From Eremomyces bilateralis CBS 781.70 (Eukaryota; Ascomycota; Dothideomycetes; Eremomycetales; Eremomycetaceae), in NCBI RefSeq assembly GCF_010015585.1, contig NW_022985093.1:112254-176253 (forward strand): DNA of 64,000 bases, given 5' to 3'. Of the stretch, positions 1-64,000 are shown one piece after another (the first letter of the stretch is position 1; each line of letters begins with the position of its first letter). Under the pieces are notes generated by a model. The model was not told where the DNA came from and did not search any database. It saw nothing but the letters and a program-made list of their open reading frames with translations. The position numbers were made by a program, and so were the translations under genes.

Positions 1-306
1 CTGCAGCTGCCAGAGATTATTTGGCTATACCAGCATCTGGGGTATCAGTCGAAAGACTGTTCAGTGGGGGAAGAGATCTCTTAGGAGTGCGGAGGAGCTC
101 AATGAGTGCAGAGACTATGAGGCGTCTTATGATGCTGCGAGATACATGGAAATAGCTTCAGAGATTTACGAATAATTACGAATAATTACGAATAATGCGA
201 ATATTATTCGTACGAATATTAGTAAGCGGAAATTCTAAATTTTATTCGTATTCGACTACGAATATTCGTACGAATATTCGTAATCGAATATTCGTGTCCA
301 GCCCTA
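1..306 (+). mobile_element. hAT transposon, 3' end (transposase C-terminus and terminal repeat)
   Basis: Bases 3-155 read as the last 50 residues of a hAT-superfamily transposase, ending at a TAG. The motif YLAIPASGVSVERLFSGG followed by an arginine/serine stretch and an LMMLRDTW-type end is the classic hAT dimerisation domain. Downstream is AT-rich DNA with repeated CGAATATTCG and ATTACGAATA units, ending in GTGTCCAGCCCTA near 306. That is the reverse complement of the usual hAT terminus (TAGGGCTGGACAC). The other end lies outside the window, so the 8-base target duplication cannot be tested. The visible reading frame is intact. Confidence 0.9.
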
Positions 307-755
307 ATGGCCAAAGACCTCTCTGTCTTTGAATGAGTGTCGAATCGTACGTAGCTTGAAGGCGTCTTTACGGATTTTCGGCATCTCAGAGAAATGAAGC
401 CTTATCAGCCGCTGAGAACCCCCACCTCGAAATCTGCGTATTTGACCGCCGGAAATAGTGCTTTAACGCAAGAAACGGCTTGCCGTCAAGAGGCTGAAGG
501 AAGTGGGTTGTTTGCGGAGGAAACGGAATCAGAATAATACTACCTGGTCGCGGTCAAACTGCGCCCAGACGATGCATCATGCATCATGTAATTACCTATC
601 ATCCACTGGATTCGCGACACTGACCTGCAGAGGGTGCTGCAATGGGCAAACATTCCCGGTTTTTTTATCCCAGTGCGAACATTCACAGCATTACCAGCCT
701 ACAAGAGGCCTACTAAACTAGAAAGTCTTTTATGGCTCCGTAATCCACACCATAT
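307..755. other. Intergenic, no gene seen
   Basis: This lies between the hAT terminus and the 3' end of the permease gene. Only short unconvincing reading frames are present, and no repeats or RNA genes were recognised. Confidence 0.6.
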
Positions 756-2405
756 TCACTTTTCGAGACCCGTCTCCTTGCGAATGCCCCTGCCAAGGAA
801 CTTGAGCCCGATGACACCCAGAGTCTGCGCGCCAGCCATCCCAGCGATGATCGAATAGCCAAGATGGAACTTCGGTGCCATAGTGCCCGTATTGAAGATC
901 AGAATCGGTACCCAGGCGTTAAAGGCAGCGCCGATTGCTTGTGCGCAACCTAGGATGAGTGCGCGTTCTTCTGGCAGGGCGGAGAACGTCTCATTAAGAT
1001 ACGACTAGGTCACAATTAGCTTTCACTCCTGGCTCAAGGTCGGAATATAAAGCTTACAATCATGATCGGACCGTACGCAAGTGTCGTGGCCATGCTGATA
1101 TATCCATAGAAGATTGCCCCTTGGCTCGGTGCGGCAGCAAGGACGGCGCAAGATACAGTGCCGACGATGCAGATGAAGAAGGCCACGAAGGTTCGGTTTC
1201 GCAGACCATCTGACAAGAAGCCATAGAAGATGGTGAAGACCAAACCGGCTGCGTGGGCAGATGTAGGGATGCTGAGAGCTTTGTTAGGTGTGAACACATG
1301 CAGTGGAATAGTAGACTGACATGTTGACTTGCGAGACCGAGTATGTCTTGAGCGCCTTGAGGTAGATAGCGAAGAAAGCAAGCGGATAAGTATCCAAGCA
1401 GAAGAAGATGTAGTTCACCACAAAAAGCCAGACGAAGGGCCGCATCGCCATGGTTTTGAAAGTTGTAAAAGTAGCGCCAGAGAACGGCTTCCGGCCAATT
1501 CTTGTCATTCTTGACTGTGCAAGCTCCCTTTCCTCCTCGCTAAGGTAGCGAGCCTTGGTGTTGTATGGCGAGTCGGGCACGGCAAAGAAGCCATAGAGTG
1601 AGCCTGGGACAGTGATGATGCCACACATGATGAAGAGCCATCTCCATCCGGCAAGTCCGTGGAGGCCATTCATACCATTGTAGACGCCAGCCTGCAGGTA
1701 CCCGGAGAACATATTCGCTGCGAAAGAGGCCGAGTAGAAGATACTTGCTCGCTTCGCTAGCTCCTTTGGCGTGTACCAGTTGCCAAGTAGCGTCATCGCG
1801 CCGATGTAGAACGGCGACTCGATCAACCCGATGAGGAAGCGCATGGCATAGACTTGCTTCGCATTACTGACCGCGGCAAAGCAGAACGTGATGATGGCCC
1901 AACAAACCTCGCAAGCGGGAAGATAATACGATGGCCTAACATAGGTGATGATATATTGACTGGGGATCATGCCAATGGTGTAGCCGATGGTCCAGAAGGT
2001 GGTGAAGTAATTATACTCGTCGCCAGTGAGATTGAGGTCTTCCTTCATGCCGGAGACATATGCATTAGCTAGGAAGGGTTAGCTCCATCGGTTATAAACT
2101 TCGTCGAGTGAAGGCTCACTCATGTTGGTGGTGTCGAGAAGCCGAATAAAGTAGCCAAAGCATGCCCAGCTCCTGGTTTGCTGTCAGTATACAGTCGTTC
2201 TCGTTAACGCTCTGCCTCCTTCAACTCACAGAATATATAGATCAAGCTTCCACAGCAGCCTCCTCTCCGCTGTCATAGTTCCGCCCCTCCACCATGGCTT
2301 AACATCGCCCTTCCCACTCTCACGATCGCTCTCGGAAGCATATTGCACCTCTTCATCAGGCACTTTTGCCTCGGACAGCTTCTGAACCTCGATAGGCGCA
2401 GTCAT
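756..2405 (-). CDS. Dal5-family (allantoate/anion:cation symporter) MFS permease
   Basis: This is a plasma-membrane major facilitator transporter of the fungal Dal5/anion:cation symporter family, whose members import small organic anions or amides such as allantoate, nicotinate and pantothenate. Five exons join in frame: 2405-2230, 2172-2120, 2068-1321, 1271-1058 and 1004-756, giving 479 residues. An acidic cytoplasmic N-terminus precedes the first helix and the family motif NAYVSGMKEDL. The mid-protein segment GWRWLFIMCGIITVPG and the second-half VNIIPTSAH segment at the exon 3/4 joint are also typical. The start is the first ATG with a continuous acidic leader. It is transcribed divergently from the TauD-type dioxygenase, suggesting uptake of that enzyme's substrate (inference). 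All introns have GT-AG ends and no breaks were seen. The substrate is not predictable. Confidence 0.88.
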
Positions 2406-3205
2406 GGTTCACCTCCAAGTGGATACAAGATTGATGAAAAGGTATGCACGGGGTGATGGGCTGATGGCTGCAGAGGATGATCGTTCGCCTACCAACTTAC
2501 CAACCACTGTTCTTATACACATATCCGATCGCTCGGTAGCATAATCCCGATCCATCATGCTAGTGAGCATGTTGGCATGCAATTGTCCAACGTTAGACTG
2601 TTTCAACGCAAGCTTCAATTGCGTGTAAGATAGGGATATGTTGCCATCATCAAAAATTTCCGTTCATCCGTTTCATTGCACGAATATCGGGTCGGGTTTC
2701 CTAGGCTGAAGGACACTCCACCATGGCAGCGTCAAATGAACCGCCAAATGAACTGCCAAATAAAACTGCACGATGATTTACTCTAACCGAAGCCAGCCAA
2801 TCGTTGCTCGGACAGGGCGGGTCCGATTCGGAAATGCCATTATTCCCAAGAGTCCTCCTGCTCATTGGTGCGACTTATAATACCATGCGGATGCCCAGGG
2901 TCTGAGTCATGTACTAAGACTGTACTATCCTACAGTCTAAGCTGGAACTATATCATATATGCAATAGTCTGGCGGCCAGATGCGGTAAAGGACTCCCGAT
3001 ACTGGTGCTATTCCTAAGACTAGATCATTCGTTATTTGTATATGGAATTGCGCAACTGATGCTATGCGATTCTGCGGGTCGAGCTCGGATAACGAGGCGC
3101 AAGTATTTCCAGAACTGGCCATCCCCAAGTTATATGAGGACGCCGTGAACCGAGACAAGTAGTTGAAGATCGTCTGTACCTGCTTTTGATAAGCAAGAAA
3201 TTAAG
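2406..3205. promoter_or_regulatory. Divergent intergenic region between permease and dioxygenase genes
   Basis: This 800-base region must hold the promoters of the two divergent genes. No convincing TATA box, tandem operator or additional gene was recognised. Confidence 0.5.
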
Positions 3206-4693
3206 ATGGCTACCGTTGACACCTTACCTTCATATGACCTTTGGAGCGACGCTCCCGGGTATCTGCTTAACAAGCCAGAATGGGAGGCCGCCAATGCGTC
3301 CCATCCAGCATCCTTCAGCTTCGGTGATGTCCCAAAGGGCTGGCCGAGCCAGATTACTGGGCCCTCGGTATGGACCGGTGATGATCTTCGTCGAAACCGT
3401 ATGTAGGACGAATTGTATGTATACAATGAGTTGACCATACTGAGACATTCATAGCCGACTCGTATCTCCGGATCCTCAAGGAGGAGGAGATCGAGGAAAT
3501 AGACACTGCCATCAAAGCATGGAAGCAGCTCTCCATTCCACAGATCGAGCTCTCCCGTTCCAACTTTCCTCTTCCCACACTTGGTCCCGTGCTGCGCCAG
3601 CTCGCCAACAATATCTACAATGGCACCGGCCTCCAAATCCTGCGTGGCTTTCCTATTGCTCAATACAGTACGGAAGACCAGATGATCGCGTTCCTCGGCA
3701 TTAATGCATGGATCGGCGACCAGAAGCTCAATCAAGGCGCTCAAAGGGCTGTCTGCCATATCAAGGTGAAGCGGAATATGGACTATGCTAATGACATTTT
3801 GCTGACACTTCTGTAGAGCATCGCCCACCTTGATCCCTCCCAGCGCGGCAAGATCTACGTCTCTGCCCAAGACACGAATCCACAGATGTACCACAGCGAT
3901 GCAGGTGGGGATATCGTAGGCTTGATGGCCGTGAGCACGTCTGGCAAAGGCGGCAGGTCAAAGGTCGCGAGTGCGGCGCAGGTCTACAATCATCTTGCAA
4001 AGCATCGGCCGGACATCGCACGCATCTTAGCCGAACACAAGTTCCGATGGCAGGCGTACGACTTTTTCCAAGCTCTTCTCATATTTTTTCACTGACGATA
4101 TCGCAGGGTTGGCATCCCTAAAGACGGTGTCCGCCTAATCCACTACCAAGACGGGAAACTCTTCCTCAACTTCTCGACTCGCACATTCATCGGGTATGGC
4201 GAGGTTCCCGATCGTGACACAAACTTCCCAGAATTGACTTTCGAAGAACGCGAAGTCTTCGGGGGGTGGCAATGGGTCGCTGATCAGTACAGCTTCTCCA
4301 CGGAGTTGCAAACAGGCGATATAGAATGGTATGACCTTTCTCCTCCTTGGGAATGGAAATACAAAGGCACTGACAACTATGCTCTAAAGGGTCAACAACC
4401 TCCACCACCAGCATGCGCGCTTTGGCTTCACCGAAGATCCTTCAAATCCGCGTCACCTCCTCCGCGTCTGGCTACGTGACAGCGAACTGAGCCCGAAGAA
4501 GCCGGCAGATATGCAGAACAAATTCGATGCTATGTTTGGTGTTGAGCCGAACCTTGTACCGGTGGATGAGCTCGAGGAGGATGTTATCCGGAAAAGTACG
4601 GGAATTTTCACTGGATCGTGTGAAAAGGCTCTGGCCGACTATCGGCTGGAAAAAGGTGGCATAGGCGCGTTAAACAAGAAAGCCGACAGGTAA
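3206..4693 (+). CDS. TauD/TfdA-family Fe(II)/2-oxoglutarate-dependent dioxygenase
   Basis: This is a predicted non-haem iron, 2-oxoglutarate-dependent oxygenase of the TauD superfamily as found in fungal catabolic loci. Five exons (3206-3398, 3455-3765, 3817-4055, 4107-4328, 4390-4693) join in frame to 422 residues. The N-terminal half contains the LPTLGPVLRQLANNIYNGTG segment followed by an LRGFP strand typical of the fungal group. The iron-binding HxD is visible as YHSDAGGD. The distal histidine is in HHQHARFGF, and the likely 2-oxoglutarate arginine is in LLRVWLRD. The start ATG follows an A-rich leader (aagATGGCT). The protein is probably cytosolic. Its neighbours are a Dal5-type permease (divergent) and an interrupted SDR gene (convergent). 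The substrate is unknown; taurine itself is only one possibility. Confidence 0.85.
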
Positions 4694-5077
4694 ATATGCT
4701 GGGACACGTTCGGCATGATCACATAGACCGCGTAGGCTTCCAGAAGCTATTAATTCGATGGTAATTGGTATACCAAGGCCAACATATGCTAAGTATATCT
4801 GGATAATGTGGCCAACTTGAGGAATGGAGAGGGTGTACGCGCGGATGGACTCTTCAAATGAACAAATGATTGCATGATATCAAAATTTTTGTTCGTACCC
4901 AGCACGTACCTTTGTATGGATATCCCTTCTTGCTTGCTGTGCGAGCGAACCGTGACATATGGAGTAATAAGGTATGTGTTCAATGAGCAACATCGACGTG
5001 TTCACCTAACAATACCCCATCGAGCCACCCCTTCTCCTTCATTTTAGTGCAGTTTGAGCAATCATTTTGAACATCTC
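4694..5077. other. Convergent intergenic region, no gene seen
   Basis: Downstream sequences of the dioxygenase (+) and the SDR (-). Nothing further was recognised. Confidence 0.6.
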
Positions 5078-5722
5078 CTATCGCCCCTTTTCCCAACCCT
5101 CACCTGCCATCTTCGGAAGCCCACCCACATAAATAACATCGTCGCCCTTGTCAAGTCCATCCCAAGCCTCCGCCGTAAATGTCTCCAGTGGCATCAGGAC
5201 GTGCTCTGGTACATGTACGCCTGGCTGATTTTTCTCGCTGTGCAGCTCTGTCTTCACTGCGGGAGGCACAATCTCCACAACCTGTACAACTCCTGGCCCG
5301 GCCCTCATCTGTTCCTGTAGACATATAACGAACGAGTGGAGTGCCGCTTTAGTTGCACTGTAGTTCAGACAACGTGGAGCGGGGACCAAAGCCAGGCCGG
5401 AGCTGATGAAAACCAGGTAGCCCTTAGATTGCGCTTGGAGGTGAGGTAGGAATGCCTTGACAAGATGAATGTACGAGAGGTAGTTAGTTGTTATTTCAGC
5501 ACTAACAACCTCTAGATTAACTGTGTCCGGATTGGAGAAGTCGAAGCTTCGCTGGATCCCGGCGTTGAGGATGACTGAATCTAGATCCGGGTGCTTCTTC
5601 ATGATATCATTCGCAAAACTTCCAATCTGGTCGAGCTGAGTGATATCCACCTGGTAGGCCGTTACTTTGTCCTTGCCGTGTTTGCTGGCAAACTCGTCCA
5701 GCCTGTCTTCGCGGCATCCAGT
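5078..5722 (-). pseudogene. Short-chain dehydrogenase (DltE-like), C-terminal three quarters of a split gene
   Basis: This is an NAD(P)-dependent SDR of the DltE-like fungal group, an oxidoreductase with a Rossmann fold. The fragment reads openly for 214 residues to a stop at 5078. It begins TGCREDRLDEF (end of the cofactor-binding beta2/alpha2 region), then has an ITQLD segment, the NAG motif (LNAGIQRSF), the catalytic serine (FISSGLAL) and YSATK (Tyr and Lys of the YxxxK motif). The nucleotide-binding TGxxxGIG segment is missing here. It lies 17 kb away at 22967-23058, with 10 more bases at 8403-8412, because transposons interrupted the gene. With the insertions and one copy of each duplication removed, 645+10+92 bases make exactly 249 codons. 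The gene is therefore disrupted in this genome, but its pieces carry no other damage. Confidence 0.85.
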
Positions 5723-8400
5723 CCCTTACTAGGTTTTCATGCCACTTGGCGTGGCCGCGCTAGCACCACCCCCTGAAGCACTTAGCTTAATAGTTTGGAA
5801 GAATTACGAGTTCTTACTTGTCAAGATGTCACATTTGATTTGTATGCAATCCTCATATAGTATAAAGTTGTCGCACGTGATGTGCTAAAATGGTTGGGAG
5901 TGAGGTGCTGTTGTTCCAGCAGCGAAGTTGTTGTATTGTGTAAGTTGTGTGTTCTAGCTGAATGCCTGGTCCCCAGGCCCTACAGATATACGAGAGTCAC
6001 GGCAAGATTATTAATGCAGTTTGTAGCCTTGGACTCCTAGAGCTCATGCCTTGGCCTGCGACAAAAGTAAATAGACACAATTACCATAGAGGAATCTAGT
6101 AGTATCTAGCTAGGTCTTTGACTGTGGAATGGTTCTATACAACTAGTACAGAGAGAAAATCCTTCTCCACAGATCTCACAGTAAAAGAAGGTCCTTCGGT
6201 CCTTGATTTGGTTATCCCTTAGCTTTTTCCACCTACACAACCAACACCACCGTCGCATCCCTCTTGAAATTCGTGCCAGGCGATGAACACCACTTCTAAG
6301 AGTAGTATGATACGGGAACTCCGTATTTGGCCGTACGTACGAGTTACCGGATCTCCTGATCCCTCGGTTGCCTCGAATTGAGGACCTTCCTGCTCATTGA
6401 AGCCCTGTACTACTCGGGGACCATGACCATCTGAGATACCTTTGATGACCATATTCCAGGCAAGCTGTAGACGGAAATCCTTAAGGCTCTGTAGGTATCT
6501 AATATTCTGCTTTCGAAACTGACATGTACCGAGGATATGAGCGTTCGAAGCAGTCGTATCGAGTATCCAGAAGAGAATAGGATACCATGTTTTCTGGCTA
6601 ATTAGGTGGGATGTGAAGTAAGCTCGGCGTTGATCCGCGATATCGACGCCTCCCATAAAGCTATTGTATAGTATGGCAGCTTTAGGTTGTAGAACCGGTA
6701 TCTCGTGGACCCCAGGAGGGTAGATTTGATCAAGTTCTCGCTGGTACGCAGCTGTACCAGTCGCGGGACGCCTCCGAGGTACCCAATCATTCTCTTCTGG
6801 CTCAAAAATGGTATGGAGGAAACGTATGAGTACCCGATCCTTCCATAAGAGGCTGGCAACATCGCGAACGCAGAGGAAGTCCTGCTTTTGAAGCGGCCAT
6901 CTGCAATTGTCCTTTACCTCTTTGAAGTGCTGTAACGGGTACTCTTTATACGACGTCCTAGTCGTCCCACAGGCCCCAATCCTCATTTTTCGAAGGACTG
7001 AGAGCAGGCGAATATCGGTAAAGTAGTTATCCATAAAGATAACAAACTTGCGGAGACTGACAGGAAGAGAGGCTACCAAGGTAACAACCGCCTTTGAGGT
7101 AGCCGTAAGCTCAAGATTCTCGTATCTATGGGGGGGCTGATAGTTTACACCATGGATTGATGATGTATCCTTCCTTCCTCCGGTATCAAAGCTTCCTCCT
7201 AAGGTAAAAAGAAAGCTATAAACATAGCCTCTATCGGCGAGGGCAAGGATTTTATAGCCAACAGGGATAGGCTTGCCTTTAATAGAGACAATCTCCTTTG
7301 ATCGACCCGTAAACTTGACCATAATCTCATCGATTGAGACGTAGTTTAAGGGGAGATATACTTGGTTGAAGCGAGCACCTAAAAGCGAGGCAATTGGTTG
7401 TACTTTGTCGAAGACGGAGGTCGGCTGCGGCTCTGTATCGGGATCAGAGGTGGATAATCCGTTTGATCTGCTTCTATCTTCGAAAGGACATAAACCTAGA
7501 GATACAGTGAAGAGGCCGCTGGCCATTCCTACTCCTGAGATCCCCTCGAGAAGCGATATTAAAGGTACCCATGTAAAGGACAAGGCCCAGCCATATCCGG
7601 ATATGGCCGGCGGTAACAGGCCTAATCGAGATTTCATGCTTCTGGGCGTACCGGTTGGAGTGCTCTGCGATCGTCTTATAAATGCCTTCATCAAATAGCT
7701 GGGAGAAAAGGACAAGCGGAAGATCCCATCGCTCAGCAAGTTCTTCGAAGGAAGCGGGAGGGCGATCGTGAAGCATTGGGTCTAGGGACTGACCATTGCC
7801 ATGGAAAATCCCGCAGCCAGTACAACCTGGAGTCCCACAGGATACACTCTGGGTGTCGGTAGCGCAGAGAGGGCCTTGGACGCCAATGAAGAGATCAAGC
7901 AACGCTTCGGGGTAGTGATAGTATGAGACGTATCCTTGCATCTTTTTAAAGTACGCCCCAGGCTACCCTAAAGGCCTCTTAGTAGCAGGATCAATAGCTA
8001 TGTAGGAGGCATCCCCAGGTTGTCCAATTGGCGTAGGAAGAGATCCAGCGGAGGATGTTGCAGGCTCAACCTGAGGTTGCTGTAATTGGGACTCCGGATC
8101 CGCTTCCGCAGCGGTGGTAGCATCAGACGGCACTCTCCATACAAATTCAGTGGTGAGCTCATCCTCAGATACCTCGTCATCGGAAGCGGTGGCGTCTGAA
8201 GCTGATGGGAGCATCGAAAGCATAGTTGATCGCTTTGATTGTACAGAGTAGAGTTGCAATGAGCAATGGAGCTGGCAAAAAGGCGCAAAGGCTGTAATTT
8301 TCGTACCGCGTTGTGATTGGAGCCTATTAGTACGCTAACTTAGCGCCACCAAGCCCCTCCCGGCACTGAAAAGGAATGGACCAGATGGACCGTGTATGGG
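5723..8400 (-). mobile_element. piggyBac-superfamily DNA transposon, degenerate
   Basis: The 2,678-base element lies in the SDR gene. Its ends form imperfect inverted repeats: CCCTTACTAGGT at the left, and a right end whose complement reads CCCATACACGGT (9 of 12 identical). The flanks share only GT (5721-5722 and 8401-8402) rather than the TTAA typical of piggyBac. Apart from the transposase at 6219-8259 it holds only short non-coding ends of about 500 and 140 bases. The limits come from the host gene: bases immediately outside both ends belong to one SDR reading frame. Confidence 0.75.
6219..8259 (-). pseudogene. piggyBac (DDE_Tnp_1_7) transposase, broken
   Basis: The DDE transposase has three collinear segments on the minus strand. 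An acidic, serine-rich N-terminus (8259-7966) ends at an in-frame TAG (7965-7963). The next segment (to about 7480) shares its frame and contains the WDLPLVLFSQLFDEGIY and IRIWLGLVLYMG motifs. The reading frame then shifts by one position around 7480-7500. The third segment (down to 6219) holds the catalytic core: SIDEIMVKFTGR (first Asp region), FIMDNYFTD (second Asp) and NSFMGGVDIADQRRAYF (third acidic and conserved GGVD motif). The order and the motifs are diagnostic of piggyBac. One stop and one frameshift make it non-autonomous as assembled. A short cysteine-bearing C-terminus such as the PGBD zinc finger is not obvious. Confidence 0.85.
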
Positions 8401-8412
8401 GTAGCGATAACA
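8401..8412 (-). pseudogene. Ten-base central remnant of the SDR gene between two transposons, plus target duplications
   Basis: Twelve bases of host gene remain between the piggyBac element and the copia 5' LTR. GT at 8401-8402 repeats 5721-5722, and TAACA at 8408-8412 repeats 22962-22966. Read on the minus strand after HV of the 5' fragment, they supply the codons for I-A-T leading into GCREDRL of the 3' fragment. Confidence 0.75.
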
Positions 8413-8625
8413 TGTCACAGAAAGTGACAGAATCTGTGTTTCTTGACGTTTCCCCACTGCTTCATTCCGTATTCGATTCTATACCCCTATTCTTTCCCTT
8501 TTTAGGGAATAGATCACCATTGTAAACCATATAAAATAGCTGCAGGAACAGCCTGTTTTCGTAGGATCCGGCTCTTCAGGATCAAGTTCAATCTATCTAC
8601 GCTCTTTTGGAATCTAACGGGGTTT
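8413..8625 (+). repeat. copia 5' LTR, first part
   Basis: It begins TGTCACAGAA and matches the first four fifths of the LTR at 22700-22961, including TTTCCCTTTTTAGGGAATAG and the TATAAAATAGC promoter-like box. The match stops abruptly at GGTTT, where the 9.35 kb insertion begins. The rest of this LTR resumes at 17976. Confidence 0.9.
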
Positions 8626-8633
8626 TGTCGCAA
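8621..8633 (+). repeat. Left end of the 9.35 kb insertion: target duplication GGTTT and terminal inverted repeat TGTCGCAA
   Basis: GGTTT (8621-8625) belongs to the interrupted copia LTR and is repeated at 17976-17980. TGTCGCAA (8626-8633) is the perfect inverse of TTGCGACA at 17968-17975. The uninterrupted 3' LTR contains the GGTTT once at the matching place. Confidence 0.85.
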
Positions 8634-10836
8634 TTCGCGGGGTGATGATTAAGCACGTTCGCTGCTTTTGCTCAGTTGCTGTAGAGTCACAACGCAAGTT
8701 GGTCTTGACGATTCCCATTGTCTCCTCAAAAGGAGATCTAGCTAGTAAAACAGTTGAAGATAATTAAATACAAGGTAAATAAGACGACGGCAGGTGGACC
8801 GCCAGAATGGCAGGCTTGCCCAACCGTGCATGCTCATTGGCCGAAACCCATGATCCGAAGGTTTCCCGCCTGCTCTGCCCAGTTCGCCTGCTTCGACCTC
8901 CCATATAAAACGCGCATTCCACCATTCGTTCTTCTGCCGTTTTATTTCATCGCTCTCGTCTTCTTCCCCTTCCCTCTCCTCTCAAACCCCTCAACTACTA
9001 CGGCGACCGAGAATCCACGACCGCTCTTCATTCTTCGCTTGCTCCCTGCTCCACTGCGTCTCTGGTTTCGCTGCGTTCCCTAGCCGCCCCGCTCCCTCCT
9101 GATCGCCGTCTCAAGTGTTGCACTCTGTCCACACGGCGCTGCGGTCTCTTCTGCTGGTCATTTTATTCTCAAGGAGCTCGTCTGCCTGGATTGCTAGGCA
9201 TGCCTCCCGTTCCCTGGACCGTTTCTCTCCCTCTCGAGAGTGAGACGGTCGGTCTCCCTAAATCCGAATCCGAATCCAACCTCCTCCCTCTCCACGCTCC
9301 TGCCCAAGTCCAGCAGGTGGCCGGCCATCTCGCTCACATCCTGCTCGCGAGCTCGGAGTGGCCCACACAGCCCCCGGCATTGGGGCCCGTTGATTCCGTT
9401 CGGCGACGCCGACTCCAGCGCCTTGGTTCACCGTCATCCTCAATCCGAGTCATGGAAGTCGGTCACAAGGTCCACGGCTCATGACGATCCTAGACCCCTG
9501 TATCATTGTTTTCGTCGCTTTGCTGCCTACGTGGCACTGCCGGACTTGTGGGCTGAGCCGGTCTGGATGAGGCGGAGGTGGGGAAGGAAAAGCAAGGCGA
9601 CGGCGAGACGAGCAGTGGCGGTCGCGTTCATGCTCAAGGAGGGCCACGAGAGGGCGAGAGGGCGAGACGGTGAGACGGTGAGAGGCATACGCATGTTACG
9701 CTTCCTCCTTTAGCTCCTTGGCTTTCCGGAAGTAGTTGGTGAGTTGGAAATCTATCTGACACCCGGCGATCCCGAAGGATCTTCAAAAAACCTGCTCATC
9801 TCGCCTAGCCTGCTGAGCCCGCGTCTCAGGCAGCAGCTGGAGCGGTCGAGGGGATAGGTGTGGTCGGAGCGCAGGGGATTGAAAGGGGCGAAGGGACTGG
9901 CTCAAAATCTGGGACGTTATGGAACGATGACGCTGTCACCAGACACACATGATGCAGCATGGGCCATGGTTCTGCCCCAGAAAGGCCGCACCGCCATCAG
10001 GCGCGAATCTCGGACTGAGTTTCCCGAGAGAGCGCATATGACCGAATACGAGCCAATTCATACGTCGCCGTTCATGCGTTAAGCATCTCCGGCCCTTGTA
10101 TGGCTGAACGTTAGGGACGATGTGTTAGATTACGCGCTCGCCCCTTCGTCAAGAGGGAGGTTATCGGATGGAATACCCTAGAATGGTGGATTCGCGCGGA
10201 CGGAGCTCTTGTTCCGGTCCAAGATTGAGCTACCCTTTTCCGAGCCGCCTTTGGAAGCGGCAAGTTCGGAGGCTGAGCAGCTCCATGTCGCACATTATCG
10301 CATGACGAGGGCTTTCGCGCCGCTTGAAACGCGGGATCCTTCAGGGAACGAAGGCATGACGCGGGCCTCATTCAAAGGCTGCAATGATGCAATTCAGGAT
10401 CGAAAAGGGGACACGTCAGCTCAGCCTCCTTCGCTCCGGCAGATGGGCGAGCAGGCGATATCATGCTTGATTGACTTTCTACGCTTCAGCTGCACATGTT
10501 TGTTCCATCCTTCTACCTAGAAGACCGCTGCAACTGCTCCAGGAAATGGGTATGCTCGTCTAGCGCTGGCGATGGCATTTCATTCCCTTACCCCTTTGAT
10601 TGAATCAATAGCCTCGGTCTTATCAGGCTCACTCTTCTCACAAGATCCGATTTAGAAGCGCCGAGCCAGAGCTGGCGGATAATCCGCTCACGGGCGAGCT
10701 GGATAAACAAGGCGAGCCTGCTTCCCGGCATAAAAGGTTTCCCTGCTCCCTGCTCCCTCCTTTCAAAGGTCAGCGACTCCTCTACACTTTTAAAGGATCA
10801 CACGTATTCTAGAGTGAAAACTGCGCAAAAACGGAC
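8634..10836. other. Long GC-rich leader-like region inside the 9.35 kb insertion, no supported gene
   Basis: A TATA-like box (CATATAAAACGC, near 8902) is followed by a pyrimidine-rich stretch (about 8930-9100) that looks like a fungal promoter and 5' leader. A second TATA-like box (GGCATAAAAGG, near 10729) lies about 100 bases before the SANT/Myb gene start. Open frames at 9191-9484 and 9240-9713 lack recognisable domains and have the composition of non-coding GC-rich DNA. A short degenerate repeat of GGGCGAGA/GGTGAGA occurs near 9650-9680. Confidence 0.4.
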
Positions 10837-12943
10837 ATGGCGGTCACGACAGCCCCTTCTTCCTTCGATGCGCAATCGCAAAATCAGTCGCCTGATAACT
10901 TTCGCAATTATTCTGACCCGCCAAAAAGCAGATGTGGAGCTGATGCCATTCTTGACATCTCTTTTAACGACCCATGGACCGATATTGATGGTATTCTGAA
11001 GGGCGAAGGCTTGACCGAGCCAAAGCCCACGCAGGAATCAGCGTGCGAGGCATTCACAGGAAGCTGTGCAGGTGAGTTACTAGAGATGCTGCGCGAACAG
11101 CTTCCGAAGAGGACCATAATCTAATCTCTCTTTAGATGCAGCTATACTTATCGAAGACAGCGAATCGGACACTGATTCCGAAGATGAGCTGCCTTCTCTT
11201 AACGCATTGTTCAGTTCGGGCTCCCAACCGGAAGTTGGTGGCACGCCGGTTGCAGATAGAGTCTGTGATTCGAGCTCGTCACAAGCGATAGAGAGCGGCG
11301 AAAGTCCGCCGTCTGGACCGAACGGCGAACTGTCTACTGGTGCCGACATGTCCTGGAGTGTTAGCGACTTATGTGAGCCAGTGTATCCCTTCCAGTGCTT
11401 CGCCCTATGCTAACGCAAATGGTAGCCAACTATTCTGCTATGGAAGTCGGCGTCTTTGTAGCGGACCATACGCGACTGTCATTTGAGAGCCTTGTTCCAT
11501 CTACTGAAACGGCCGAATCTAGCAGCCTGCAACCTTCAGGTATGGCCTTACCGCGCTCTAGATTAGGCATAACCCCGACTGACAGTTTTGTACAGAGGAA
11601 ACAGATAGCATCGCCGACGAAAACTATGACCCTCTAATCAATCCGTCGTTCCTTGAACAGAGGAAGCGGGTCCGTTCCTCCTCCCGCACGACCCCGTCCA
11701 CCGACATCGATGTTGCGCTCGGCACTAGATCACAACATCAGATGGATAGGCAACCGCCGGAGAAGCCGCGTCCGGCGAAGCGGTCGAGACGATCTCGTTC
11801 CAGCGAGGCGCCACTATCCGTCACCGCTGTCCCCGATCCTGGGGTCGACTGTTCAGGGCGGCGCGAGACTCCAAGCATGTTTCATCGTGTAGGGAGGGAA
11901 CAATCGGGCTCTGTCGATGCCGAGGCATCTCCCCAAGACAGTGATGAGAGAGACGCAGCGGATACCAGCGCTGGCCCACGACCTGCCTCGTCTCCCCGTG
12001 CAATAAGGGCGTACCAGCGACGTGCGACCGACGATCCGATTCACGAGCATAGCCGGCTAGGAGACACTGCTGACTATGGTCGTGGCTGTGGCACGGACGA
12101 AGAGCACGCCGTGGATGATGATGACCACGGAACAAGGTCGCCGAAACCGCCACCAGGGCGACGGCATCGAGGCAAGATCCAACGCAGACGTCGGCCGTTC
12201 CAGTCCGATGCTGAGAGGAACACTCGCACGCTCGCACGGGATCAGCAGATTCCACGCTTCTTAAGCAGTCCGCATCCCGACTCCTCTGCACCGAGAAGAG
12301 ACGATAGCGGCCCACAGGACAGTGACAAGAGCGCACCCTTCACCATGGCCCGGCATACTGTGGTCGACATTTCTCTTCGTCCAACGCCGGGGACACTCTC
12401 CTGGCAGCTACGATGAAGGTTGATAGCGATATGCAGGCAATTTCTTACGGCACGCTGCTCAAGCTAATAGAGAATATTTTGGGCAATACAGCGAAGATAC
12501 ACGACATGACACTCAAACCGCTTACAGCAGGCCAATGGCTGTTAACCGGGTTCCTTCACAGTCATTACGTCAACGCCGGCGTTACCACGCGGCACGAGTT
12601 TACACCAAATCCGCGAAGGGATACTACCGCCGCGACCACTATCCCAATGGCCAACACTCCCGACTCAGAGGATGACAGCAGCGTGGGCGGGAGCGATAGT
12701 AGCGTCAGTGACGATGATATCAGCGATAAGAAATACATTGACCAAGGTGTGGAAGGCGGAACGCGCCGTCGGTGGGCGCCTTTAGAGGAACAGCGTCTGT
12801 TGGCTTACAAGGCCGAGGGGAAGCCATGGCCATGGATCTCTAGAAAGTTCCCGGACCGGACACCAGGTGCTGTGCGCGTCCGTTGGCACATGTTACATCG
12901 GTTGCAGGAAGGAAAGAACGAACGAGGCAACGGACCCACCTAG
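10837..12943 (+). pseudogene. SANT/Myb-like DNA-binding protein gene with one frameshift
   Basis: This is a putative nuclear DNA-binding protein. Four exons (10837-11071, 11136-11372, 11426-11539, 11596 onward) splice with GT-AG ends into an acidic, serine-rich N-terminus starting MAVTTAPSS and containing DPWTDIDGIL. A highly charged middle follows, with an RPAKRSRRSRSS nuclear-signal-like stretch. Near 12380-12416 the frame shifts: one frame stops at 12414-12416, while the next frame continues the protein sense (from AGDTLLAATMKVDSD) to 12943. The C-terminus holds a SANT/Myb-like helix-turn-helix, RRRWAPLEEQRLLAYK followed by WPWISRKFPDRTPGAVRVRW, with the expected tryptophan spacing. Either the gene is newly broken or there is a sequencing error. 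SANT/Myb genes of this layout have been reported, as I recall, as companions of fungal Starship elements. That link is unverified. Confidence 0.6.
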
Positions 12944-13753
12944 CAGGAGGACAACTCTTCGAAAAGGTCGGGTTTTGGATACGTGAAGAAGTGAAGGAAT
13001 AACGTCTTCTTCACTTAACGAATTAACGATCCAGTCTTTGCAGTACTCACAATTTTATCTATGCTGCTGAATTCAATCTTCACTCAATGCCACTTCCGAC
13101 ACTTCCTAAGATCTACCCTAGATGAAACGCGAGGATACTACAATGATTCCTTTAAATCCATACAGCGCATTCGAAATCGGTCCTTAAGGATAGCCGAACG
13201 TATCGACGCAAGCCCACTCGCACAGCAGCATGCAGAGATGCAGCCTTCACGTGAGCAACAGTGTCTTTCCTGTGACAGATTCGACTTGGAACTCAGGAAA
13301 TGGGTGGACTCCCGTTCTCGACAACCGGCATATTTTCGTAGTCACTTCGCCGGCCAAATGGTGGATGACGAAAGCGGCACCCGATCTTTTTGGGGAGCCT
13401 TGAGATTCTACTATCTAGGATCTAATTGGCCCAGATTGTTCCGGATGAAATAGAACAAGATGGCGATGGCCATTGTTACAGCCGCTAGCGAAATCGCCTT
13501 CCGCCTTTTACACCTCCAGGAATTCTCACTGAACAGCCCACTTTCAGGTCATGGCGTAAATCTTTACGCCACGATTCTTAGTGATCAATTTCCAAGTGTA
13601 CAACCACCTCCCCATCATGGTTCATTTACTCGTTTATCGAGAAACAATATTTAAGTCTACAAGGAAACTCGATTCCTGAAACACTCTCCAGTCGCTGGTC
13701 TGAATAACTTACTTCGCTAGGACCTTCATCGATAGCGATAGACCGTTTCGGAT
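12944..13753. other. Region without a recognised gene; one anonymous open frame
   Basis: An open frame at 13061-13453 (+, 130 codons, cysteines in a CLSCDRFDLE segment) has no recognisable domain and could be chance or a decayed gene. Nothing else is supportable. Confidence 0.3.
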
Positions 13754-13999
13754 GTTCGCAAGCAACGCCTACAGAAGCTAGCCAATGGTGCCCAAAAGTC
13801 GTTCGCTGGTTGTGCCCTCCTCCTCGACGAGAATCGGCTCTTGTTCAAGCAAAACATTGAAAGAAATTGTCGCAAATCGACACGGTCAACGGTAGTCGGG
13901 AAGGAGAAAATGATAAGTTAGAAGGACATTGTCGAGGCCAACATGAAGCATGATGCGAAGGAAGCTACGGCAGTATGGATAGGGCTACAGATGCACTAA
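13754..13999 (+). mobile_element. pogo/Fot1-type transposase C-terminal relic
   Basis: The + strand encodes the tail of a fungal Tc1/mariner pogo (Fot1/Tan1-like) transposase. KQRLQKLANGAQKSFA and ALLLDENRLLFKQNIE match the conserved C-terminal helix found after the DDE domain in these elements, followed by KSTRSTVVGKEKMIS and a lysine/alanine-rich end. One in-frame TAG follows KMIS, and the frame closes at 13999. The DDE domain and terminal repeats are absent. It is a plain DNA-transposon fossil carried inside the 9.35 kb insertion. Confidence 0.7.
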
Positions 14000-14219
14000 A
14001 AACAGCGGCCCCACCAGTAGCGTTGGCACGTGGAATGACAGAGTTTCATTCTTACTGACCTGTCCTTCACCGATGCGGGGTAGCTTCAATGCACAGAAGA
14101 GTTAAATTGGGCCATTCCTTGTCTTGAAGTATTTTTCCGGGCTGACCTCCGCGCTCTGCTGCGCAACACTGATTAGAGTCGATTCCCGGAGTTCATACTA
14201 TCAAGCCAGATATTCCACC

Positions 14220-16187
14220 ATGGCAGATATATATGAACAAGTCTTTACCCTTAGTCCGATACCGAGTGTTATCCTCAATCCTGAGCTTCGCATCCAAAGA
14301 GCTTCGAACAGCTTCCTTCACCATACAAAGTTGCGCGTGGACGAGTTGTGCGATAGTAACTACCTCGAGCTACTCAAAGATCGAGTGCTGATATCAGACA
14401 CCGATATGCGTCACGTCCGCGACGTCATCCATGGGACGATTCAGACGCTGGAAGTACAAACAGGCCGGCGCATCCGTACAAGCCCAGGGGCAGTGTGGCA
14501 ACTGCGTGTGGTTCCAACGGTCATGAACGGTGCCCTCCTCTACCTGCTGGTAGAATGGCTGCAAGCTGCAAAGAGAGAAGAGAAAAACAGTCTAATCGGC
14601 AATGGTTTGGCAAGAAGCGAGGCACTCCGACTACTGGTAGGAGCTGTCAAGGATTATGCCATATTTTTGCTTGACACCGAAGGCATCGTGCTGACTTGGA
14701 ACGCCGGTGCCGAGCTCAACAAGGGATACAAGCCTCACGAAATCATCGGCAAGCATTTTTCTACATTCTATAGCGAGGAAGACGTAAGAGCAAACAAGCC
14801 TGCGAAAGAACTGGAGGTCTGTCTGCTTGAGGGAAGGGTGGAAGATGAGGGGTGGAGGTACCGCAGAGACGGCACCCGCTTTTGGGCCAATGTCATCATC
14901 ACAGCGATCTACGATGTCGACGTTCATGTGGGATTCGGTAAAGTTACTCGGGACTTAACCGAGCGCAAGGCAGCCGAATCTCGCCTTCTCGCCGCATACG
15001 AGGAGAGCGCAAATCTAAAATCGGAGTTCCTTGCCAACATGAGTCACGAAATCCGGACACCAATGCACGGGATGATATCAGCTAATAAGCTACTTCTCGA
15101 CACTCAGTTGACCGAGGAACAGCGAGATCTGGCAGACATCATCAACGACTCCGGAAAAATCATGTTACAGGTCATCAATGACATTCTCGACTATTCTAAG
15201 CTGGTGTCCGGCAGTTTCTCACTCTCCTCGAGCATCGTCGTCATCACCTCTATTGTCGGCTCCGTGATGCGCAACTTCCAGACAATTCTCAAATCTGGCG
15301 TGTACTTTCAAAGCTTTTCTGCCGAAGGTATTCCCAGGTCCATACAGGGCGATCCTCTTCGCTACCGCCAGGTCCTCCAAAATCTTGTCAGCAACGCCGT
15401 CAAGTTCACCGACAAGGGTTTTATAGGCATCCGCACATGTGTCCATTCAGAAGACGACCACACGTATACAATCAAAACCGAGGTTCAGGATACCGGGATT
15501 GGCGTTTCTGAGTCTGCAGCCAGCTCTTTGTTTACGCCTTTCCGGCAGCTTGACAATACCACCACCAAGACGCACCAAGGCACAGGTCTTGGCTTGTCCA
15601 TTTCTAAATCTTTGGTCGAGCTGATGGGCGGACAGATATGTTTCGCGCCCAACCCCGAGCGCAGCGGCAGCGTATTCTGGTTTACGGCAAAGTTCAATAA
15701 GATAAATATCTTGGATGGAATGGAAAGCCTTACAGCCCAATTTGATGGGACAACCCCGTTGACTCCGAATCCGGACGACTCCACCTTATACCGAGAATAT
15801 TTTGGAACCAAGAGTCTTCTACTCGCCGAAGATAACATTATCAATCAGAAGGTTATGGTCAGAATGCTACACTCACTCGGTTTTATGCGAGTTGACACAG
15901 CGGTAGATGGTGCTCAAGCAATCAACTTGGTTATTAATAGTCCAAAGAATTACGACCTCATCTTAATGGATATCAGCATGCCCGTCCTTGATGGCATCGC
16001 AGCAGCGACCCAACTCAGAAGATCTGGGTGTCGACTACCGATCATTGCCGTCACGGCGAATGTCCTGAAAGAAAGTCGAGAAGATTTTCGTGCTAAGGGA
16101 TTAAATGACTATGTTCCAAAACCTGTTGACAGAAATCTCTTGACAAAGATTCTGATGGAATGGCTGGTTCTAAAGACGTCCACGTGA
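14220..16187 (+). CDS. Hybrid sensor histidine kinase (PAS-PAS-HisKA-HATPase-REC)
   Basis: This is a two-component hybrid kinase that senses a signal through PAS domains, autophosphorylates on histidine and passes phosphate to its own receiver, feeding an HPt/response-regulator relay. The start at 14220 is in a good context (ccaccATGG) and gives 655 residues; an in-frame ATG at 14124 would add 32. PAS-like segments lie at about 8-115 and 135-250. The phosphoacceptor is His276 in FLANMSHEIRTPMHG. The N box is VLQNLVSNAVKFT, the G1 box DTGIG, the F box FTPFRQLD and the G2 box GTGLGLSI. The receiver has the acidic pair in LLLAEDN, phosphoacceptor Asp584 in LILMDISMPVLDG, and Lys634 in VPKPVD. 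No transmembrane segment or intron was seen. It resembles the Fos-1/TcsA type. All catalytic residues are present although it sits inside an insertion whose other genes are broken, so it may be recently acquired cargo. Confidence 0.93.
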   Translation: MADIYEQVFTLSPIPSVILNPELRIQRASNSFLHHTKLRVDELCDSNYLELLKDRVLISDTDMRHVRDVIHGTIQTLEVQTGRRIRTSPGAVWQLRVVPTVMNGALLYLLVEWLQAAKREEKNSLIGNGLARSEALRLLVGAVKDYAIFLLDTEGIVLTWNAGAELNKGYKPHEIIGKHFSTFYSEEDVRANKPAKELEVCLLEGRVEDEGWRYRRDGTRFWANVIITAIYDVDVHVGFGKVTRDLTERKAAESRLLAAYEESANLKSEFLANMSHEIRTPMHGMISANKLLLDTQLTEEQRDLADIINDSGKIMLQVINDILDYSKLVSGSFSLSSSIVVITSIVGSVMRNFQTILKSGVYFQSFSAEGIPRSIQGDPLRYRQVLQNLVSNAVKFTDKGFIGIRTCVHSEDDHTYTIKTEVQDTGIGVSESAASSLFTPFRQLDNTTTKTHQGTGLGLSISKSLVELMGGQICFAPNPERSGSVFWFTAKFNKINILDGMESLTAQFDGTTPLTPNPDDSTLYREYFGTKSLLLAEDNIINQKVMVRMLHSLGFMRVDTAVDGAQAINLVINSPKNYDLILMDISMPVLDGIAAATQLRRSGCRLPIIAVTANVLKESREDFRAKGLNDYVPKPVDRNLLTKILMEWLVLKTST

Positions 16188-16465
16188 ACTCGGCCGACGT
16201 ACAAGAGGTCACTTAGCACGGAGCATCATGATACGCGGAACAGCATAGATAATCCAGCATCGACGAACAGCACAGCAAACAGGCCCGATAGGATAGAGCT
16301 AAAGCACTAGAGGTGCAAATGGTGGAGATGAACAAGAGGGTTCTTGTCCCGGAGCATCCAGACACGAAACAATCTGGCCTTCACGTGGAGAGGACTCGGC
16401 GGACAAACAGAAGCTGTAGGACCGATATAGGATAGTGTATAACTGCAGATGAATATCCAAAATCT

Positions 16466-17407
16466 CTACGCAGCCAGGCAGCACCTCCATGTTCGAAACC
16501 CCCATGTCTCTTCAGAAGAACATGTGCCAGCAAATCTCAAATGATACTGGCTTGCATCTTCATACTGAGCTCGGGGCCGTCGCTCTTGGTCAGTCATTGG
16601 CTTCATTGGGCACCCAAGAGCGACAAAGCCCCAAGCTCCACTCCGAATATCGGTCGTCATCCAGCTGTCGACCGTGGCTCGATCTCCTCTAAACAGAGAT
16701 GCGTCCGGGGACTTAGAGTTATCGTGTCGGCGCTCTAGAGGGGAAAATCTAGGTGCCGTCGTCCCTAAATGATATGGTCGGGATAAGACAGAGAGTTCGG
16801 AGGGTTCGCGTGACAACGTAGCACTCGCTACACCCATTCGATTGTTCGCATCCTCGGCGGCCCGCGGCTTCGAGATGAGGATTTCAATGACAAGCGCGTC
16901 CCGTTCACGCTCTTTCTGTAGCTACTTCAGTAGTTCGGTCAACACTGTAAGTCTCGCTCCCACAACATTCTTCTCTTGGCGCAGTTCTCGATTTTCGTTG
17001 GTCAATATCATTACTTCCACTCGGAGACTCTCGTCCGTCAAGGAACCTGCGCTCATCTTCGCTCGTTTTTCAATTGGCATCAACACCTCCCGCCGGAATT
17101 TGGGTCCATGGCCTTGGGCCCTCGAGGAACTGAGACTCCGTACCTGGGCATAGGGGATCGTTTTCGCTAGCGTAATCTCTCGCGTCAATGATTCCTACGA
17201 TGCTGTCTGCTGCTTCGATTTCGGTATCGGCTTCGGGGTTGTTTTCATTACTAGGAGCGTAGCTACTTCATCGTCCGAGATGTTGAAACGTGGAGAAGGG
17301 GATTCTCTCCTCATGAGTTCAGATGGATTGTTCTTGGCATCGGATAGCCTGCGTTGTCTCAGGTAATCCTCCTGTGTCTGAGTATCCCCGATGATCCTTG
17401 CTGTCAT
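16466..17407 (-). pseudogene. Unrecognised protein frame, open except for two in-frame TAG codons
   Basis: A single minus-strand frame runs from an ATG at 17407 to 16466 (about 313 codons) with two in-frame TAGs, at 17195-17197 and 16922-16924. The first part reads NNPSELMRRESPSPRFNISD and is basic and serine-rich. The middle has a coiled-coil-like segment (LRVEVMILTNENRELRQEKN) that continues past the second TAG as LQKERERDALVIEILISKPR. The rest is basic and low in hydrophobics. No family is recognised. A frame interrupted only by two identical stops suggests a once-coding gene, or one read with suppression, but introns spanning the stops cannot be excluded. Confidence 0.4.
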
Positions 17408-17967
17408 TGTTCTGGTGACTGTGGTTGCCTTTGGCCCTAGTTGTCTTTGGCCCTGGTGGTCTTGGATCGTGTGGTTGTCTCTGGGATTGGTGCTACGTAG
17501 TGTTAGGTGTTCACGTGCGATCGTATTTCAGCATTGACCCTCCGAGGCAAGAGGGGCCTAGCGCCAAGACTGTCCTGCGTAAAAGTCACGTGAGACATCA
17601 TATCGTGACATTATGACACCTGTTGTACAATACCCAGGACGCTGTACCAGGACACGTGAAGTACTGAGACTGTAGTCCCAGATTACTGGTGCGAGGTTCC
17701 ATATCAGGTTCGGTGCTTTCCTAGTAGCCTGGGCGGCTTTATTATTACCCACGAATTCCCGCCCTCAATGGCTCGGATCTAGGGATGTGTAAAGTGGGAA
17801 AACTAAGGACTTTACCGTAAAATAGCCTTAGATTTCTAGAAAACGGAGGTCAATCTGCCGTCTTTTTGTTTAAAAGGGGAAAACACTAAGCTGTCCTAAA
17901 TAGGCCTAGCCTAGGGGTAATTGGCAGTGGAAGGAAAGTTAGGGCAGTAGAAACCAACAGGGGCATC
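17408..17967. other. Right flank of the 9.35 kb insertion, no gene seen
   Basis: It contains a short near-repeat of TTGTCTTTGGCCCT/TTGCCTTTGGCCCT (about 17436-17460) and AT-rich DNA toward the end. No coding or RNA feature was recognised. Confidence 0.5.
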
Positions 17968-17980
17968 TTGCGACAGGTTT
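17968..17980 (-). repeat. Right end of the 9.35 kb insertion: TTGCGACA plus target duplication GGTTT
   Basis: TTGCGACA (17968-17975) is the perfect inverse of 8626-8633. GGTTT (17976-17980) repeats 8621-8625, after which the copia LTR sequence TTCCCACCG resumes. Confidence 0.85.
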
Positions 17981-18037
17981 TCCCACCGTATCGCGGCATT
18001 AATCACCTGATTGAGCGAAACCGCTATTTATCTTACA
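17976..18037 (+). repeat. copia 5' LTR, second part
   Basis: It matches the last ~60 bases of the 3' LTR (ATTAATCACCTGATTGAGCG and onward) and ends with the canonical CA before the primer-binding region. It completes the LTR whose start is at 8413-8625. Confidence 0.88.
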
Positions 18038-18361
18038 GTTATGCGCCCAATTATCGCTTAAAGCACCATAGACGACATTAACAGATGGTTCTATCGTGTC
18101 TTTCCCTCTTGTTCTCTCAAATTATATTGACGTTCGCTTATTGGAAAGTCTATCGTTTCATCTCCAAAGTTTACCTCTGCAAACGACCTCGCAGTGATCA
18201 TCAAGGCTGCTCTACCTCTTAAATCCCCAGCGGATTGGCGTGACTGGTACAACTTCGTCAAGTCCTACGGAAATCGAGTGAGAGTATAGAAGTACATCGA
18301 CCCTACGACCGAGGAAGATCCCGAGGAACCCCAGATATACAGCAAGGAGGAATACAACAAA

Positions 18362-21300
18362 TTGACGGAGTACGACAGGGACCAGATCGCTCAATCGAGA
18401 AAGCTCGAGGAGAATGTTCACAAAGCGAAAGTCAGGATAGGAGATATCATCTTCGCAATCGTACCTGAGGAAGCGAGGCGTGGTTTCTCTATCAACGATA
18501 CACCACGTCAAATGCTCTCCTACCTCAAGTCTCGATATGGACCTGACGAAAACCAGTACGAGGAACTGGTGGAAACTGCCTGGGAACGCCTTCGCGTCCG
18601 TCCAAAGCGGATGAAGCTACAAGACTGGATCCTCGAATGGAAACACTTTAAGGAATACGCAGAAGAGCTAGGGCAGGAAACCACCTATACCGATCTGAAG
18701 CTTATCCGAGAACTCATCAAGATCTGCAGACGTGAAGATCTTGACCGATTTGCAACTCGATCTGAGGATGCTATATGGGTTGCAAGAGAACCAGGAGGTA
18801 ATCCGGCGCATCTCAAACTGAATCATCACATCGAGCTCTTTCTAAAGACGTACCCTATGGAGATACCGAAGCCTATGAAAGGGGCACTTTTCGCAACTCT
18901 CCAAGGAGAGACTCTAGCGCAGACGTCTCAACCATCACATATGCCCGCTACAGCGGCATCCCCGTCGTCGACTCCCGTCCCCCCTCAACAAGAGAAACGA
19001 GAGAAGACTCTCCCAACCTGTGTGTGTGGGGAGAAACACTTGTACAGGCGTTGCCCGTACTTCAATCGAAATATTAGGCCCTCAGGTTGGAAACCGAACT
19101 CTAAGATCAAAAACCAAATCATATCTCACTTGAAGGCTAATCCAGAGGCCAACAAGTCTCTACGGAGGGTCCTTAAAAGAGAAGGAATCAGTTTTCCTGA
19201 TTGGTTCCCAGCGGAACCATCCTCTACCACATCTACGAATTCGGAATCGCGTGAGGATGGATCCTCTCATGCGTTCGCTACGCGAGTGATGGAAGAATCT
19301 CAGGCGTTCGCCATGCAGGCGTTCTCCGCATTTGAGCATACAGAGACCAACGAAGGAAGGCCATACGACCAGAGTTTCTACATGGACAACCTGGCTTCTC
19401 ACCACATCTGTGCAGACATTACACGTTTCACGAACTACGTGTCTACAGATGGTATAATGAAGACCGGAGACTCGTACTCATCCTATGTGGGCATAGGAGA
19501 CGTTAAGATCCCTGTGGTAGGAAAGCACGAGAAACAGACATTCATCACTATCCTCAACGTCTACCATATTCCGGGTTTCCACATTAATATCGTTTCAGCC
19601 AGGATGTTCCGAAGGAAAGGCTATGTACTTGATGAGTATTCCCAGGCAATCCGCAAGCTTGACGATAGGTCTCTCCTTTGCCATATGTATCTTCGCGATG
19701 AATATTGGACGTTTACGAGCGACGTATTAGTCCCTGTACAGAAGGGAATCGCATTCGCGACACGATCGTCTTAAATTTCTATCTCAACCGCTCCTGAGGA
19801 GGTGTGGCACCGTCGGATGGGACACGTTGGCATAGACAGCGTGTGAAATCTGGTGGGATCCGTACACGGTGTGTCAGTTACCATAAACCCTCCATCGCAT
19901 CCAGGCTCACAGAGTCTATGCGAGACATGTACGGTCTCTCAGATGAAAAAACAAATCTCAAGAGTTCCGCAGCATCGCGGTACTCGCCCGTTTGAAAAGA
20001 TCCACGGAGACCTCATCGCCTTTAATACAGGACTCTCAGATGAGACGTAGGAGCGTCATTTCTACTGTGGACACGCACGTTTTTATTTCGTCTACCCGAT
20101 TCCAAATCAACGTAAGGAGACTATCTCACGATGTCTCACTAAGACCCTTAATACCATTAGGACTATAGGCTATACCGTCCAGTTTCTTCACTTTGATAAT
20201 GAAGCTGCGATCGAGTCTGACCATGTTACTTCTATCATTGAGGACCACGGAATCATCCTAGAACTGTCTGCACCGAAAACTCTAGCACAGAAAGGGCCAG
20301 CGGAAAGGTCAGGAGGTATACTTGTTACCGTCGCACGCAAAATCTGCGCAGACTCTCCTCTACCAGAGAAGCTATGGACCTATTTCGTGAAACACGCAGG
20401 ATATCTCCTGAACAGGGCTCTTGTGCAATCCCCTCAGTGGAAAACCCCCTACGAAGCTGTGTTTGGTAGGAAACCAAACCTCTCACACCTCAGGATGATA
20501 GGATCAAAGGCCTACGTCCTAAAGACGGATATCGCAAAGAAGGACAAGATGGAACCACGTGCATCAATTGGTTTCCTTCTTGGATATGAAGCTACAAACA
20601 TCTTTAAAGTCTGGATTCCAGACGTTGGGAGGGTAATCACATCGCGAGACGTCCGTATCGACGAGACTATCCGGTACGATCCAACAATTGATAGGAACTC
20701 CACCCTCCCCCTCATAATCGGTTTGCGCTCCAGGCATTCCTTGACGATATTGAAATCGACATACGTGCGTATATCGATGCTTTCGAAAATACCCCGGTGG
20801 TAGGTAATTACCGACCACTCGCTCTCTCAGACCCAGGACTGTCTACGCCCGCGGGAGAAATCGCGCCCGACACACGGATAGACAGGTCAACTGCAAATGT
20901 CCGCGGATCTCTTTCTTATCTTCCTACCCCCTCATCATCGAGGAACCCAACACCGGCAATACCTGCTCTACATTCCCCTACTCTTATCTCATCTGGGAGG
21001 AATGAGGACTATTCTGGCGAACCAGACGTTCCACCGGACGCTCTCATCGCAAGCCAACAGTCGGTGGAAGGGCCTACTTTACAAGTCGGTGGCCTAGACA
21101 TCAACAGTACGACGGACACGGATGGGACCAGAGGAGGTAGTACGCACGATGATTACACAGGATTTACTAGACGGTCATTATCCACGCCCTCAGCCATCGG
21201 AGGAACACCTATACCGGCCCTCTAAGAGGAAGAGGAAGAAGAGAGGCAAATTCATGAACAGATCGCTTCAAATATTGCCTCCCCCGTAGGAGCGTATCAA

Positions 21301-22521
21301 GAGAACAGACAAAGGAAGAGTGCTTGCGAGAAACACCCATCTCAAAAGGCTAGGGACACGATGGAGACAAAGGCCTTTAAGAACTAGACGAGATATGCCT
21401 CACGTAAACAGGCGCATCTCACGATGATGCTCAATGCGACCCAATTGGCCCCATTACTCTATGCGTTCGCAACAACACGTACGGATCGCATTCATCGGGA
21501 TAATCTTCCTCTACCACTAAAACATTAGGGAGAAGTCCTATCGCGCCTAGACTCGCACCACTGGATCCAAGCATCGAAAGGAGAAGTCCCTATTGTGATA
21601 AGAAACGGCACGTTTGAACTCGTTCCCATACCGAAGAACGATCCTGTGATTCCTCTCAAATGGGTCTTTACGTACAAGTTTGATGCCGACGGATATCTCA
21701 TCAGGTATAAGGCGCGAATCTGCGTACGAGGATATCTCCAAGAAATTCACGACCGGGACGCACTGTACGCTGCGACAGGCGCATACACCACCTTCCGAAT
21801 CCTGATGGCCCTTATCGCTGCACGATTCAATCTTCTCGATCATCAGCGTCCTCCTCTTACTCCGCTCTCCACATCATTCGACAATTACGAGCCAAATCCT
21901 AACGCAACGAAGGAACAGGTCACGGGATACCAGCAGCGCATAGGATCTCTCATCTATGCTGCGGTAATTTCACGCCCAGATATCTCTCACGCGGTGAGCC
22001 GTCTAAGCGAGTTCAATACACGCCCTAGACCTAAGCACCGACGAGAGGCTGATCGTTGTATCTCCTACCTATATGGAACTCGTTTCCACGCGATTGAGTA
22101 CTCTTTCGACTCTTTCGACTCTGACCCATCGGTCTCTTCACGACCTTTCCGGTCCTATACAGATGCATCTTTCCCAGACGACCGCACCACAAGGAAATCG
22201 TCTCAAGGATATCTCATCTCACTTTTTGGTGACCCTATTGCTTGGCAGACATCCAAGCAAAAGAGTATCACTACCTCTACCACCGAAGCGGAACTCCTCG
22301 CCGTCTCTTACAGATCTAAGGAGATGATGAGGATGATACGTCTTTTCCGTGATCTTCAATTCGATCCGGAGTGCCCTATCGTCGTTGAATGCGACGATGA
22401 CCAAACGGTCGGTATCATTACCAAATCCATGCCCATTCTCACCACCAAACTACGCCACGTAGACATTCATCAGTTCTGGTTGCGTCAGGAGGTGGAACGG
22501 AAGGACATATGCGTGGAATAG
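18362..22521 (+). pseudogene. copia gag-pol coding remnants (gag, protease start, integrase, reverse transcriptase, RNase H)
   Basis: This is fossil retrotransposon coding. Parts in copia order are a gag-like region with a cysteine/histidine knuckle-like CVCGEKHLYRRCPYF (18362 to about 19300), and a protease-like start (SFYMDNLASHHICAD). Integrase-like sequence follows (about 20050-20700, with LHFDNEAAI and GPAERSGG motifs), then a reverse transcriptase start (PLKWVFTYKFDADG) and RNase H (YTDASFPDD, TTSTTEAELLAVS). The whole is broken at several places and is not expected to make a functional polyprotein. Confidence 0.85.
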
Positions 22522-22699
22522 ATTCCGTCAAACAAACAGGTGGCTGATGGGCTCACGAAGATCCTCTCTATCGCGAAGCACCGTGTCTTCTTTAACCAGA
22601 TAGGTCTGCAGGACATCTACGCACTTGTTGGAGGACCAAAGGGATCGTGAGATCTATACAATCCAGACATCCCCTTCAACGGTGATATCTGAGGAGGTG

Positions 22700-22961
22700 T
22701 GTCACAGAATATCTATATTTCTTGGCGTTTCCCCACGGCTTCATTCCGTATTCGATTCTATACCCCTATTCTTTCCCTTTTTAGGGAATAGATCATCTTT
22801 GTAAACCCTATAAAATAGCTGCAGGAACAGCCTGTTTCCGTAGGATCCGGCTCTTCAGGATCAAGTTCAATCTATCTACGCTCTTTTGGAATCTAACGGG
22901 GTTTTCCCACCGTGTCGCTGCATTAATCACCTGATTGAGCGAAACCGCTATTTATCTCACG
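22700..22961 (+). repeat. copia 3' LTR (complete)
   Basis: The 262-base LTR begins TGTCACAGAA right after the purine tract and ends immediately before the TAACA target duplication. It is the uninterrupted reference copy that shows where the 5' LTR was invaded. Confidence 0.9.
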
Positions 22962-22966
22962 TAACA

Positions 22967-23058
22967 TGCGTGCCGTTCTCCAGAAACCTCTCTGCCAAGG
23001 CGAGACCAATGCCAGACGTTGCGCCAAGAACTAAGGCTTCCTTATACGTGACTGGCAT
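22967..23058 (-). pseudogene. Short-chain dehydrogenase (DltE-like), N-terminal fragment of the split gene
   Basis: The frame starts MPVTYKEALVLGATSGIG, the SDR glycine-rich cofactor motif TGxxxGIG (here GATSGIG). It continues LALAERFLENGTHV and runs into the copia target duplication at 22962. The sense continues through 8403-8412 to 5722-5078, giving a 248-residue protein of normal SDR length. No promoter element was recognised upstream. Its separation from the rest of the gene by 17.2 kb of mobile DNA makes it non-functional as assembled. Confidence 0.85.
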
Positions 23059-24697
23059 CGTGAATGAAGTTGTAAACACTCGCCGATCGATGATAGAATT
23101 GGATGGAGGAAAGTCTTAGAGAGCCCTAAAGTGCGGACGATGGCGAAGGTGTTGGGACCGGATAAACAATGATGATACTTTGTGGAATTTGGGAGGCTAG
23201 GAAGGACCAAGGCGTTGGCAATTCCTTCAGGTGGCGCAACAATCACAAGACACGTCCTACTAGCCACTCATGCGAGCTGCACAGTATTAAAGCGCCAGGA
23301 ATGATCGGGAAAGAGGGGAAATACGAAAAATACGAGAAGGCCATATCTGGCTGCCGCGATGGCGGGATTGTTGATGAGAAGGCTCAAATACGACCACTCA
23401 GTGAGTCCCTTCGGCCGCTCCTCTAAAACAAGGCGCTGCCGACTCCAATATCACACTGATATCTAGCAAGGTGCGAGAGTTTTAGAAGACATCATTGCAT
23501 CAGTGTGCATGGTAGTGTAAAAAGGTAGAGAAGAATCAGATATGGAAACCAAAGTTGGATAGGATCGTGTTTAAAAGCAATGATTTCAGCATCACCTTGT
23601 TAATTGGGGCACCGTGCCGTAACCTGCGGCTATTACCCTCTGCACTCGCTATCCCATCGCGATGGCTCGTCTTGTCTGTTACTGATATCCGCAAACCCCC
23701 GTAGCTGCCAGTGGTTTTGCCTCGCCACAGTTGCCGCCAGTCCACGGTTTGCAAGAGGATGTGCATCTTGTACCTAAGGCATGAATATATCATCATGTCC
23801 TGGTTTGTGTGCATCATTGTTTAGAGGGCGTGTCCAAAAATAGTGAAAGTTGAAGCGGTACCATAGATTGACGTTAATAAGATCTGCTTGATGTCTTTGG
23901 TTTCCTTCTCCCCTTCAGTCCATGACTAATGACGGTCAGATATGATACGTATAACGTAACGTCGCTCTTGCGCCTATATAAACATCCAAGGTTAGAAGAG
24001 AAAACAATCTCGCTAAAATTCTATCGTCGCGGGATCGGAGATAGCAGGCAAGCTGCTTGACTTCGAGATAAGGGGCAGCCTCTGTGAGAGCGTGTGGCTG
24101 CGAGGACTAATAGTGCTTGGGTGAGAGGCAATCTCAATGGTCGTGCTGGGTCCCCAACCTCGAGCAGCCAGGTGGATCGGTGGTCAGTGGTCCGTCGTCA
24201 CCTGCTTACTGTGTACATCCGGACGACTGTGGAAATTCTGGTTCGCGAGACCATACGCAACGGCAATCGAGCTATTGAATCCACAGTCAACTATTGTACG
24301 AATTGGTACGATAATTCTTCTCGTATTCCTCATGCATTATTTTACGGTTACAGGGGCTCGACCACTTCTACGGTATCTGCTCTGCCAGTCAACGATCGAT
24401 TATTAATCACACCAGACAGTGGTATATTAATCTACCTTGTGGTTCAGTCACATGCATATGTGGCAGGACGGTACTTTGCACTGGGAGATACATAAGAGCT
24501 GGTCAACGGCGTTTTTTTTCTCGAAGAGTCCAGATTCTCTCTCGAGCGGCAGTTGAGCAGCAGTTAACCGTCTATTGACGCAGATTTCGATCGCTTGTTC
24601 GGAGTCACTCATCCCGAAACGGAAGTATTTTTGCGGTCAAAACCTGAACCACTTGTCCATCAGCCTGCACGCCGCTCTAAGGCATTTCACTTGCGTT
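23059..24697. other. Gene-poor region, no supported gene
   Basis: This holds the promoter side of the interrupted SDR gene and beyond. A TATA-like box (GCCTATATAAACATC, near 23970) precedes a + strand open frame at 24137-24406 (89 codons, hydrophobic C-terminal half) that matches nothing known to me. It could be a small gene or chance. The minus frame at 23536-23817 is equally anonymous. Confidence 0.4.
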
Positions 24698-25682
24698 TTA
24701 TCCAGCGGCTTCAGTTGGCGGTGGTACTGTCTTTTGCGCACGTCTCTTTCTCCGCCTACGGAGCAGCCACCAAACCAGAATGATACAGAAAATCAGTCCA
24801 CCAACCCCTCCAGTAACCCCACCGATGAGTCCTTTACGATTTGAGCGGTCTATGTGATCCTCATCGATGTCCTGTGATGCCCGAAGTCGATTCAAAGGGC
24901 AAGGTCTCCACATGCTGCGAGTGCCATATGCATGAGTGCGGGAGAAATTAGGTAAATTACCCATCAAACTCCTAGGAATTGGGGTGAAGGTCGACAGTTC
25001 GCGCGCATGCCACGATATAGAATATCCCGATCGTGTACCCACAACGTCGGCTTGACATTCACTGTCGCGCGACTAGTAGGGGCAGACTCCGATATCATTT
25101 TTGTCTTGTGCGTAAGGTATGAGGAACATCGGAAGTATTCTGTTCCCCACGGTCCGGCAGCGAAACCCCTGTCCTCCATTAGTCCAGCCAGAAATGGCAC
25201 CGACACGCACATCACTTACGGTGGACAGCAGTATGCGGTTGTATAGGGGATTCCGACGCGGGTATTGGTCGAGATGATAAAGGTAGAATCGCGATCGGGT
25301 CTCGGATCAAGAGTCCACCATGCTGATATGGCTGTGCTAAATATGTTGGTGAGGTTTGCTGTTCGGATCCCTATAATTTTGTATCCATGATGACAGAAGA
25401 CTTTGACCGGGGCAAAGGCTTTATAGCCCCTAGGCTCTCTGAAGTGAAAGAGGACAGCAAGGAACGCGCCTCTGGAGGTGTACACGTTGCGACTGCGGCA
25501 TCGAAAGTAGCATCCCAGATTGGCCATTCATCCTCGCAGGTCATATGGTATATCGTGAATAGACGTGTAGAACAATCTGGGGGAGGCGTGAAGGTTGTCG
25601 TCGGGAATGATGCATCCCAAGCGGTCATGTAGAACGGAGGGGGGGTTCGGATGGTTGGAGTCGGTTCTGATGTGGCTGCCAT
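24698..25682 (-). pseudogene. Fungal single-pass cell-surface membrane protein gene, probably frameshifted
   Basis: The pieces read in order on the minus strand. A proline/threonine-rich N-terminus starts MAATSEPTPTIRTPPP. A cysteine-bearing ectodomain follows (FCHHGYKIIG, TTAYCCPP). A GT-AG intron (about 25216-25263) leads to an ectodomain continuation (TKMISESAPTSRATVNVKP). The end is a glycine-rich single transmembrane helix (GGVGGLIFCIILVWWLL) and an arginine-rich cytosolic tail. This layout is common among filamentous-fungal surface proteins of unknown function. Two frame changes (near 25430 and near 25030) are not explained by introns with acceptable ends, so the gene is probably decayed. 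Sequencing error is the alternative. Confidence 0.45.
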
Positions 25683-26784
25683 GGTGAAAGGAGAAAACCA
25701 CGGGAATGGGAGCGACGACTGCTAGTTTTGTCGAGAGCCGACTGTTGGGGGTTATTTAACGCATGTATATTCGAGATATACTGTGCAGTAAGGTACCTAG
25801 GCAACAAATATCCGCGTATACCCAACCATATCCACCGACCTGGCTCTTTGGGCGAAGCCTACCCTTAAGTATTTCTATTGCTTCCATGCTCTTGCTGTGG
25901 CGACTTTCCCAATGCGCCCTATAGGCATTCTTACTACGTACGTAGTAGTAGATCTTAGTCCATTGATCTTCATCTCATGATAGCAGAGTTCTATTCTTTT
26001 TCCTTCTGATAAACCACCCGGTGATTTGCGTGGTGATAGGTCCTGTCCTGACGAAAGTTCAGCTACCATGCATCAGAAGCAAAACAGGGGTTGATTCTGG
26101 GGTTGATACAAGCGCCGAAGCGACAAAACTTTAGAACATCGAAAGGATTTGACTATTTGAGCAACTAAGTTAAAGATACGATTAGTAAAACATTCGAATT
26201 TCAATGGGGCTGGATTTTTGGGACGAACAGATCGCCCAATTATTTCGATCTCGGTACGGGCGCCAAGTGTAAATCCTCAGACCAGACCTACTGATCAGCA
26301 GCCAGCAGCCCAGGTTTTAACACCACAGCATTGCCACAGAGAGGCAGTGCTTCGGTTCGCTGGCTTTGCTTTGATGTCTGCGTCGCTGCTTATCTAATTA
26401 CATGGCCCTGATTCCTTCCTGGTGTCCTCCAATACTATAATGTGTTACAGGAACGGCAGTTTAACAACGAACCTTGCCCGGCATGAAATCCTGATCTAGG
26501 CGCAGTACAGAATACGAGGCTGCGGTTTCCGATGACGATGGCACGACGTTCAAATATATTCTAATAAGACGAGTTAGAATTGCAGGTACAACTCCAGGTC
26601 ATCTAATATCCAGTGGGATTTCGACAGAAGAGTACATACCGGTATGGTAAAGTACTGTAGTTACATATAATTATTTCGTAACCTCATCAAAGTGCCCCTC
26701 CGAAATCTCAGCGCTTTCTTTCGAAGTCACCACCCTTTCGAAAAGAGTTCAAACCCTCCCGACGATCCCTCGCGTCTTGCAAAC
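25683..26784. other. Intergenic, no gene seen
   Basis: About 1.1 kb between two divergently oriented membrane-protein genes. The minus-strand frame at 25875-26069 is short and featureless. Confidence 0.5.
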
Positions 26785-27531
26785 ATGGACAGGCTCTTTC
26801 CGCCAAACCAGTTATGGTCAGGCGGTCTTCGAAATGGCATGGTCGTTTTGCTCGTCATTTCCACCCTGGTGTGCATCTACACGGTACTCACGATCGCTTC
26901 ATTAGGATATGCGGTGACACATCCATTCATATCGAGTTCAAAACTCTCTTCCAAAGAGTACGAGGAGGGCAGTTCGGGAATCGCATGGGGAAATTCCAAT
27001 TATAACGGGAGCGATGCGTACGTCCGCTTTTACGTGATTCTGGCTTCCTGCTTGCTGTGTATTCAGCCATTATCCTGCCCAATCAATCATACAATACTCA
27101 AGAGAATGCACAAGCTAACGATTTACGGACATTTCGAGATCATGATACGCCTTTTATTTGTCCCCGTAGAGCTCTTCCACCTTCCCATCTCCTTCTACCT
27201 GTATCGCTCCGACCGCCATCACCCTGTCGCAGCGCTCGTAATGTCAATCCTGCTTCTCGGCACATGGACCACCGTAGCGGTCTTCCGGGCTTTTCTGGAC
27301 TTCATGTTTCATGAGATACCCCTTACGAGCACGTGGCTGTCACTGAGCTATACGTCCGTCGCGTTCGCGTCATTCACTACCTTGGCGTATATCGTGTACC
27401 TGGGGTACGCTGCCGCTGCCGTGCATGCGTGGAGGCGGGAGAAAAAGGAAAGAGAGCGGATGAGAAGGCTGAGTTGGAGGATTGGGAACGGCGGCGATGG
27501 AAATGAGATCGAGTTGGAGAGAAAGGGCTGA
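26785..27531 (+). CDS. Four-helix membrane protein of unknown function
   Basis: This intronless gene encodes 248 residues from an ATG at 26785. Upstream in-frame sequence back to 26692 lacks an ATG. Hydrophobic segments lie at about residues 16-42 (GMVVLLVISTLVCIYTVLTI), 88-104, 125-145 with 150-170, and 185-212. A basic C-terminal tail follows (WRREKKERERMRRLSWR), suggesting a cytosolic C-terminus. A loop with N-glycosylation-type NGS follows the first helix. No catalytic motif or known family was recognised. It could be a fungal-specific integral membrane protein. Confidence 0.6.
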   Translation: MDRLFPPNQLWSGGLRNGMVVLLVISTLVCIYTVLTIASLGYAVTHPFISSSKLSSKEYEEGSSGIAWGNSNYNGSDAYVRFYVILASCLLCIQPLSCPINHTILKRMHKLTIYGHFEIMIRLLFVPVELFHLPISFYLYRSDRHHPVAALVMSILLLGTWTTVAVFRAFLDFMFHEIPLTSTWLSLSYTSVAFASFTTLAYIVYLGYAAAAVHAWRREKKERERMRRLSWRIGNGGDGNEIELERKG

Positions 27532-28873
27532 CGAGAAGCGACGCATACGTTAAATGATCTAAGGATGAAGGATGACTGCGGTAGTTATCATAATGTTTAT
27601 AATAATTAATCTGTAATACTTACCAGGATACGACGACCCAAGAACGAGGTTTGTAATGGGGATTGGTGTCATAGCAGGACTCTGATACGAGAAATGGGCG
27701 AACAGACTGAAAGTGGAGAGGCCACACCATCTTATAATATCAGATGGCAGGTTTCTCTTTCGTCGAGAAGTTTAATTCTTAATATAACTGTCCTGTAACT
27801 CACGATACGGCAACTCCCATTCCCAATCTATTAGCGACTTGTGCATACCTTGTTACGCTTGTGTCTGTGTCAGCGTTGCAAACCAAGGCATCAGCTCCAG
27901 GAGCCTAAGGCTAAAAACTGCGTTATAATTTTGCCATGAGTGTTATGGTCCCAGACTGTGGCATGAGTCCTTGGGTATGGTTGATTGCGATGGAGATGTG
28001 GCTAGTGGATTGCTTAGGGATTATCAGAAAAGCAAACATGGTGACACAACATTACTCTAGAGCAGCAAAGGGGAGAGTCGCTACTTCGAGTACAAAGGCG
28101 CTGAGGGATTTCTTCCTTCTCTCTCTCTAGTTTAGATTAATGGAACTTAGTAATCGCAGACCTTGCGCTGTTGCGCATCCAAACCGTGTTAATAATGAGT
28201 CTCGTATAAGTTTTCTGCTGCCCACCCCCGATCCCGCCCACTTCGAAATCAGTTGCACTAACTAGGATGGTTAACTTAAGTTTAACCAAGTCTTAACTAT
28301 TACTAATTCATTCCATATGGCGGGCCACCCATTCGCACGAGGAGATGGATTTCTTCCTAGAGCTCTAGGGGAAATCTCAGCCGACAAGCACGAAGTTGAG
28401 AAAGTCATGAGGAATGTCACAAAGGACATTGGCGACGTATGGGGTGATGTGTAACACCCCAACGTCGGACAGTTCGTGCAGTTGAAATGTTGAATTGAGG
28501 GCATAGACCACTGATATGTGGCATTAAAGGCGTTCCACCACCATGTGATGGGGCAGAGACCGGAGTGGGGCCTGCGGGGGTCTTGGCGGAGGGCGATCTC
28601 TACTTTGCCGAGTATTAGCCGTCGATGGGGTAATCAGGGTCCGCTGCCAACCAGGGTCCAGGAGTATCCTCCGGCGTAGCTGGTAATTACTAATTATCCC
28701 AACTCCTGGCCACCTCCACCTCCACCTCCACCTCCACCTCCACTTCCACCTCCTAGATACGACTTTCGCGTAAGCACCATCGCCCGCCGTTCGCAGCGAT
28801 ACAAAGACGAGGAAGAGAAAGAGCGAAAGGACAACAGACGGAAGACCCAGCCGTCGCATGTCAGGAAGATATC
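27532..28873. other. Intergenic region and rpdA promoter
   Basis: No gene recognised. The last 160 bases before the deacetylase start contain the hexamer repeat listed separately. The remainder is AT-rich and unremarkable. Confidence 0.5.
28711..28753 (+). repeat. (CCACCT)n microsatellite upstream of rpdA
   Basis: About seven copies of the hexamer CCACCT, with one imperfect unit (CCACTT). They lie 120-160 bases before the deacetylase ATG, probably in its promoter or 5' leader. Confidence 0.85.
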
Positions 28874-31247
28874 ATGGCCGAAGACAAGCTCGAACCCATC
28901 GATGAATTCAACGTCCGTGAGACGAAGCCGAAGAAGGTCGCGTACTTCTACGACAGCGATGTCGGGAACTACGCGTACGTAGCAGGACATTATATGAAGC
29001 CGCATCGCATTCGAGTCGCTCACTCGTTGGTCATGAACTATGGCTTGTACAAGAAGATGGAGATCTATGTTAGTTCATTCCCTCCCTCATGGCGGTCTGC
29101 GGCGGATGCGACACCTTGAAATCACTTGCAATTGAGCTCATGCATGAATATGAGCCAACGGTATGTCTGTCTTAGAGAGCAAAGCCAGCCACTAAGTACG
29201 AAATGACCCAATTCCACGCCGACGAATACATCAACTTCCTCTCGACCGTCACTCCCGACAATATGGACAACTACTCGAAGGAGCAATCCAAGTACAACTT
29301 TGGAGACGACTGCCCCGTCTTCGATGGTCTGTTTGAGTTCTGTGGTATCTCCGCAGGTGGCTCAATGGAAGGCGCTGCGCGTCTGAACCGGCAAAAATGT
29401 GACATCGCAATCAACTGGGCGGGAGGGCTACATCACGCGAAGAAGTGCGAGGCGAGCGGGTTTTGCTACGTCAACGGTGTGCCACCCCGACTTTCCACAT
29501 GAGAAACCCAGCTAATCCTCACTCCCAGACATCGTCCTTGGCATCCTCGAGCTCCTCCGATTCCACAAGCGAGTTCTCTACATCGACATCGACGTCCACC
29601 ATGGCGATGGCGTCGAAGAAGCGTTCTACACCACCAACCGCGTCATGACATGTTCTTTCCACAAATACGGTGAATTCTTCCCGGGCACCGGCGAGCTCCG
29701 CGACATCGGAGTGGGCGATGGCAAGAATTATTCCGTGAACTTCCCTCTCCGGGACGGCATCACCGACAAGACCTACAAGAGCGTTTTCGAGCCCGTCATC
29801 GAAGCGATCATGCAGTGGTACCAGCCTGAAGCGGTCGTCTTGCAGTGCGGCGGAGATAGCTTGTCGGGAGATCGTGTGGGCAGTTTCAATCTCACGATGA
29901 AGGGCCATGCGAACTGTGTGAGATTTGTCAAGAGCTTCAATCTGCCCACTCTGGTCCTTGGTGGCGGAGGCTACACGATGCGGAACGTGGCGCGGACATG
30001 GGCTTTCGAGACCGGGGCCCTAGTCGGACAACTAATGCCTACCGTCTTGCCTTTTAACGAATACTACGATGTAAGCCACTCCTTCACTCCTCATCCTACT
30101 TCGGGCCACTCCAACATGATGCCAGTATTTCGCCCCTGACTACGAACTCAACGTCCGTGCCTCCAACATGGAAAACAGCAACTCTCCAGAATACCTCGAC
30201 AAGATCAAATACCAAGTCATCGAAAACATCAAGCGCACCGCCTTCAACAACTCCGTGCAATTGACCGAAATCCCCGGCGAGCTCCGCCCCGGCATCTCCT
30301 CCGAAGACGACGACATGCGCGACGACGAGGACGAGGACGCCTTCCCGGACATCCGCGTGACCCCGCACCGCGAAGACCAACGGACCCACGACGACCGCGA
30401 GTTCTACGACAGTGACAACGAGGAGACGGAGCGGCCCCGGGCGCGACGGCGCCTCAGCCACTTGGTTGGGCGCATGATACTGCAAGACGAGCACAAGGAC
30501 ACCGAATCCCGCGACGCCGTGATGGCGGACAGCGAGGACATCCTCGCCGAGATCGCCAAGGTCGACGACGACATGGACGAAGACCCTGACGCCCTACACA
30601 CCAACCACCCCATCGACCCCACCAACCCCACCGTCGCCCCCATCAACGGCACCCCCACCCTCCGNNNNNNNNNNNNNNNNNNNNNNNNNNNNNNNNNNNN
30701 NNNNNNNNNNNNNNNNNNNNNNNNNNNNNNNNNNNNNNNNNNNNNNNNNNNNNNNNNNNNNNNNACCCTCCCCGCCCCCATCGGCACCCGCGCCGAGAAT
30801 AAAACCATCGAAGCCCTCGCCGCCTCCCTCCCCACCGACCCCTCCGCCTCCCCCACCGTCTTCCCACCCGCCGCATCCCAACCACCAGCTGCCGAACTCG
30901 CACCCGAGCCAACAACCAGCTTTACCGAACTCCCAGCTGAGAGGCCGACCGCGGACGAGGATGGTGACGTGGCCATGGACAAGGACGACGCGAAGGACGC
31001 CGTCCCGGGCGTGGAGAAGGTGGAGGCGGAGACGGAGGGTGCAGACGTGCCTGCGAAGGAGACGGATACACACGTGGAGGCGGAGAAAGATGCGGAGATG
31101 GGGATGGAGGGGACGAAAGGGACTGTGGCTATGGCTACGGTTGCGATCGTGGATGCGGGTGCGGATGGGGAACAAGGGAGTAAGGAGGGGGAGGGGAGGA
31201 AGTTGGTGGAGGCGGAAGCGGAGAGCGGGGAGAAGGCGAGCGAGTGA
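28874..31247 (+). CDS. rpdA: Class I histone deacetylase RpdA (RPD3/HDAC1 type)
   Basis: This is a zinc-dependent nuclear lysine deacetylase of Sin3/RPD3-type corepressor complexes. Four exons (28874-29068, 29176-29476, 29529-30070, 30126-31247) join in frame to about 719 codons, including an assembly gap. The catalytic domain spans residues ~18-390. Hallmarks are [14 protein letters not shown], the active-site [24 protein letters not shown] (zinc Asp and His), and [17 protein letters not shown]. The C-terminal extension is acidic ([18 protein letters not shown]), then proline- and glutamate-rich, far longer than in yeast Rpd3. Long tails of this type are characteristic of filamentous ascomycete RpdA. 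The tail contains 100 Ns (30665-30764). The frame is open on both sides of the gap, but true length there is unknown. Confidence 0.95.
30665..30764. other. Assembly gap of exactly 100 N inside the rpdA tail
   Basis: One hundred undetermined bases, the conventional size for a gap of unknown length. It lies between low-complexity C-rich coding sequence (proline/threonine codons). Confidence 0.99.
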
Positions 31248-31727
31248 ATTCGAAGTCCGATGGTTCCGTTTTGCAATTTCCTACCGACGCCGGACGAGCC
31301 GATCGTTCTTGTTCCGGTCCGGTCCGATCGTCCCTCCAGGGCCTTTCACACCTGAACCCGATTCAGAGACAGCAGACCGACTGACCGACCGTCACACATG
31401 TCCTTCGGTCAACGTCGGCGAATGGATCGGCGCGGGATGGCTGGGCGTTTATACTCGGGGACGTACGAAGGGGGAGGAGTCGTATCATCGTTTTGTGGCA
31501 GCGACATGCATATATGAATTGGGATGCATGCATGCGTGCATCAGCAAGGAGTTTTGTTCTCGTCGGGTTCTTCCTCGCTAGGTGAGTTGGCTCTGCTGGC
31601 TGGCTCGCTTACAACTGCCTCTTTTCAATTACATGCCGTTCTGATTGTTTCTTTCGCGATATGCGGACACAGTCCAAGGTTTAGATAGACGAAATTAGAA
31701 AAAGAACGAAGAATTCATCGATATATT
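31248..31727. other. rpdA downstream region, no gene seen
   Basis: 3' flank of the deacetylase gene. A short ATGCAT-rich stretch (about 31504-31540) is the only notable composition feature. Confidence 0.5.
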
Positions 31728-32202
31728 GTGGCGTTTGGCTTCAACTCGCTTTTTTCGGGGCGGCCTATCGGTGTCGGTGGTAAAGGAGCCTGCTGCGCGG
31801 CAATGGATGTGTGTGAGGCCAACAGCGTCTCCACTGCCGTCACGCCCCATTCCTACCAAACGGAAGCCTACAATATATGCCAGGGCGAGAAGTGCGGTGG
31901 GACATACTCCATACGATACGCCGGAACATGCGATCCCTATAGCTGCGACTTCAACTCCTTCCGGAAGGGTGACAAGAGTTTCTATGGAAAAGGAGAACCG
32001 TCGATACCAACGGCAAGATCATCGCGGTTACTCAGTTCCTCACCGGAAGGAGCGGGACGCTCAGCGAAATCAAGCGATTCTACGTCGTCGACGACAAAGT
32101 CATACCGAACTCCGAATCGAAGGTTCCGGAGTTACTGGGAACTCGCTCAATGAACAGTTATGCACTGCGCAGAAATCCACCTTTGGAGATGAAGACACCT
32201 AG
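31728..32202 (+). pseudogene. GH7 cellulase (cellobiohydrolase/endoglucanase) fragment, decayed
   Basis: This is a fragment of a glycoside hydrolase family 7 enzyme (secreted cellulase). It matches the central catalytic region: [20 protein letters not shown], then [20 protein letters not shown] and DKSFYGKG. After about 31995 the sense continues in another frame ([29 protein letters not shown]), and near 32125 it shifts again ([20 protein letters not shown]). The first 180 or so residues, including the signal peptide, and the C-terminal half are missing. GH7 enzymes carry an E-x-D-x-x-E catalytic motif. Here the nucleophile position is Ala (AMDVCE) while the Asp and the acid/base Glu remain. 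Two frameshifts, truncation at both ends and loss of the nucleophile make it a clear pseudogene. Confidence 0.8.
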
Positions 32203-33171
32203 AAGGAGAGAGGTGGGTGGGCATCCATATCACGCGCCGCGGAGAAAGGGATGGATATGAGTATAGGCCATAAGCATGATAAATCCAAGTGTTCTGTACT
32301 CCTTGAAAAGCCTCATGGCATAGCCGCGCTTGTACGAGGTTCTGTCCGACACTGGGACGATATCGTCGAGGGGCTTGCTCTGAAAATCAGTCAGAAGCTC
32401 CTTTATCTCCTGTTCTCTGGCCTCGCCCTTTTTAATAATGCGTTGCGGCGCCATTGTCAAGACGCTTCTTTGAATGGACGTAGAGACAGAACTTTTGCTG
32501 CTTGGAGCGTAGATAGCGTCGACTACCGCCGAACCGATGAAACTGGAACTGAAGGAGTGGACTATAGACTGCGAACAAGACTTTGACGGAGAGCGAGACT
32601 GGAAAACTAGGGAGAAACGACATCTTTACAATCCTTACCATGGCTACAGAGAGAGTATTTTCGACGAACCCTCGTCCTCCGGTGGTATTAACCCTCTGAT
32701 TTCGACCGATTATGTGTAGCTGGGGGATTTTAGGGAACTCTCATTGCTGTATGTTTTTTTGGCTTCCTGCTATAGGAATTTTTGGTCTAGAGATCGTCGC
32801 ATCGTCCAGGCATGTGCTCTCGAGAGAGTCCAGGGACCTGGGTGTGGTCTGGATAGTCGCTTCTACTAGAGCCTGTGTAGTTCAGTATTAACTGTATTAT
32901 TTAGTGTCTGGTCATTATCTCGTCTGCGCGCCGCAGGCATGTGCAGACTGCAATCCCACAATTCGGCTCTCGGTTGAAAGTCTAACCGGTTTCGAGTGAG
33001 ATGTGTGGAGTGTGGAGTTCCCCGTCTCGCGCGTGGGTGTCGGCGCGTCGCATCATATAAATACTTACCTACCTGTGTCCTGTACAAGTCTCCAGTTACT
33101 ACCCACCCACGTTCATACTTGTCAAATTAGCCATTTTTATAGTTGAAAGCTGCATTACAATCCCCTCCAAG
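32203..33171. other. Intergenic, no supported gene
   Basis: A minus-strand frame at 32230-32460 (76 codons, lysine/glutamate-rich start) is the only candidate and has no recognisable domain. Promoter of the next gene: a TATA-like ATATAAATAC lies at about 33055, roughly 115 bases before the ATG. Confidence 0.45.
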
Positions 33172-33600
33172 ATGTCCGACAACGCTGCCCTCCGCTCCGG
33201 CCTCTTCAAGACCGCCGCCATCCTCAGTCTTCTTTCGACTGCCGGTCACATCAAGATGGGTCTCGACGAAATTTACCCACAATTCAAGGCCCTCCAAAAT
33301 CCTCGTGCTAGACGCGCAGCTCACAATGGTTGGGATTATATCAACGTGACGATGCTTCTTTCAGGTTCGTTCCTCTGCCCGGACATGCACCCCGGGTCAC
33401 TGACACTGATGTTTGAAGCTCTGCTCAACTGGCAATGGGCGAAAAAGGCCCCGGAGTCTCTGGAGGACAAGGGAATGCTGGCAGTCTTAGCAGTCGGTGG
33501 TGCGTTCATGGGATTCCGCTACGGAGCTGTTGGAGAATGGCGTCCGATCGTGACGTATTGGGGGATTCCGACCATTGCGATTGCAGCCACTCTTTTGTAA
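33172..33600 (+). CDS. Small conserved fungal integral membrane protein
   Basis: This gene encodes up to 142 residues starting MSDNAALRSGLFKTAAILSL. It has three or four short hydrophobic segments (N-terminal AAILSLLSTAGHIKMG, NVTMLL, LAVLAVGGAFMGFRYG, C-terminal TIAIAATLL). A 54-base GT-AG intron (about 33365-33418; gttcgt...gaag) is probable. It keeps the frame either way, and excision gives 124 residues and a smoother NVTMLLSALLNWQWAKK sequence. The ATG follows a TATA-like box by ~115 bases. Function is unknown. It resembles small hypothetical membrane proteins of filamentous fungi. Confidence 0.65.
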   Translation: MSDNAALRSGLFKTAAILSLLSTAGHIKMGLDEIYPQFKALQNPRARRAAHNGWDYINVTMLLSGSFLCPDMHPGSLTLMFEALLNWQWAKKAPESLEDKGMLAVLAVGGAFMGFRYGAVGEWRPIVTYWGIPTIAIAATLL

Positions 33601-33620
33601 TGGAGATGCCGCATGTACTA

Positions 33621-34062
33621 TGGTTACAGGCAAAAGTATTGTTAGCGCGGCGCTAATCAGGGGTATCCAACCTAAACCGTTTTTGTCCTTTTTTCATTAC
33701 AAATTAGATATAGATTTCATTATCGTGTATAGCCTCCATTTGCGCCTATCACATCCTAGCATCTCTAGCCCATTGATTCGACAACTCGTACAGGAATTCC
33801 TCTAGTATAGCCTCCCAAGCATCGTTAATTCCCTCCCGAAGCTGGTCATAAGTTAATCAGGCATCCCCAATTCCCTATAGTGGTCCTGGATCTAGTCCTT
33901 CATCTAATTCCATACTGTCTCAATAGGATTCAGGTCCGGAGAATGAGCAGGCTAATAGATGGTGAAATCTATATCCAATTAGTAATGGAAGAATGAACAA
34001 AACCGGTTTAGGTTAGACACCCCTGATTAGCGCCGCACTAACAATACTTTTGCCTGTAACCA
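33621..34062 (-). mobile_element. Tc1/mariner deletion derivative (442 bases, ~60-base inverted repeats)
   Basis: The ends TGGTTACAGGCAAAAGTATT (33621) and its inverse (ending 34062) form near-perfect inverted repeats of about 60 bases flanked by TA (33619-33620 and 34063-34064), the Tc1/mariner target. The minus-strand interior retains the transposase C-terminus. PAHSPDLNPIETVWN contains the third catalytic Asp region (SPDLNPIE). After several stops and a frame change, LREGINDAWEAILEEFLYEL follows, the usual mariner end. The DNA-binding domain and the first two catalytic acids are gone, so it is an internally deleted, non-autonomous copy that could be mobilised only in trans. Confidence 0.88.
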
Positions 34063-34064
34063 TA

Positions 34065-34729
34065 GTAAACGTGATTGAAGATATCCAACTTTTCCGATGC
34101 CTGGAAACACATAAACTGAGCTATCGTTCTACTTATTCACCACTGAAATCGGAGGTTAGATTGGTTAAATTCGGACGAGATCAGATGCATCATGCGTGGG
34201 ACGACTGCAGTCGGATCACCTTCGCGAAAGAAACAGGCCAATATTACGTGATATATCCATCAGTACCATGCGATCGACCGCTGTTTTCGGCCCTCTAAAA
34301 TTATGCAAGTTTCCAATGCACCAGTCCACTGGTCCCGACCACTACTCAAGGCAGGGCCTTTCCGAGTTTACCCACGTTCCCTCCTTTCCCTAGAGGGCGA
34401 TAAGAAGGAATACGATGTTACCGAATGGCTGGAACACTGGCGACCTGGCGCTACCGTAACCTCTGCGTCCAGAGCTATCGAAACCCCCCCTCCAGATGAC
34501 AAGGATCTCCGCATGGTTGTAGCAGCTGCGGGGAAGGTATCATTGTGTGAGGTTCAACACATGTCCCTAGCCTGAGAGGCCTCGGGTTCGACAGCCGATG
34601 GATTGATTAATGCTTGAGTAGGTATAGGTAAGTACCTTATAAGGTCCCTACTCCCTAGGGTACTTGCGAATTCCCGGGAACCACACACAAACCTTCAAAC
34701 TACTTACTGCTACTCTACCGGTCATCGTC
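34065..34729. other. Intergenic, one anonymous open frame
   Basis: An ATG-initiated frame at 34303-34575 (90 codons, YDVTEWLEHWRPG) has no recognised domain. Otherwise this is the upstream region of the next gene. Confidence 0.4.
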
Positions 34730-36748
34730 ATGGCAACTGGAACCAAAGAGGACCTCATTGTCCGTGTCCCCTCTGATTTGACCAAAGAATGGCTGTCTTC
34801 GAAGTTCAATGCGGCTGTATCGTCCTTTAAAACCGAGAAAATCGGTACAGGACAGGTCTCGCATTGCCATCGTGTATCCTTGGACTACGTGGACCCGAAG
34901 TCCGCTGGTCCAAGCAGCGTGATCTTGAAGGTTGCCTCTGACGATAGCTCCTCCAAGGAGTCTGCCCAACTCCTCAATCTGTACCAGCAAGAGGTCAAAT
35001 TCTACACGGAAATATTCCCTCATCTCCATCCTGGATCGCTATCTCCAGTGTACCATGCGGCTTATTACGAAGATGACAACACTTTCTGCTTACTGCTCGG
35101 AGATGCGACTCCAGCAGTGGTTGGGAATGAGATCGAAGGAACCACCATTGAAAAGGCACGGCTTGCAATGCGAGAGCTCGGCAAGCTCCAGGCGTCAACC
35201 ATCAACAGTACCAAAATGCAAGAGTTAGAATGGTTGAACAGGCCAAGTCCCCTGGATCAGCAAATGTTCCAAGCGATGTTCAAAGAATGGGTTGAAAGAT
35301 ATGAGAAAAGAGTGAAACCGGCGCATATGGTCGTCTGCTCCAGCCTCGTCAGCACCTTTGACCAATTTGAAGCGGAGAGAAAGGAGAAAGAAACCGTATG
35401 GGGACTCGTCCATGGAGACTACCGACTCGACAATCTTCTCTTTGGGGAGAGCGGCTCCGATCGGGAGTTAACCATTGTCGATTGGCAGACCCTATTCTGG
35501 GGCCCGCTCATGTCCGATGCAGCATATTTCCTTGGATGCGCCCTGGATCCCGCACTTAGGCGTGAGCACACTGATGAGCTCCTCAAAATTTACCACGAAG
35601 CCCTAGGCTCAGAGATCGTGACTCTGGAGACGTGTCGCGAAAGCCTGCGGAGACAGGCATTCTTCGGCGTCGTGATGGCCATCGTCTCACCGATCTTTGT
35701 TGAGCGAACCGAGAGAGGAGACGATCTGTTTATGACGCTTATCGCCCGACATTGTCAGCAAGTGCTCGATCTTGACTCGTTGGACATGTTGCCGCGGCCT
35801 GCTGCTCTTGTACCGCTGTCACCGGCACTGAAAGATGAGGGCCGTCACCCGCCGGGAAAAGAGCATTTCTGGCAGGAGAGCTATTACATGGATTTTGCAG
35901 ACCTCTCACAGGGCATTGGAGGATATGTTCGGCTTGGTGTCGACCCTGCTCGAAATCGCACATGGTATACGGCTGTTCTCGCTGGCCCAGGAAGGCCGTC
36001 GGTGGCGATTGTTGACTTCCACGCGCCGTTGCCAGACGCAGACATGAACATCAAAGCTTCTGATTTTGAATCCAAGCAGAAAGTGAATGATCCACTAAAG
36101 AGCTATACTGTTACCGTTAAAGGTACTGCTCGGTCCTATGCGGATCCGTCAATGCTCCTTCAAAAAGACTGGGACACGCTAGGGAAACCAGTGCCAGTGA
36201 CATTGGATTTGACCTGGGTTTCTGACGGAACACCTTACAAGTACCGTATCACCACTCGCTATGAGATTCCATGCCTCATCACTGGGAGTATCTCTATCGG
36301 CTCGGAGACTATCAAGCTAGATGCTGTCCCAGGGCAAAGAGATCATTCCTGGGGGGCACGGGATTGGTGGTCAGCGGATTGGGTATGGAGCGCACTCCAT
36401 TTGGATGAGAAGACACACATCCACGGGCTGGACCTGCGCGTCCCATCTGGTCCTCGGCTGTCCCTAGGATACGTTCAAAATGCCCCGAAGGAACAAAAGA
36501 TCACCGAATTGAGCAGTAACCTGTGTGAGGAGGCGTTTCACGACAATGGGTTGACCAGCACGGCGACCTGGACAATCAAGAGCGAGGGGATGGAGGACAT
36601 AGTTGCGAATATGGAAATTCTGGGACATGGGCCGCTCAGGCTTGAAGCGGATGACGGAAGGGTGGCACTGTTCCCAAGAGCTTGGGGGAAGATCAAAACC
36701 GAAGACGGTCGAGAGGGGGTCGCATGGGCGGAATGGAATAAAAACTAA
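34730..36748 (+). CDS. Fusion protein: ecdysteroid-kinase/APH-like domain plus DUF7064-type lipocalin-like domain
   Basis: This intronless gene of 672 residues starts at an ATG in tcatcgtcATGG. Residues ~1-370 form a protein-kinase-like phosphotransferase of the aminoglycoside-phosphotransferase/EcKinase type, with catalytic loop VHGDYRLDNLLF (~226-237) and metal-binding IVDWQ (~249). These enzymes phosphorylate small-molecule hydroxyl groups. Residues ~385-672 form a beta-rich domain like the bacterial DUF7064/AttH-CrtC group: WQESYYMDFADLSQGIGGYV at the start, then PGQRDHSWGARDWWSADW with a conserved His/Asp-rich site. Such domains act on hydrophobic ligands such as carotenoids and terpenoids. 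The fusion suggests phosphorylation coupled to binding or hydration of a lipophilic substrate (inference). No signal peptide was seen. Domain names are from recognition, not search. Confidence 0.75.
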   Translation: MATGTKEDLIVRVPSDLTKEWLSSKFNAAVSSFKTEKIGTGQVSHCHRVSLDYVDPKSAGPSSVILKVASDDSSSKESAQLLNLYQQEVKFYTEIFPHLHPGSLSPVYHAAYYEDDNTFCLLLGDATPAVVGNEIEGTTIEKARLAMRELGKLQASTINSTKMQELEWLNRPSPLDQQMFQAMFKEWVERYEKRVKPAHMVVCSSLVSTFDQFEAERKEKETVWGLVHGDYRLDNLLFGESGSDRELTIVDWQTLFWGPLMSDAAYFLGCALDPALRREHTDELLKIYHEALGSEIVTLETCRESLRRQAFFGVVMAIVSPIFVERTERGDDLFMTLIARHCQQVLDLDSLDMLPRPAALVPLSPALKDEGRHPPGKEHFWQESYYMDFADLSQGIGGYVRLGVDPARNRTWYTAVLAGPGRPSVAIVDFHAPLPDADMNIKASDFESKQKVNDPLKSYTVTVKGTARSYADPSMLLQKDWDTLGKPVPVTLDLTWVSDGTPYKYRITTRYEIPCLITGSISIGSETIKLDAVPGQRDHSWGARDWWSADWVWSALHLDEKTHIHGLDLRVPSGPRLSLGYVQNAPKEQKITELSSNLCEEAFHDNGLTSTATWTIKSEGMEDIVANMEILGHGPLRLEADDGRVALFPRAWGKIKTEDGREGVAWAEWNKN

Positions 36749-37119
36749 GGGTGAGATGAAAGATCTCCTGCGTAGCTGTGAATACAATAGAACCAGCAGC
36801 CCTCTTGCTTCGAAATCCTACAAGTCCAATGACAAGCCACCAACGAGCTTCTACAGCCACGAGACCCTTTTCTCATCAAATATTCCGTTCGATATGCACT
36901 GCTTTGAGGCTATAGACTCCATCGCATTTTGGGACGGCCGTATGCGAGACATTGTAATCTACATTTTCGATGTTCCGCGATACCTGATGCACGAATCAGT
37001 GCTTCATTCGTCCGCCTGAGAACCTGTTTTGGCACGTTCATGTAAAACTACGGAGCCCGACCATGACATAATAGCCGGATGACCGTAGGTGGTCCCGTAT
37101 TGAGAAATAGACTTAGCAC
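36749..37119. other. Convergent intergenic region, no gene seen
   Basis: Shared 3' flank of the fusion gene (+) and the dienelactone hydrolase gene (-). Confidence 0.6.
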
Positions 37120-38123
37120 TTACAAGTGCTGATGGAAGAAGTTAAGAAGGAGCTTATAGGCCTTTTCGTAATCGGTCTTGACTTCCGCTTTTTCCAAATC
37201 ACCACTATTTCCGTTAATCAAAGCCAATCTATTAGGTCAGAGTTGAATTCAGGTAGACTTACCGGGCAGCCATGAATCCGTGAATCTGGTTGTCGAACCA
37301 GGTCACTTCTCCTTTTACCTTCAAACCTTCCTGCCATTTCCCGACATCGTTCTTATCCTCATCCTGACTTGGCAGCATGGCAAATGGGATGGTGATGTTG
37401 GGGGCATCTGCTGGGTCCACCATTGCCGGGTGGCAAGCTGCGCCAGCTTTAAAAGGGGTGCCAGCCTGGGAAGAGAGACTGACAATCTAGAAGAACATGT
37501 TCGTCAGCGGTCCATTCTCGTTCATATACATCGGTCAAGCGCACCTTTCCTCCCCAACAATAACCGTAGATCCCCCAGGTTTCGATCCCTGCCCCCGGCC
37601 CCTTGGATTTCAATTCCTCCAGGACCTTTGGGACGCGGCTCACCGTCTTGGGCGGTGCAGCAGGGCCAGAGAAGAATGCACCCATCTTCTCTTTCTTGTC
37701 GTCGGTGTCCGGTGGGTACCAGGAAATGTGTGCCGGTTTGCCCTCGAACCAATCCGGCATGAACACCAGATAGGGACGGTCTTTGTCCGAATGGGCCAGG
37801 ATGTCGGCTCCCTGGAGTGTTTGAGGGAAAAAGCCGAAAATGTCATAGATACAGAGGAGGGCACGTTTGGCGTTCGCTGGTCCGGTCACATCTTCCTCGC
37901 GTCAGATCTGGCATATCGATCGGACCGAGAAGAGCTCATGGAAATATCTTGGGTTCAAATGGACTCACATGTTTGCATGCCATTCACAGTGATGTATTTG
38001 CCCTTAGGTACGTAGTCCTTGGACACGACCGGAGGGATAGTGCAGCCTAATATGTGTCTCAGCATTTCAGTACTCTCACACCCCACTCCGACACAACTTA
38101 CAAGCTTCGGAGTGCTGAGACAT
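37120..38123 (-). CDS. Dienelactone hydrolase family protein (AIM2-like)
   Basis: This is a cytosolic alpha/beta hydrolase of the dienelactone hydrolase family (hydrolysis of lactones and esters). Five exons (38123-38102, 38046-37969, 37891-37545, 37486-37263, 37204-37120) give 251 residues, the normal family length, all with GT-AG introns. The Cys nucleophile is in GYCWGGK, split right after by intron 3. The Asp lies in LPSQDED and the His in NQIHGFMAA, completing the Cys-Asp-His triad. The N-terminus MSQHSEACC leads to the typical TVNGMQTYV and YDIFGFFPQ segments. The start is the only ATG that preserves the short first exon. The gene appears intact. It lies between convergent and tandem neighbours without an obvious pathway link. 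Confidence 0.9.
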
Positions 38124-38637
38124 GCTGGCGAGATATCGGCGGGGTTGCGTCGGGTTGGTCAGTGGGATGCGATTGGGCCTTGATATTGAAACAATTGGTT
38201 GCAAGTGATTCCGAGTCGCGGCGATCCGTAATGTGCTCCGCGAAAGAAATGATTTGGATAGAATTTGTCGGTTCGGAATGGAGAGATGGAACATTTCTGG
38301 CCGATGAGCTGGTGGAGCTGGAGGTGCCGTTGAGTTCCAATGCCGAGGAAAGTGGCGGGTCGACGATCAATTACATCACCGCGTGTCTCAACCCGAATCT
38401 GCACCTGAAATCTGCACCCGAATCTGCACCCGAAGGCCGAGATATCGCATTAATCTACTAAATCTACTCGGGAATGAAACTTGCTGTCTCTCAAGTAAAG
38501 CGCGTAGAAATGAGGTTAACCAACCTCTATCTTCCGAGAGACCAGGATGTCCAAGCTGTCCATATTCGTGATCATCTTCATTCTATTACAATGCACTCCA
38601 TACGCCAATCTATGCATGCTTTGAAACGTAATCAAGC
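38124..38637. other. Intergenic, with a short tandem repeat
   Basis: Promoter of the dienelactone hydrolase gene and 3' flank of CTP synthase. Near 38396-38436 the unit AATCTGCACCYG occurs three times in tandem. No other gene was recognised. Confidence 0.6.
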
Positions 38638-40659
38638 TCAGAAATGACCTGCATCATCCAACTTGATTCCGTCCACACCGTTTTCCAACGCATTCGCGGC
38701 GTTGATCCCGTTCGTAATCTCCCCCAGGCAGCCAGCGCTTGCTGCCACGAACCCCAGATACGGCTTGCTTGGATCCAGGACACGGCTGAGATACTCCGGA
38801 TGGAATTGCACGCCAACAAACCACGGATGATTTTTGAGCTCGATGATCTCCATTCGCACGCCCGTATCGTCCTTACCGATGAAATTGAGACCCTGATCGT
38901 GAAGCTTCTCGACCATCTTCGGATTGACCTCGTAACGATGACGATGACGCTCCGAGATTGAGTTCTGATGGCCATAAAGCGCCTTGATCTTGCTCCAGTC
39001 CGTATCGGGCTGGAATAGAGTCGGACGAATGCCCAATCGCATAGTGCCGCCCATGGTCGTCTTGTCGATTTCCGGCATGAAGACAATGAGATGATTCTCT
39101 TCCGACACGCTCTGTTTGAACTCTTCACTGGTAGCTTGTGTGATGCCACATACATTCCGGGCGAATTCGATGACGGCGATTTGCATTCCCAGGCAGATGC
39201 CGAGATAGGGAGTCTTGTTCTCTCGAGCCCACTTGGCTGCCGCGATCATACCCTCTGTCCCGCGGATCCCGAATCCTCCAGGAACCAGGATTCCATCGGC
39301 CGTGCAGACGGAGTGCCATGCCTTGTGGAACTTGGCAGGGTCGGACTCGCGCGTTTCCCGTTCTAGATGTTCGGAATCGACCCAGATGATGTGGAGCTGT
39401 CGCTTACAGCGCATCGCCGAATGCTCCAGAGACTTGATGACGCTCAGGTATGAGTCGTGCAGCTCGGTGTATTTCCCCACAAGGGCTATCTCCACCTTCT
39501 CGTAGAATTGATGGTTGCCAACCGTCAACCCTTTCCATTGTGTCCATGTTCGTTGACCGCGTGTAAGGAGTGCTGGAGGAATCGTAGCGTTGTTGAACTT
39601 CAACTTTTCTCGAAGAAGAGGAACCAACCCTTGCTCTTCAAGCAGCACGGGAACTTGGTATATTGAGGGCATGTCTCGAACCACAATGACCTGCTCGACA
39701 TCAACCAGGCAGAAGTGTGCGATTTTCTGGATGACCGACGGTTCTAAGTCTCGTTCGCATCGGCACGCGATCTACGCTAGTCAGTTATCATTCCCAGGAA
39801 TTCGAGGTCCAACATACCAAATCCGGAATCAGACCGGCACTCCGAACGGAGCGGATGGTGTGCTGCGTGGGTTTCGTCTTCTGTTCGCCATGTATCAATG
39901 GCACGTAAGACACGTGGATTTGCATGAAATTGTCCTTCCCGGCCCTTCGGCGGAGTGCGGTAAGGGCTTCAACGAACGGCATGCTCTCAATGTCTCCGAC
40001 CGTCCCACCAAGCTCGATGATGCAGACATCCGGCTCCTCCTTGGTGTCGTCCACCGGGATCCTGGCGACCCTCTCGATCCAATCCTGAATCGCATCGGTG
40101 ATATGTGGAACCACCTGCACCGTCCGGCCCAGATAGTCACCTTTCCGCTCGCGTTCGATGACATGCTTGTAAATTTTTCCGGTGGTGATGTTGTTTTCGC
40201 GGGTGAGGGTGATGTTTAGGTAGCGTTCGTAATTGCCGAGATCGAGGTCCACTTCGCCGCCGTCGTCGAGAACAAAGACTTCGCCATGTCTGTAGCCGTA
40301 AGTGCACATCCTTCATGCAACGATTTCTGCACCACCCACTCTCTCGGGTTCATGGTCCCTGCATCGACATTGAGATAGGGATCGATTTTGATCGATGACA
40401 CGTATGAAACTCGTCAGTACACATGATGAAGCGCGTCAGAAGCGTGAACATATCTTCAGTCCGATCGTCTTCAGCAGCAGGCCCGTGGAAGAGGCTGCAA
40501 CGCGTTAGTGATCACTGCAACCTGTGTGAGCGTCGGTAGCGGGGTATACCAATGATGCCCTTTCCCACCCCACTAATGACACCTGTAGTCCTTTGTTTAG
40601 CATGGATCATATACAGTTATGGCCATTGACGGACCTCCGGATACCAAAACGTATTTCAT
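38638..40659 (-). CDS. ura7: CTP synthase (glutamine-hydrolysing)
   Basis: This enzyme makes CTP from UTP, ATP and glutamine, the last step of pyrimidine nucleotide synthesis, and acts in the cytosol. Six exons (40659-40635, 40582-40550, 40494-40454, 40401-40340, 40289-39818, 39771-38638) give 588 residues, close to yeast Ura7. The synthetase domain starts [17 protein letters not shown] and includes [35 protein letters not shown] and [14 protein letters not shown]. The glutaminase domain has the Cys nucleophile in YLGICLGMQ and His/Glu in [10 protein letters not shown]. Intron 3 (40453-40402) appears to have AT-AC ends. With it removed the conserved LK-VSSIKID run is unbroken. All other introns are GT-AG. 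The gene is intact. Symbol by homology. Confidence 0.95.
40402..40453 (-). other. Probable AT-AC intron of the CTP synthase gene
   Basis: This 52-base intron starts ATATGTTC (like the common fungal donor GTATGT with its first G changed to A) and ends TTTCATAC. A branch-point-like TACTGAC lies 11-17 bases from the 3' end. Excision joins GLK to VSSIKID exactly as in other CTP synthases. An A at the first and a C at the last position is the known compensating pair in AT-AC introns. Confidence 0.65.
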
Positions 40660-41782
40660 CTTGTGGAGAGGTATGGGGAGGGGAGACTCAATGGTCGGCA
40701 ATATTTTCGGAGAGGAAATCAGACCGGACGGGAACTTTTGATATTTTGTGACGCTTGCGGAATTGTGGATTGGTGAAGCAAAACGGGAGGACCCACTCGC
40801 GACAGGGATTAGTTTATGCCTGAGGCGACAGGGCAATATAAAATTGATGACATAATCAGATCGATTAGCATGATTGATTTCATCTGATGATGGAAGTGAT
40901 GAGATCTGATGATACATGCATACATATACCGAAGACTCCTTCTTAGCTGCCTCTACGATGTAGACGCCTATTCAGTCTCCCCTCAGTTTCTACTCTTCTG
41001 TATCAATGAAGGTGGCAATTCTCTCAAGAAACCAGACGTCTCGTGCCCTCCGGCGAAGCACCGCTCGGGACACCCTCCGTACTACGGCATAAGATTACCC
41101 TATGCCTGGTCGAAGTAGGCATCTATATACAACTTTTGGTAAATGTCCGAACAATTTGCATATCTTCCAACGTGGCTCCGTATGTCCGCTAAGAGTATCC
41201 CGTAAGGGTAATCTCCAGGCTTTTGGCATCACGACTCTTGAACACCCAACATACTCCAACGCAGCAATCGTACTCATTGTGGAAATCCAATAGCCAAAAT
41301 TTCGAAGATTCCGGAAGCCGAGACGCCTTGCACACATTTGTCCTCAAGCGTCGGCCGGGGGATGAAAGGGGTCTTTCTAACAAATCGTTACTCACGGAAT
41401 CGTTCCACTCGTCCTATTCAAATCATTGATGAGAGGGCTCTTGGAAGCCACCTGTTCCCTCCAGACCGGCGCTTGTATCTGTGGCAGTGCGGTCGGAAAA
41501 TCCTCAACATAATCAAGCCGTGTCTCGGGGTTTCTAAGCAAAGTGACTCCCAACGGCGGGAAGTGTTCGGGGAGGGTTGTTCGGAATCCTCCGATGGCCA
41601 TATGTGGGTGAGGTATATATTGAACGATTTTCAACTCGTTCAGTGATACTCCATTGGATCCGACGCCATCGGAAGGGGATCCTTCTTTCGAAGTCGAAAA
41701 TGGCATAAACCTCGTTGAAGATCCTGTAGGATTGGTCGATGTTTCCTGGCACTGCTCTTGATAACTAAGGCGCGGGAGGGTT
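40660..41782. other. Intergenic, no gene seen
   Basis: Upstream of CTP synthase and downstream of the membrane protein gene. Several open frames under 150 codons overlap each other on both strands and none shows a domain. One (41392-41835, -) overlaps the neighbouring 3' coding end and was not accepted. Confidence 0.5.
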
Positions 41783-43854
41783 TCAATCCGGGATGTCCGC
41801 TGGTGAAGCTGTATCTGGAGGGGAGGAGAGTACAATTGTGGGCGAAGAAGGAACGCTCGGCGTCAACACAACCGCCGGTGTAGGTCGTGTAGGGCTCGGG
41901 TAGGGCGACGGCACCTGAAGAGTGTCCCGTCGTCTTGGCTGAAATCCGGGGCTTGGATCAGACGTCGATCGAGAAGCCTCGATAGGGTCGGACATGGTCC
42001 GAATCCTTGCTTGCATGGGTGCTCGCATAGATGGGGACGGCGACGGCGACCTCGAGGCGACTCCACTCTCTGCAAAGCTTATCCGTGAGGCTCGTCGGCT
42101 CAGACCAGTCGGGGCGCCCTCCTCGCCCTTCAGGGCCCGGTACTGCTCTTCGGTGTGTCGCAGCTGTTTATTCCGACTCGCCTCTCCTGGAACGGTGGGG
42201 TACATTCCTGCCCTGCCGAACTTGAACTCGGAATAATCGTATCGGTCCGGCGCTGGAGTAACAAACCAGTCACTGACCGAGTTCAATGCCTTGGCCACCT
42301 GTTTTCGAGCCCCAACGTCGACACTTGGCATTGAAAGTCGATGTGCTCGATCGTGGTCATCCGAGTCCATCGTTGAATGCGGCCTTCCATTGGCTTGCAA
42401 GTCGGTGGGCGATCGGGGTCCATCAGAGCCCGAGCTCAATCCCGATCTGACCCTTTCAACCTCCACCATCTCGGTTTGTTGATCTCTTGGAGGCGGTCTT
42501 CTAATGGAAGCATGTCGCTCATCCTGTGTTGGGTCCGCCGCACCTGTCGCTGTATCAGATTCCGAGTCCGGAGTATAGACTTCTCTTCCGTTTCCGTTTA
42601 ACCCTTTCGGGTCCGAAGCATTCCTTTGCTGCGGAGGGCTCTGGGGGATATGAAGAACATACAACGACCCCAGAGCTGCCAATCCGGCGGCAAGGATTGG
42701 ACCCCAGCCACCAATGCATGCCATGGGCTCGATTCCGTAAAGCATTGGCTGGCTAAAAAAGTTCAGTTCCCCGATGATGAGGACAAACCCCACTGCACCG
42801 ACGAAGAATGGGGCTTCGATCGCGGACAGAAATTTCCGGATGACGGAATTGATCCCTTCCATGTCTTTGAGGGTTGCACCATTTGTGCCTTGGATGAGAT
42901 CGTTCTCGTTGGTTTCATCTTGGTCATCGCTGTAAATCAATTTCAGCCAGTTGTCCTTTAGGATCTTGTTCCACATAGACACCAAGGAAAGGACGGCGGG
43001 AATGCAGCACGCAGCAGCGAGCAGCGTTGCGGTTCCGAAGGTGACTTTGCTCGGAGCCGGGATGACGTAGATTTCATTGGCCGAACCACCTCGAAAGGGA
43101 GAGGACGGCCCTTCTGTGGTCGAACAGGTGAGGCCACAGGTATGTTGCTCGTAGGGGAAGGAACCAGTATTCATCGGGACGGGATTTCCCAAGTTGTCCA
43201 GGCAATCCGACTCATGCTGGCGGTAGAACTCCACCATCAAGCTTATCAAGCCTGCGATCCTTAGCAAACTATGTCATCTGTGTTACGGATACCCACTCAC
43301 CGGCCAATATGAGGCTTGTCCAGATGAAGATGATATTTCGACCTGGATCGTTGAAATAAGTTGTGGATAACCTCGCGGTGACCGGAGCGGCCAGAATGCC
43401 GATGGAGCAAAGCTGGAAGATTCCATACACGTCTAGGTCGATGGCGCCTATAGGTTATTAGCTCCGGAGTGGAAGCACCGAACGGCCAGGACGAAACTCA
43501 CCATCGATGTGGAGGGAAGCGATAGCGATGCCATGAATGGCGGCAACGGCGGGGAAAAGTAATGCGGCAGCTAAACAGGCGTTTCTGAGCCACTCGTTCT
43601 TTCGAGCCAGAACGCAGGCTAGAACGAGGACATAGTATCTTAAGAGGCATGGCAAGTTAGCCTACCATTCCGCCTGGAGCTGTGCAACAGATGGGAGATC
43701 GGGTTACATACAAGACTCTCGAGCCCGGTCCATACTGGTCGGAGACGGGCCAGGCACACACAACTTGCAAAGCCTCGACGGTCGCATTCGGAGGAGAAGC
43801 AGCACGGGAAACGAAGGTGTTCGGATCAACGAGAAGGCCAAGCACAGGCGGCAT
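41783..43854 (-). CDS. Multi-pass membrane protein with long cytosolic tail, unknown function
   Basis: Four exons (43854-43712, 43638-43502, 43447-43301, 43251-41783) join in frame to 631 residues. The first ~330 residues contain about seven hydrophobic helices (e.g. YYVLVLACVLARKN, AACLLFPAVAAIHGIAIA-like, GRNIIFIWTSLILAGLISL, TLLAAACCIPAVLSLVSMW, FVGAVGFVLIIGELNFFSQP, GPILAAGLAALGSLYVL). An extracellular loop has cysteines (ESDCLDNLGN, HTCGLTCST). The remaining ~300 residues are hydrophilic, serine/proline/arginine-rich (RSPSPSPSMRAP) and presumably cytosolic, with many phosphorylatable sites. The layout resembles fungal-specific plasma-membrane proteins, possibly receptor-like, but no family is assigned. 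The intron 3 acceptor was chosen at GATCGCAG to keep LILAGLISL in frame. Confidence 0.75.
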
Positions 43855-45991
43855 GACCTCAGGGCTCGGGATGGCACAGGATGGAGATACGAGTATAGGT
43901 GAGGGAGTAATACATGTAACCGGATTCGCAGAGAGGGTTGTTATATAGCGACACCAGTGGCATGGTGGGAAGGTACAAGAAAGGAAGGGTAAGGTCCGAG
44001 ACGAGAGATAGTATGCATCGACAAGGCCAAGAAGGGGGAGCGAAAGGGCCGTGGCAAGAGGTCGGAGACCAAGGCTGAGATTTGGAGTGGTCTCTCCAAG
44101 TTAGGTGAACGAAGGACGCAATACGTATCTCACGTTCGCGCAGGGCGACCAAACAGGACGGGGGACATCACACTGCAGATGGGACTGCAGCAGCCGGTGG
44201 ACTTTGTGTCATTTGTCAACTGTCAAACTGCACCTATCCCTCAGGCTAAGGCTGGGGGAAAGAAGCAGAGCCTCAAGTCAAGCCACCGTCTCAGCGCTGG
44301 GTATTAGTAATAATACGCGGAAATTCCTAGCATGTTGAGTGGTACGTGCGAGGAGAGGGAGAAGACGCAAAGACGGTATGAGGGTTTAGATTGCTCGCTA
44401 ATATTGGACACGGGTAAAGGAAGGCTCAAGGACGGATTTCCATCTATTAATCCTATCATTTCTAGGTAAACGAGGCACTTACGTGTACTCCGTACCGACC
44501 AGAGACCAGAACATCATCACTTGCTCAGTGTGACACACGTGACTCGACCTGACACACACCCATTGACCGCTTGACACCTCAGCCACCATCTCGGCCGCTG
44601 ACAACAATGACCGACAGGACAAGTGACGGACCTGGTAATATTACCCGACGGTCCCGACCCAGTATTTTTTGCGCACTCCGTTGTCCGTACATAGTATGTT
44701 TGATATCCGTAAGCACTAAGCCGCGGGTGTCGTGGGCTTCAAGTTGATTTCCTTGGACTCTGGAATAGAAGTGGAGGTCTTGGAGGTTCTTGGCGGCGTT
44801 GGGGATGGCTGGACACTGGGTACTGGGTAGAGATAGACCATAGAAGGCCGAAGGAGAGACGGAATTGATAGTAGGGGGTACGGGGTTATTTCAACCAATC
44901 ATATTTCGGTCCATTGTTCACACGGCTCGGGGACATCCGGTCCAGGGTTCGTGCGATCCTCCAGGTTTGTCCAATCAGAGTCCCCTGTCCCCAAAGATAT
45001 GACGATCGCAAATCGAGGGGATCAGGAAGCGGCCCCGCAGACCGTAGTACCTTCGACGTTCGACGTTCGAATCGACCCCATGTCTCTCCCAGCCACACTC
45101 CGACCTCCGGGAAACAGCAACCGAACTACGGAGTACTGAAATGAGATTCCCTGTTTGGGCTTTTCCGGTCAGTGCTACGGCATCTCACTGCGAATCCCCC
45201 ATAGCGGTGCTTATACAGCCAACTCGGTACGAGATTATGTAAGGACGTACCGTAATTGGCGTAGTCAGCATGTCCGATGTTTCATCTTCTCATCTCTGAC
45301 CAGTGATCATAGATGAAATGGGAGAAATGAAGATTCTGCCTTGCCAAGCTACCATCAATGAGGTGCATCCATGATGCCAGTAAACAGCCAGTTCCAGCCT
45401 CACGCTTCTCATGTTTTCTCACGCTTCTCACGCTTCTCACGCCCATCGATGTTACAATTTACGACCTTTCATTTTTCCTTGCAGCACGTGAACCCCCAAG
45501 CCGCTCTTACAGGTCTTACTTGCACAGAGTCGTACTCGGTACTCAACCATCTCCACGTCTGCATCTCCTGCCGTGGTTCTCTGCCGTTGTATTAAGGTAG
45601 TGTATTCTGCACTCCACTGAGGCTGTGTCGCGTCTAGGTAGCGTCTAACCGACCATTTTCATGCACCTACTTTTTCCAGAATCTTTTCATCTCAAGTTCA
45701 TCTTATCAGAATATCGGAGGGCTTTCAATCAGCCTTGCCCACACTCACCATAGTAATCCCCCTCCTTAGTCCTTGGGGCTTGGGCTAATTCTTCCTGGCT
45801 GATATTCGTTGCCACCACTCAAGAACCCCATCCACGGACTGCAGTTCATTCTTGCTGCAGACAACTGCACCCACCACCGCTTTCTCCGCTACAAGACTTC
45901 AACACCCCCCGTTCCACCCCTTGGAAATCTCCATACCATCAGAAGATCAGAAGATGCCTTAGCAACTTCCGTGCTGTGATATGACAGCGCC
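43855..45991. promoter_or_regulatory. 2.1 kb divergent intergenic region
   Basis: Promoters of the unknown membrane protein (-) and the ArsB/NhaD-type transporter (+). Contents include a CACGTG motif near 44536 and a small tandem repeat of TTCTCACGC at 45406-45442. A pyrimidine-rich leader lies before the transporter. No additional gene could be supported. Confidence 0.5.
45406..45442 (+). repeat. Short tandem repeat (TTCTCACGC)
   Basis: Four imperfect copies of the nine-base unit CTTCTCACG, about 550 bases upstream of the transporter gene. Confidence 0.75.
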
Positions 45992-48338
45992 ATGGCTGGC
46001 CATTCAATCTCCGATTTGCGAGACGACGACCTCGACACCAGCAAAATCAAAACCTGGCCATCAATTGTCACCCTCGTCGTCTTTGTCGTTACCAGTACGG
46101 CCCGAATAACTCGTATGCCCTAGACCCTCGCTTAACTGACCATTCTCAATAGATGTCATCGTTCTCTTTCCATTTCACATCCCCTTTTACTTTCCGCGGG
46201 CCATTTCGACCGCCAGCGTAGACGCCCTCGCTGCATTGCGAATAATCCCCCCGCGACGATGCCATCCTGTTACCTCCGATCCTTCTGAGGACGATGATAA
46301 CAATGGCAAACGCAAACCATGGGTTCGCTTCCGGTTCCCCATGAACTTCGTCACCGCCCCGTTGATCGCCGATCTCTTCCTCCTTGCGATCCAAGCCATT
46401 GGCCGACGGGAAGTTCACGATGGAACCATTGGGGCAGACAACATCTCTCCGATCGATATCATGGCCTTCTTCATCACCTTGGCATACATTGCTATATCCA
46501 TCGATGCCTCCGGATTGATCAGATACCTGGCCTTCAAGGTGCTCCAATACGGTGGGAAGGTTGGCCATAAATTGTTCTTCTATCTGTATGCCTTCTTCTT
46601 CGTCCTGGGCAGTTTCATCGGCAACGACCCTATCATTTTGTCCGGCACCGCATTCCTGGCATATATGACCCGAGTATCCAGCAACATCGTCCACCCCCGA
46701 GCCTGGATCCATTCTCAGTTCGCCGTTGCCAACATCGCTTCGGCCATCCTCGTCTCGTCCAACCCGACCAACCTGGTCCTCGCGGGCGCCTTCGAGATCA
46801 GGTTCATCACCTACACCGCCAACATGATCGTTCCTGTGGTTGTCACCGCGATCGTCCTCTTTCCCTGCTTGCTGTATGTCATCTTCGCGAACGAAGCGTT
46901 GATCCCTGTCTCCATCCGGATGCACGAGTTGTCCGAGGAAGAGAAAGCAAAGAAACCCGTGAACCCGAACATCCCAAATGCCAGAGTGACGGCCGAGGAC
47001 CAAGAGGAGCTCGGCAATGAAGAGGAGGGTAAACGTCTGTCGCTCGAGGAAATTATGAATCCGTTCTTAGACAAGGGCGGCGCCGCATTCGGAGCGGTCA
47101 TCATGACGGCCACCTTGGTCACCCTTTTAGCGCTCAATGCCGCCAGTCAGAGCACTGGCGAGCATCCCGTGTTCTGGGTGACATTGCCGGCTGCGTTCGT
47201 CATGTTCTGCTGGGACGTGGCGTTCGGTTGGTATCACCGCAAAGAGACGCGTGAGATCGCTCAAAGGGGTCGCCAGGAACTAGAACAAGCGCGCGCCGAT
47301 CGAGCAATAAGAAGTCAGGCAATGCTCGTTGAAAATTCTGAGGAAGGTGAGGGTGATCTCTCTGAAAGCCCGCCGCAGAGCCCGGGTGCCGGTGGCGATG
47401 GGGGCGGTGTGTCGCGCCGAAAAGATGCCAGCAACGCCACATCCGCAGATGACGTGGACACCATCGAACCAGGCATCAGTCGACCGTCCACCTTCGCGAC
47501 GAGCACATTCGACGAAAAGCAAAAGGTAGCTCCCGCACCTGCCAATGACCCATCCAAAACGACGCTTGCACCCCTCTACGCGGAGCCGAACGAGAAGTCG
47601 GCAGAGCTGGTTGGTCCAGAGATCGACCCCGAGATGCGACCCTCCGATGATGAATTGTCTCTCGAATCAGAGCCGCAACCGACAACGCTAGTCTCGCTTG
47701 TCAAAGTCTTTTACCGGTGGTGTCAAGAGAGCTTTCCCACCGTGACGGCTGTTTTGGCACACCTACCATGGGCGCTCGTCCCCTTTGCCTTCGCCATGTT
47801 CGTTCTTGTGCAGGCGTTGAAAACGAAAGGATGGGTCCCCGTGTTCGCCTACGGATGGGACCATTGGGTGGATAAAACGGGCACCGTCGGTGCTATTGGC
47901 GGGATGGGTTTCGTGTCCGTCATGCTCTGCAACGTAAGTTTTTGTTGTTTTTAAGAAGCCTCTCGGCGGTGGTGGGCTAAGGGAAGAATATTTTAGTTCG
48001 CCGGCACGAACATCGGCACCACCATCCTCCTCTCCCGCATCATTCAAGCCTGGCAACAGATCCATATTAAAAACGGCACTATCATCACCGACCGCACATT
48101 CTGGGGGACCGTATATAGCATGGCCATTGGCGTTAACTACGGCGCGTTCAGCACGTCCTTCAGTGCCTCCCTGGCCGGTCTTTTATGGCGCGATATCCTC
48201 GCGCGCAAACATATCCGGGTTCGGGAGCTCGATTTTGCATACGTCAACGTCCCCATCATTGCGATTTCAATGACGGTGGGTTGTGCCGTTCTCATTGGCC
48301 AGATATATATTATACGGGACACCGAGCCGTATCGATGA
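45992..48338 (+). CDS. ArsB/NhaD/CitMHS-type (ion transporter superfamily) membrane transporter
   Basis: This is a secondary transporter of the arsenite pump/Na+:H+ antiporter-like (IT) superfamily, in the plasma or an internal membrane. Three exons (45992-46112, 46153-47933, 47997-48338) give 747 residues. The start ATG is in a CCATGG context. The N-terminal half holds helices including IVTLVVFVVTSTARIT and the family motif SSNPTNLVLAGAF (re-entrant loop, compare SN-P-TN in ArsB-type carriers). A ~220-residue acidic cytosolic loop follows (RRGRQELEQARADRAIRSQ, then serine/proline-rich). The C-terminal half has the matching second repeat NFAGTNIGTTILLSR. Fungal homologues are annotated as arsenical pump-like or anion transporters. 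The ion cannot be deduced from sequence. Intact. Confidence 0.82.
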
Positions 48339-48904
48339 TTTCAAGAAGGTTGCATTGTCTCTCTTCCTTTATGCCGGGAAATCCCTCCCCGTAGCGCGCG
48401 CTTGGTCCGAGGAGTCAAACGATTCCCTGAAACTGGACGATGAATATATAACGACGGTGGAGGTTCTCTAAATATTAAACGAGGTCAGACGTGCAGGGTA
48501 GGTAGTTGGGACCGCCTTGGGACCCCCATGGATTCGGGGTAGCCATTGGACGCACTTCTTGACAGGTAGGAGGAGAACAGAGAAGGGTTCCTGGGTCATT
48601 TTTAATCGCATCTACGGCCGCGGCACTAATCCAGCGTGCACTGGATCTAGTGTCCTATTCTTCTTACCTAGGACCTCCTGAGAAGATAGAGCGGATAGTT
48701 GGTTGGAACATTTCAAAGCCATGAGTGAGCGTATGCCGGAAACAATTATGAATAGATATTCGAACACGCTCGATTGTAAATACAAACTTTGGCCATTGGA
48801 ATCACTTCATGAAGCTTGTACAATTTGGCCCAAAAGGATAGCACGACTTTCCGATTTGAGAAGGTGGCCAAAAACGCAAAAACGACAGGGTTTGACGACA
48901 ACCA
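48339..48904. other. Convergent intergenic region, no gene seen
   Basis: 3' flanks of the transporter (+) and malate synthase (-). Nothing further was recognised. Confidence 0.6.
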
Positions 48905-49482
48905 TTATAGCTTCGCAGCTGGGGTTGGGCTCTGGACGCTAGTGATCTCGTTATAGAGGAGCCTAAAAGGGGGTTGTTAGCTTTTGCTCGCTTTTGCTCC
49001 GCACAAAAGGGCGATGGCAACAACTTACGAGGTCAAAAATTCCGCATAGTCCTCGCCCGTCACCTGGCTCTCGAAATACTTGGCGGCCAGATGATACTTG
49101 TTGCCCTTGGGGGCCTTCTTCGCCAACTCCTCGGCCTGCTCCCGCAGCAGTTTGATGGCGTAGCTCTTGTCCACCTTCTTACCCTCGGCGGTGGAAACGC
49201 CGTGTCGGCACCACTGCCAGAGCTGCGACCGTGACACCTCCGCCGTGGCGGCGTCCTCCATGAGGTAGTTGATGGGGACGCAGCCGACGCCGCGCACCCA
49301 ACCCTCCATGTAGCCGAGGCCAATGTTGAGGTTCTTGCGGATGCCGGTCTCGGTGATCTGGCCGGGCACGTTCATGTTGAGGAGGTCGTTGGCGGTGATG
49401 TGGACGTCCTCGCGACGCACGTGCATCTGGTTGGGCGTTGGCATGTGAGTGTTGAAGACGTCGGTCGCGATGCTCGCGAGGG

Positions 49483-49514
<32 letters not shown>

Positions 49515-50718
49515 GCGCGCACCTCGCGAAGCTTGTCGGCGCGGACAGACTCCATGGCGACGTCGTTGGCAACCGGGTCGTCCTTGATGGGGATCTGGGC
49601 AGCCATACCGCCCATGGCGTGCACGCCGCGGCGATGGCAGGTCTTGATAAGAAGTTTGACGTAAGAATCCATGAAGGGGACAGTCATGGTGACGGCGGAA
49701 CGATCGGGGAGGACGAAGTTGGGGTTTTGGCGGAAGCGTTTGATGACGCTGAAGATGTAGTCCCAACGGCCGCAGTTGAGGCCGGAAGAGTGGTCGCGGA
49801 GTTCGTAGATGATCTGGCATATGTTAGCAAAGTATGCCCTGAATCCTTATCTGTAACATTTCCTGAGATATGACGTACCTCATCCATCTCGAAAGCGGCC
49901 ATGATGGTCTCGATCAGCACGGTTCCACGGATGGTGCCCCGCGGCATGCCAATGTAATCTTGCGCCAGGTTGAAGACATCGTTCCAGAGTCGGGCCTCCA
50001 GATGGCTTTCCATCTTGGCGAGATAGAAGTAAGGGCCAGCACCCCGCTTGACGAGCTCTTTGGCATTGTTGAAGAAGTACAGACCAAAATCAAACAACGC
50101 TCCGGAAATGGGCTCCCCGTCCACGGTGAAATGCTTCTCCTCTAGATGCCAGCCTCGGGCACGGGCAATGAGAGTCGGCAGCTTCTGGTCCGTTCGCAGT
50201 TTGTACCACTTCTCTCCTTGTTTGAAGTCCACCTGTCTGCGGATGGCATCGTGGAGGTTGAGTTGACCATTGATCATGTTGTCCCAGGTCGGGGCGCTCG
50301 AGTCTACTTCGGTCAGCGTGTGCCCTCTTCTGCATCAAGGTTATGATCCTTTACCTTCGAAATCCGCCATATAGGTCCATACATCCGAGTTCAATGCGTT
50401 GACGACCATCTTCCTATCGGTAGGACCAGTGATCTCTACCCTTCGGTCGACGAGACCCGGTGCAGGGGCAGCTCCCTTCCATGTAGCATCCTCGCGAATG
50501 TGTCGGGTCTCAGGAAGGAAATCCGGAAGGTAACCTTTGTCGAGCTCGGCCTGACGGGCCATCCGTCGCTGAAGCAGGGCCTTGCGGGTTCCATTGAAGG
50601 TTCGGTGAAGCAAGGCAAGGAAAACGGCGGCATCTTTGCTCAAGATGTTTTTGGTCTTGTCGTTGAGAGGACCCAAGACCTTGACGTCCCTCAAAACCTG
50701 TTCTGGGTTGGCTGCCAT
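48905..50718 (-). CDS. acuE: Malate synthase (glyoxylate cycle)
   Basis: This enzyme condenses acetyl-CoA with glyoxylate to malate in the peroxisomal glyoxylate cycle, needed for growth on acetate and fatty acids. Four exons (50718-50355, 50306-49879, 49813-49029, 48962-48905) give 544 residues, the standard isoform A length. Motifs are the TWDNMINGQ and RPRGWHL-like [13 protein letters not shown] segments, [22 protein letters not shown] (acetyl-CoA/glyoxylate site), [31 protein letters not shown] and [10 protein letters not shown]. The last exon is only 58 bases and encodes the end SPTPAAKL, a type 1 peroxisomal signal. If intron 3 is not removed, translation stops at once after EFLTS without the signal. 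The start MAANPEQVL matches family N-termini. Intact. Symbol by homology to Aspergillus. Confidence 0.95.
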
Positions 50719-52252
50719 GTTGTAACAATGGTTGGTCGGAATGGAATTTGGGAATTGATAAAACAGCAGAAGTAGCAAAAATCCCGTCAAACAGAGGTTC
50801 GGAAAGCAATAGTTAATATTTGGGGAGCGAAGGCGGATTTAAAAGCACCGCAATAAGGCGCTGCCCGACGTCACGCTTCGGGTTGCCGAGGGACGATTGA
50901 CGCATTCGAATGATTCGAATGAACGAGCGTCTGGCCAGCCCCACGAGCGCCGAAAGAGCGGATCACCAACCGTTTTTGGTTTGATGGGACAGGCTTGAAC
51001 AAGGAATCGGGCGGGAGGGGCAGGTTTCGACTCTCTAACTAGCTCGTGAAGATCCAGAAACCCTTTTTCGCCTCCGATGAGCTTACAGAACCCGGGGCAG
51101 AGGGGCATTTGTTATTTGTTGGGGCAGGAATGCTATCACCTCCGCTTATGCGAGGTTCAGCGAACGTCATACTTCCAACAGGGTCCCTTTCTCTTTTCAG
51201 TTTTCTGCCATAGAGGCATTGACTATGACAATGCGGAATGTTCCCATCCCAAATGATACCAGCCGATGAAGGGGAGATGCTGTATAGCATCGAGGGGTTT
51301 CCTCACCGATCTCGATTGCATGCATCCCCCAATTCCGCATCAGATTAACGTCGAACTCGAGCTCCGGTGGAGGTGGAAGATGTCACACAATGATGCCGCG
51401 GCAACGGCCCGATTGGTTCCGATGGCCTGCAGCCATGTTCCGATATCTTCCACTCGTGCGAGACCCGTCACCACCATATCCCTGGGAAGGACAGTTCCGT
51501 AGTGACAAAAAGATGACTTGGATTGATGTTCACCGTGACCGGATGAAGCCGCTAGGAATTGACGGGCCGTTTATGAACAGGAAAATCCATTGTTGACTCA
51601 CTGCTGTACTAGGATCTGATGACTGAAGGAGGTTGATTGTCCAACCGCACATGGATGCAAAGTTCTTGGGTGTATATTTAATCAATTGATGGAGAGATTT
51701 GAGAGCCCGGCCAGAAGGAGCTGTAGGACGCTTCTTGCGCTTCTGGTCTCTGCAGTCTGTACATTACGTTTGTTGAGGTTTCCACTAATTTTGGCCAGAT
51801 TTTGGCTAGGCACGTGGACTGCGAATATAACATTTGCACGTGCAAGAGCCACAGGTAACATCACATGATTCAATATCTGTGGTTAGACACGTGATGTAAT
51901 CCACGTGACTGGCTCTGGATCGACCAGGATAACGGCCTTGGCAAATACTCGTCAGTTGGTGACTAAACAGCAGCAAACTGGAAAGCATCCTCATCTCTCG
52001 CTCGAGCTATCAGTCTTATCACCCAGTCCTGGTATTATATCACTCCATCTTCATGCAGTTTTATGCTCCCCTCAAGCGAATCGCGTCTAGTTTTTGCCAT
52101 TAATACCCCTTCCGCCATTTTGAACCATCCGAATTGTCCCTTGCCGTTATTGCATGGGCCAACTCACCATTCCCCGTCCTTGCCGTCAACCCCGAGACTC
52201 TCCAACCCCCTTGGTGTCGAGGATCTGTATGTAGCCTCCTGGTATTCTCAAT
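50719..52252. promoter_or_regulatory. 1.5 kb divergent intergenic region between malate synthase and WASP genes
   Basis: It contains the promoters of both genes. The only clear motif cluster is the set of CACGTG boxes listed separately. No additional gene was recognised. Confidence 0.5.
51811..51907. promoter_or_regulatory. Cluster of four CACGTG (E-box) palindromes
   Basis: CACGTG occurs at 51811-51816, 51837-51842, 51888-51893 and 51902-51907. Four copies of a hexamer expected about once per 4 kb by chance lie within 97 bases, 345-440 bases before the WASP gene ATG. E-boxes are bound by bHLH factors (Cbf1-, Ino2/4- or SREBP-like). Which one acts here is unknown. Confidence 0.6.
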
Positions 52253-54227
52253 ATGCCCTCCATCCTCTCCGACGACGACAAGCAAACCGTCAAACGAAAT
52301 GTCCCCAAAGCCTCGAACAAGATTCACGCCGTGGCAGTTGTGAAGCTGTATGTTGCATATCCCAACAGGCAGCGATGGACATATTCCGGCCTTCAAGGGG
52401 CGGCCGTTCTTGCGAATGACTTGGTAGGCAATACCTTTTGGATCAAACTAGTGGATATTTCGGTAAGTACTTGCCATTTAACAAAGTAGCCCTCTCACTA
52501 ATGCGGCACAGCCATCCAACCGTGGTGTCATATGGGACCAGGAGATATACGACACATTCCAGTACAATCAGGACCGGACCTTCTTCCACACCTTCGAGAT
52601 TGAGCAATGTCTTGTAGGCCTATCCTTTGCGGATGAGAAGGAAGCAAAGACTTTCCGGAAAAAGGTGGATGATCGGGAGAAGAATGCCCACAAGAACACC
52701 CAGCGCAAACCCTTTGGGACGACAGCAGCGAATGGACAGCCTCGCCAGGAGAAGCAACATCACCACGGAGGAGGAATTTTCAGTGGACTCTTTGGCCATC
52801 GACATACTACAAGTCATCCGGAGCCGACACAATCGATCATACCTCCGAAAGACATACGCGTCTCCTCGCCGACACCATCTCGCGTAATGCAAGAACCCCA
52901 GGAACTACCGTCGCGCCCAAAAGGCAACACTCTAGGTCTAGACCAGGATATCCTGAATGAGATCCGAGAAATGGGAATCACAGACGATCAGATCGAGGAA
53001 AATGCAGACTTTATCAAGATGTGGTTGGAACAGCGAAAGGCCAACCTCGCAGCGGAGGAAAGGACTCGTTCACGCGCTCCACCTCCACCTCCTCCAGCTG
53101 CACCCTCAGTGCAGCACCCAATTAGTCCTCAAGGGACTGGAAGCACCACCAGATCTTCCCGTGGTCCACCTCCAGCGCCACCTCCCGCACGGCGTGGAGG
53201 AGCCGCAGTTCGAGCTTCGTCTCCTTCTCCTCCTCCTCCGCCTCGTCGAGAAGTAACACCGCCCGCACCACCATCTGGACCCAAATTCCGTGTCCCACCT
53301 GCATTCGCGGATGCTGGTAAATTAGCGGCCGAAACCGCTGCCCCATCACGGCAACGTGGCAGGTCGACGTCATCAGCGAATCAAGGACCACCTCCGCCCC
53401 CGCGACCACCAAAGACGCCTCTCGACGAGTCCCAGGAGGCACCCTCGTCTCATAGATTTGCTGTTCCGCCGCCATTCACCGGTCCTCGCGCGACGCAACC
53501 GCCGCCTCCTCCTGCTCGAGGGGCCGCTCCATCGGTACCACCACCTCCGCCGGCCCGAGAGACTCCCGTTCCCGCAGCCGTACCTCCCGGACCACCGCCG
53601 AGGGCCAACGGTTCTCCTGCACCCCCACCGCTCCCGTCAATTCCTCGCCCAACACCACCTCCTCCGGCACCGGCTTCCTCTGCCCCCCCTCCCCCTCCTT
53701 TACCGTCGTCCGGCGCTCCCCCGCCACCACCCCTCCCCCAGACCTCCTCTCCACGTCCACCACCGCTTCCCCCTNNNNNNNNNNNNNNNNNNNNNNNNNN
53801 NNNNNNCCCTCCTCCTCCCCCTCCGCCTCCCCCGACCGGCGGCGCTCCCCCTCCCCCTCCGCCTCCCCCGACCGGTGGTGCTCCCCCTCCACCTCCGCTT
53901 CCCCCATCCGGTGGTGCGCCCCCTCCGCCGCCTGCCCCAGGTCCAGCGCCCGCTCTACCGACCCCGTCAGGCGGCCGCGATGGTCTCCTTGCCGACATCC
54001 GCGGCGGTGCGCGGCTCAAAAAGGTCACCGACACCGAGAAACGCGATCGGAGCGCTGCAGCTGTACCGGGTGGGGCAGCATCTCCATCTCCAGCCGCGGC
54101 TTCGGGTGGCGATTCGGCGGCGGGAGGTCAGGAAGGGCTGGCAGGAGCGTTGGCTCAGGCGTTGGCGAAGAGGAAGGGGAAGGTTGGTGATAGTGATGAT
54201 GAGAAGAGTGACAATGACGACTGGTAG
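52253..54227 (+). CDS. las17: WASP/Las17 homologue, actin nucleation-promoting factor
   Basis: This protein activates the Arp2/3 complex to nucleate branched actin at endocytic sites in the cell cortex. Two exons (52253-52462, 52512-54227) give about 641 codons. The N-terminal WH1 domain (~15-130) contains AVVKLYVAYPNRQRW, GNTFWIKLVDIS and the FFHTFEIEQCLVGLSFA strand. A CRIB/GBD-like region follows around DILNEIREMGITDDQI. The long proline-rich centre has many PPPPP SH3/profilin-binding stretches, including repeats of PPTGGAPPPPPPP. The C-terminus has a WH2 actin-binding motif (RDGLLADIRGGARLKKV) and an acidic end with the terminal Trp (DDEKSDNDDW) that contacts Arp2/3. A 32-N gap lies in the proline-rich part (53775-53806). 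Otherwise intact. Confidence 0.94.
53775..53806. other. 32-base N gap in the proline-rich repeat of the WASP gene
   Basis: Undetermined bases between CCCCCT-rich repeats. Its length is not a multiple of three although the frame is open on both sides in the assembled spacing used, so the size is probably an estimate. Confidence 0.99.
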
Positions 54228-54557
54228 CGGTAGCGTTCCTGGGAACAAAAGTTAATGGGGAAAAGACGATCGTACAGTAGATGTGATAGGTTGGGTTCAA
54301 ACTCGTAATAGCGGGTAGAAGCATATGATACCAAAATTGCCGATAATTATCCAATATATACGGAGTAATGTCTATGAACTTCGATTCCTACTGGTATATT
54401 CGTGGAATCTTCAACCCCCAATCTTAATATTGATCGCATCCCCGGACCCTTTTCACATGGAATGACCGGGGGGGTATGACGGGGGATTTTACAACTTGCC
54501 AGGGATAGACAGAGCGGCCGCAACACCAAGCTCGACGCTCTCAGAATATCACGGGCG
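54228..54557. other. Intergenic, no gene seen
   Basis: 3' flank of the WASP gene and short promoter of the aldehyde dehydrogenase gene, both on the + strand. Confidence 0.6.
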
Positions 54558-56569
54558 ATGATTTCGTTGATCGGCTTACGCGAGATGGATACTCTAGGTT
54601 CAATCCTACATAATCCACTTCTTGCTCTCTCCCTCGCTTTTGCTATCGCTTTAGGATTCTTCGCTCTGCAGCAATGGCTGTTCCCAACTCCGGAGAAGTC
54701 GGTTCCGTCCTTCACTGTGCCTCTGCCAGCCGCATGCAAGTCTGACTGGAAAGGCGAGGAGCTACTCAACCCTACAGTCAAGGTAAGCAGTTGTGTCGGA
54801 TGAATGAGGAATAAATCAACTCTAATTGGTATCAAGGTTTCTGGATCCTCCCTTATTCAATGCTACTGTCCAGCGAGCGGTCAGCTACTCGGCCGCATCA
54901 ACCCTGTGACCCGTGATGGAATCGACCGCGCAATCGCAGCAGCAAGTAAAGCACAGAAGCAATGGGCGAAGACGAGTCTTACAGAGAGGAAAAGGGTGCT
55001 GAAAACAGTGCTTCGGTATGGGCTCCCGGATCTTTCCTAGCAGATGCGAGACTACCCCTCAGAAGATAAATGCTAATCCTGTTTGCATATCCACAGATAC
55101 ATCCTACACAACCAAGAAGCGATCGTAACAGCAGCATGCCGCGACACGGGCAAGTCGCGGGTGGATGCCATCTTCGGCGAGATCATGGTCACGACGGAGA
55201 AGTTGCAATGGACTATCACGAATGGCGAGAAAGCTATAAAGCCAAGCAGGCGGCCGACAAATTTTCTTATGATGTACAAAAAGAACACTGTTGCATACGA
55301 GCCTCTAGGTGTGGTTACTGCGCTGGTATCCTGGAAGTACGCTCACGAATGGATCCTATGTCTATTCGAGTCTAACAATTGCCCAGCTATCCATTCCACA
55401 ACGCTCTCTCACCTGCAATTGCCACGCTCTTCACTGGCAATGCCCTCGTCCTTAAACCATCCGAACAGGTCGCGTGGTCTACCGCGTACTTTGTCTCGAT
55501 CCTCCGCGCCGCCCTCACTGCCACCGGCCATTCCGCAGACCTCATCCAGAACATCCCGTGCTGGCCCAACACCGCCTCCCACATTACCTCCCACCCCGAC
55601 ATTTCTCACATCACTTTCATTGGCTCCCGCCGCGTCGGTCACCTCGTGGCTGCCTCCGCTGCGCAATCCCTCACCCCCACTGTCATCGAGCTGGGCGGCA
55701 AAGACCCTGCGATCGTGCTGGATACGGTGGCCGATAGCGGGTCGGAGCTCTCCCGGGTCGCGGACATCCTCATGCGTGGCACATTCCAGGCTTCCGGACA
55801 GAACTGCCTCGGCATCGAACGTATCATCGCCACTCCCCGCGCCTATAACGCCCTGCTGTCCGTCCTCCCGACCGCCGTTCGCTCGCTGCGTCAAGGCGAT
55901 CCGCTATCCGACGAACCGGTCGACGTCGGCGCCATGGTCTCCGACGCGCCGTTTGCGGAACTGGAAGCCTTGATCAAAGATGCGGTGACGCATGGCGCGA
56001 AGCTCCTAGCCGGCGGACAAGCGGGGAAGGTGTCATCGGCGCCCAATGGGCATTTCTTCGCCCCAACGCTGTTAGTCGATGTCACACGGGAGATGCGGAT
56101 TGCGCAAGTGGAGCTGTTTGCGCCGGTGATGGTCGTGATGCTGGCGAGGGGTGTGGATGATGTGATCGCCATTGCGAATTCGACGCAATATGCGTTGGGG
56201 GCATCGGTGTTTGGAAGCGCAGGAAGCAAGGATGTCAGGCGCGTGGTGAAGGAGGTAAGGGCAGGGAATGTGTCGGTGAACGATTTCGGGGTGTTCTATG
56301 CCGTGGGGATGCCTTTTGGCGGCGTAGGTGGGAGTGGGTATGGGAGATTTGGCGGTGAAGAGGGATTGAGAGGGCTGTGTAATGTGAAGAGCATATGTGA
56401 GGACCGTTTTTGGGGAGTCAAGACGCCCATTCCAGGTCCCCTGAGGTTGCCTTATGATGACGTAAATGAGGCCTGGAGGGTTGTGAGGGGTGTCATCGAA
56501 GTTGGATATGCAACAGGTTGGATGTGGTGGAGAGGACTGGGGAGGGTCGTTGGCATTATCAAGAGTTAA
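54558..56569 (+). CDS. Membrane-anchored aldehyde dehydrogenase, Msc7-like
   Basis: This is an NAD(P)-dependent aldehyde dehydrogenase of the Msc7 type, with an N-terminal membrane anchor (probably ER). Four exons (54558-54783, 54838-55015, 55097-55336, 55387-56569) give 608 residues; starting at the next ATG (54585) would shorten it by nine. The anchor is at ~18-40 (LLALSLAFAIALGFFALQQW). The ALDH domain shows LGVVTALVSWNYPFHN spanning the third exon joint, KPSEQVAWS, FIGSRRVGHLV, catalytic Glu in VIELGGKDP, and catalytic Cys in ASGQNCLGIER. The C-terminus has a second hydrophobic stretch (VIEVGYATGWMWW). In yeast, Msc7 was found through a meiotic sister-chromatid recombination screen. The aldehyde substrate is unknown. 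Intact. Confidence 0.9.
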
Positions 56570-56794
56570 GGAGCAGCAAAGATGGTCCCAAAACAAGTAT
56601 CTGAGAGCATCGTGTTCTGCTTTCTATTTACTCGTATAAAATGTAAGCGATACCCTTAATGTATGCCCAAAGCTTCCACTATTTAGGATACCCGATGTGC
56701 CGAAACGCCGAACTATATTCGCATCGACATTGAGAGGAAAGGCATGAAATGGAGTCACGTACTCATCGGTGCAGATCAGCCCATGAATATCGTT

Positions 56795-57846
56795 TCAGCC
56801 AAGGTTAGCCGGGGCTGTGGTCGCTGGGCCTTCCGCGGTGATATAGGCCTTGAGAATGTCAGATGTTGGTACAGAATGCGCCGGGGGAGTAGGATATCTG
56901 CTCACCTTGCTCATACCACCGTCGATGACGAAATCTGTTCCATTGACGAAACTACTTTCATCACTCGCTAGAAATAGAACCCCTTGCGCCTGCTCAATCG
57001 GCTCACCGAAACGACCAGTCGGGAAATGGATCTCTCTCCTCTTTCGCTTCTCAGCATCATCTCCCAGCCAGTCCTGCAACAGCGGGGTGTTTAATGGCGC
57101 CGGGCACAGGGAGTTGAATCGGTATCCCTCCTTTGCATGGACAACTGCCAGTTCCCTGGTCATGGCCAAAACCGCCCCCTTGGATGCCGTATATGCGAGC
57201 TGCGGTGTCGCTGAACCGACGAGTGCAACCACGCTAGCAACATTGATGATCGAGCCCTTTGTCTTTTTATGCTTTCGCAACGCCAACACGGCATGCTTGG
57301 AACCGAACCACACTCCTTTGACGTTGATGGAAAAGGTCATATCCCAGATTCTCTCGGGTGTCTCAACCGCGTCGGCGTCGTCAGCGTGCATGATTCCGGC
57401 ATTGTTGAATATAACATCCAAACCACCAAACTCATCAAGTTTTCCCACAGCCTCAGCAACGGAATCCTCATTGGACACATCGCAGATGGTGCTCATAGGT
57501 GTAATAGCATTGGGGTACAGCTTCGTAACGGTTCCCACAGCCTTTTCGAGGGCAGGTCCGGAGATATCGGCCATCAAGACACGAGCACCTTCACGGACGA
57601 ACAAGATCGTGGTCTGAAGACCAATTCCACTGTGTCGAATTAGACATTCTGAAGCAAAATTCGCGACTCTGCCTGGCCATGTACAGGCACAATGGCAGTA
57701 AATCAGAATAACAGAAGGACCGGGCGGAAGAATGCCGGATTCCAAGGGCAAGGACGGAACGAAATGAACTAAAGCACATACCCGGCAGCGCCGGTAACCA
57801 TGGCATTCTTGCCAGCTAATCGGCCTTTAGGTGCTTCCGATGCCAT
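56795..57846 (-). CDS. Short-chain dehydrogenase/reductase (classical SDR)
   Basis: This is an NAD(P)-dependent oxidoreductase with a complete classical SDR pattern. Three exons (57846-57782, ~57629-56906, 56848-56795) give 280 residues. The cofactor motif TGAAGGIG is split by intron 1. Asp in VLMADIS follows beta2 and favours NAD(H). NNAG is present, catalytic Ser lies in NVASVVALVG, and Tyr/Lys are in YTASKGAV. The C-terminal segment reads GTDFVIDGGMSK. The 57-base second intron (GTGAGC...CAAG) keeps the frame, so either form is translatable, but its removal gives the family-like GGMSKAYITAEGP end. The start MASEAPKGRLAGK is the only ATG before the glycine motif. It is divergent from the glutamine synthetase-like gene; a functional link is unproven. 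Confidence 0.9.
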
Positions 57847-58969
57847 AATGTATTCCTGACGAATTCCACACTCTTGAATTGAAATGGGCAGATAAACGAA
57901 AGGGTTAGGATGAGGATTATCCTCGCGCCGCCAGAAGTTAAAGAATACGCGGAATATAAAAATCGAGGCTTTTGACTTCGAGTCCACGGAGTAATGGTGA
58001 TATTCTGCTTGCTACAGTATTAATGAATGATGAATGTCGTGGAATAGCTCCAGTCAGTGTGAAGTCGGACTATCCGTGTGACGGGATGACTCCGCTACCG
58101 CCATTATTAGATAAGACCATGGACACTGGACAGTGGAGCCAAGGAATAGCTGTTGTCGGTCTACCAGTCGGTGCAGTCCGAACTCCGAAGGTGTTGCATT
58201 GTTAGCTTCCTCGAAGACAGGTCTCCCAAGCTCCGACAGCCCGGATCGACCGCCCTATAAGGGGTCAAACATGCAGATAAATGACTTCTCCTAAAGCCAT
58301 CATGTTAATTGCTTGCCAACGTTAGCTGTGAATCATGAAGCGACGAGATGATATGGAGTGCATCTGTGCATGAACGACACGAGTCATGTGATTTGACCAG
58401 GTCAGATTGGCATGACGTAATTGCTGCGGCTGCTGAGGCCGGGCTGCTGTGGCAGTTGGTGCCTTGCAGACTTTGGTTGATGCCTCAACATGCAGCCAAG
58501 CGGTGCAACAAGGACGTCTTATCAGAAGTTGATCTTTGTGCACGATATGCAGTTTTCAATGTGAAAGGTTTTGTTTCTAAATCACAATAGAAAGGAAACC
58601 TAGGAGTGGAAGTCCGACTGCTTGGCGTGGGAACTTAGGTGGCTTTTTTAGTCGTTTGTCTCCCTTAACTTTATCAAACCAACTCCATCCTTCCCAGATT
58701 CCTGATTTCATCTGAGGCAGTCGACGGACTCCCACTCTCCACTCCACCTACGTAGTAGTATCAGTCATCAGAGACACTCTAGGTCCACGACGATTCCCTA
58801 CGGCTACTGATACGTAGAACGAAACAAATCCTCTTTGCATGCATAGTTCTCCTCTTTCGAATGAATTAGCGAATTGATATCTACTTCAATCTCTCCGCTA
58901 GACTACCATTTGTCGCGCCATCTCCATTATTCTTACTTCACTTCGCTCCAGTTCCTCCTCCACAGCACC
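57847..58969. promoter_or_regulatory. 1.1 kb divergent intergenic region
   Basis: Promoters of the SDR (-) and the glutamine synthetase-like gene (+). Two TACGTAG palindromic half-repeats (near 58750 and 58812) flank the putative + strand leader. No gene was recognised. Confidence 0.5.
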
Positions 58970-60789
58970 ATGCCTAATATCGAACCGGACAAGATCACCC
59001 CCGAAAACGTTGCCGAGCTTCTTAGAGATGATGCCGCCGTCAAAGTCGCGGGCCTCGACGTGGATGGCATGCTCCGCGGCAAGCTCATGGCCAAGAAAAA
59101 GTTCCTATCTGTCGTTCACACTGGATTCGGGTTTTGCAGCGTCCTTTTTGGATGGGACATGCACGATCAGACCTACAGGAGGGAGCTGGGAATCAGCAAC
59201 AAAGAGAATGGATACCACGACATAATAGCCAAGGTAGACTTAGCGAGCTTTAGGAGAATTCCTTGGGAGAATGATGTGCCTTTCTTCCTGGTGAGTTTCT
59301 TCGACCCGGATACTGAGGAGAGCTTGAGCGCATGTCCAAGGAGCGTGTTGAAACGGGCGGTGGATAAGCTGGCGGGTGCGAATATGAGTGCTATGGCAGG
59401 AGGTGAGTAGTGATCCCGTCAATATACCCGTCAATATTATCCCAACCCCCGAGACACCAGTCCTTCGTGTCTCCTGTCAAGAGAGACTGGACATATGTCT
59501 AGTGTACATCTCGTTTACGAAGAGTCCGTTACGTCCATTGCATACGTGTACCACTCAAATACCCCCAATGGGGCAAAAATGTGTTCATGAATGCCACAAT
59601 CTTACCATTCTGTAGCCGAATATGAATTCTACCACTTCCGAGTTCCTCCAACAGAAGCATCGGTTGCGTCATCCGGGATGTCGCAGGATCCCCCTCCACA
59701 AGCCATGGCTTTCCTGCGTGACAACCCGCCTTGGAAGCTACCTGCCATGACGGAGGGAATGTTCGGATATAGCATTTCGAGACCAACCCATAATAAAGAC
59801 TACTATTACGAGACCTTCAAAACTTGCGACCAGTTCCGATGCCCCATTGAGGGCTGGCACACGGAGAGCGGGCCAGGTGTATTCGAGGCGGCATGTTCAT
59901 CGCATTTCTGTTGAAGACGAAGGTCAAGGCTGACTACTTCCAGGCACTCTGTTTCACGGAGATCTGTGAAATGGCCGACCGAGCCGCACTTTTCAAGTAC
60001 ACGGTCAAGTCTCTTGGAACCAAATACGGCGTTCTCCCCTGCTTCATGGCCAAACCACGAGCCAACCTCCCGGGCAACTCCGGCCACATGCACATCTCCC
60101 TCGTATCCGCCAGTTCACCATCTATGAATCTCTTCGTCCGCGATTCCCCTGACCCGAACCCTCCCTACCCCGACCTCGTCTACCTCAGCGACACCGGCCG
60201 GCAATTCCTCGCCGGCGTGCTTCAGGCCCTCCCCGAGATCATGCCACTTTTCGCTCCCACGGTGAATAGCTACAAACGGTTGGTGGAGAACTTCTGGGCC
60301 CCGGTGAGCGTGTCGTGGGGACTGGAACATCGCGCCGCCTCGGTGCGAGTCATAACGCCCCCATCCTGCTCTCCGAAGGCAACGCGGTTGGAGATCCGAA
60401 CGCCGGGTGCGGATACTAATCCATATTTCGCTCTGGCGGCCATCCTCGCGGCGGGCTATCGAGGCATCGAAAAAAAATTGGATATTGCGAACGCGGAAGG
60501 CGTCCCGCCGCCCCTGAGCAGGGGAGATGGGATGGGAGGTGAGGCGGATCGGGGTGAGAGGTTGGCGAAGGGGCTGGGTGAGGCGACGAGACGGTTCAAA
60601 GAAGGCAAAATTGCAAGGGAGCTGTTTGGCGATCAGTTCGTCGAGCATTTTGCTGGGACGAGAGAACATGAGTGGAGACTATGGGAGGAGGCGGTTACGG
60701 ATTGGTACTATGATCCGGTCTTCTTGTTTACGCATCCACCACTGACTTCTAGCATTAGGGAGTTCCAACGATATGTTGAGACGGTCTAA
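58970..60789 (+). CDS. Glutamine synthetase I-like (FluG C-terminal type) protein
   Basis: This belongs to the GS-I/FluG-like group of ATP-grasp-free ligases that join ammonia or amines to gamma-carboxyls. Three exons (58970-59402, 59616-59890, 59944-60789) give 517 residues. The beta-grasp N-terminal domain shows VAGLDVDGMLRGKLM. The catalytic domain shows AEYEFYHF (metal Glu pair), FKYTVKSLGTKYGVLPCFMAKP, the ammonia-site NSGHMHISL, NSYKRLVENFWAP, and RTPGADTNPYFALAA. The N-terminal amidohydrolase half of full-length FluG is absent. Intron 2 (59891-59943) appears to start with GC rather than GT. Its removal restores the conserved FEAA-L...-EMADRAALFKY run. Such stand-alone proteins may act on substrates other than glutamate. 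Start in CACCATGC context. Intact. Confidence 0.88.
59891..59943 (+). other. GC-AG intron of the glutamine synthetase-like gene
   Basis: This 53-base intron begins GCATGT and ends TTCCAG, with a branch-like GCTGAC 11-16 bases before the end. Alternative GT donors nearby either leave the frame or insert residues in a conserved stretch. Confidence 0.7.
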
Positions 60790-60989
60790 GTCAAGCACCG
60801 ATCCTTGGACTACACGATGATCTTAGATGAGATTCTCACATTTACTAGAAACATCTTTGCAAGATATGTCCGAAGTCGAACCGGAATGGGGGGTTATGAC
60901 TTAAATCTTGAATAATCTATTGGCATCACTTGTCCAACAAAATCACCATTGCATCAACCCAGTCAGTCATGAACTCAAACGATACAAAA

Positions 60990-62888
60990 TTATACAGCGT
61001 CACCTCCGCCATCGTCGTCTATTTGCCTACCCCGTCGTTTCCACCATCTCAACTTAAACCAACCTCCAAGACCGTCATCCCCCCTCTCCTGCGCGTTCCC
61101 ATTGCTATCGCCACCAAGCCAACTCCGATTTCGCCCATGATCCACCAACAGCTCTTCCCCTTCTGTATCCAGATGGTCGTTGTCCTGCGAAATACTCGGC
61201 CGCTGCATGCGATCCCACCACCTCTGTCCCGTGGTCCTGATCGTTCCGAAATCTAGCCCAAGCGCAGTGGCTCGACGGTTCGGCCCGCCCATCATACGAG
61301 CTCGCCGAGCTCTCCGAGACACGGGGGAACGAAGAGAACCGCGGCTGGGTATCATACTGGCTGAGCTGCGTCGCATCGAGTCCTCTCCTCGGTCGTTGAG
61401 CTCGTCCCAGATCTCGGCGGCATCTTCTGGAACGTTCAGTGTCAAGCTCCTCGGTCTTACGGGACGATTCTTGAATGATAGTGAGCGATCAGTGACGGGA
61501 GAAAGGGATTTAGGTGTTGATATGTTCGGGTGACGAGGGCGAGTGCGCAGGAGTGGTGTAGTTTCACTGTGTCCAGGGTGAGGACGATCTCGAGTTCGAG
61601 GTCTTACTGGAACTCCACTCTCGACATCCTCGGCATAAGTTCTTGAAAAGCGTGCATGGCGGTCACGCTCAGTCTCTGAGACTGCTTCATCCTCGAACTC
61701 GAGAAGTTCAGGGCCGGGGGTGAGAACCGCACTTGGTGCGGTCAAGTGAGAGGTGATTCGGGGGCGCCCTTGCGGAGCCTTGCCGAGACCATGCTCGTCT
61801 TCTAGTCGCCAGCTGAGGGCGAGAACCCCGGAAAGTAATATAGCGGTTCCCAGCGCGATGAGACCTGCATCCAGAGAGGGGAGCCGAGATGCTTGGTGGA
61901 AGTATATGAGACCGTTGAGAATGGATACAATGTTATAAATGCAGAACACGAACGGGTATAGCACGCTTGTAGAGACGATCCGCAGACCAAGATGCAGACA
62001 GTATAGCTGGAGTAGAGCAAACCCGAGAAGACCAAGAAGGATGATCCAGGATTGCCACCGGTTAAATTGATTGTTCCGGTCGCTGATCGATCGAACAAAC
62101 AACTCAACGGCCGACTTGGCGATCAACAGTCCATGTGCCGAGAGCACTCCGCTCAGGAAGCCAAAGCACATGCCGCGGAAAAGTCGCATCCGTGGAGTTG
62201 CCGGGTTGAAGAGGCGATTCGATACCCAGATGGTAACCGCGACGATGGCCATGACGAAGAATGTCCCGAAGAACCAGACCAGGAACTCGGGGCGCACCAT
62301 GAGAGACAGAAGCTGGTCCAGGTTATGGGACGGTTCACTCAAAGCTCCAAAGTAGGCGATAAGACCGGCGCCTCCTGCGACGAGGATCGTCCCAGCGAGG
62401 GAATAGTATGTGAACGGCTCTTTGAGCATGACCGAGGCGCATATCGTGTTGAAGACCAGGCCACTCTGTTGAAACCGTGAATACTCGGCATTTCCCATGA
62501 CTTTCCAAGAACACTTACAGCATGAAGTGTCGACAACACCGGCAGGGGTAGCATCGTGATTTGGATTGTGCTTCCGATGAGGTTCGCGAGGATGAACATG
62601 GCCATGCCGAGCTGCGAAACGGTCAGCTAGGGTCGTCCAACATCAAATCGGGGTCCTTACCTGCCACCGCCGTCGCCGGTATGGCGGTCTGCGGGTATGT
62701 TGATGCTCCTTCTCATCTTCGATCATGTGCGACTTGCGCTGCAACGTCAGGCCGATGCTTTGCGCGCATGTTGAAATGAGGCCGACGAGGACGCCGATCT
62801 GGATGTCCGTGGATCAGTCCCGGTGCATCAATGCTCGGATGATTCGGTGGCATACCGCTATAGTCGCTCCCGGCGACAAGCCCCCCAT
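60990..62888 (-). CDS. NIPA-type (DUF803) magnesium transporter-like membrane protein
   Basis: This is a predicted Mg2+ or lipid-metabolite transporter of the NIPA/DMT superfamily. Four exons (62888-62856, 62798-62661, 62611-62519, 62465-60990) join in frame to 579 residues. About nine helices occupy the first ~340 residues. The first, IGVLVGLISTCAQSIGLTLQ, precedes a basic loop, and later helices include MAMFILANLIGSTIQITMLP, SGLVFNTICASVMLKEP, and SLAGTILVAGGAGLIAYFG with a conserved Glu/Pro. The remaining ~240 residues are a hydrophilic arginine/serine-rich cytosolic tail (TTPLLRTRPRHP, SRRARRARMMGG), longer than in animal NIPA proteins but common in filamentous fungi. The start MGGLSPGATIA is short and lies just before the first helix. 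Intact. Divergent from V-ATPase subunit E. Confidence 0.87.
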
Positions 62889-63533
62889 TATGTGCCTGAC
62901 AAAGAATCCGGGGATGCTACCGGTGGGGAGGCGGCATGCTTGGAGGTGTAGCTGAAGGAGCGGATCGTTGAACTAAAGGATGCCCGCAGATCGCGTTCTT
63001 CCCGTTCCTAGGGCAAAATATATGATGCCATTCATAGATATATCCCAAGCAAGCTGGAGTTGGGTATGAGGGATACAGAGCAGGATGGCAGGCAAATGAC
63101 CGTGGATCACTACCCCGGATGGTCTGATGAACACACCGTATACAAGTAACTTGGCTACAGTAGCGGTGATGCCAGTGGAACCGTAATTAGCTGCAGCGAT
63201 GGCTGGACTGTGGCTGTGCAATATATATTATTTCATGCCTGAGGCAACAACATTGCCAAACTGTGGCTGACCTAGGCCGAAATAGGATGGTCCGTGCACT
63301 ACAGTTCAAGCAAGTCCGCCAAGTCGGAGTGTTTGGTGGTCCAAGCTCCTGATCCTTGCATCGTCGGTCATCCATCCACCTCCAAGTGATCCAACTGGTT
63401 ACAGGACGCTCCAGGCCTCCTCGACCCGACATCTCGAGCTCTTGACCACCTTTCCTCCACATAACTTTCTCTCAATTCCTCTTCCGACCTTCAAGACACC
63501 TCTAGTAGTGTGATCGGGCCATCAACTTCCACA
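62889..63533. promoter_or_regulatory. Divergent intergenic region
   Basis: Promoters of the NIPA-like gene (-) and the V-ATPase subunit E gene (+). No gene was recognised. Confidence 0.5.
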
Positions 63534-64000
63534 ATGTCGCAAATTCACGCCATGTCCGACGATCAGGTAAGTGCTCCACAGCCCATCGACGACATGTTAT
63601 CTCATACCCCTTCTACCCAGGTCGCCGGCGAACTCAAGAAGATGACCGCATTCATCCGTCAAGAGGCTGTGGAGAAAGCCAAGGAGATCCAAAACAAAGC
63701 AGACGAAGAGTTTGCCATTGAGAAATCGCGACTCGTCCGCTCCGAAACCGCCTCCATCGATGCTTCATACGAGAAGAAGTTCAAGCAAGCCAGCATGTCC
63801 CAGCAGATCACAAAGTCCACCGTCGCGAACAAGAGCAGACTACGGATATTGAGTGCGAGACAAGAGCTGCTCGATGATCTGTTCGAGCAAACGAGCGGGA
63901 AACTCGATGCCGCCATCAAGGACAAGAAGAGATACGAAGCAACCCTGAAGGGGTTGATACTAGAGGGGCTGTATGCGTTGAATGAGAGCAAGGTGGAGTT
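63534..64000 (+). CDS. vma4: V-type proton ATPase subunit E (5' part, runs off the window)
   Basis: This is the peripheral stator subunit of the vacuolar H+-ATPase V1 sector, linking the catalytic head to the membrane sector. Exon 1 (63534-63565) encodes MSQIHAMSDDQ. After a 55-base GT-AG intron, exon 2 (63621 onward) reads VAGELKKMTAFIRQEAVEKA, EEFAIEKSRLVRSE and YEKKFKQASMSQQI, the long N-terminal helix typical of subunit E, then SRLRILSARQELLDDLFE. About 137 of ~230 residues are visible and the frame is open to the window edge. Symbol by homology to yeast. Confidence 0.93.
   Translation, partial: MSQIHAMSDDQVSAPQPIDDMLSHTPSTQVAGELKKMTAFIRQEAVEKAKEIQNKADEEFAIEKSRLVRSETASIDASYEKKFKQASMSQQITKSTVANKSRLRILSARQELLDDLFEQTSGKLDAAIKDKKRYEATLKGLILEGLYALNESKVE

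Follow-up and report, generated by a model that had tools for sequence, protein, structure and literature searches.

Several fungal transposons are known to carry genes. In Pseudocercospora fijiensis a hAT transposon with full-length copies of 9.5–9.9 kb holds a captured histone H3 gene; in the cited account it has a hAT domain, its inverted ends measure 20 bp and its duplication 8 bp, and RIP has damaged hundreds of its copies (PMC6710886). ToxhAT, a hAT by name, is described as a fungal transposon of ∼14 kb that moves a gene (PMC11857905, PMC12506042). Ginger2/TDD elements have, as quoted, TGTNR ends, 4–5 bp duplications and an integrase-like enzyme, with inverted ends of ∼50–180 bp in the metazoan families, those of Ginger1 being 40–270 bp long (PMC2836005). 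LTR elements are quoted as duplicating 3–6 bp of target (PMC10045372). Starships bear cargo, direct repeats and occasionally terminal inverted repeats, and the size range quoted for them starts at 15 kb (PMC12134995); a DUF3435 captain near the 5′ end is their mark. The large sets of hybrid histidine kinases found in some fungi are reported to arise mainly by gene duplication (PMC4965123).

The route by which a kinase copy arrives at a new location can seldom be seen. In the present case a complete kinase occupies a position that was still vacant at the time a copia element inserted, and movement by a transposable unit can therefore be tested. Specifically, a 9.35 kb piece of DNA entered this older copia element precisely, after copia's own insertion. 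The window is the whole 64-kb stretch of DNA analysed, and the features that define the site within it are:

8408–8412 and 22962–22966: TAACA, left and right copies of copia's target duplication
8413–22961: copia element, flanked on both sides by its own 5-bp duplication TAACA
8413–8625, + strand: left half of the copia 5′ LTR (BLAST to the 3′ LTR, and alignment)
8621–8625 and 17976–17980: GGTTT, left and right copies of the insert's target duplication
8626–17975: the insert, 9,350 bp, junctions set by LTR alignment
8626–8633, + strand: left terminal inverted repeat, TGTCGCAA
17968–17975, − strand: right terminal inverted repeat, TTGCGACA
17976–18037, + strand: right half of the copia 5′ LTR (BLAST and alignment)
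22700–22961, + strand: copia 3′ LTR, unsplit and thus the empty site, with GGTTT once, at 22900–22904

The ends are the unusual part of the insert; gene-carrying fungal transposons of similar size are already known. It resembles the P. fijiensis element in size and in holding a gene between inverted ends, and may likewise be a fungal DNA transposon, but differs from the published description in its 8-bp ends, its 5-bp duplication, the lack of any transposase found and the lack of a RIP signal (PMC6710886). To ToxhAT it is likened by size and gene cargo, not by ends. Its TGTCG fits the TGTNR of Ginger2/TDD and GGTTT fits the 4–5 bp duplication, whereas its 8 bp of inverted end are far shorter than those quoted for either Ginger family; Ginger2/TDD also encodes a transposase, for which the scanned pieces of the insert gave no match, although a non-autonomous derivative could lack the enzyme (PMC2836005). 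As described in PMC12730594, PlavakaA shares the TGT..ACA ends but duplicates 2 bp instead of 5, and the 5-bp duplication fits hAT5, the 5-bp hAT group. Starships are alike in cargo, direct repeats and occasional inverted ends, but no captain was matched in the scanned pieces, and the insert is smaller than the size range quoted for them (PMC12134995). With copia and gypsy LTR retrotransposons the insert has TG..CA ends and a 5-bp duplication in common, whereas those elements have an LTR pair and gag/pol, and the insert has neither an LTR pair nor a gag/pol match in the scanned pieces. The ends suggest integrase-type chemistry, yet match no described family fully. The ends of hAT5 elements are of the CAGNG type, which TGTCGCAA does not fit.

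The insertion site and the ends

The two LTR halves are aligned to the intact 3′ LTR with the break at 8625/17976; by BLAST, 8424–8626 matches 22701–22905 with 94.6% identity. Unoccupied, as in the 3′ LTR, the site has the sequence AATCTAACGGGGTTTTCCCACC; the occupied site reads ...GGGGTTT, then TGTCGCAA...TTGCGACA, then GGTTTTCCC. Because TAACA flanks the whole of 8413–22961, copia first and the insert second is a coherent order. The first-pass annotation had counted GGTTT once on each side of the insert and once in the 3′ LTR, and had described intact inverted ends with a clean 5-base duplication; both descriptions are exact to the base. The ends form a flush 8-bp inverted repeat of the TG..CA type that directly abuts GGTTT. 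A fourth T follows GGTTT, so that the duplication could also be read as 6 bp (GGTTTT) with unequal ends, but the symmetric 5-bp duplication is the simpler reading.

With the junctions fixed by the LTR alignment, simple arithmetic gives a chance of ∼4^-8 for a flush 8-bp inverted repeat and ∼4^-5 for a 5-bp repeat. A chance origin of the ends is very unlikely because the alignment sets both junctions independently of the motif. Without this anchor the motif pair alone means little: pairs of 8-bp inverted ends flanked by 5-bp repeats occur 12 times in the window at spacings of 3–15 kb, the insert's own pair included. The TGTCGCAA and TTGCGACA strings, one or both, occur in 886 papers; among the 20 of these listed, no title was that of a fungal transposon paper. 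The exact end patterns matched 34 and 8 stretches of viral_contigs, but these were rejected as copies of the insert: a BLAST of the window against the 43 loci gave no similarity at E 1e-3, and the matches are therefore taken as chance 15- and 16-mers.

Contents of the insert

8776–8803, + strand: candidate inverted motif in subterminal position, matching its partner at 22 of 28 bases, suggestive only
17845–17872, − strand: partner of the motif at 8776–8803
10837–12943, + strand: Myb/SANT gene, with three proposed introns and a frame change near 12400
11072–11135, 11373–11425 and 11540–11595: the proposed introns of that gene, chosen among 11 candidate GT-AG pairs
13742–13918, + strand: frame that we take to resemble the C-terminal tail of a fungal pogo transposase, without a family match
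14220–16187, + strand: intact hybrid histidine kinase, 655 aa, with PAS (aa 147–248), HisKA (267–330), HATPase_c (377–492) and receiver (534–644) domains
16469–17527, − strand: frame of unassigned family, 353 codons with two TAG stops

The kinase reading frame is unbroken over all 655 codons, in agreement with the first-pass annotation, and the chain carries HisKA, HATPase and receiver domains, the H, N and G boxes and the phospho-acceptor D. Its relatives are remote. A pattern search of genome_contigs matched 199 stretches, 175 of them confirmed, and the best 80 of these 175 are bacterial by title, with 30–42% identity over the best segment. One relative (32% identity) was found in the viral contigs, and all the plasmid matches listed lie below 60% identity. 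No near bacterial donor was seen in these pattern searches of genome_contigs, viral contigs and plasmids, which reach close relatives only. Among the 60 of 220 PDB matches listed from a sequence search, histidine kinases and receivers appear at the level of domains only. A structure predicted from the single sequence had a mean pLDDT of 32.3 and was discarded as evidence. Among the papers listed, from a literature mostly outside subscription journals, none presents a histidine kinase as the cargo of a fungal transposon in its title or the opening lines of its abstract.

The annotated SANT/Myb gene with one frameshift holds up as far as the frame change near 12400 is concerned, but its Myb domain scores 20.6–21.0 bits, under the Pfam cut-off of 24.4, and none of the 30 pattern stretches in genome_contigs or the 2 in viral_contigs was confirmed as a relative. 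The annotated pogo relic was not confirmed: none of the eight open pieces of 13000–14100 gave a Pfam transposase match, although a tail such as this may escape Pfam models. The frame at 16469–17527 matched nothing in Pfam or PDB. Composition and content vary along the interior, which appears to resemble ordinary TE-strewn host DNA. Kinase GC3 (0.562) falls inside the range of 0.545–0.685 for 12 frames counted as ordinary host genes, and there is no RIP signal in the insert (TpA/ApT 0.52–0.82, composite index negative in all five parts); neither measure separates the competing hypotheses.

We scanned 68 of the 79 open pieces of at least 55 aa against Pfam, 67 as whole pieces, with the kinase frame entered from 14124 and from 14220; the other 11 are other frames of the kinase gene. 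No transposase, recombinase, gag, pol or integrase domain was matched in these 68 pieces, nor was DUF3435, the Starship captain. The repeat search of 8400–18200 (direct or inverted, at least 16 bp, 11-base seed) found none, and the window self-BLAST at E 1e-3 found no repeats confined to the insert, from which it follows that the insert has no LTR pair. The earlier annotation's absence of LTRs and of a recognisable recombinase is thus borne out within these searches. Of the cargo insertion it proposed, what stands is a precise, kinase-carrying insertion with integrase-like ends and neither LTR pair nor recombinase in the scanned pieces; that it is a unit of an unrecognised transposon class mobilised in trans is a more tentative matter.

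The inverted similarity near the ends is weak and at best marginal. It was reached by 7, 13 and 6 of 1000 shuffles for 200, 300 and 400 bp per end, but by 999 of 1000 for 150 bp, where the motif falls partly outside, and the match was equalled by 19 of 927 random pairs drawn from 23000–63000. Direct similarity between the two ends was not above that of shuffles (155–982 of 1000 reached the score).

Origin of the insert

The best reading, which we favour tentatively, is a single insertion of a non-autonomous, cargo-bearing transposon moved in trans. A DDE/integrase-type enzyme encoded elsewhere would recognise the short TGTCGCAA ends and join them to the target strands at cuts staggered by 5 bases, and repair of the stagger would produce the GGTTT duplication; the transposed unit would comprise the hybrid histidine kinase, which is complete, and the Myb/SANT gene, which is decaying. 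Movement was probably as DNA because the Myb gene has proposed introns, which would be hard to reconcile with an intermediate of spliced RNA from that strand. We count against this reading the marginal subterminal match, the TE-strewn interior and the ends far shorter than those of Ginger1 and Ginger2. Weighing on it too is that the 64-kb window provides a single copy of the insert. A bolder version, which we consider unlikely, is an undescribed family of fungal DNA transposons that use integrase-type chemistry, have TGTCGCAA ends of 8 bp and make 5-bp duplications, and whose non-autonomous members acquire and move whole signalling genes; if true, sensor kinases would spread as mobile cargo.

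The main rival to a single cargo insertion is that an LTR retrotransposon entered the copia LTR and was reduced by recombination between its LTRs to a solo LTR, which the kinase/Myb segment then invaded. LTR elements typically have TG..CA ends flanked by a 5-bp duplication, and the commonness of these elements favours this order of events because such ends are their ordinary mark. A TATA-like box at 8904–8910, in the left part of the insert, is also placed as in an LTR. The search for nested inner boundaries had no power to decide the matter (the best inner pair scored 25, the real outer pair 26 and the best of each of 10 shuffles 24–28), which leaves room for it. We nevertheless regard it as somewhat unlikely: two separate events have to be assumed, no duplication with inverted ends is conspicuous inside the insert, and gag, pol and integrase gave no match in the scanned pieces.

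Alternatively, a staggered break in the LTR could have been filled with host DNA during repair, with fill-in of the overhangs creating the duplication and the inverted ends arising by chance. The heterogeneous interior and the lack of a transposase in the scanned pieces are what this would predict, but a flush 8-bp inverted repeat would arise by chance about once in 65,000 cases by arithmetic, perhaps a few-fold more often with boundary ambiguity, and we judge repair capture distinctly unlikely. Less probable again is a small, captain-less derivative of a Starship-like tyrosine-recombinase element with GGTTT as its direct repeat. Starships are described as bearing cargo and direct repeats, some of them with terminal inverted repeats as well, and other TEs are the target of many, but at 9.35 kb the insert is below the quoted minimum of 15 kb (PMC12134995), and DUF3435 had no match in the scanned pieces. 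An assembly artefact that joined unrelated DNA to the LTR halves is highly improbable, since it would not be expected to yield a duplication and flush inverted ends; no N run lies near the insert, although the scaffold does have N runs elsewhere, at 30665–30764 and 53775–53806.

Junctions and ends of the insertion

The 9,350-bp insertion (8626-17975) breaks the 5' LTR of a copia element at 8625/17976, and the whole 3' LTR provides the empty site.

8413-22961: copia element; one 8-bp indel sets its LTRs apart in length (270 and 262 bp)
8408-8412 and 22962-22966: its own 5-bp duplication, TAACA

The insertion starts with TGTCGCAA and finishes with TTGCGACA. As the first-pass annotation had claimed, GGTTT flanks it on both sides and is single in the empty site; the target has a fourth T, so a duplication of 6 bp, which would make the ends lopsided, is a lesser alternative. 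Twelve pairs of 8-bp inverted ends with 5-bp flanking repeats, 3-15 kb apart, occur in the window (the insertion's own counted), so the motif pair alone proves nothing, and it gains weight because it lies flush with junctions set independently by the LTR alignment.

Within the copia element, Pfam places Pol_BBD in one frame and RVT_2 in another. The 3' LTR terminus (22955-22961) reads CG versus CA in the 5' LTR, and both TAACA duplications are intact. Close by on the left is a piggyBac-like transposase (6219-7941, minus strand), whose frame 6219-7739 matches DDE_Tnp_1_7 (Pfam, E 4.1e-26) and is overlapped by a second frame, 7474-7941. Genes for malate synthase and glutamine synthetase surround the element, along with a glutamine amidotransferase frame. 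Judged by its genes and elements, the window is probably part of an ascomycete-type fungal scaffold.

Genes carried and the age of the insertion

10837-12943 (+): Myb/SANT gene, upstream of the kinase
14220-16187 (+): hybrid histidine kinase frame
16469-17527 (-): frame of 353 codons with two TAG stops, downstream of the kinase, with a coiled-coil-like stretch by our reading

The kinase is intact, as first described, with 655 codons ahead of the stop; Pfam gives one PAS region, HisKA, HATPase_c and a receiver, and the H-box SHEIRTP, N-box, G1, G2, receiver aspartate and PKP are all present. The frame change in the Myb gene also stands: frame 11583-12413 stops and the Myb domain lies on the overlapping frame 12326-12940, and we propose three short introns, picked from 11 candidate pairs. 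The 353-codon frame has no match in Pfam or PDB. The supposed pogo relic found no match in Pfam; frame 13742-13918 may resemble a pogo C-terminal tail.

Across 262 aligned sites the copia LTRs show 13 differences (K2P 0.052). We estimate that a neutral insertion as old as copia would have gained ~2.6% substitutions, ~51 of them within the kinase frame. With nonsense changes at ~4.5% of substitutions, some two or three would be expected. The intact frame is thus mildly unexpected if the insertion is copia-aged and neutral, or else the insertion is younger; as evidence of selection it counts weakly.

Possible mobilising enzyme and origin

The claim that no recognisable recombinase is present was borne out in 68 of the 79 open pieces of at least 55 aa in the insertion (67 whole pieces and the kinase frame, taken from 14124 and 14220; the other 11 are other frames over the kinase), where Pfam matched no transposase, integrase or tyrosine recombinase, though an old relic could be missed because only pieces of at least 55 aa were taken. 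Eight weak matches in other pieces, all under family cut-offs (DUF6491, Elf4, NUDE_C, Nuc_deoxyri_tr3, PRIMA1, Bac_rhamnosid6H, VMAP-M2, Hyd_WA), look like noise.

Integrase-type DDE enzymes make TG..CA ends with a 5-base stagger. An intact LTR element is excluded because the insertion holds no LTR pair, and LTRs diverged past recognition are unlikely because the older copia LTRs are only mildly diverged. The leading reading, held tentatively, is a non-autonomous unit that would have been moved in trans. A weak subterminal inverted match (8776-8803 with 17845-17872, 22 of 28 bases) leans this way: its score is reached by 7, 13 and 6 per 1000 shuffles when 200, 300 or 400 bp are taken per end, and by 19 of the 927 pairs drawn at random from 23000-63000. 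For 150-bp ends, which leave the motif partly outside, the score observed is equalled in 999 of 1000 shuffles.

A solo LTR, later invaded, is a less likely origin; the search for an inner boundary gave nothing above shuffles, which says little because the true outer pair would not stand out either. Repair capture appears improbable, a tyrosine-recombinase derivative rather more so, and an artefact would be very surprising, since the coherent outer TAACA duplication counts against misassembly.

Known families were compared by their published descriptions. Ginger2/TDD fits in ends and duplication length, but its inverted repeats are long and it encodes an enzyme (PMC2836005). PlavakaA has TGT..ACA ends with a 2-bp duplication, hAT5 a 5-bp duplication, IS3EU a 6-bp duplication with TAYGG ends, and Nuwa Harbingers carry a Myb/SANT protein with 3-bp duplications (all PMC12730594); GingerRoot has 6-bp duplications and occasionally TG..CA ends (PMC10045372, which also gives duplication lengths of 3-6 bp for LTR elements). 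Because none of these agrees in full, we assign the insertion to no family. Gene-carrying fungal transposons are established, among them a hAT of 9.5 kb that carries histone H3 (PMC6710886) and Starships (PMC12134995). The window holds one copy of the insertion.

Other features of the window

N runs at 30665-30764 and 53775-53806, none near the insertion, are scaffold gaps or masking. At 205-290 there are short palindromic repeats that follow the pattern ATTCGTACGAATATT. A MITE-like element at 33616-34067, which we take to be Tc1/mariner-like, has inverted repeats of ~105 bp (90% identical), apparent ends CTATGGTTACAGG and TA on either side.
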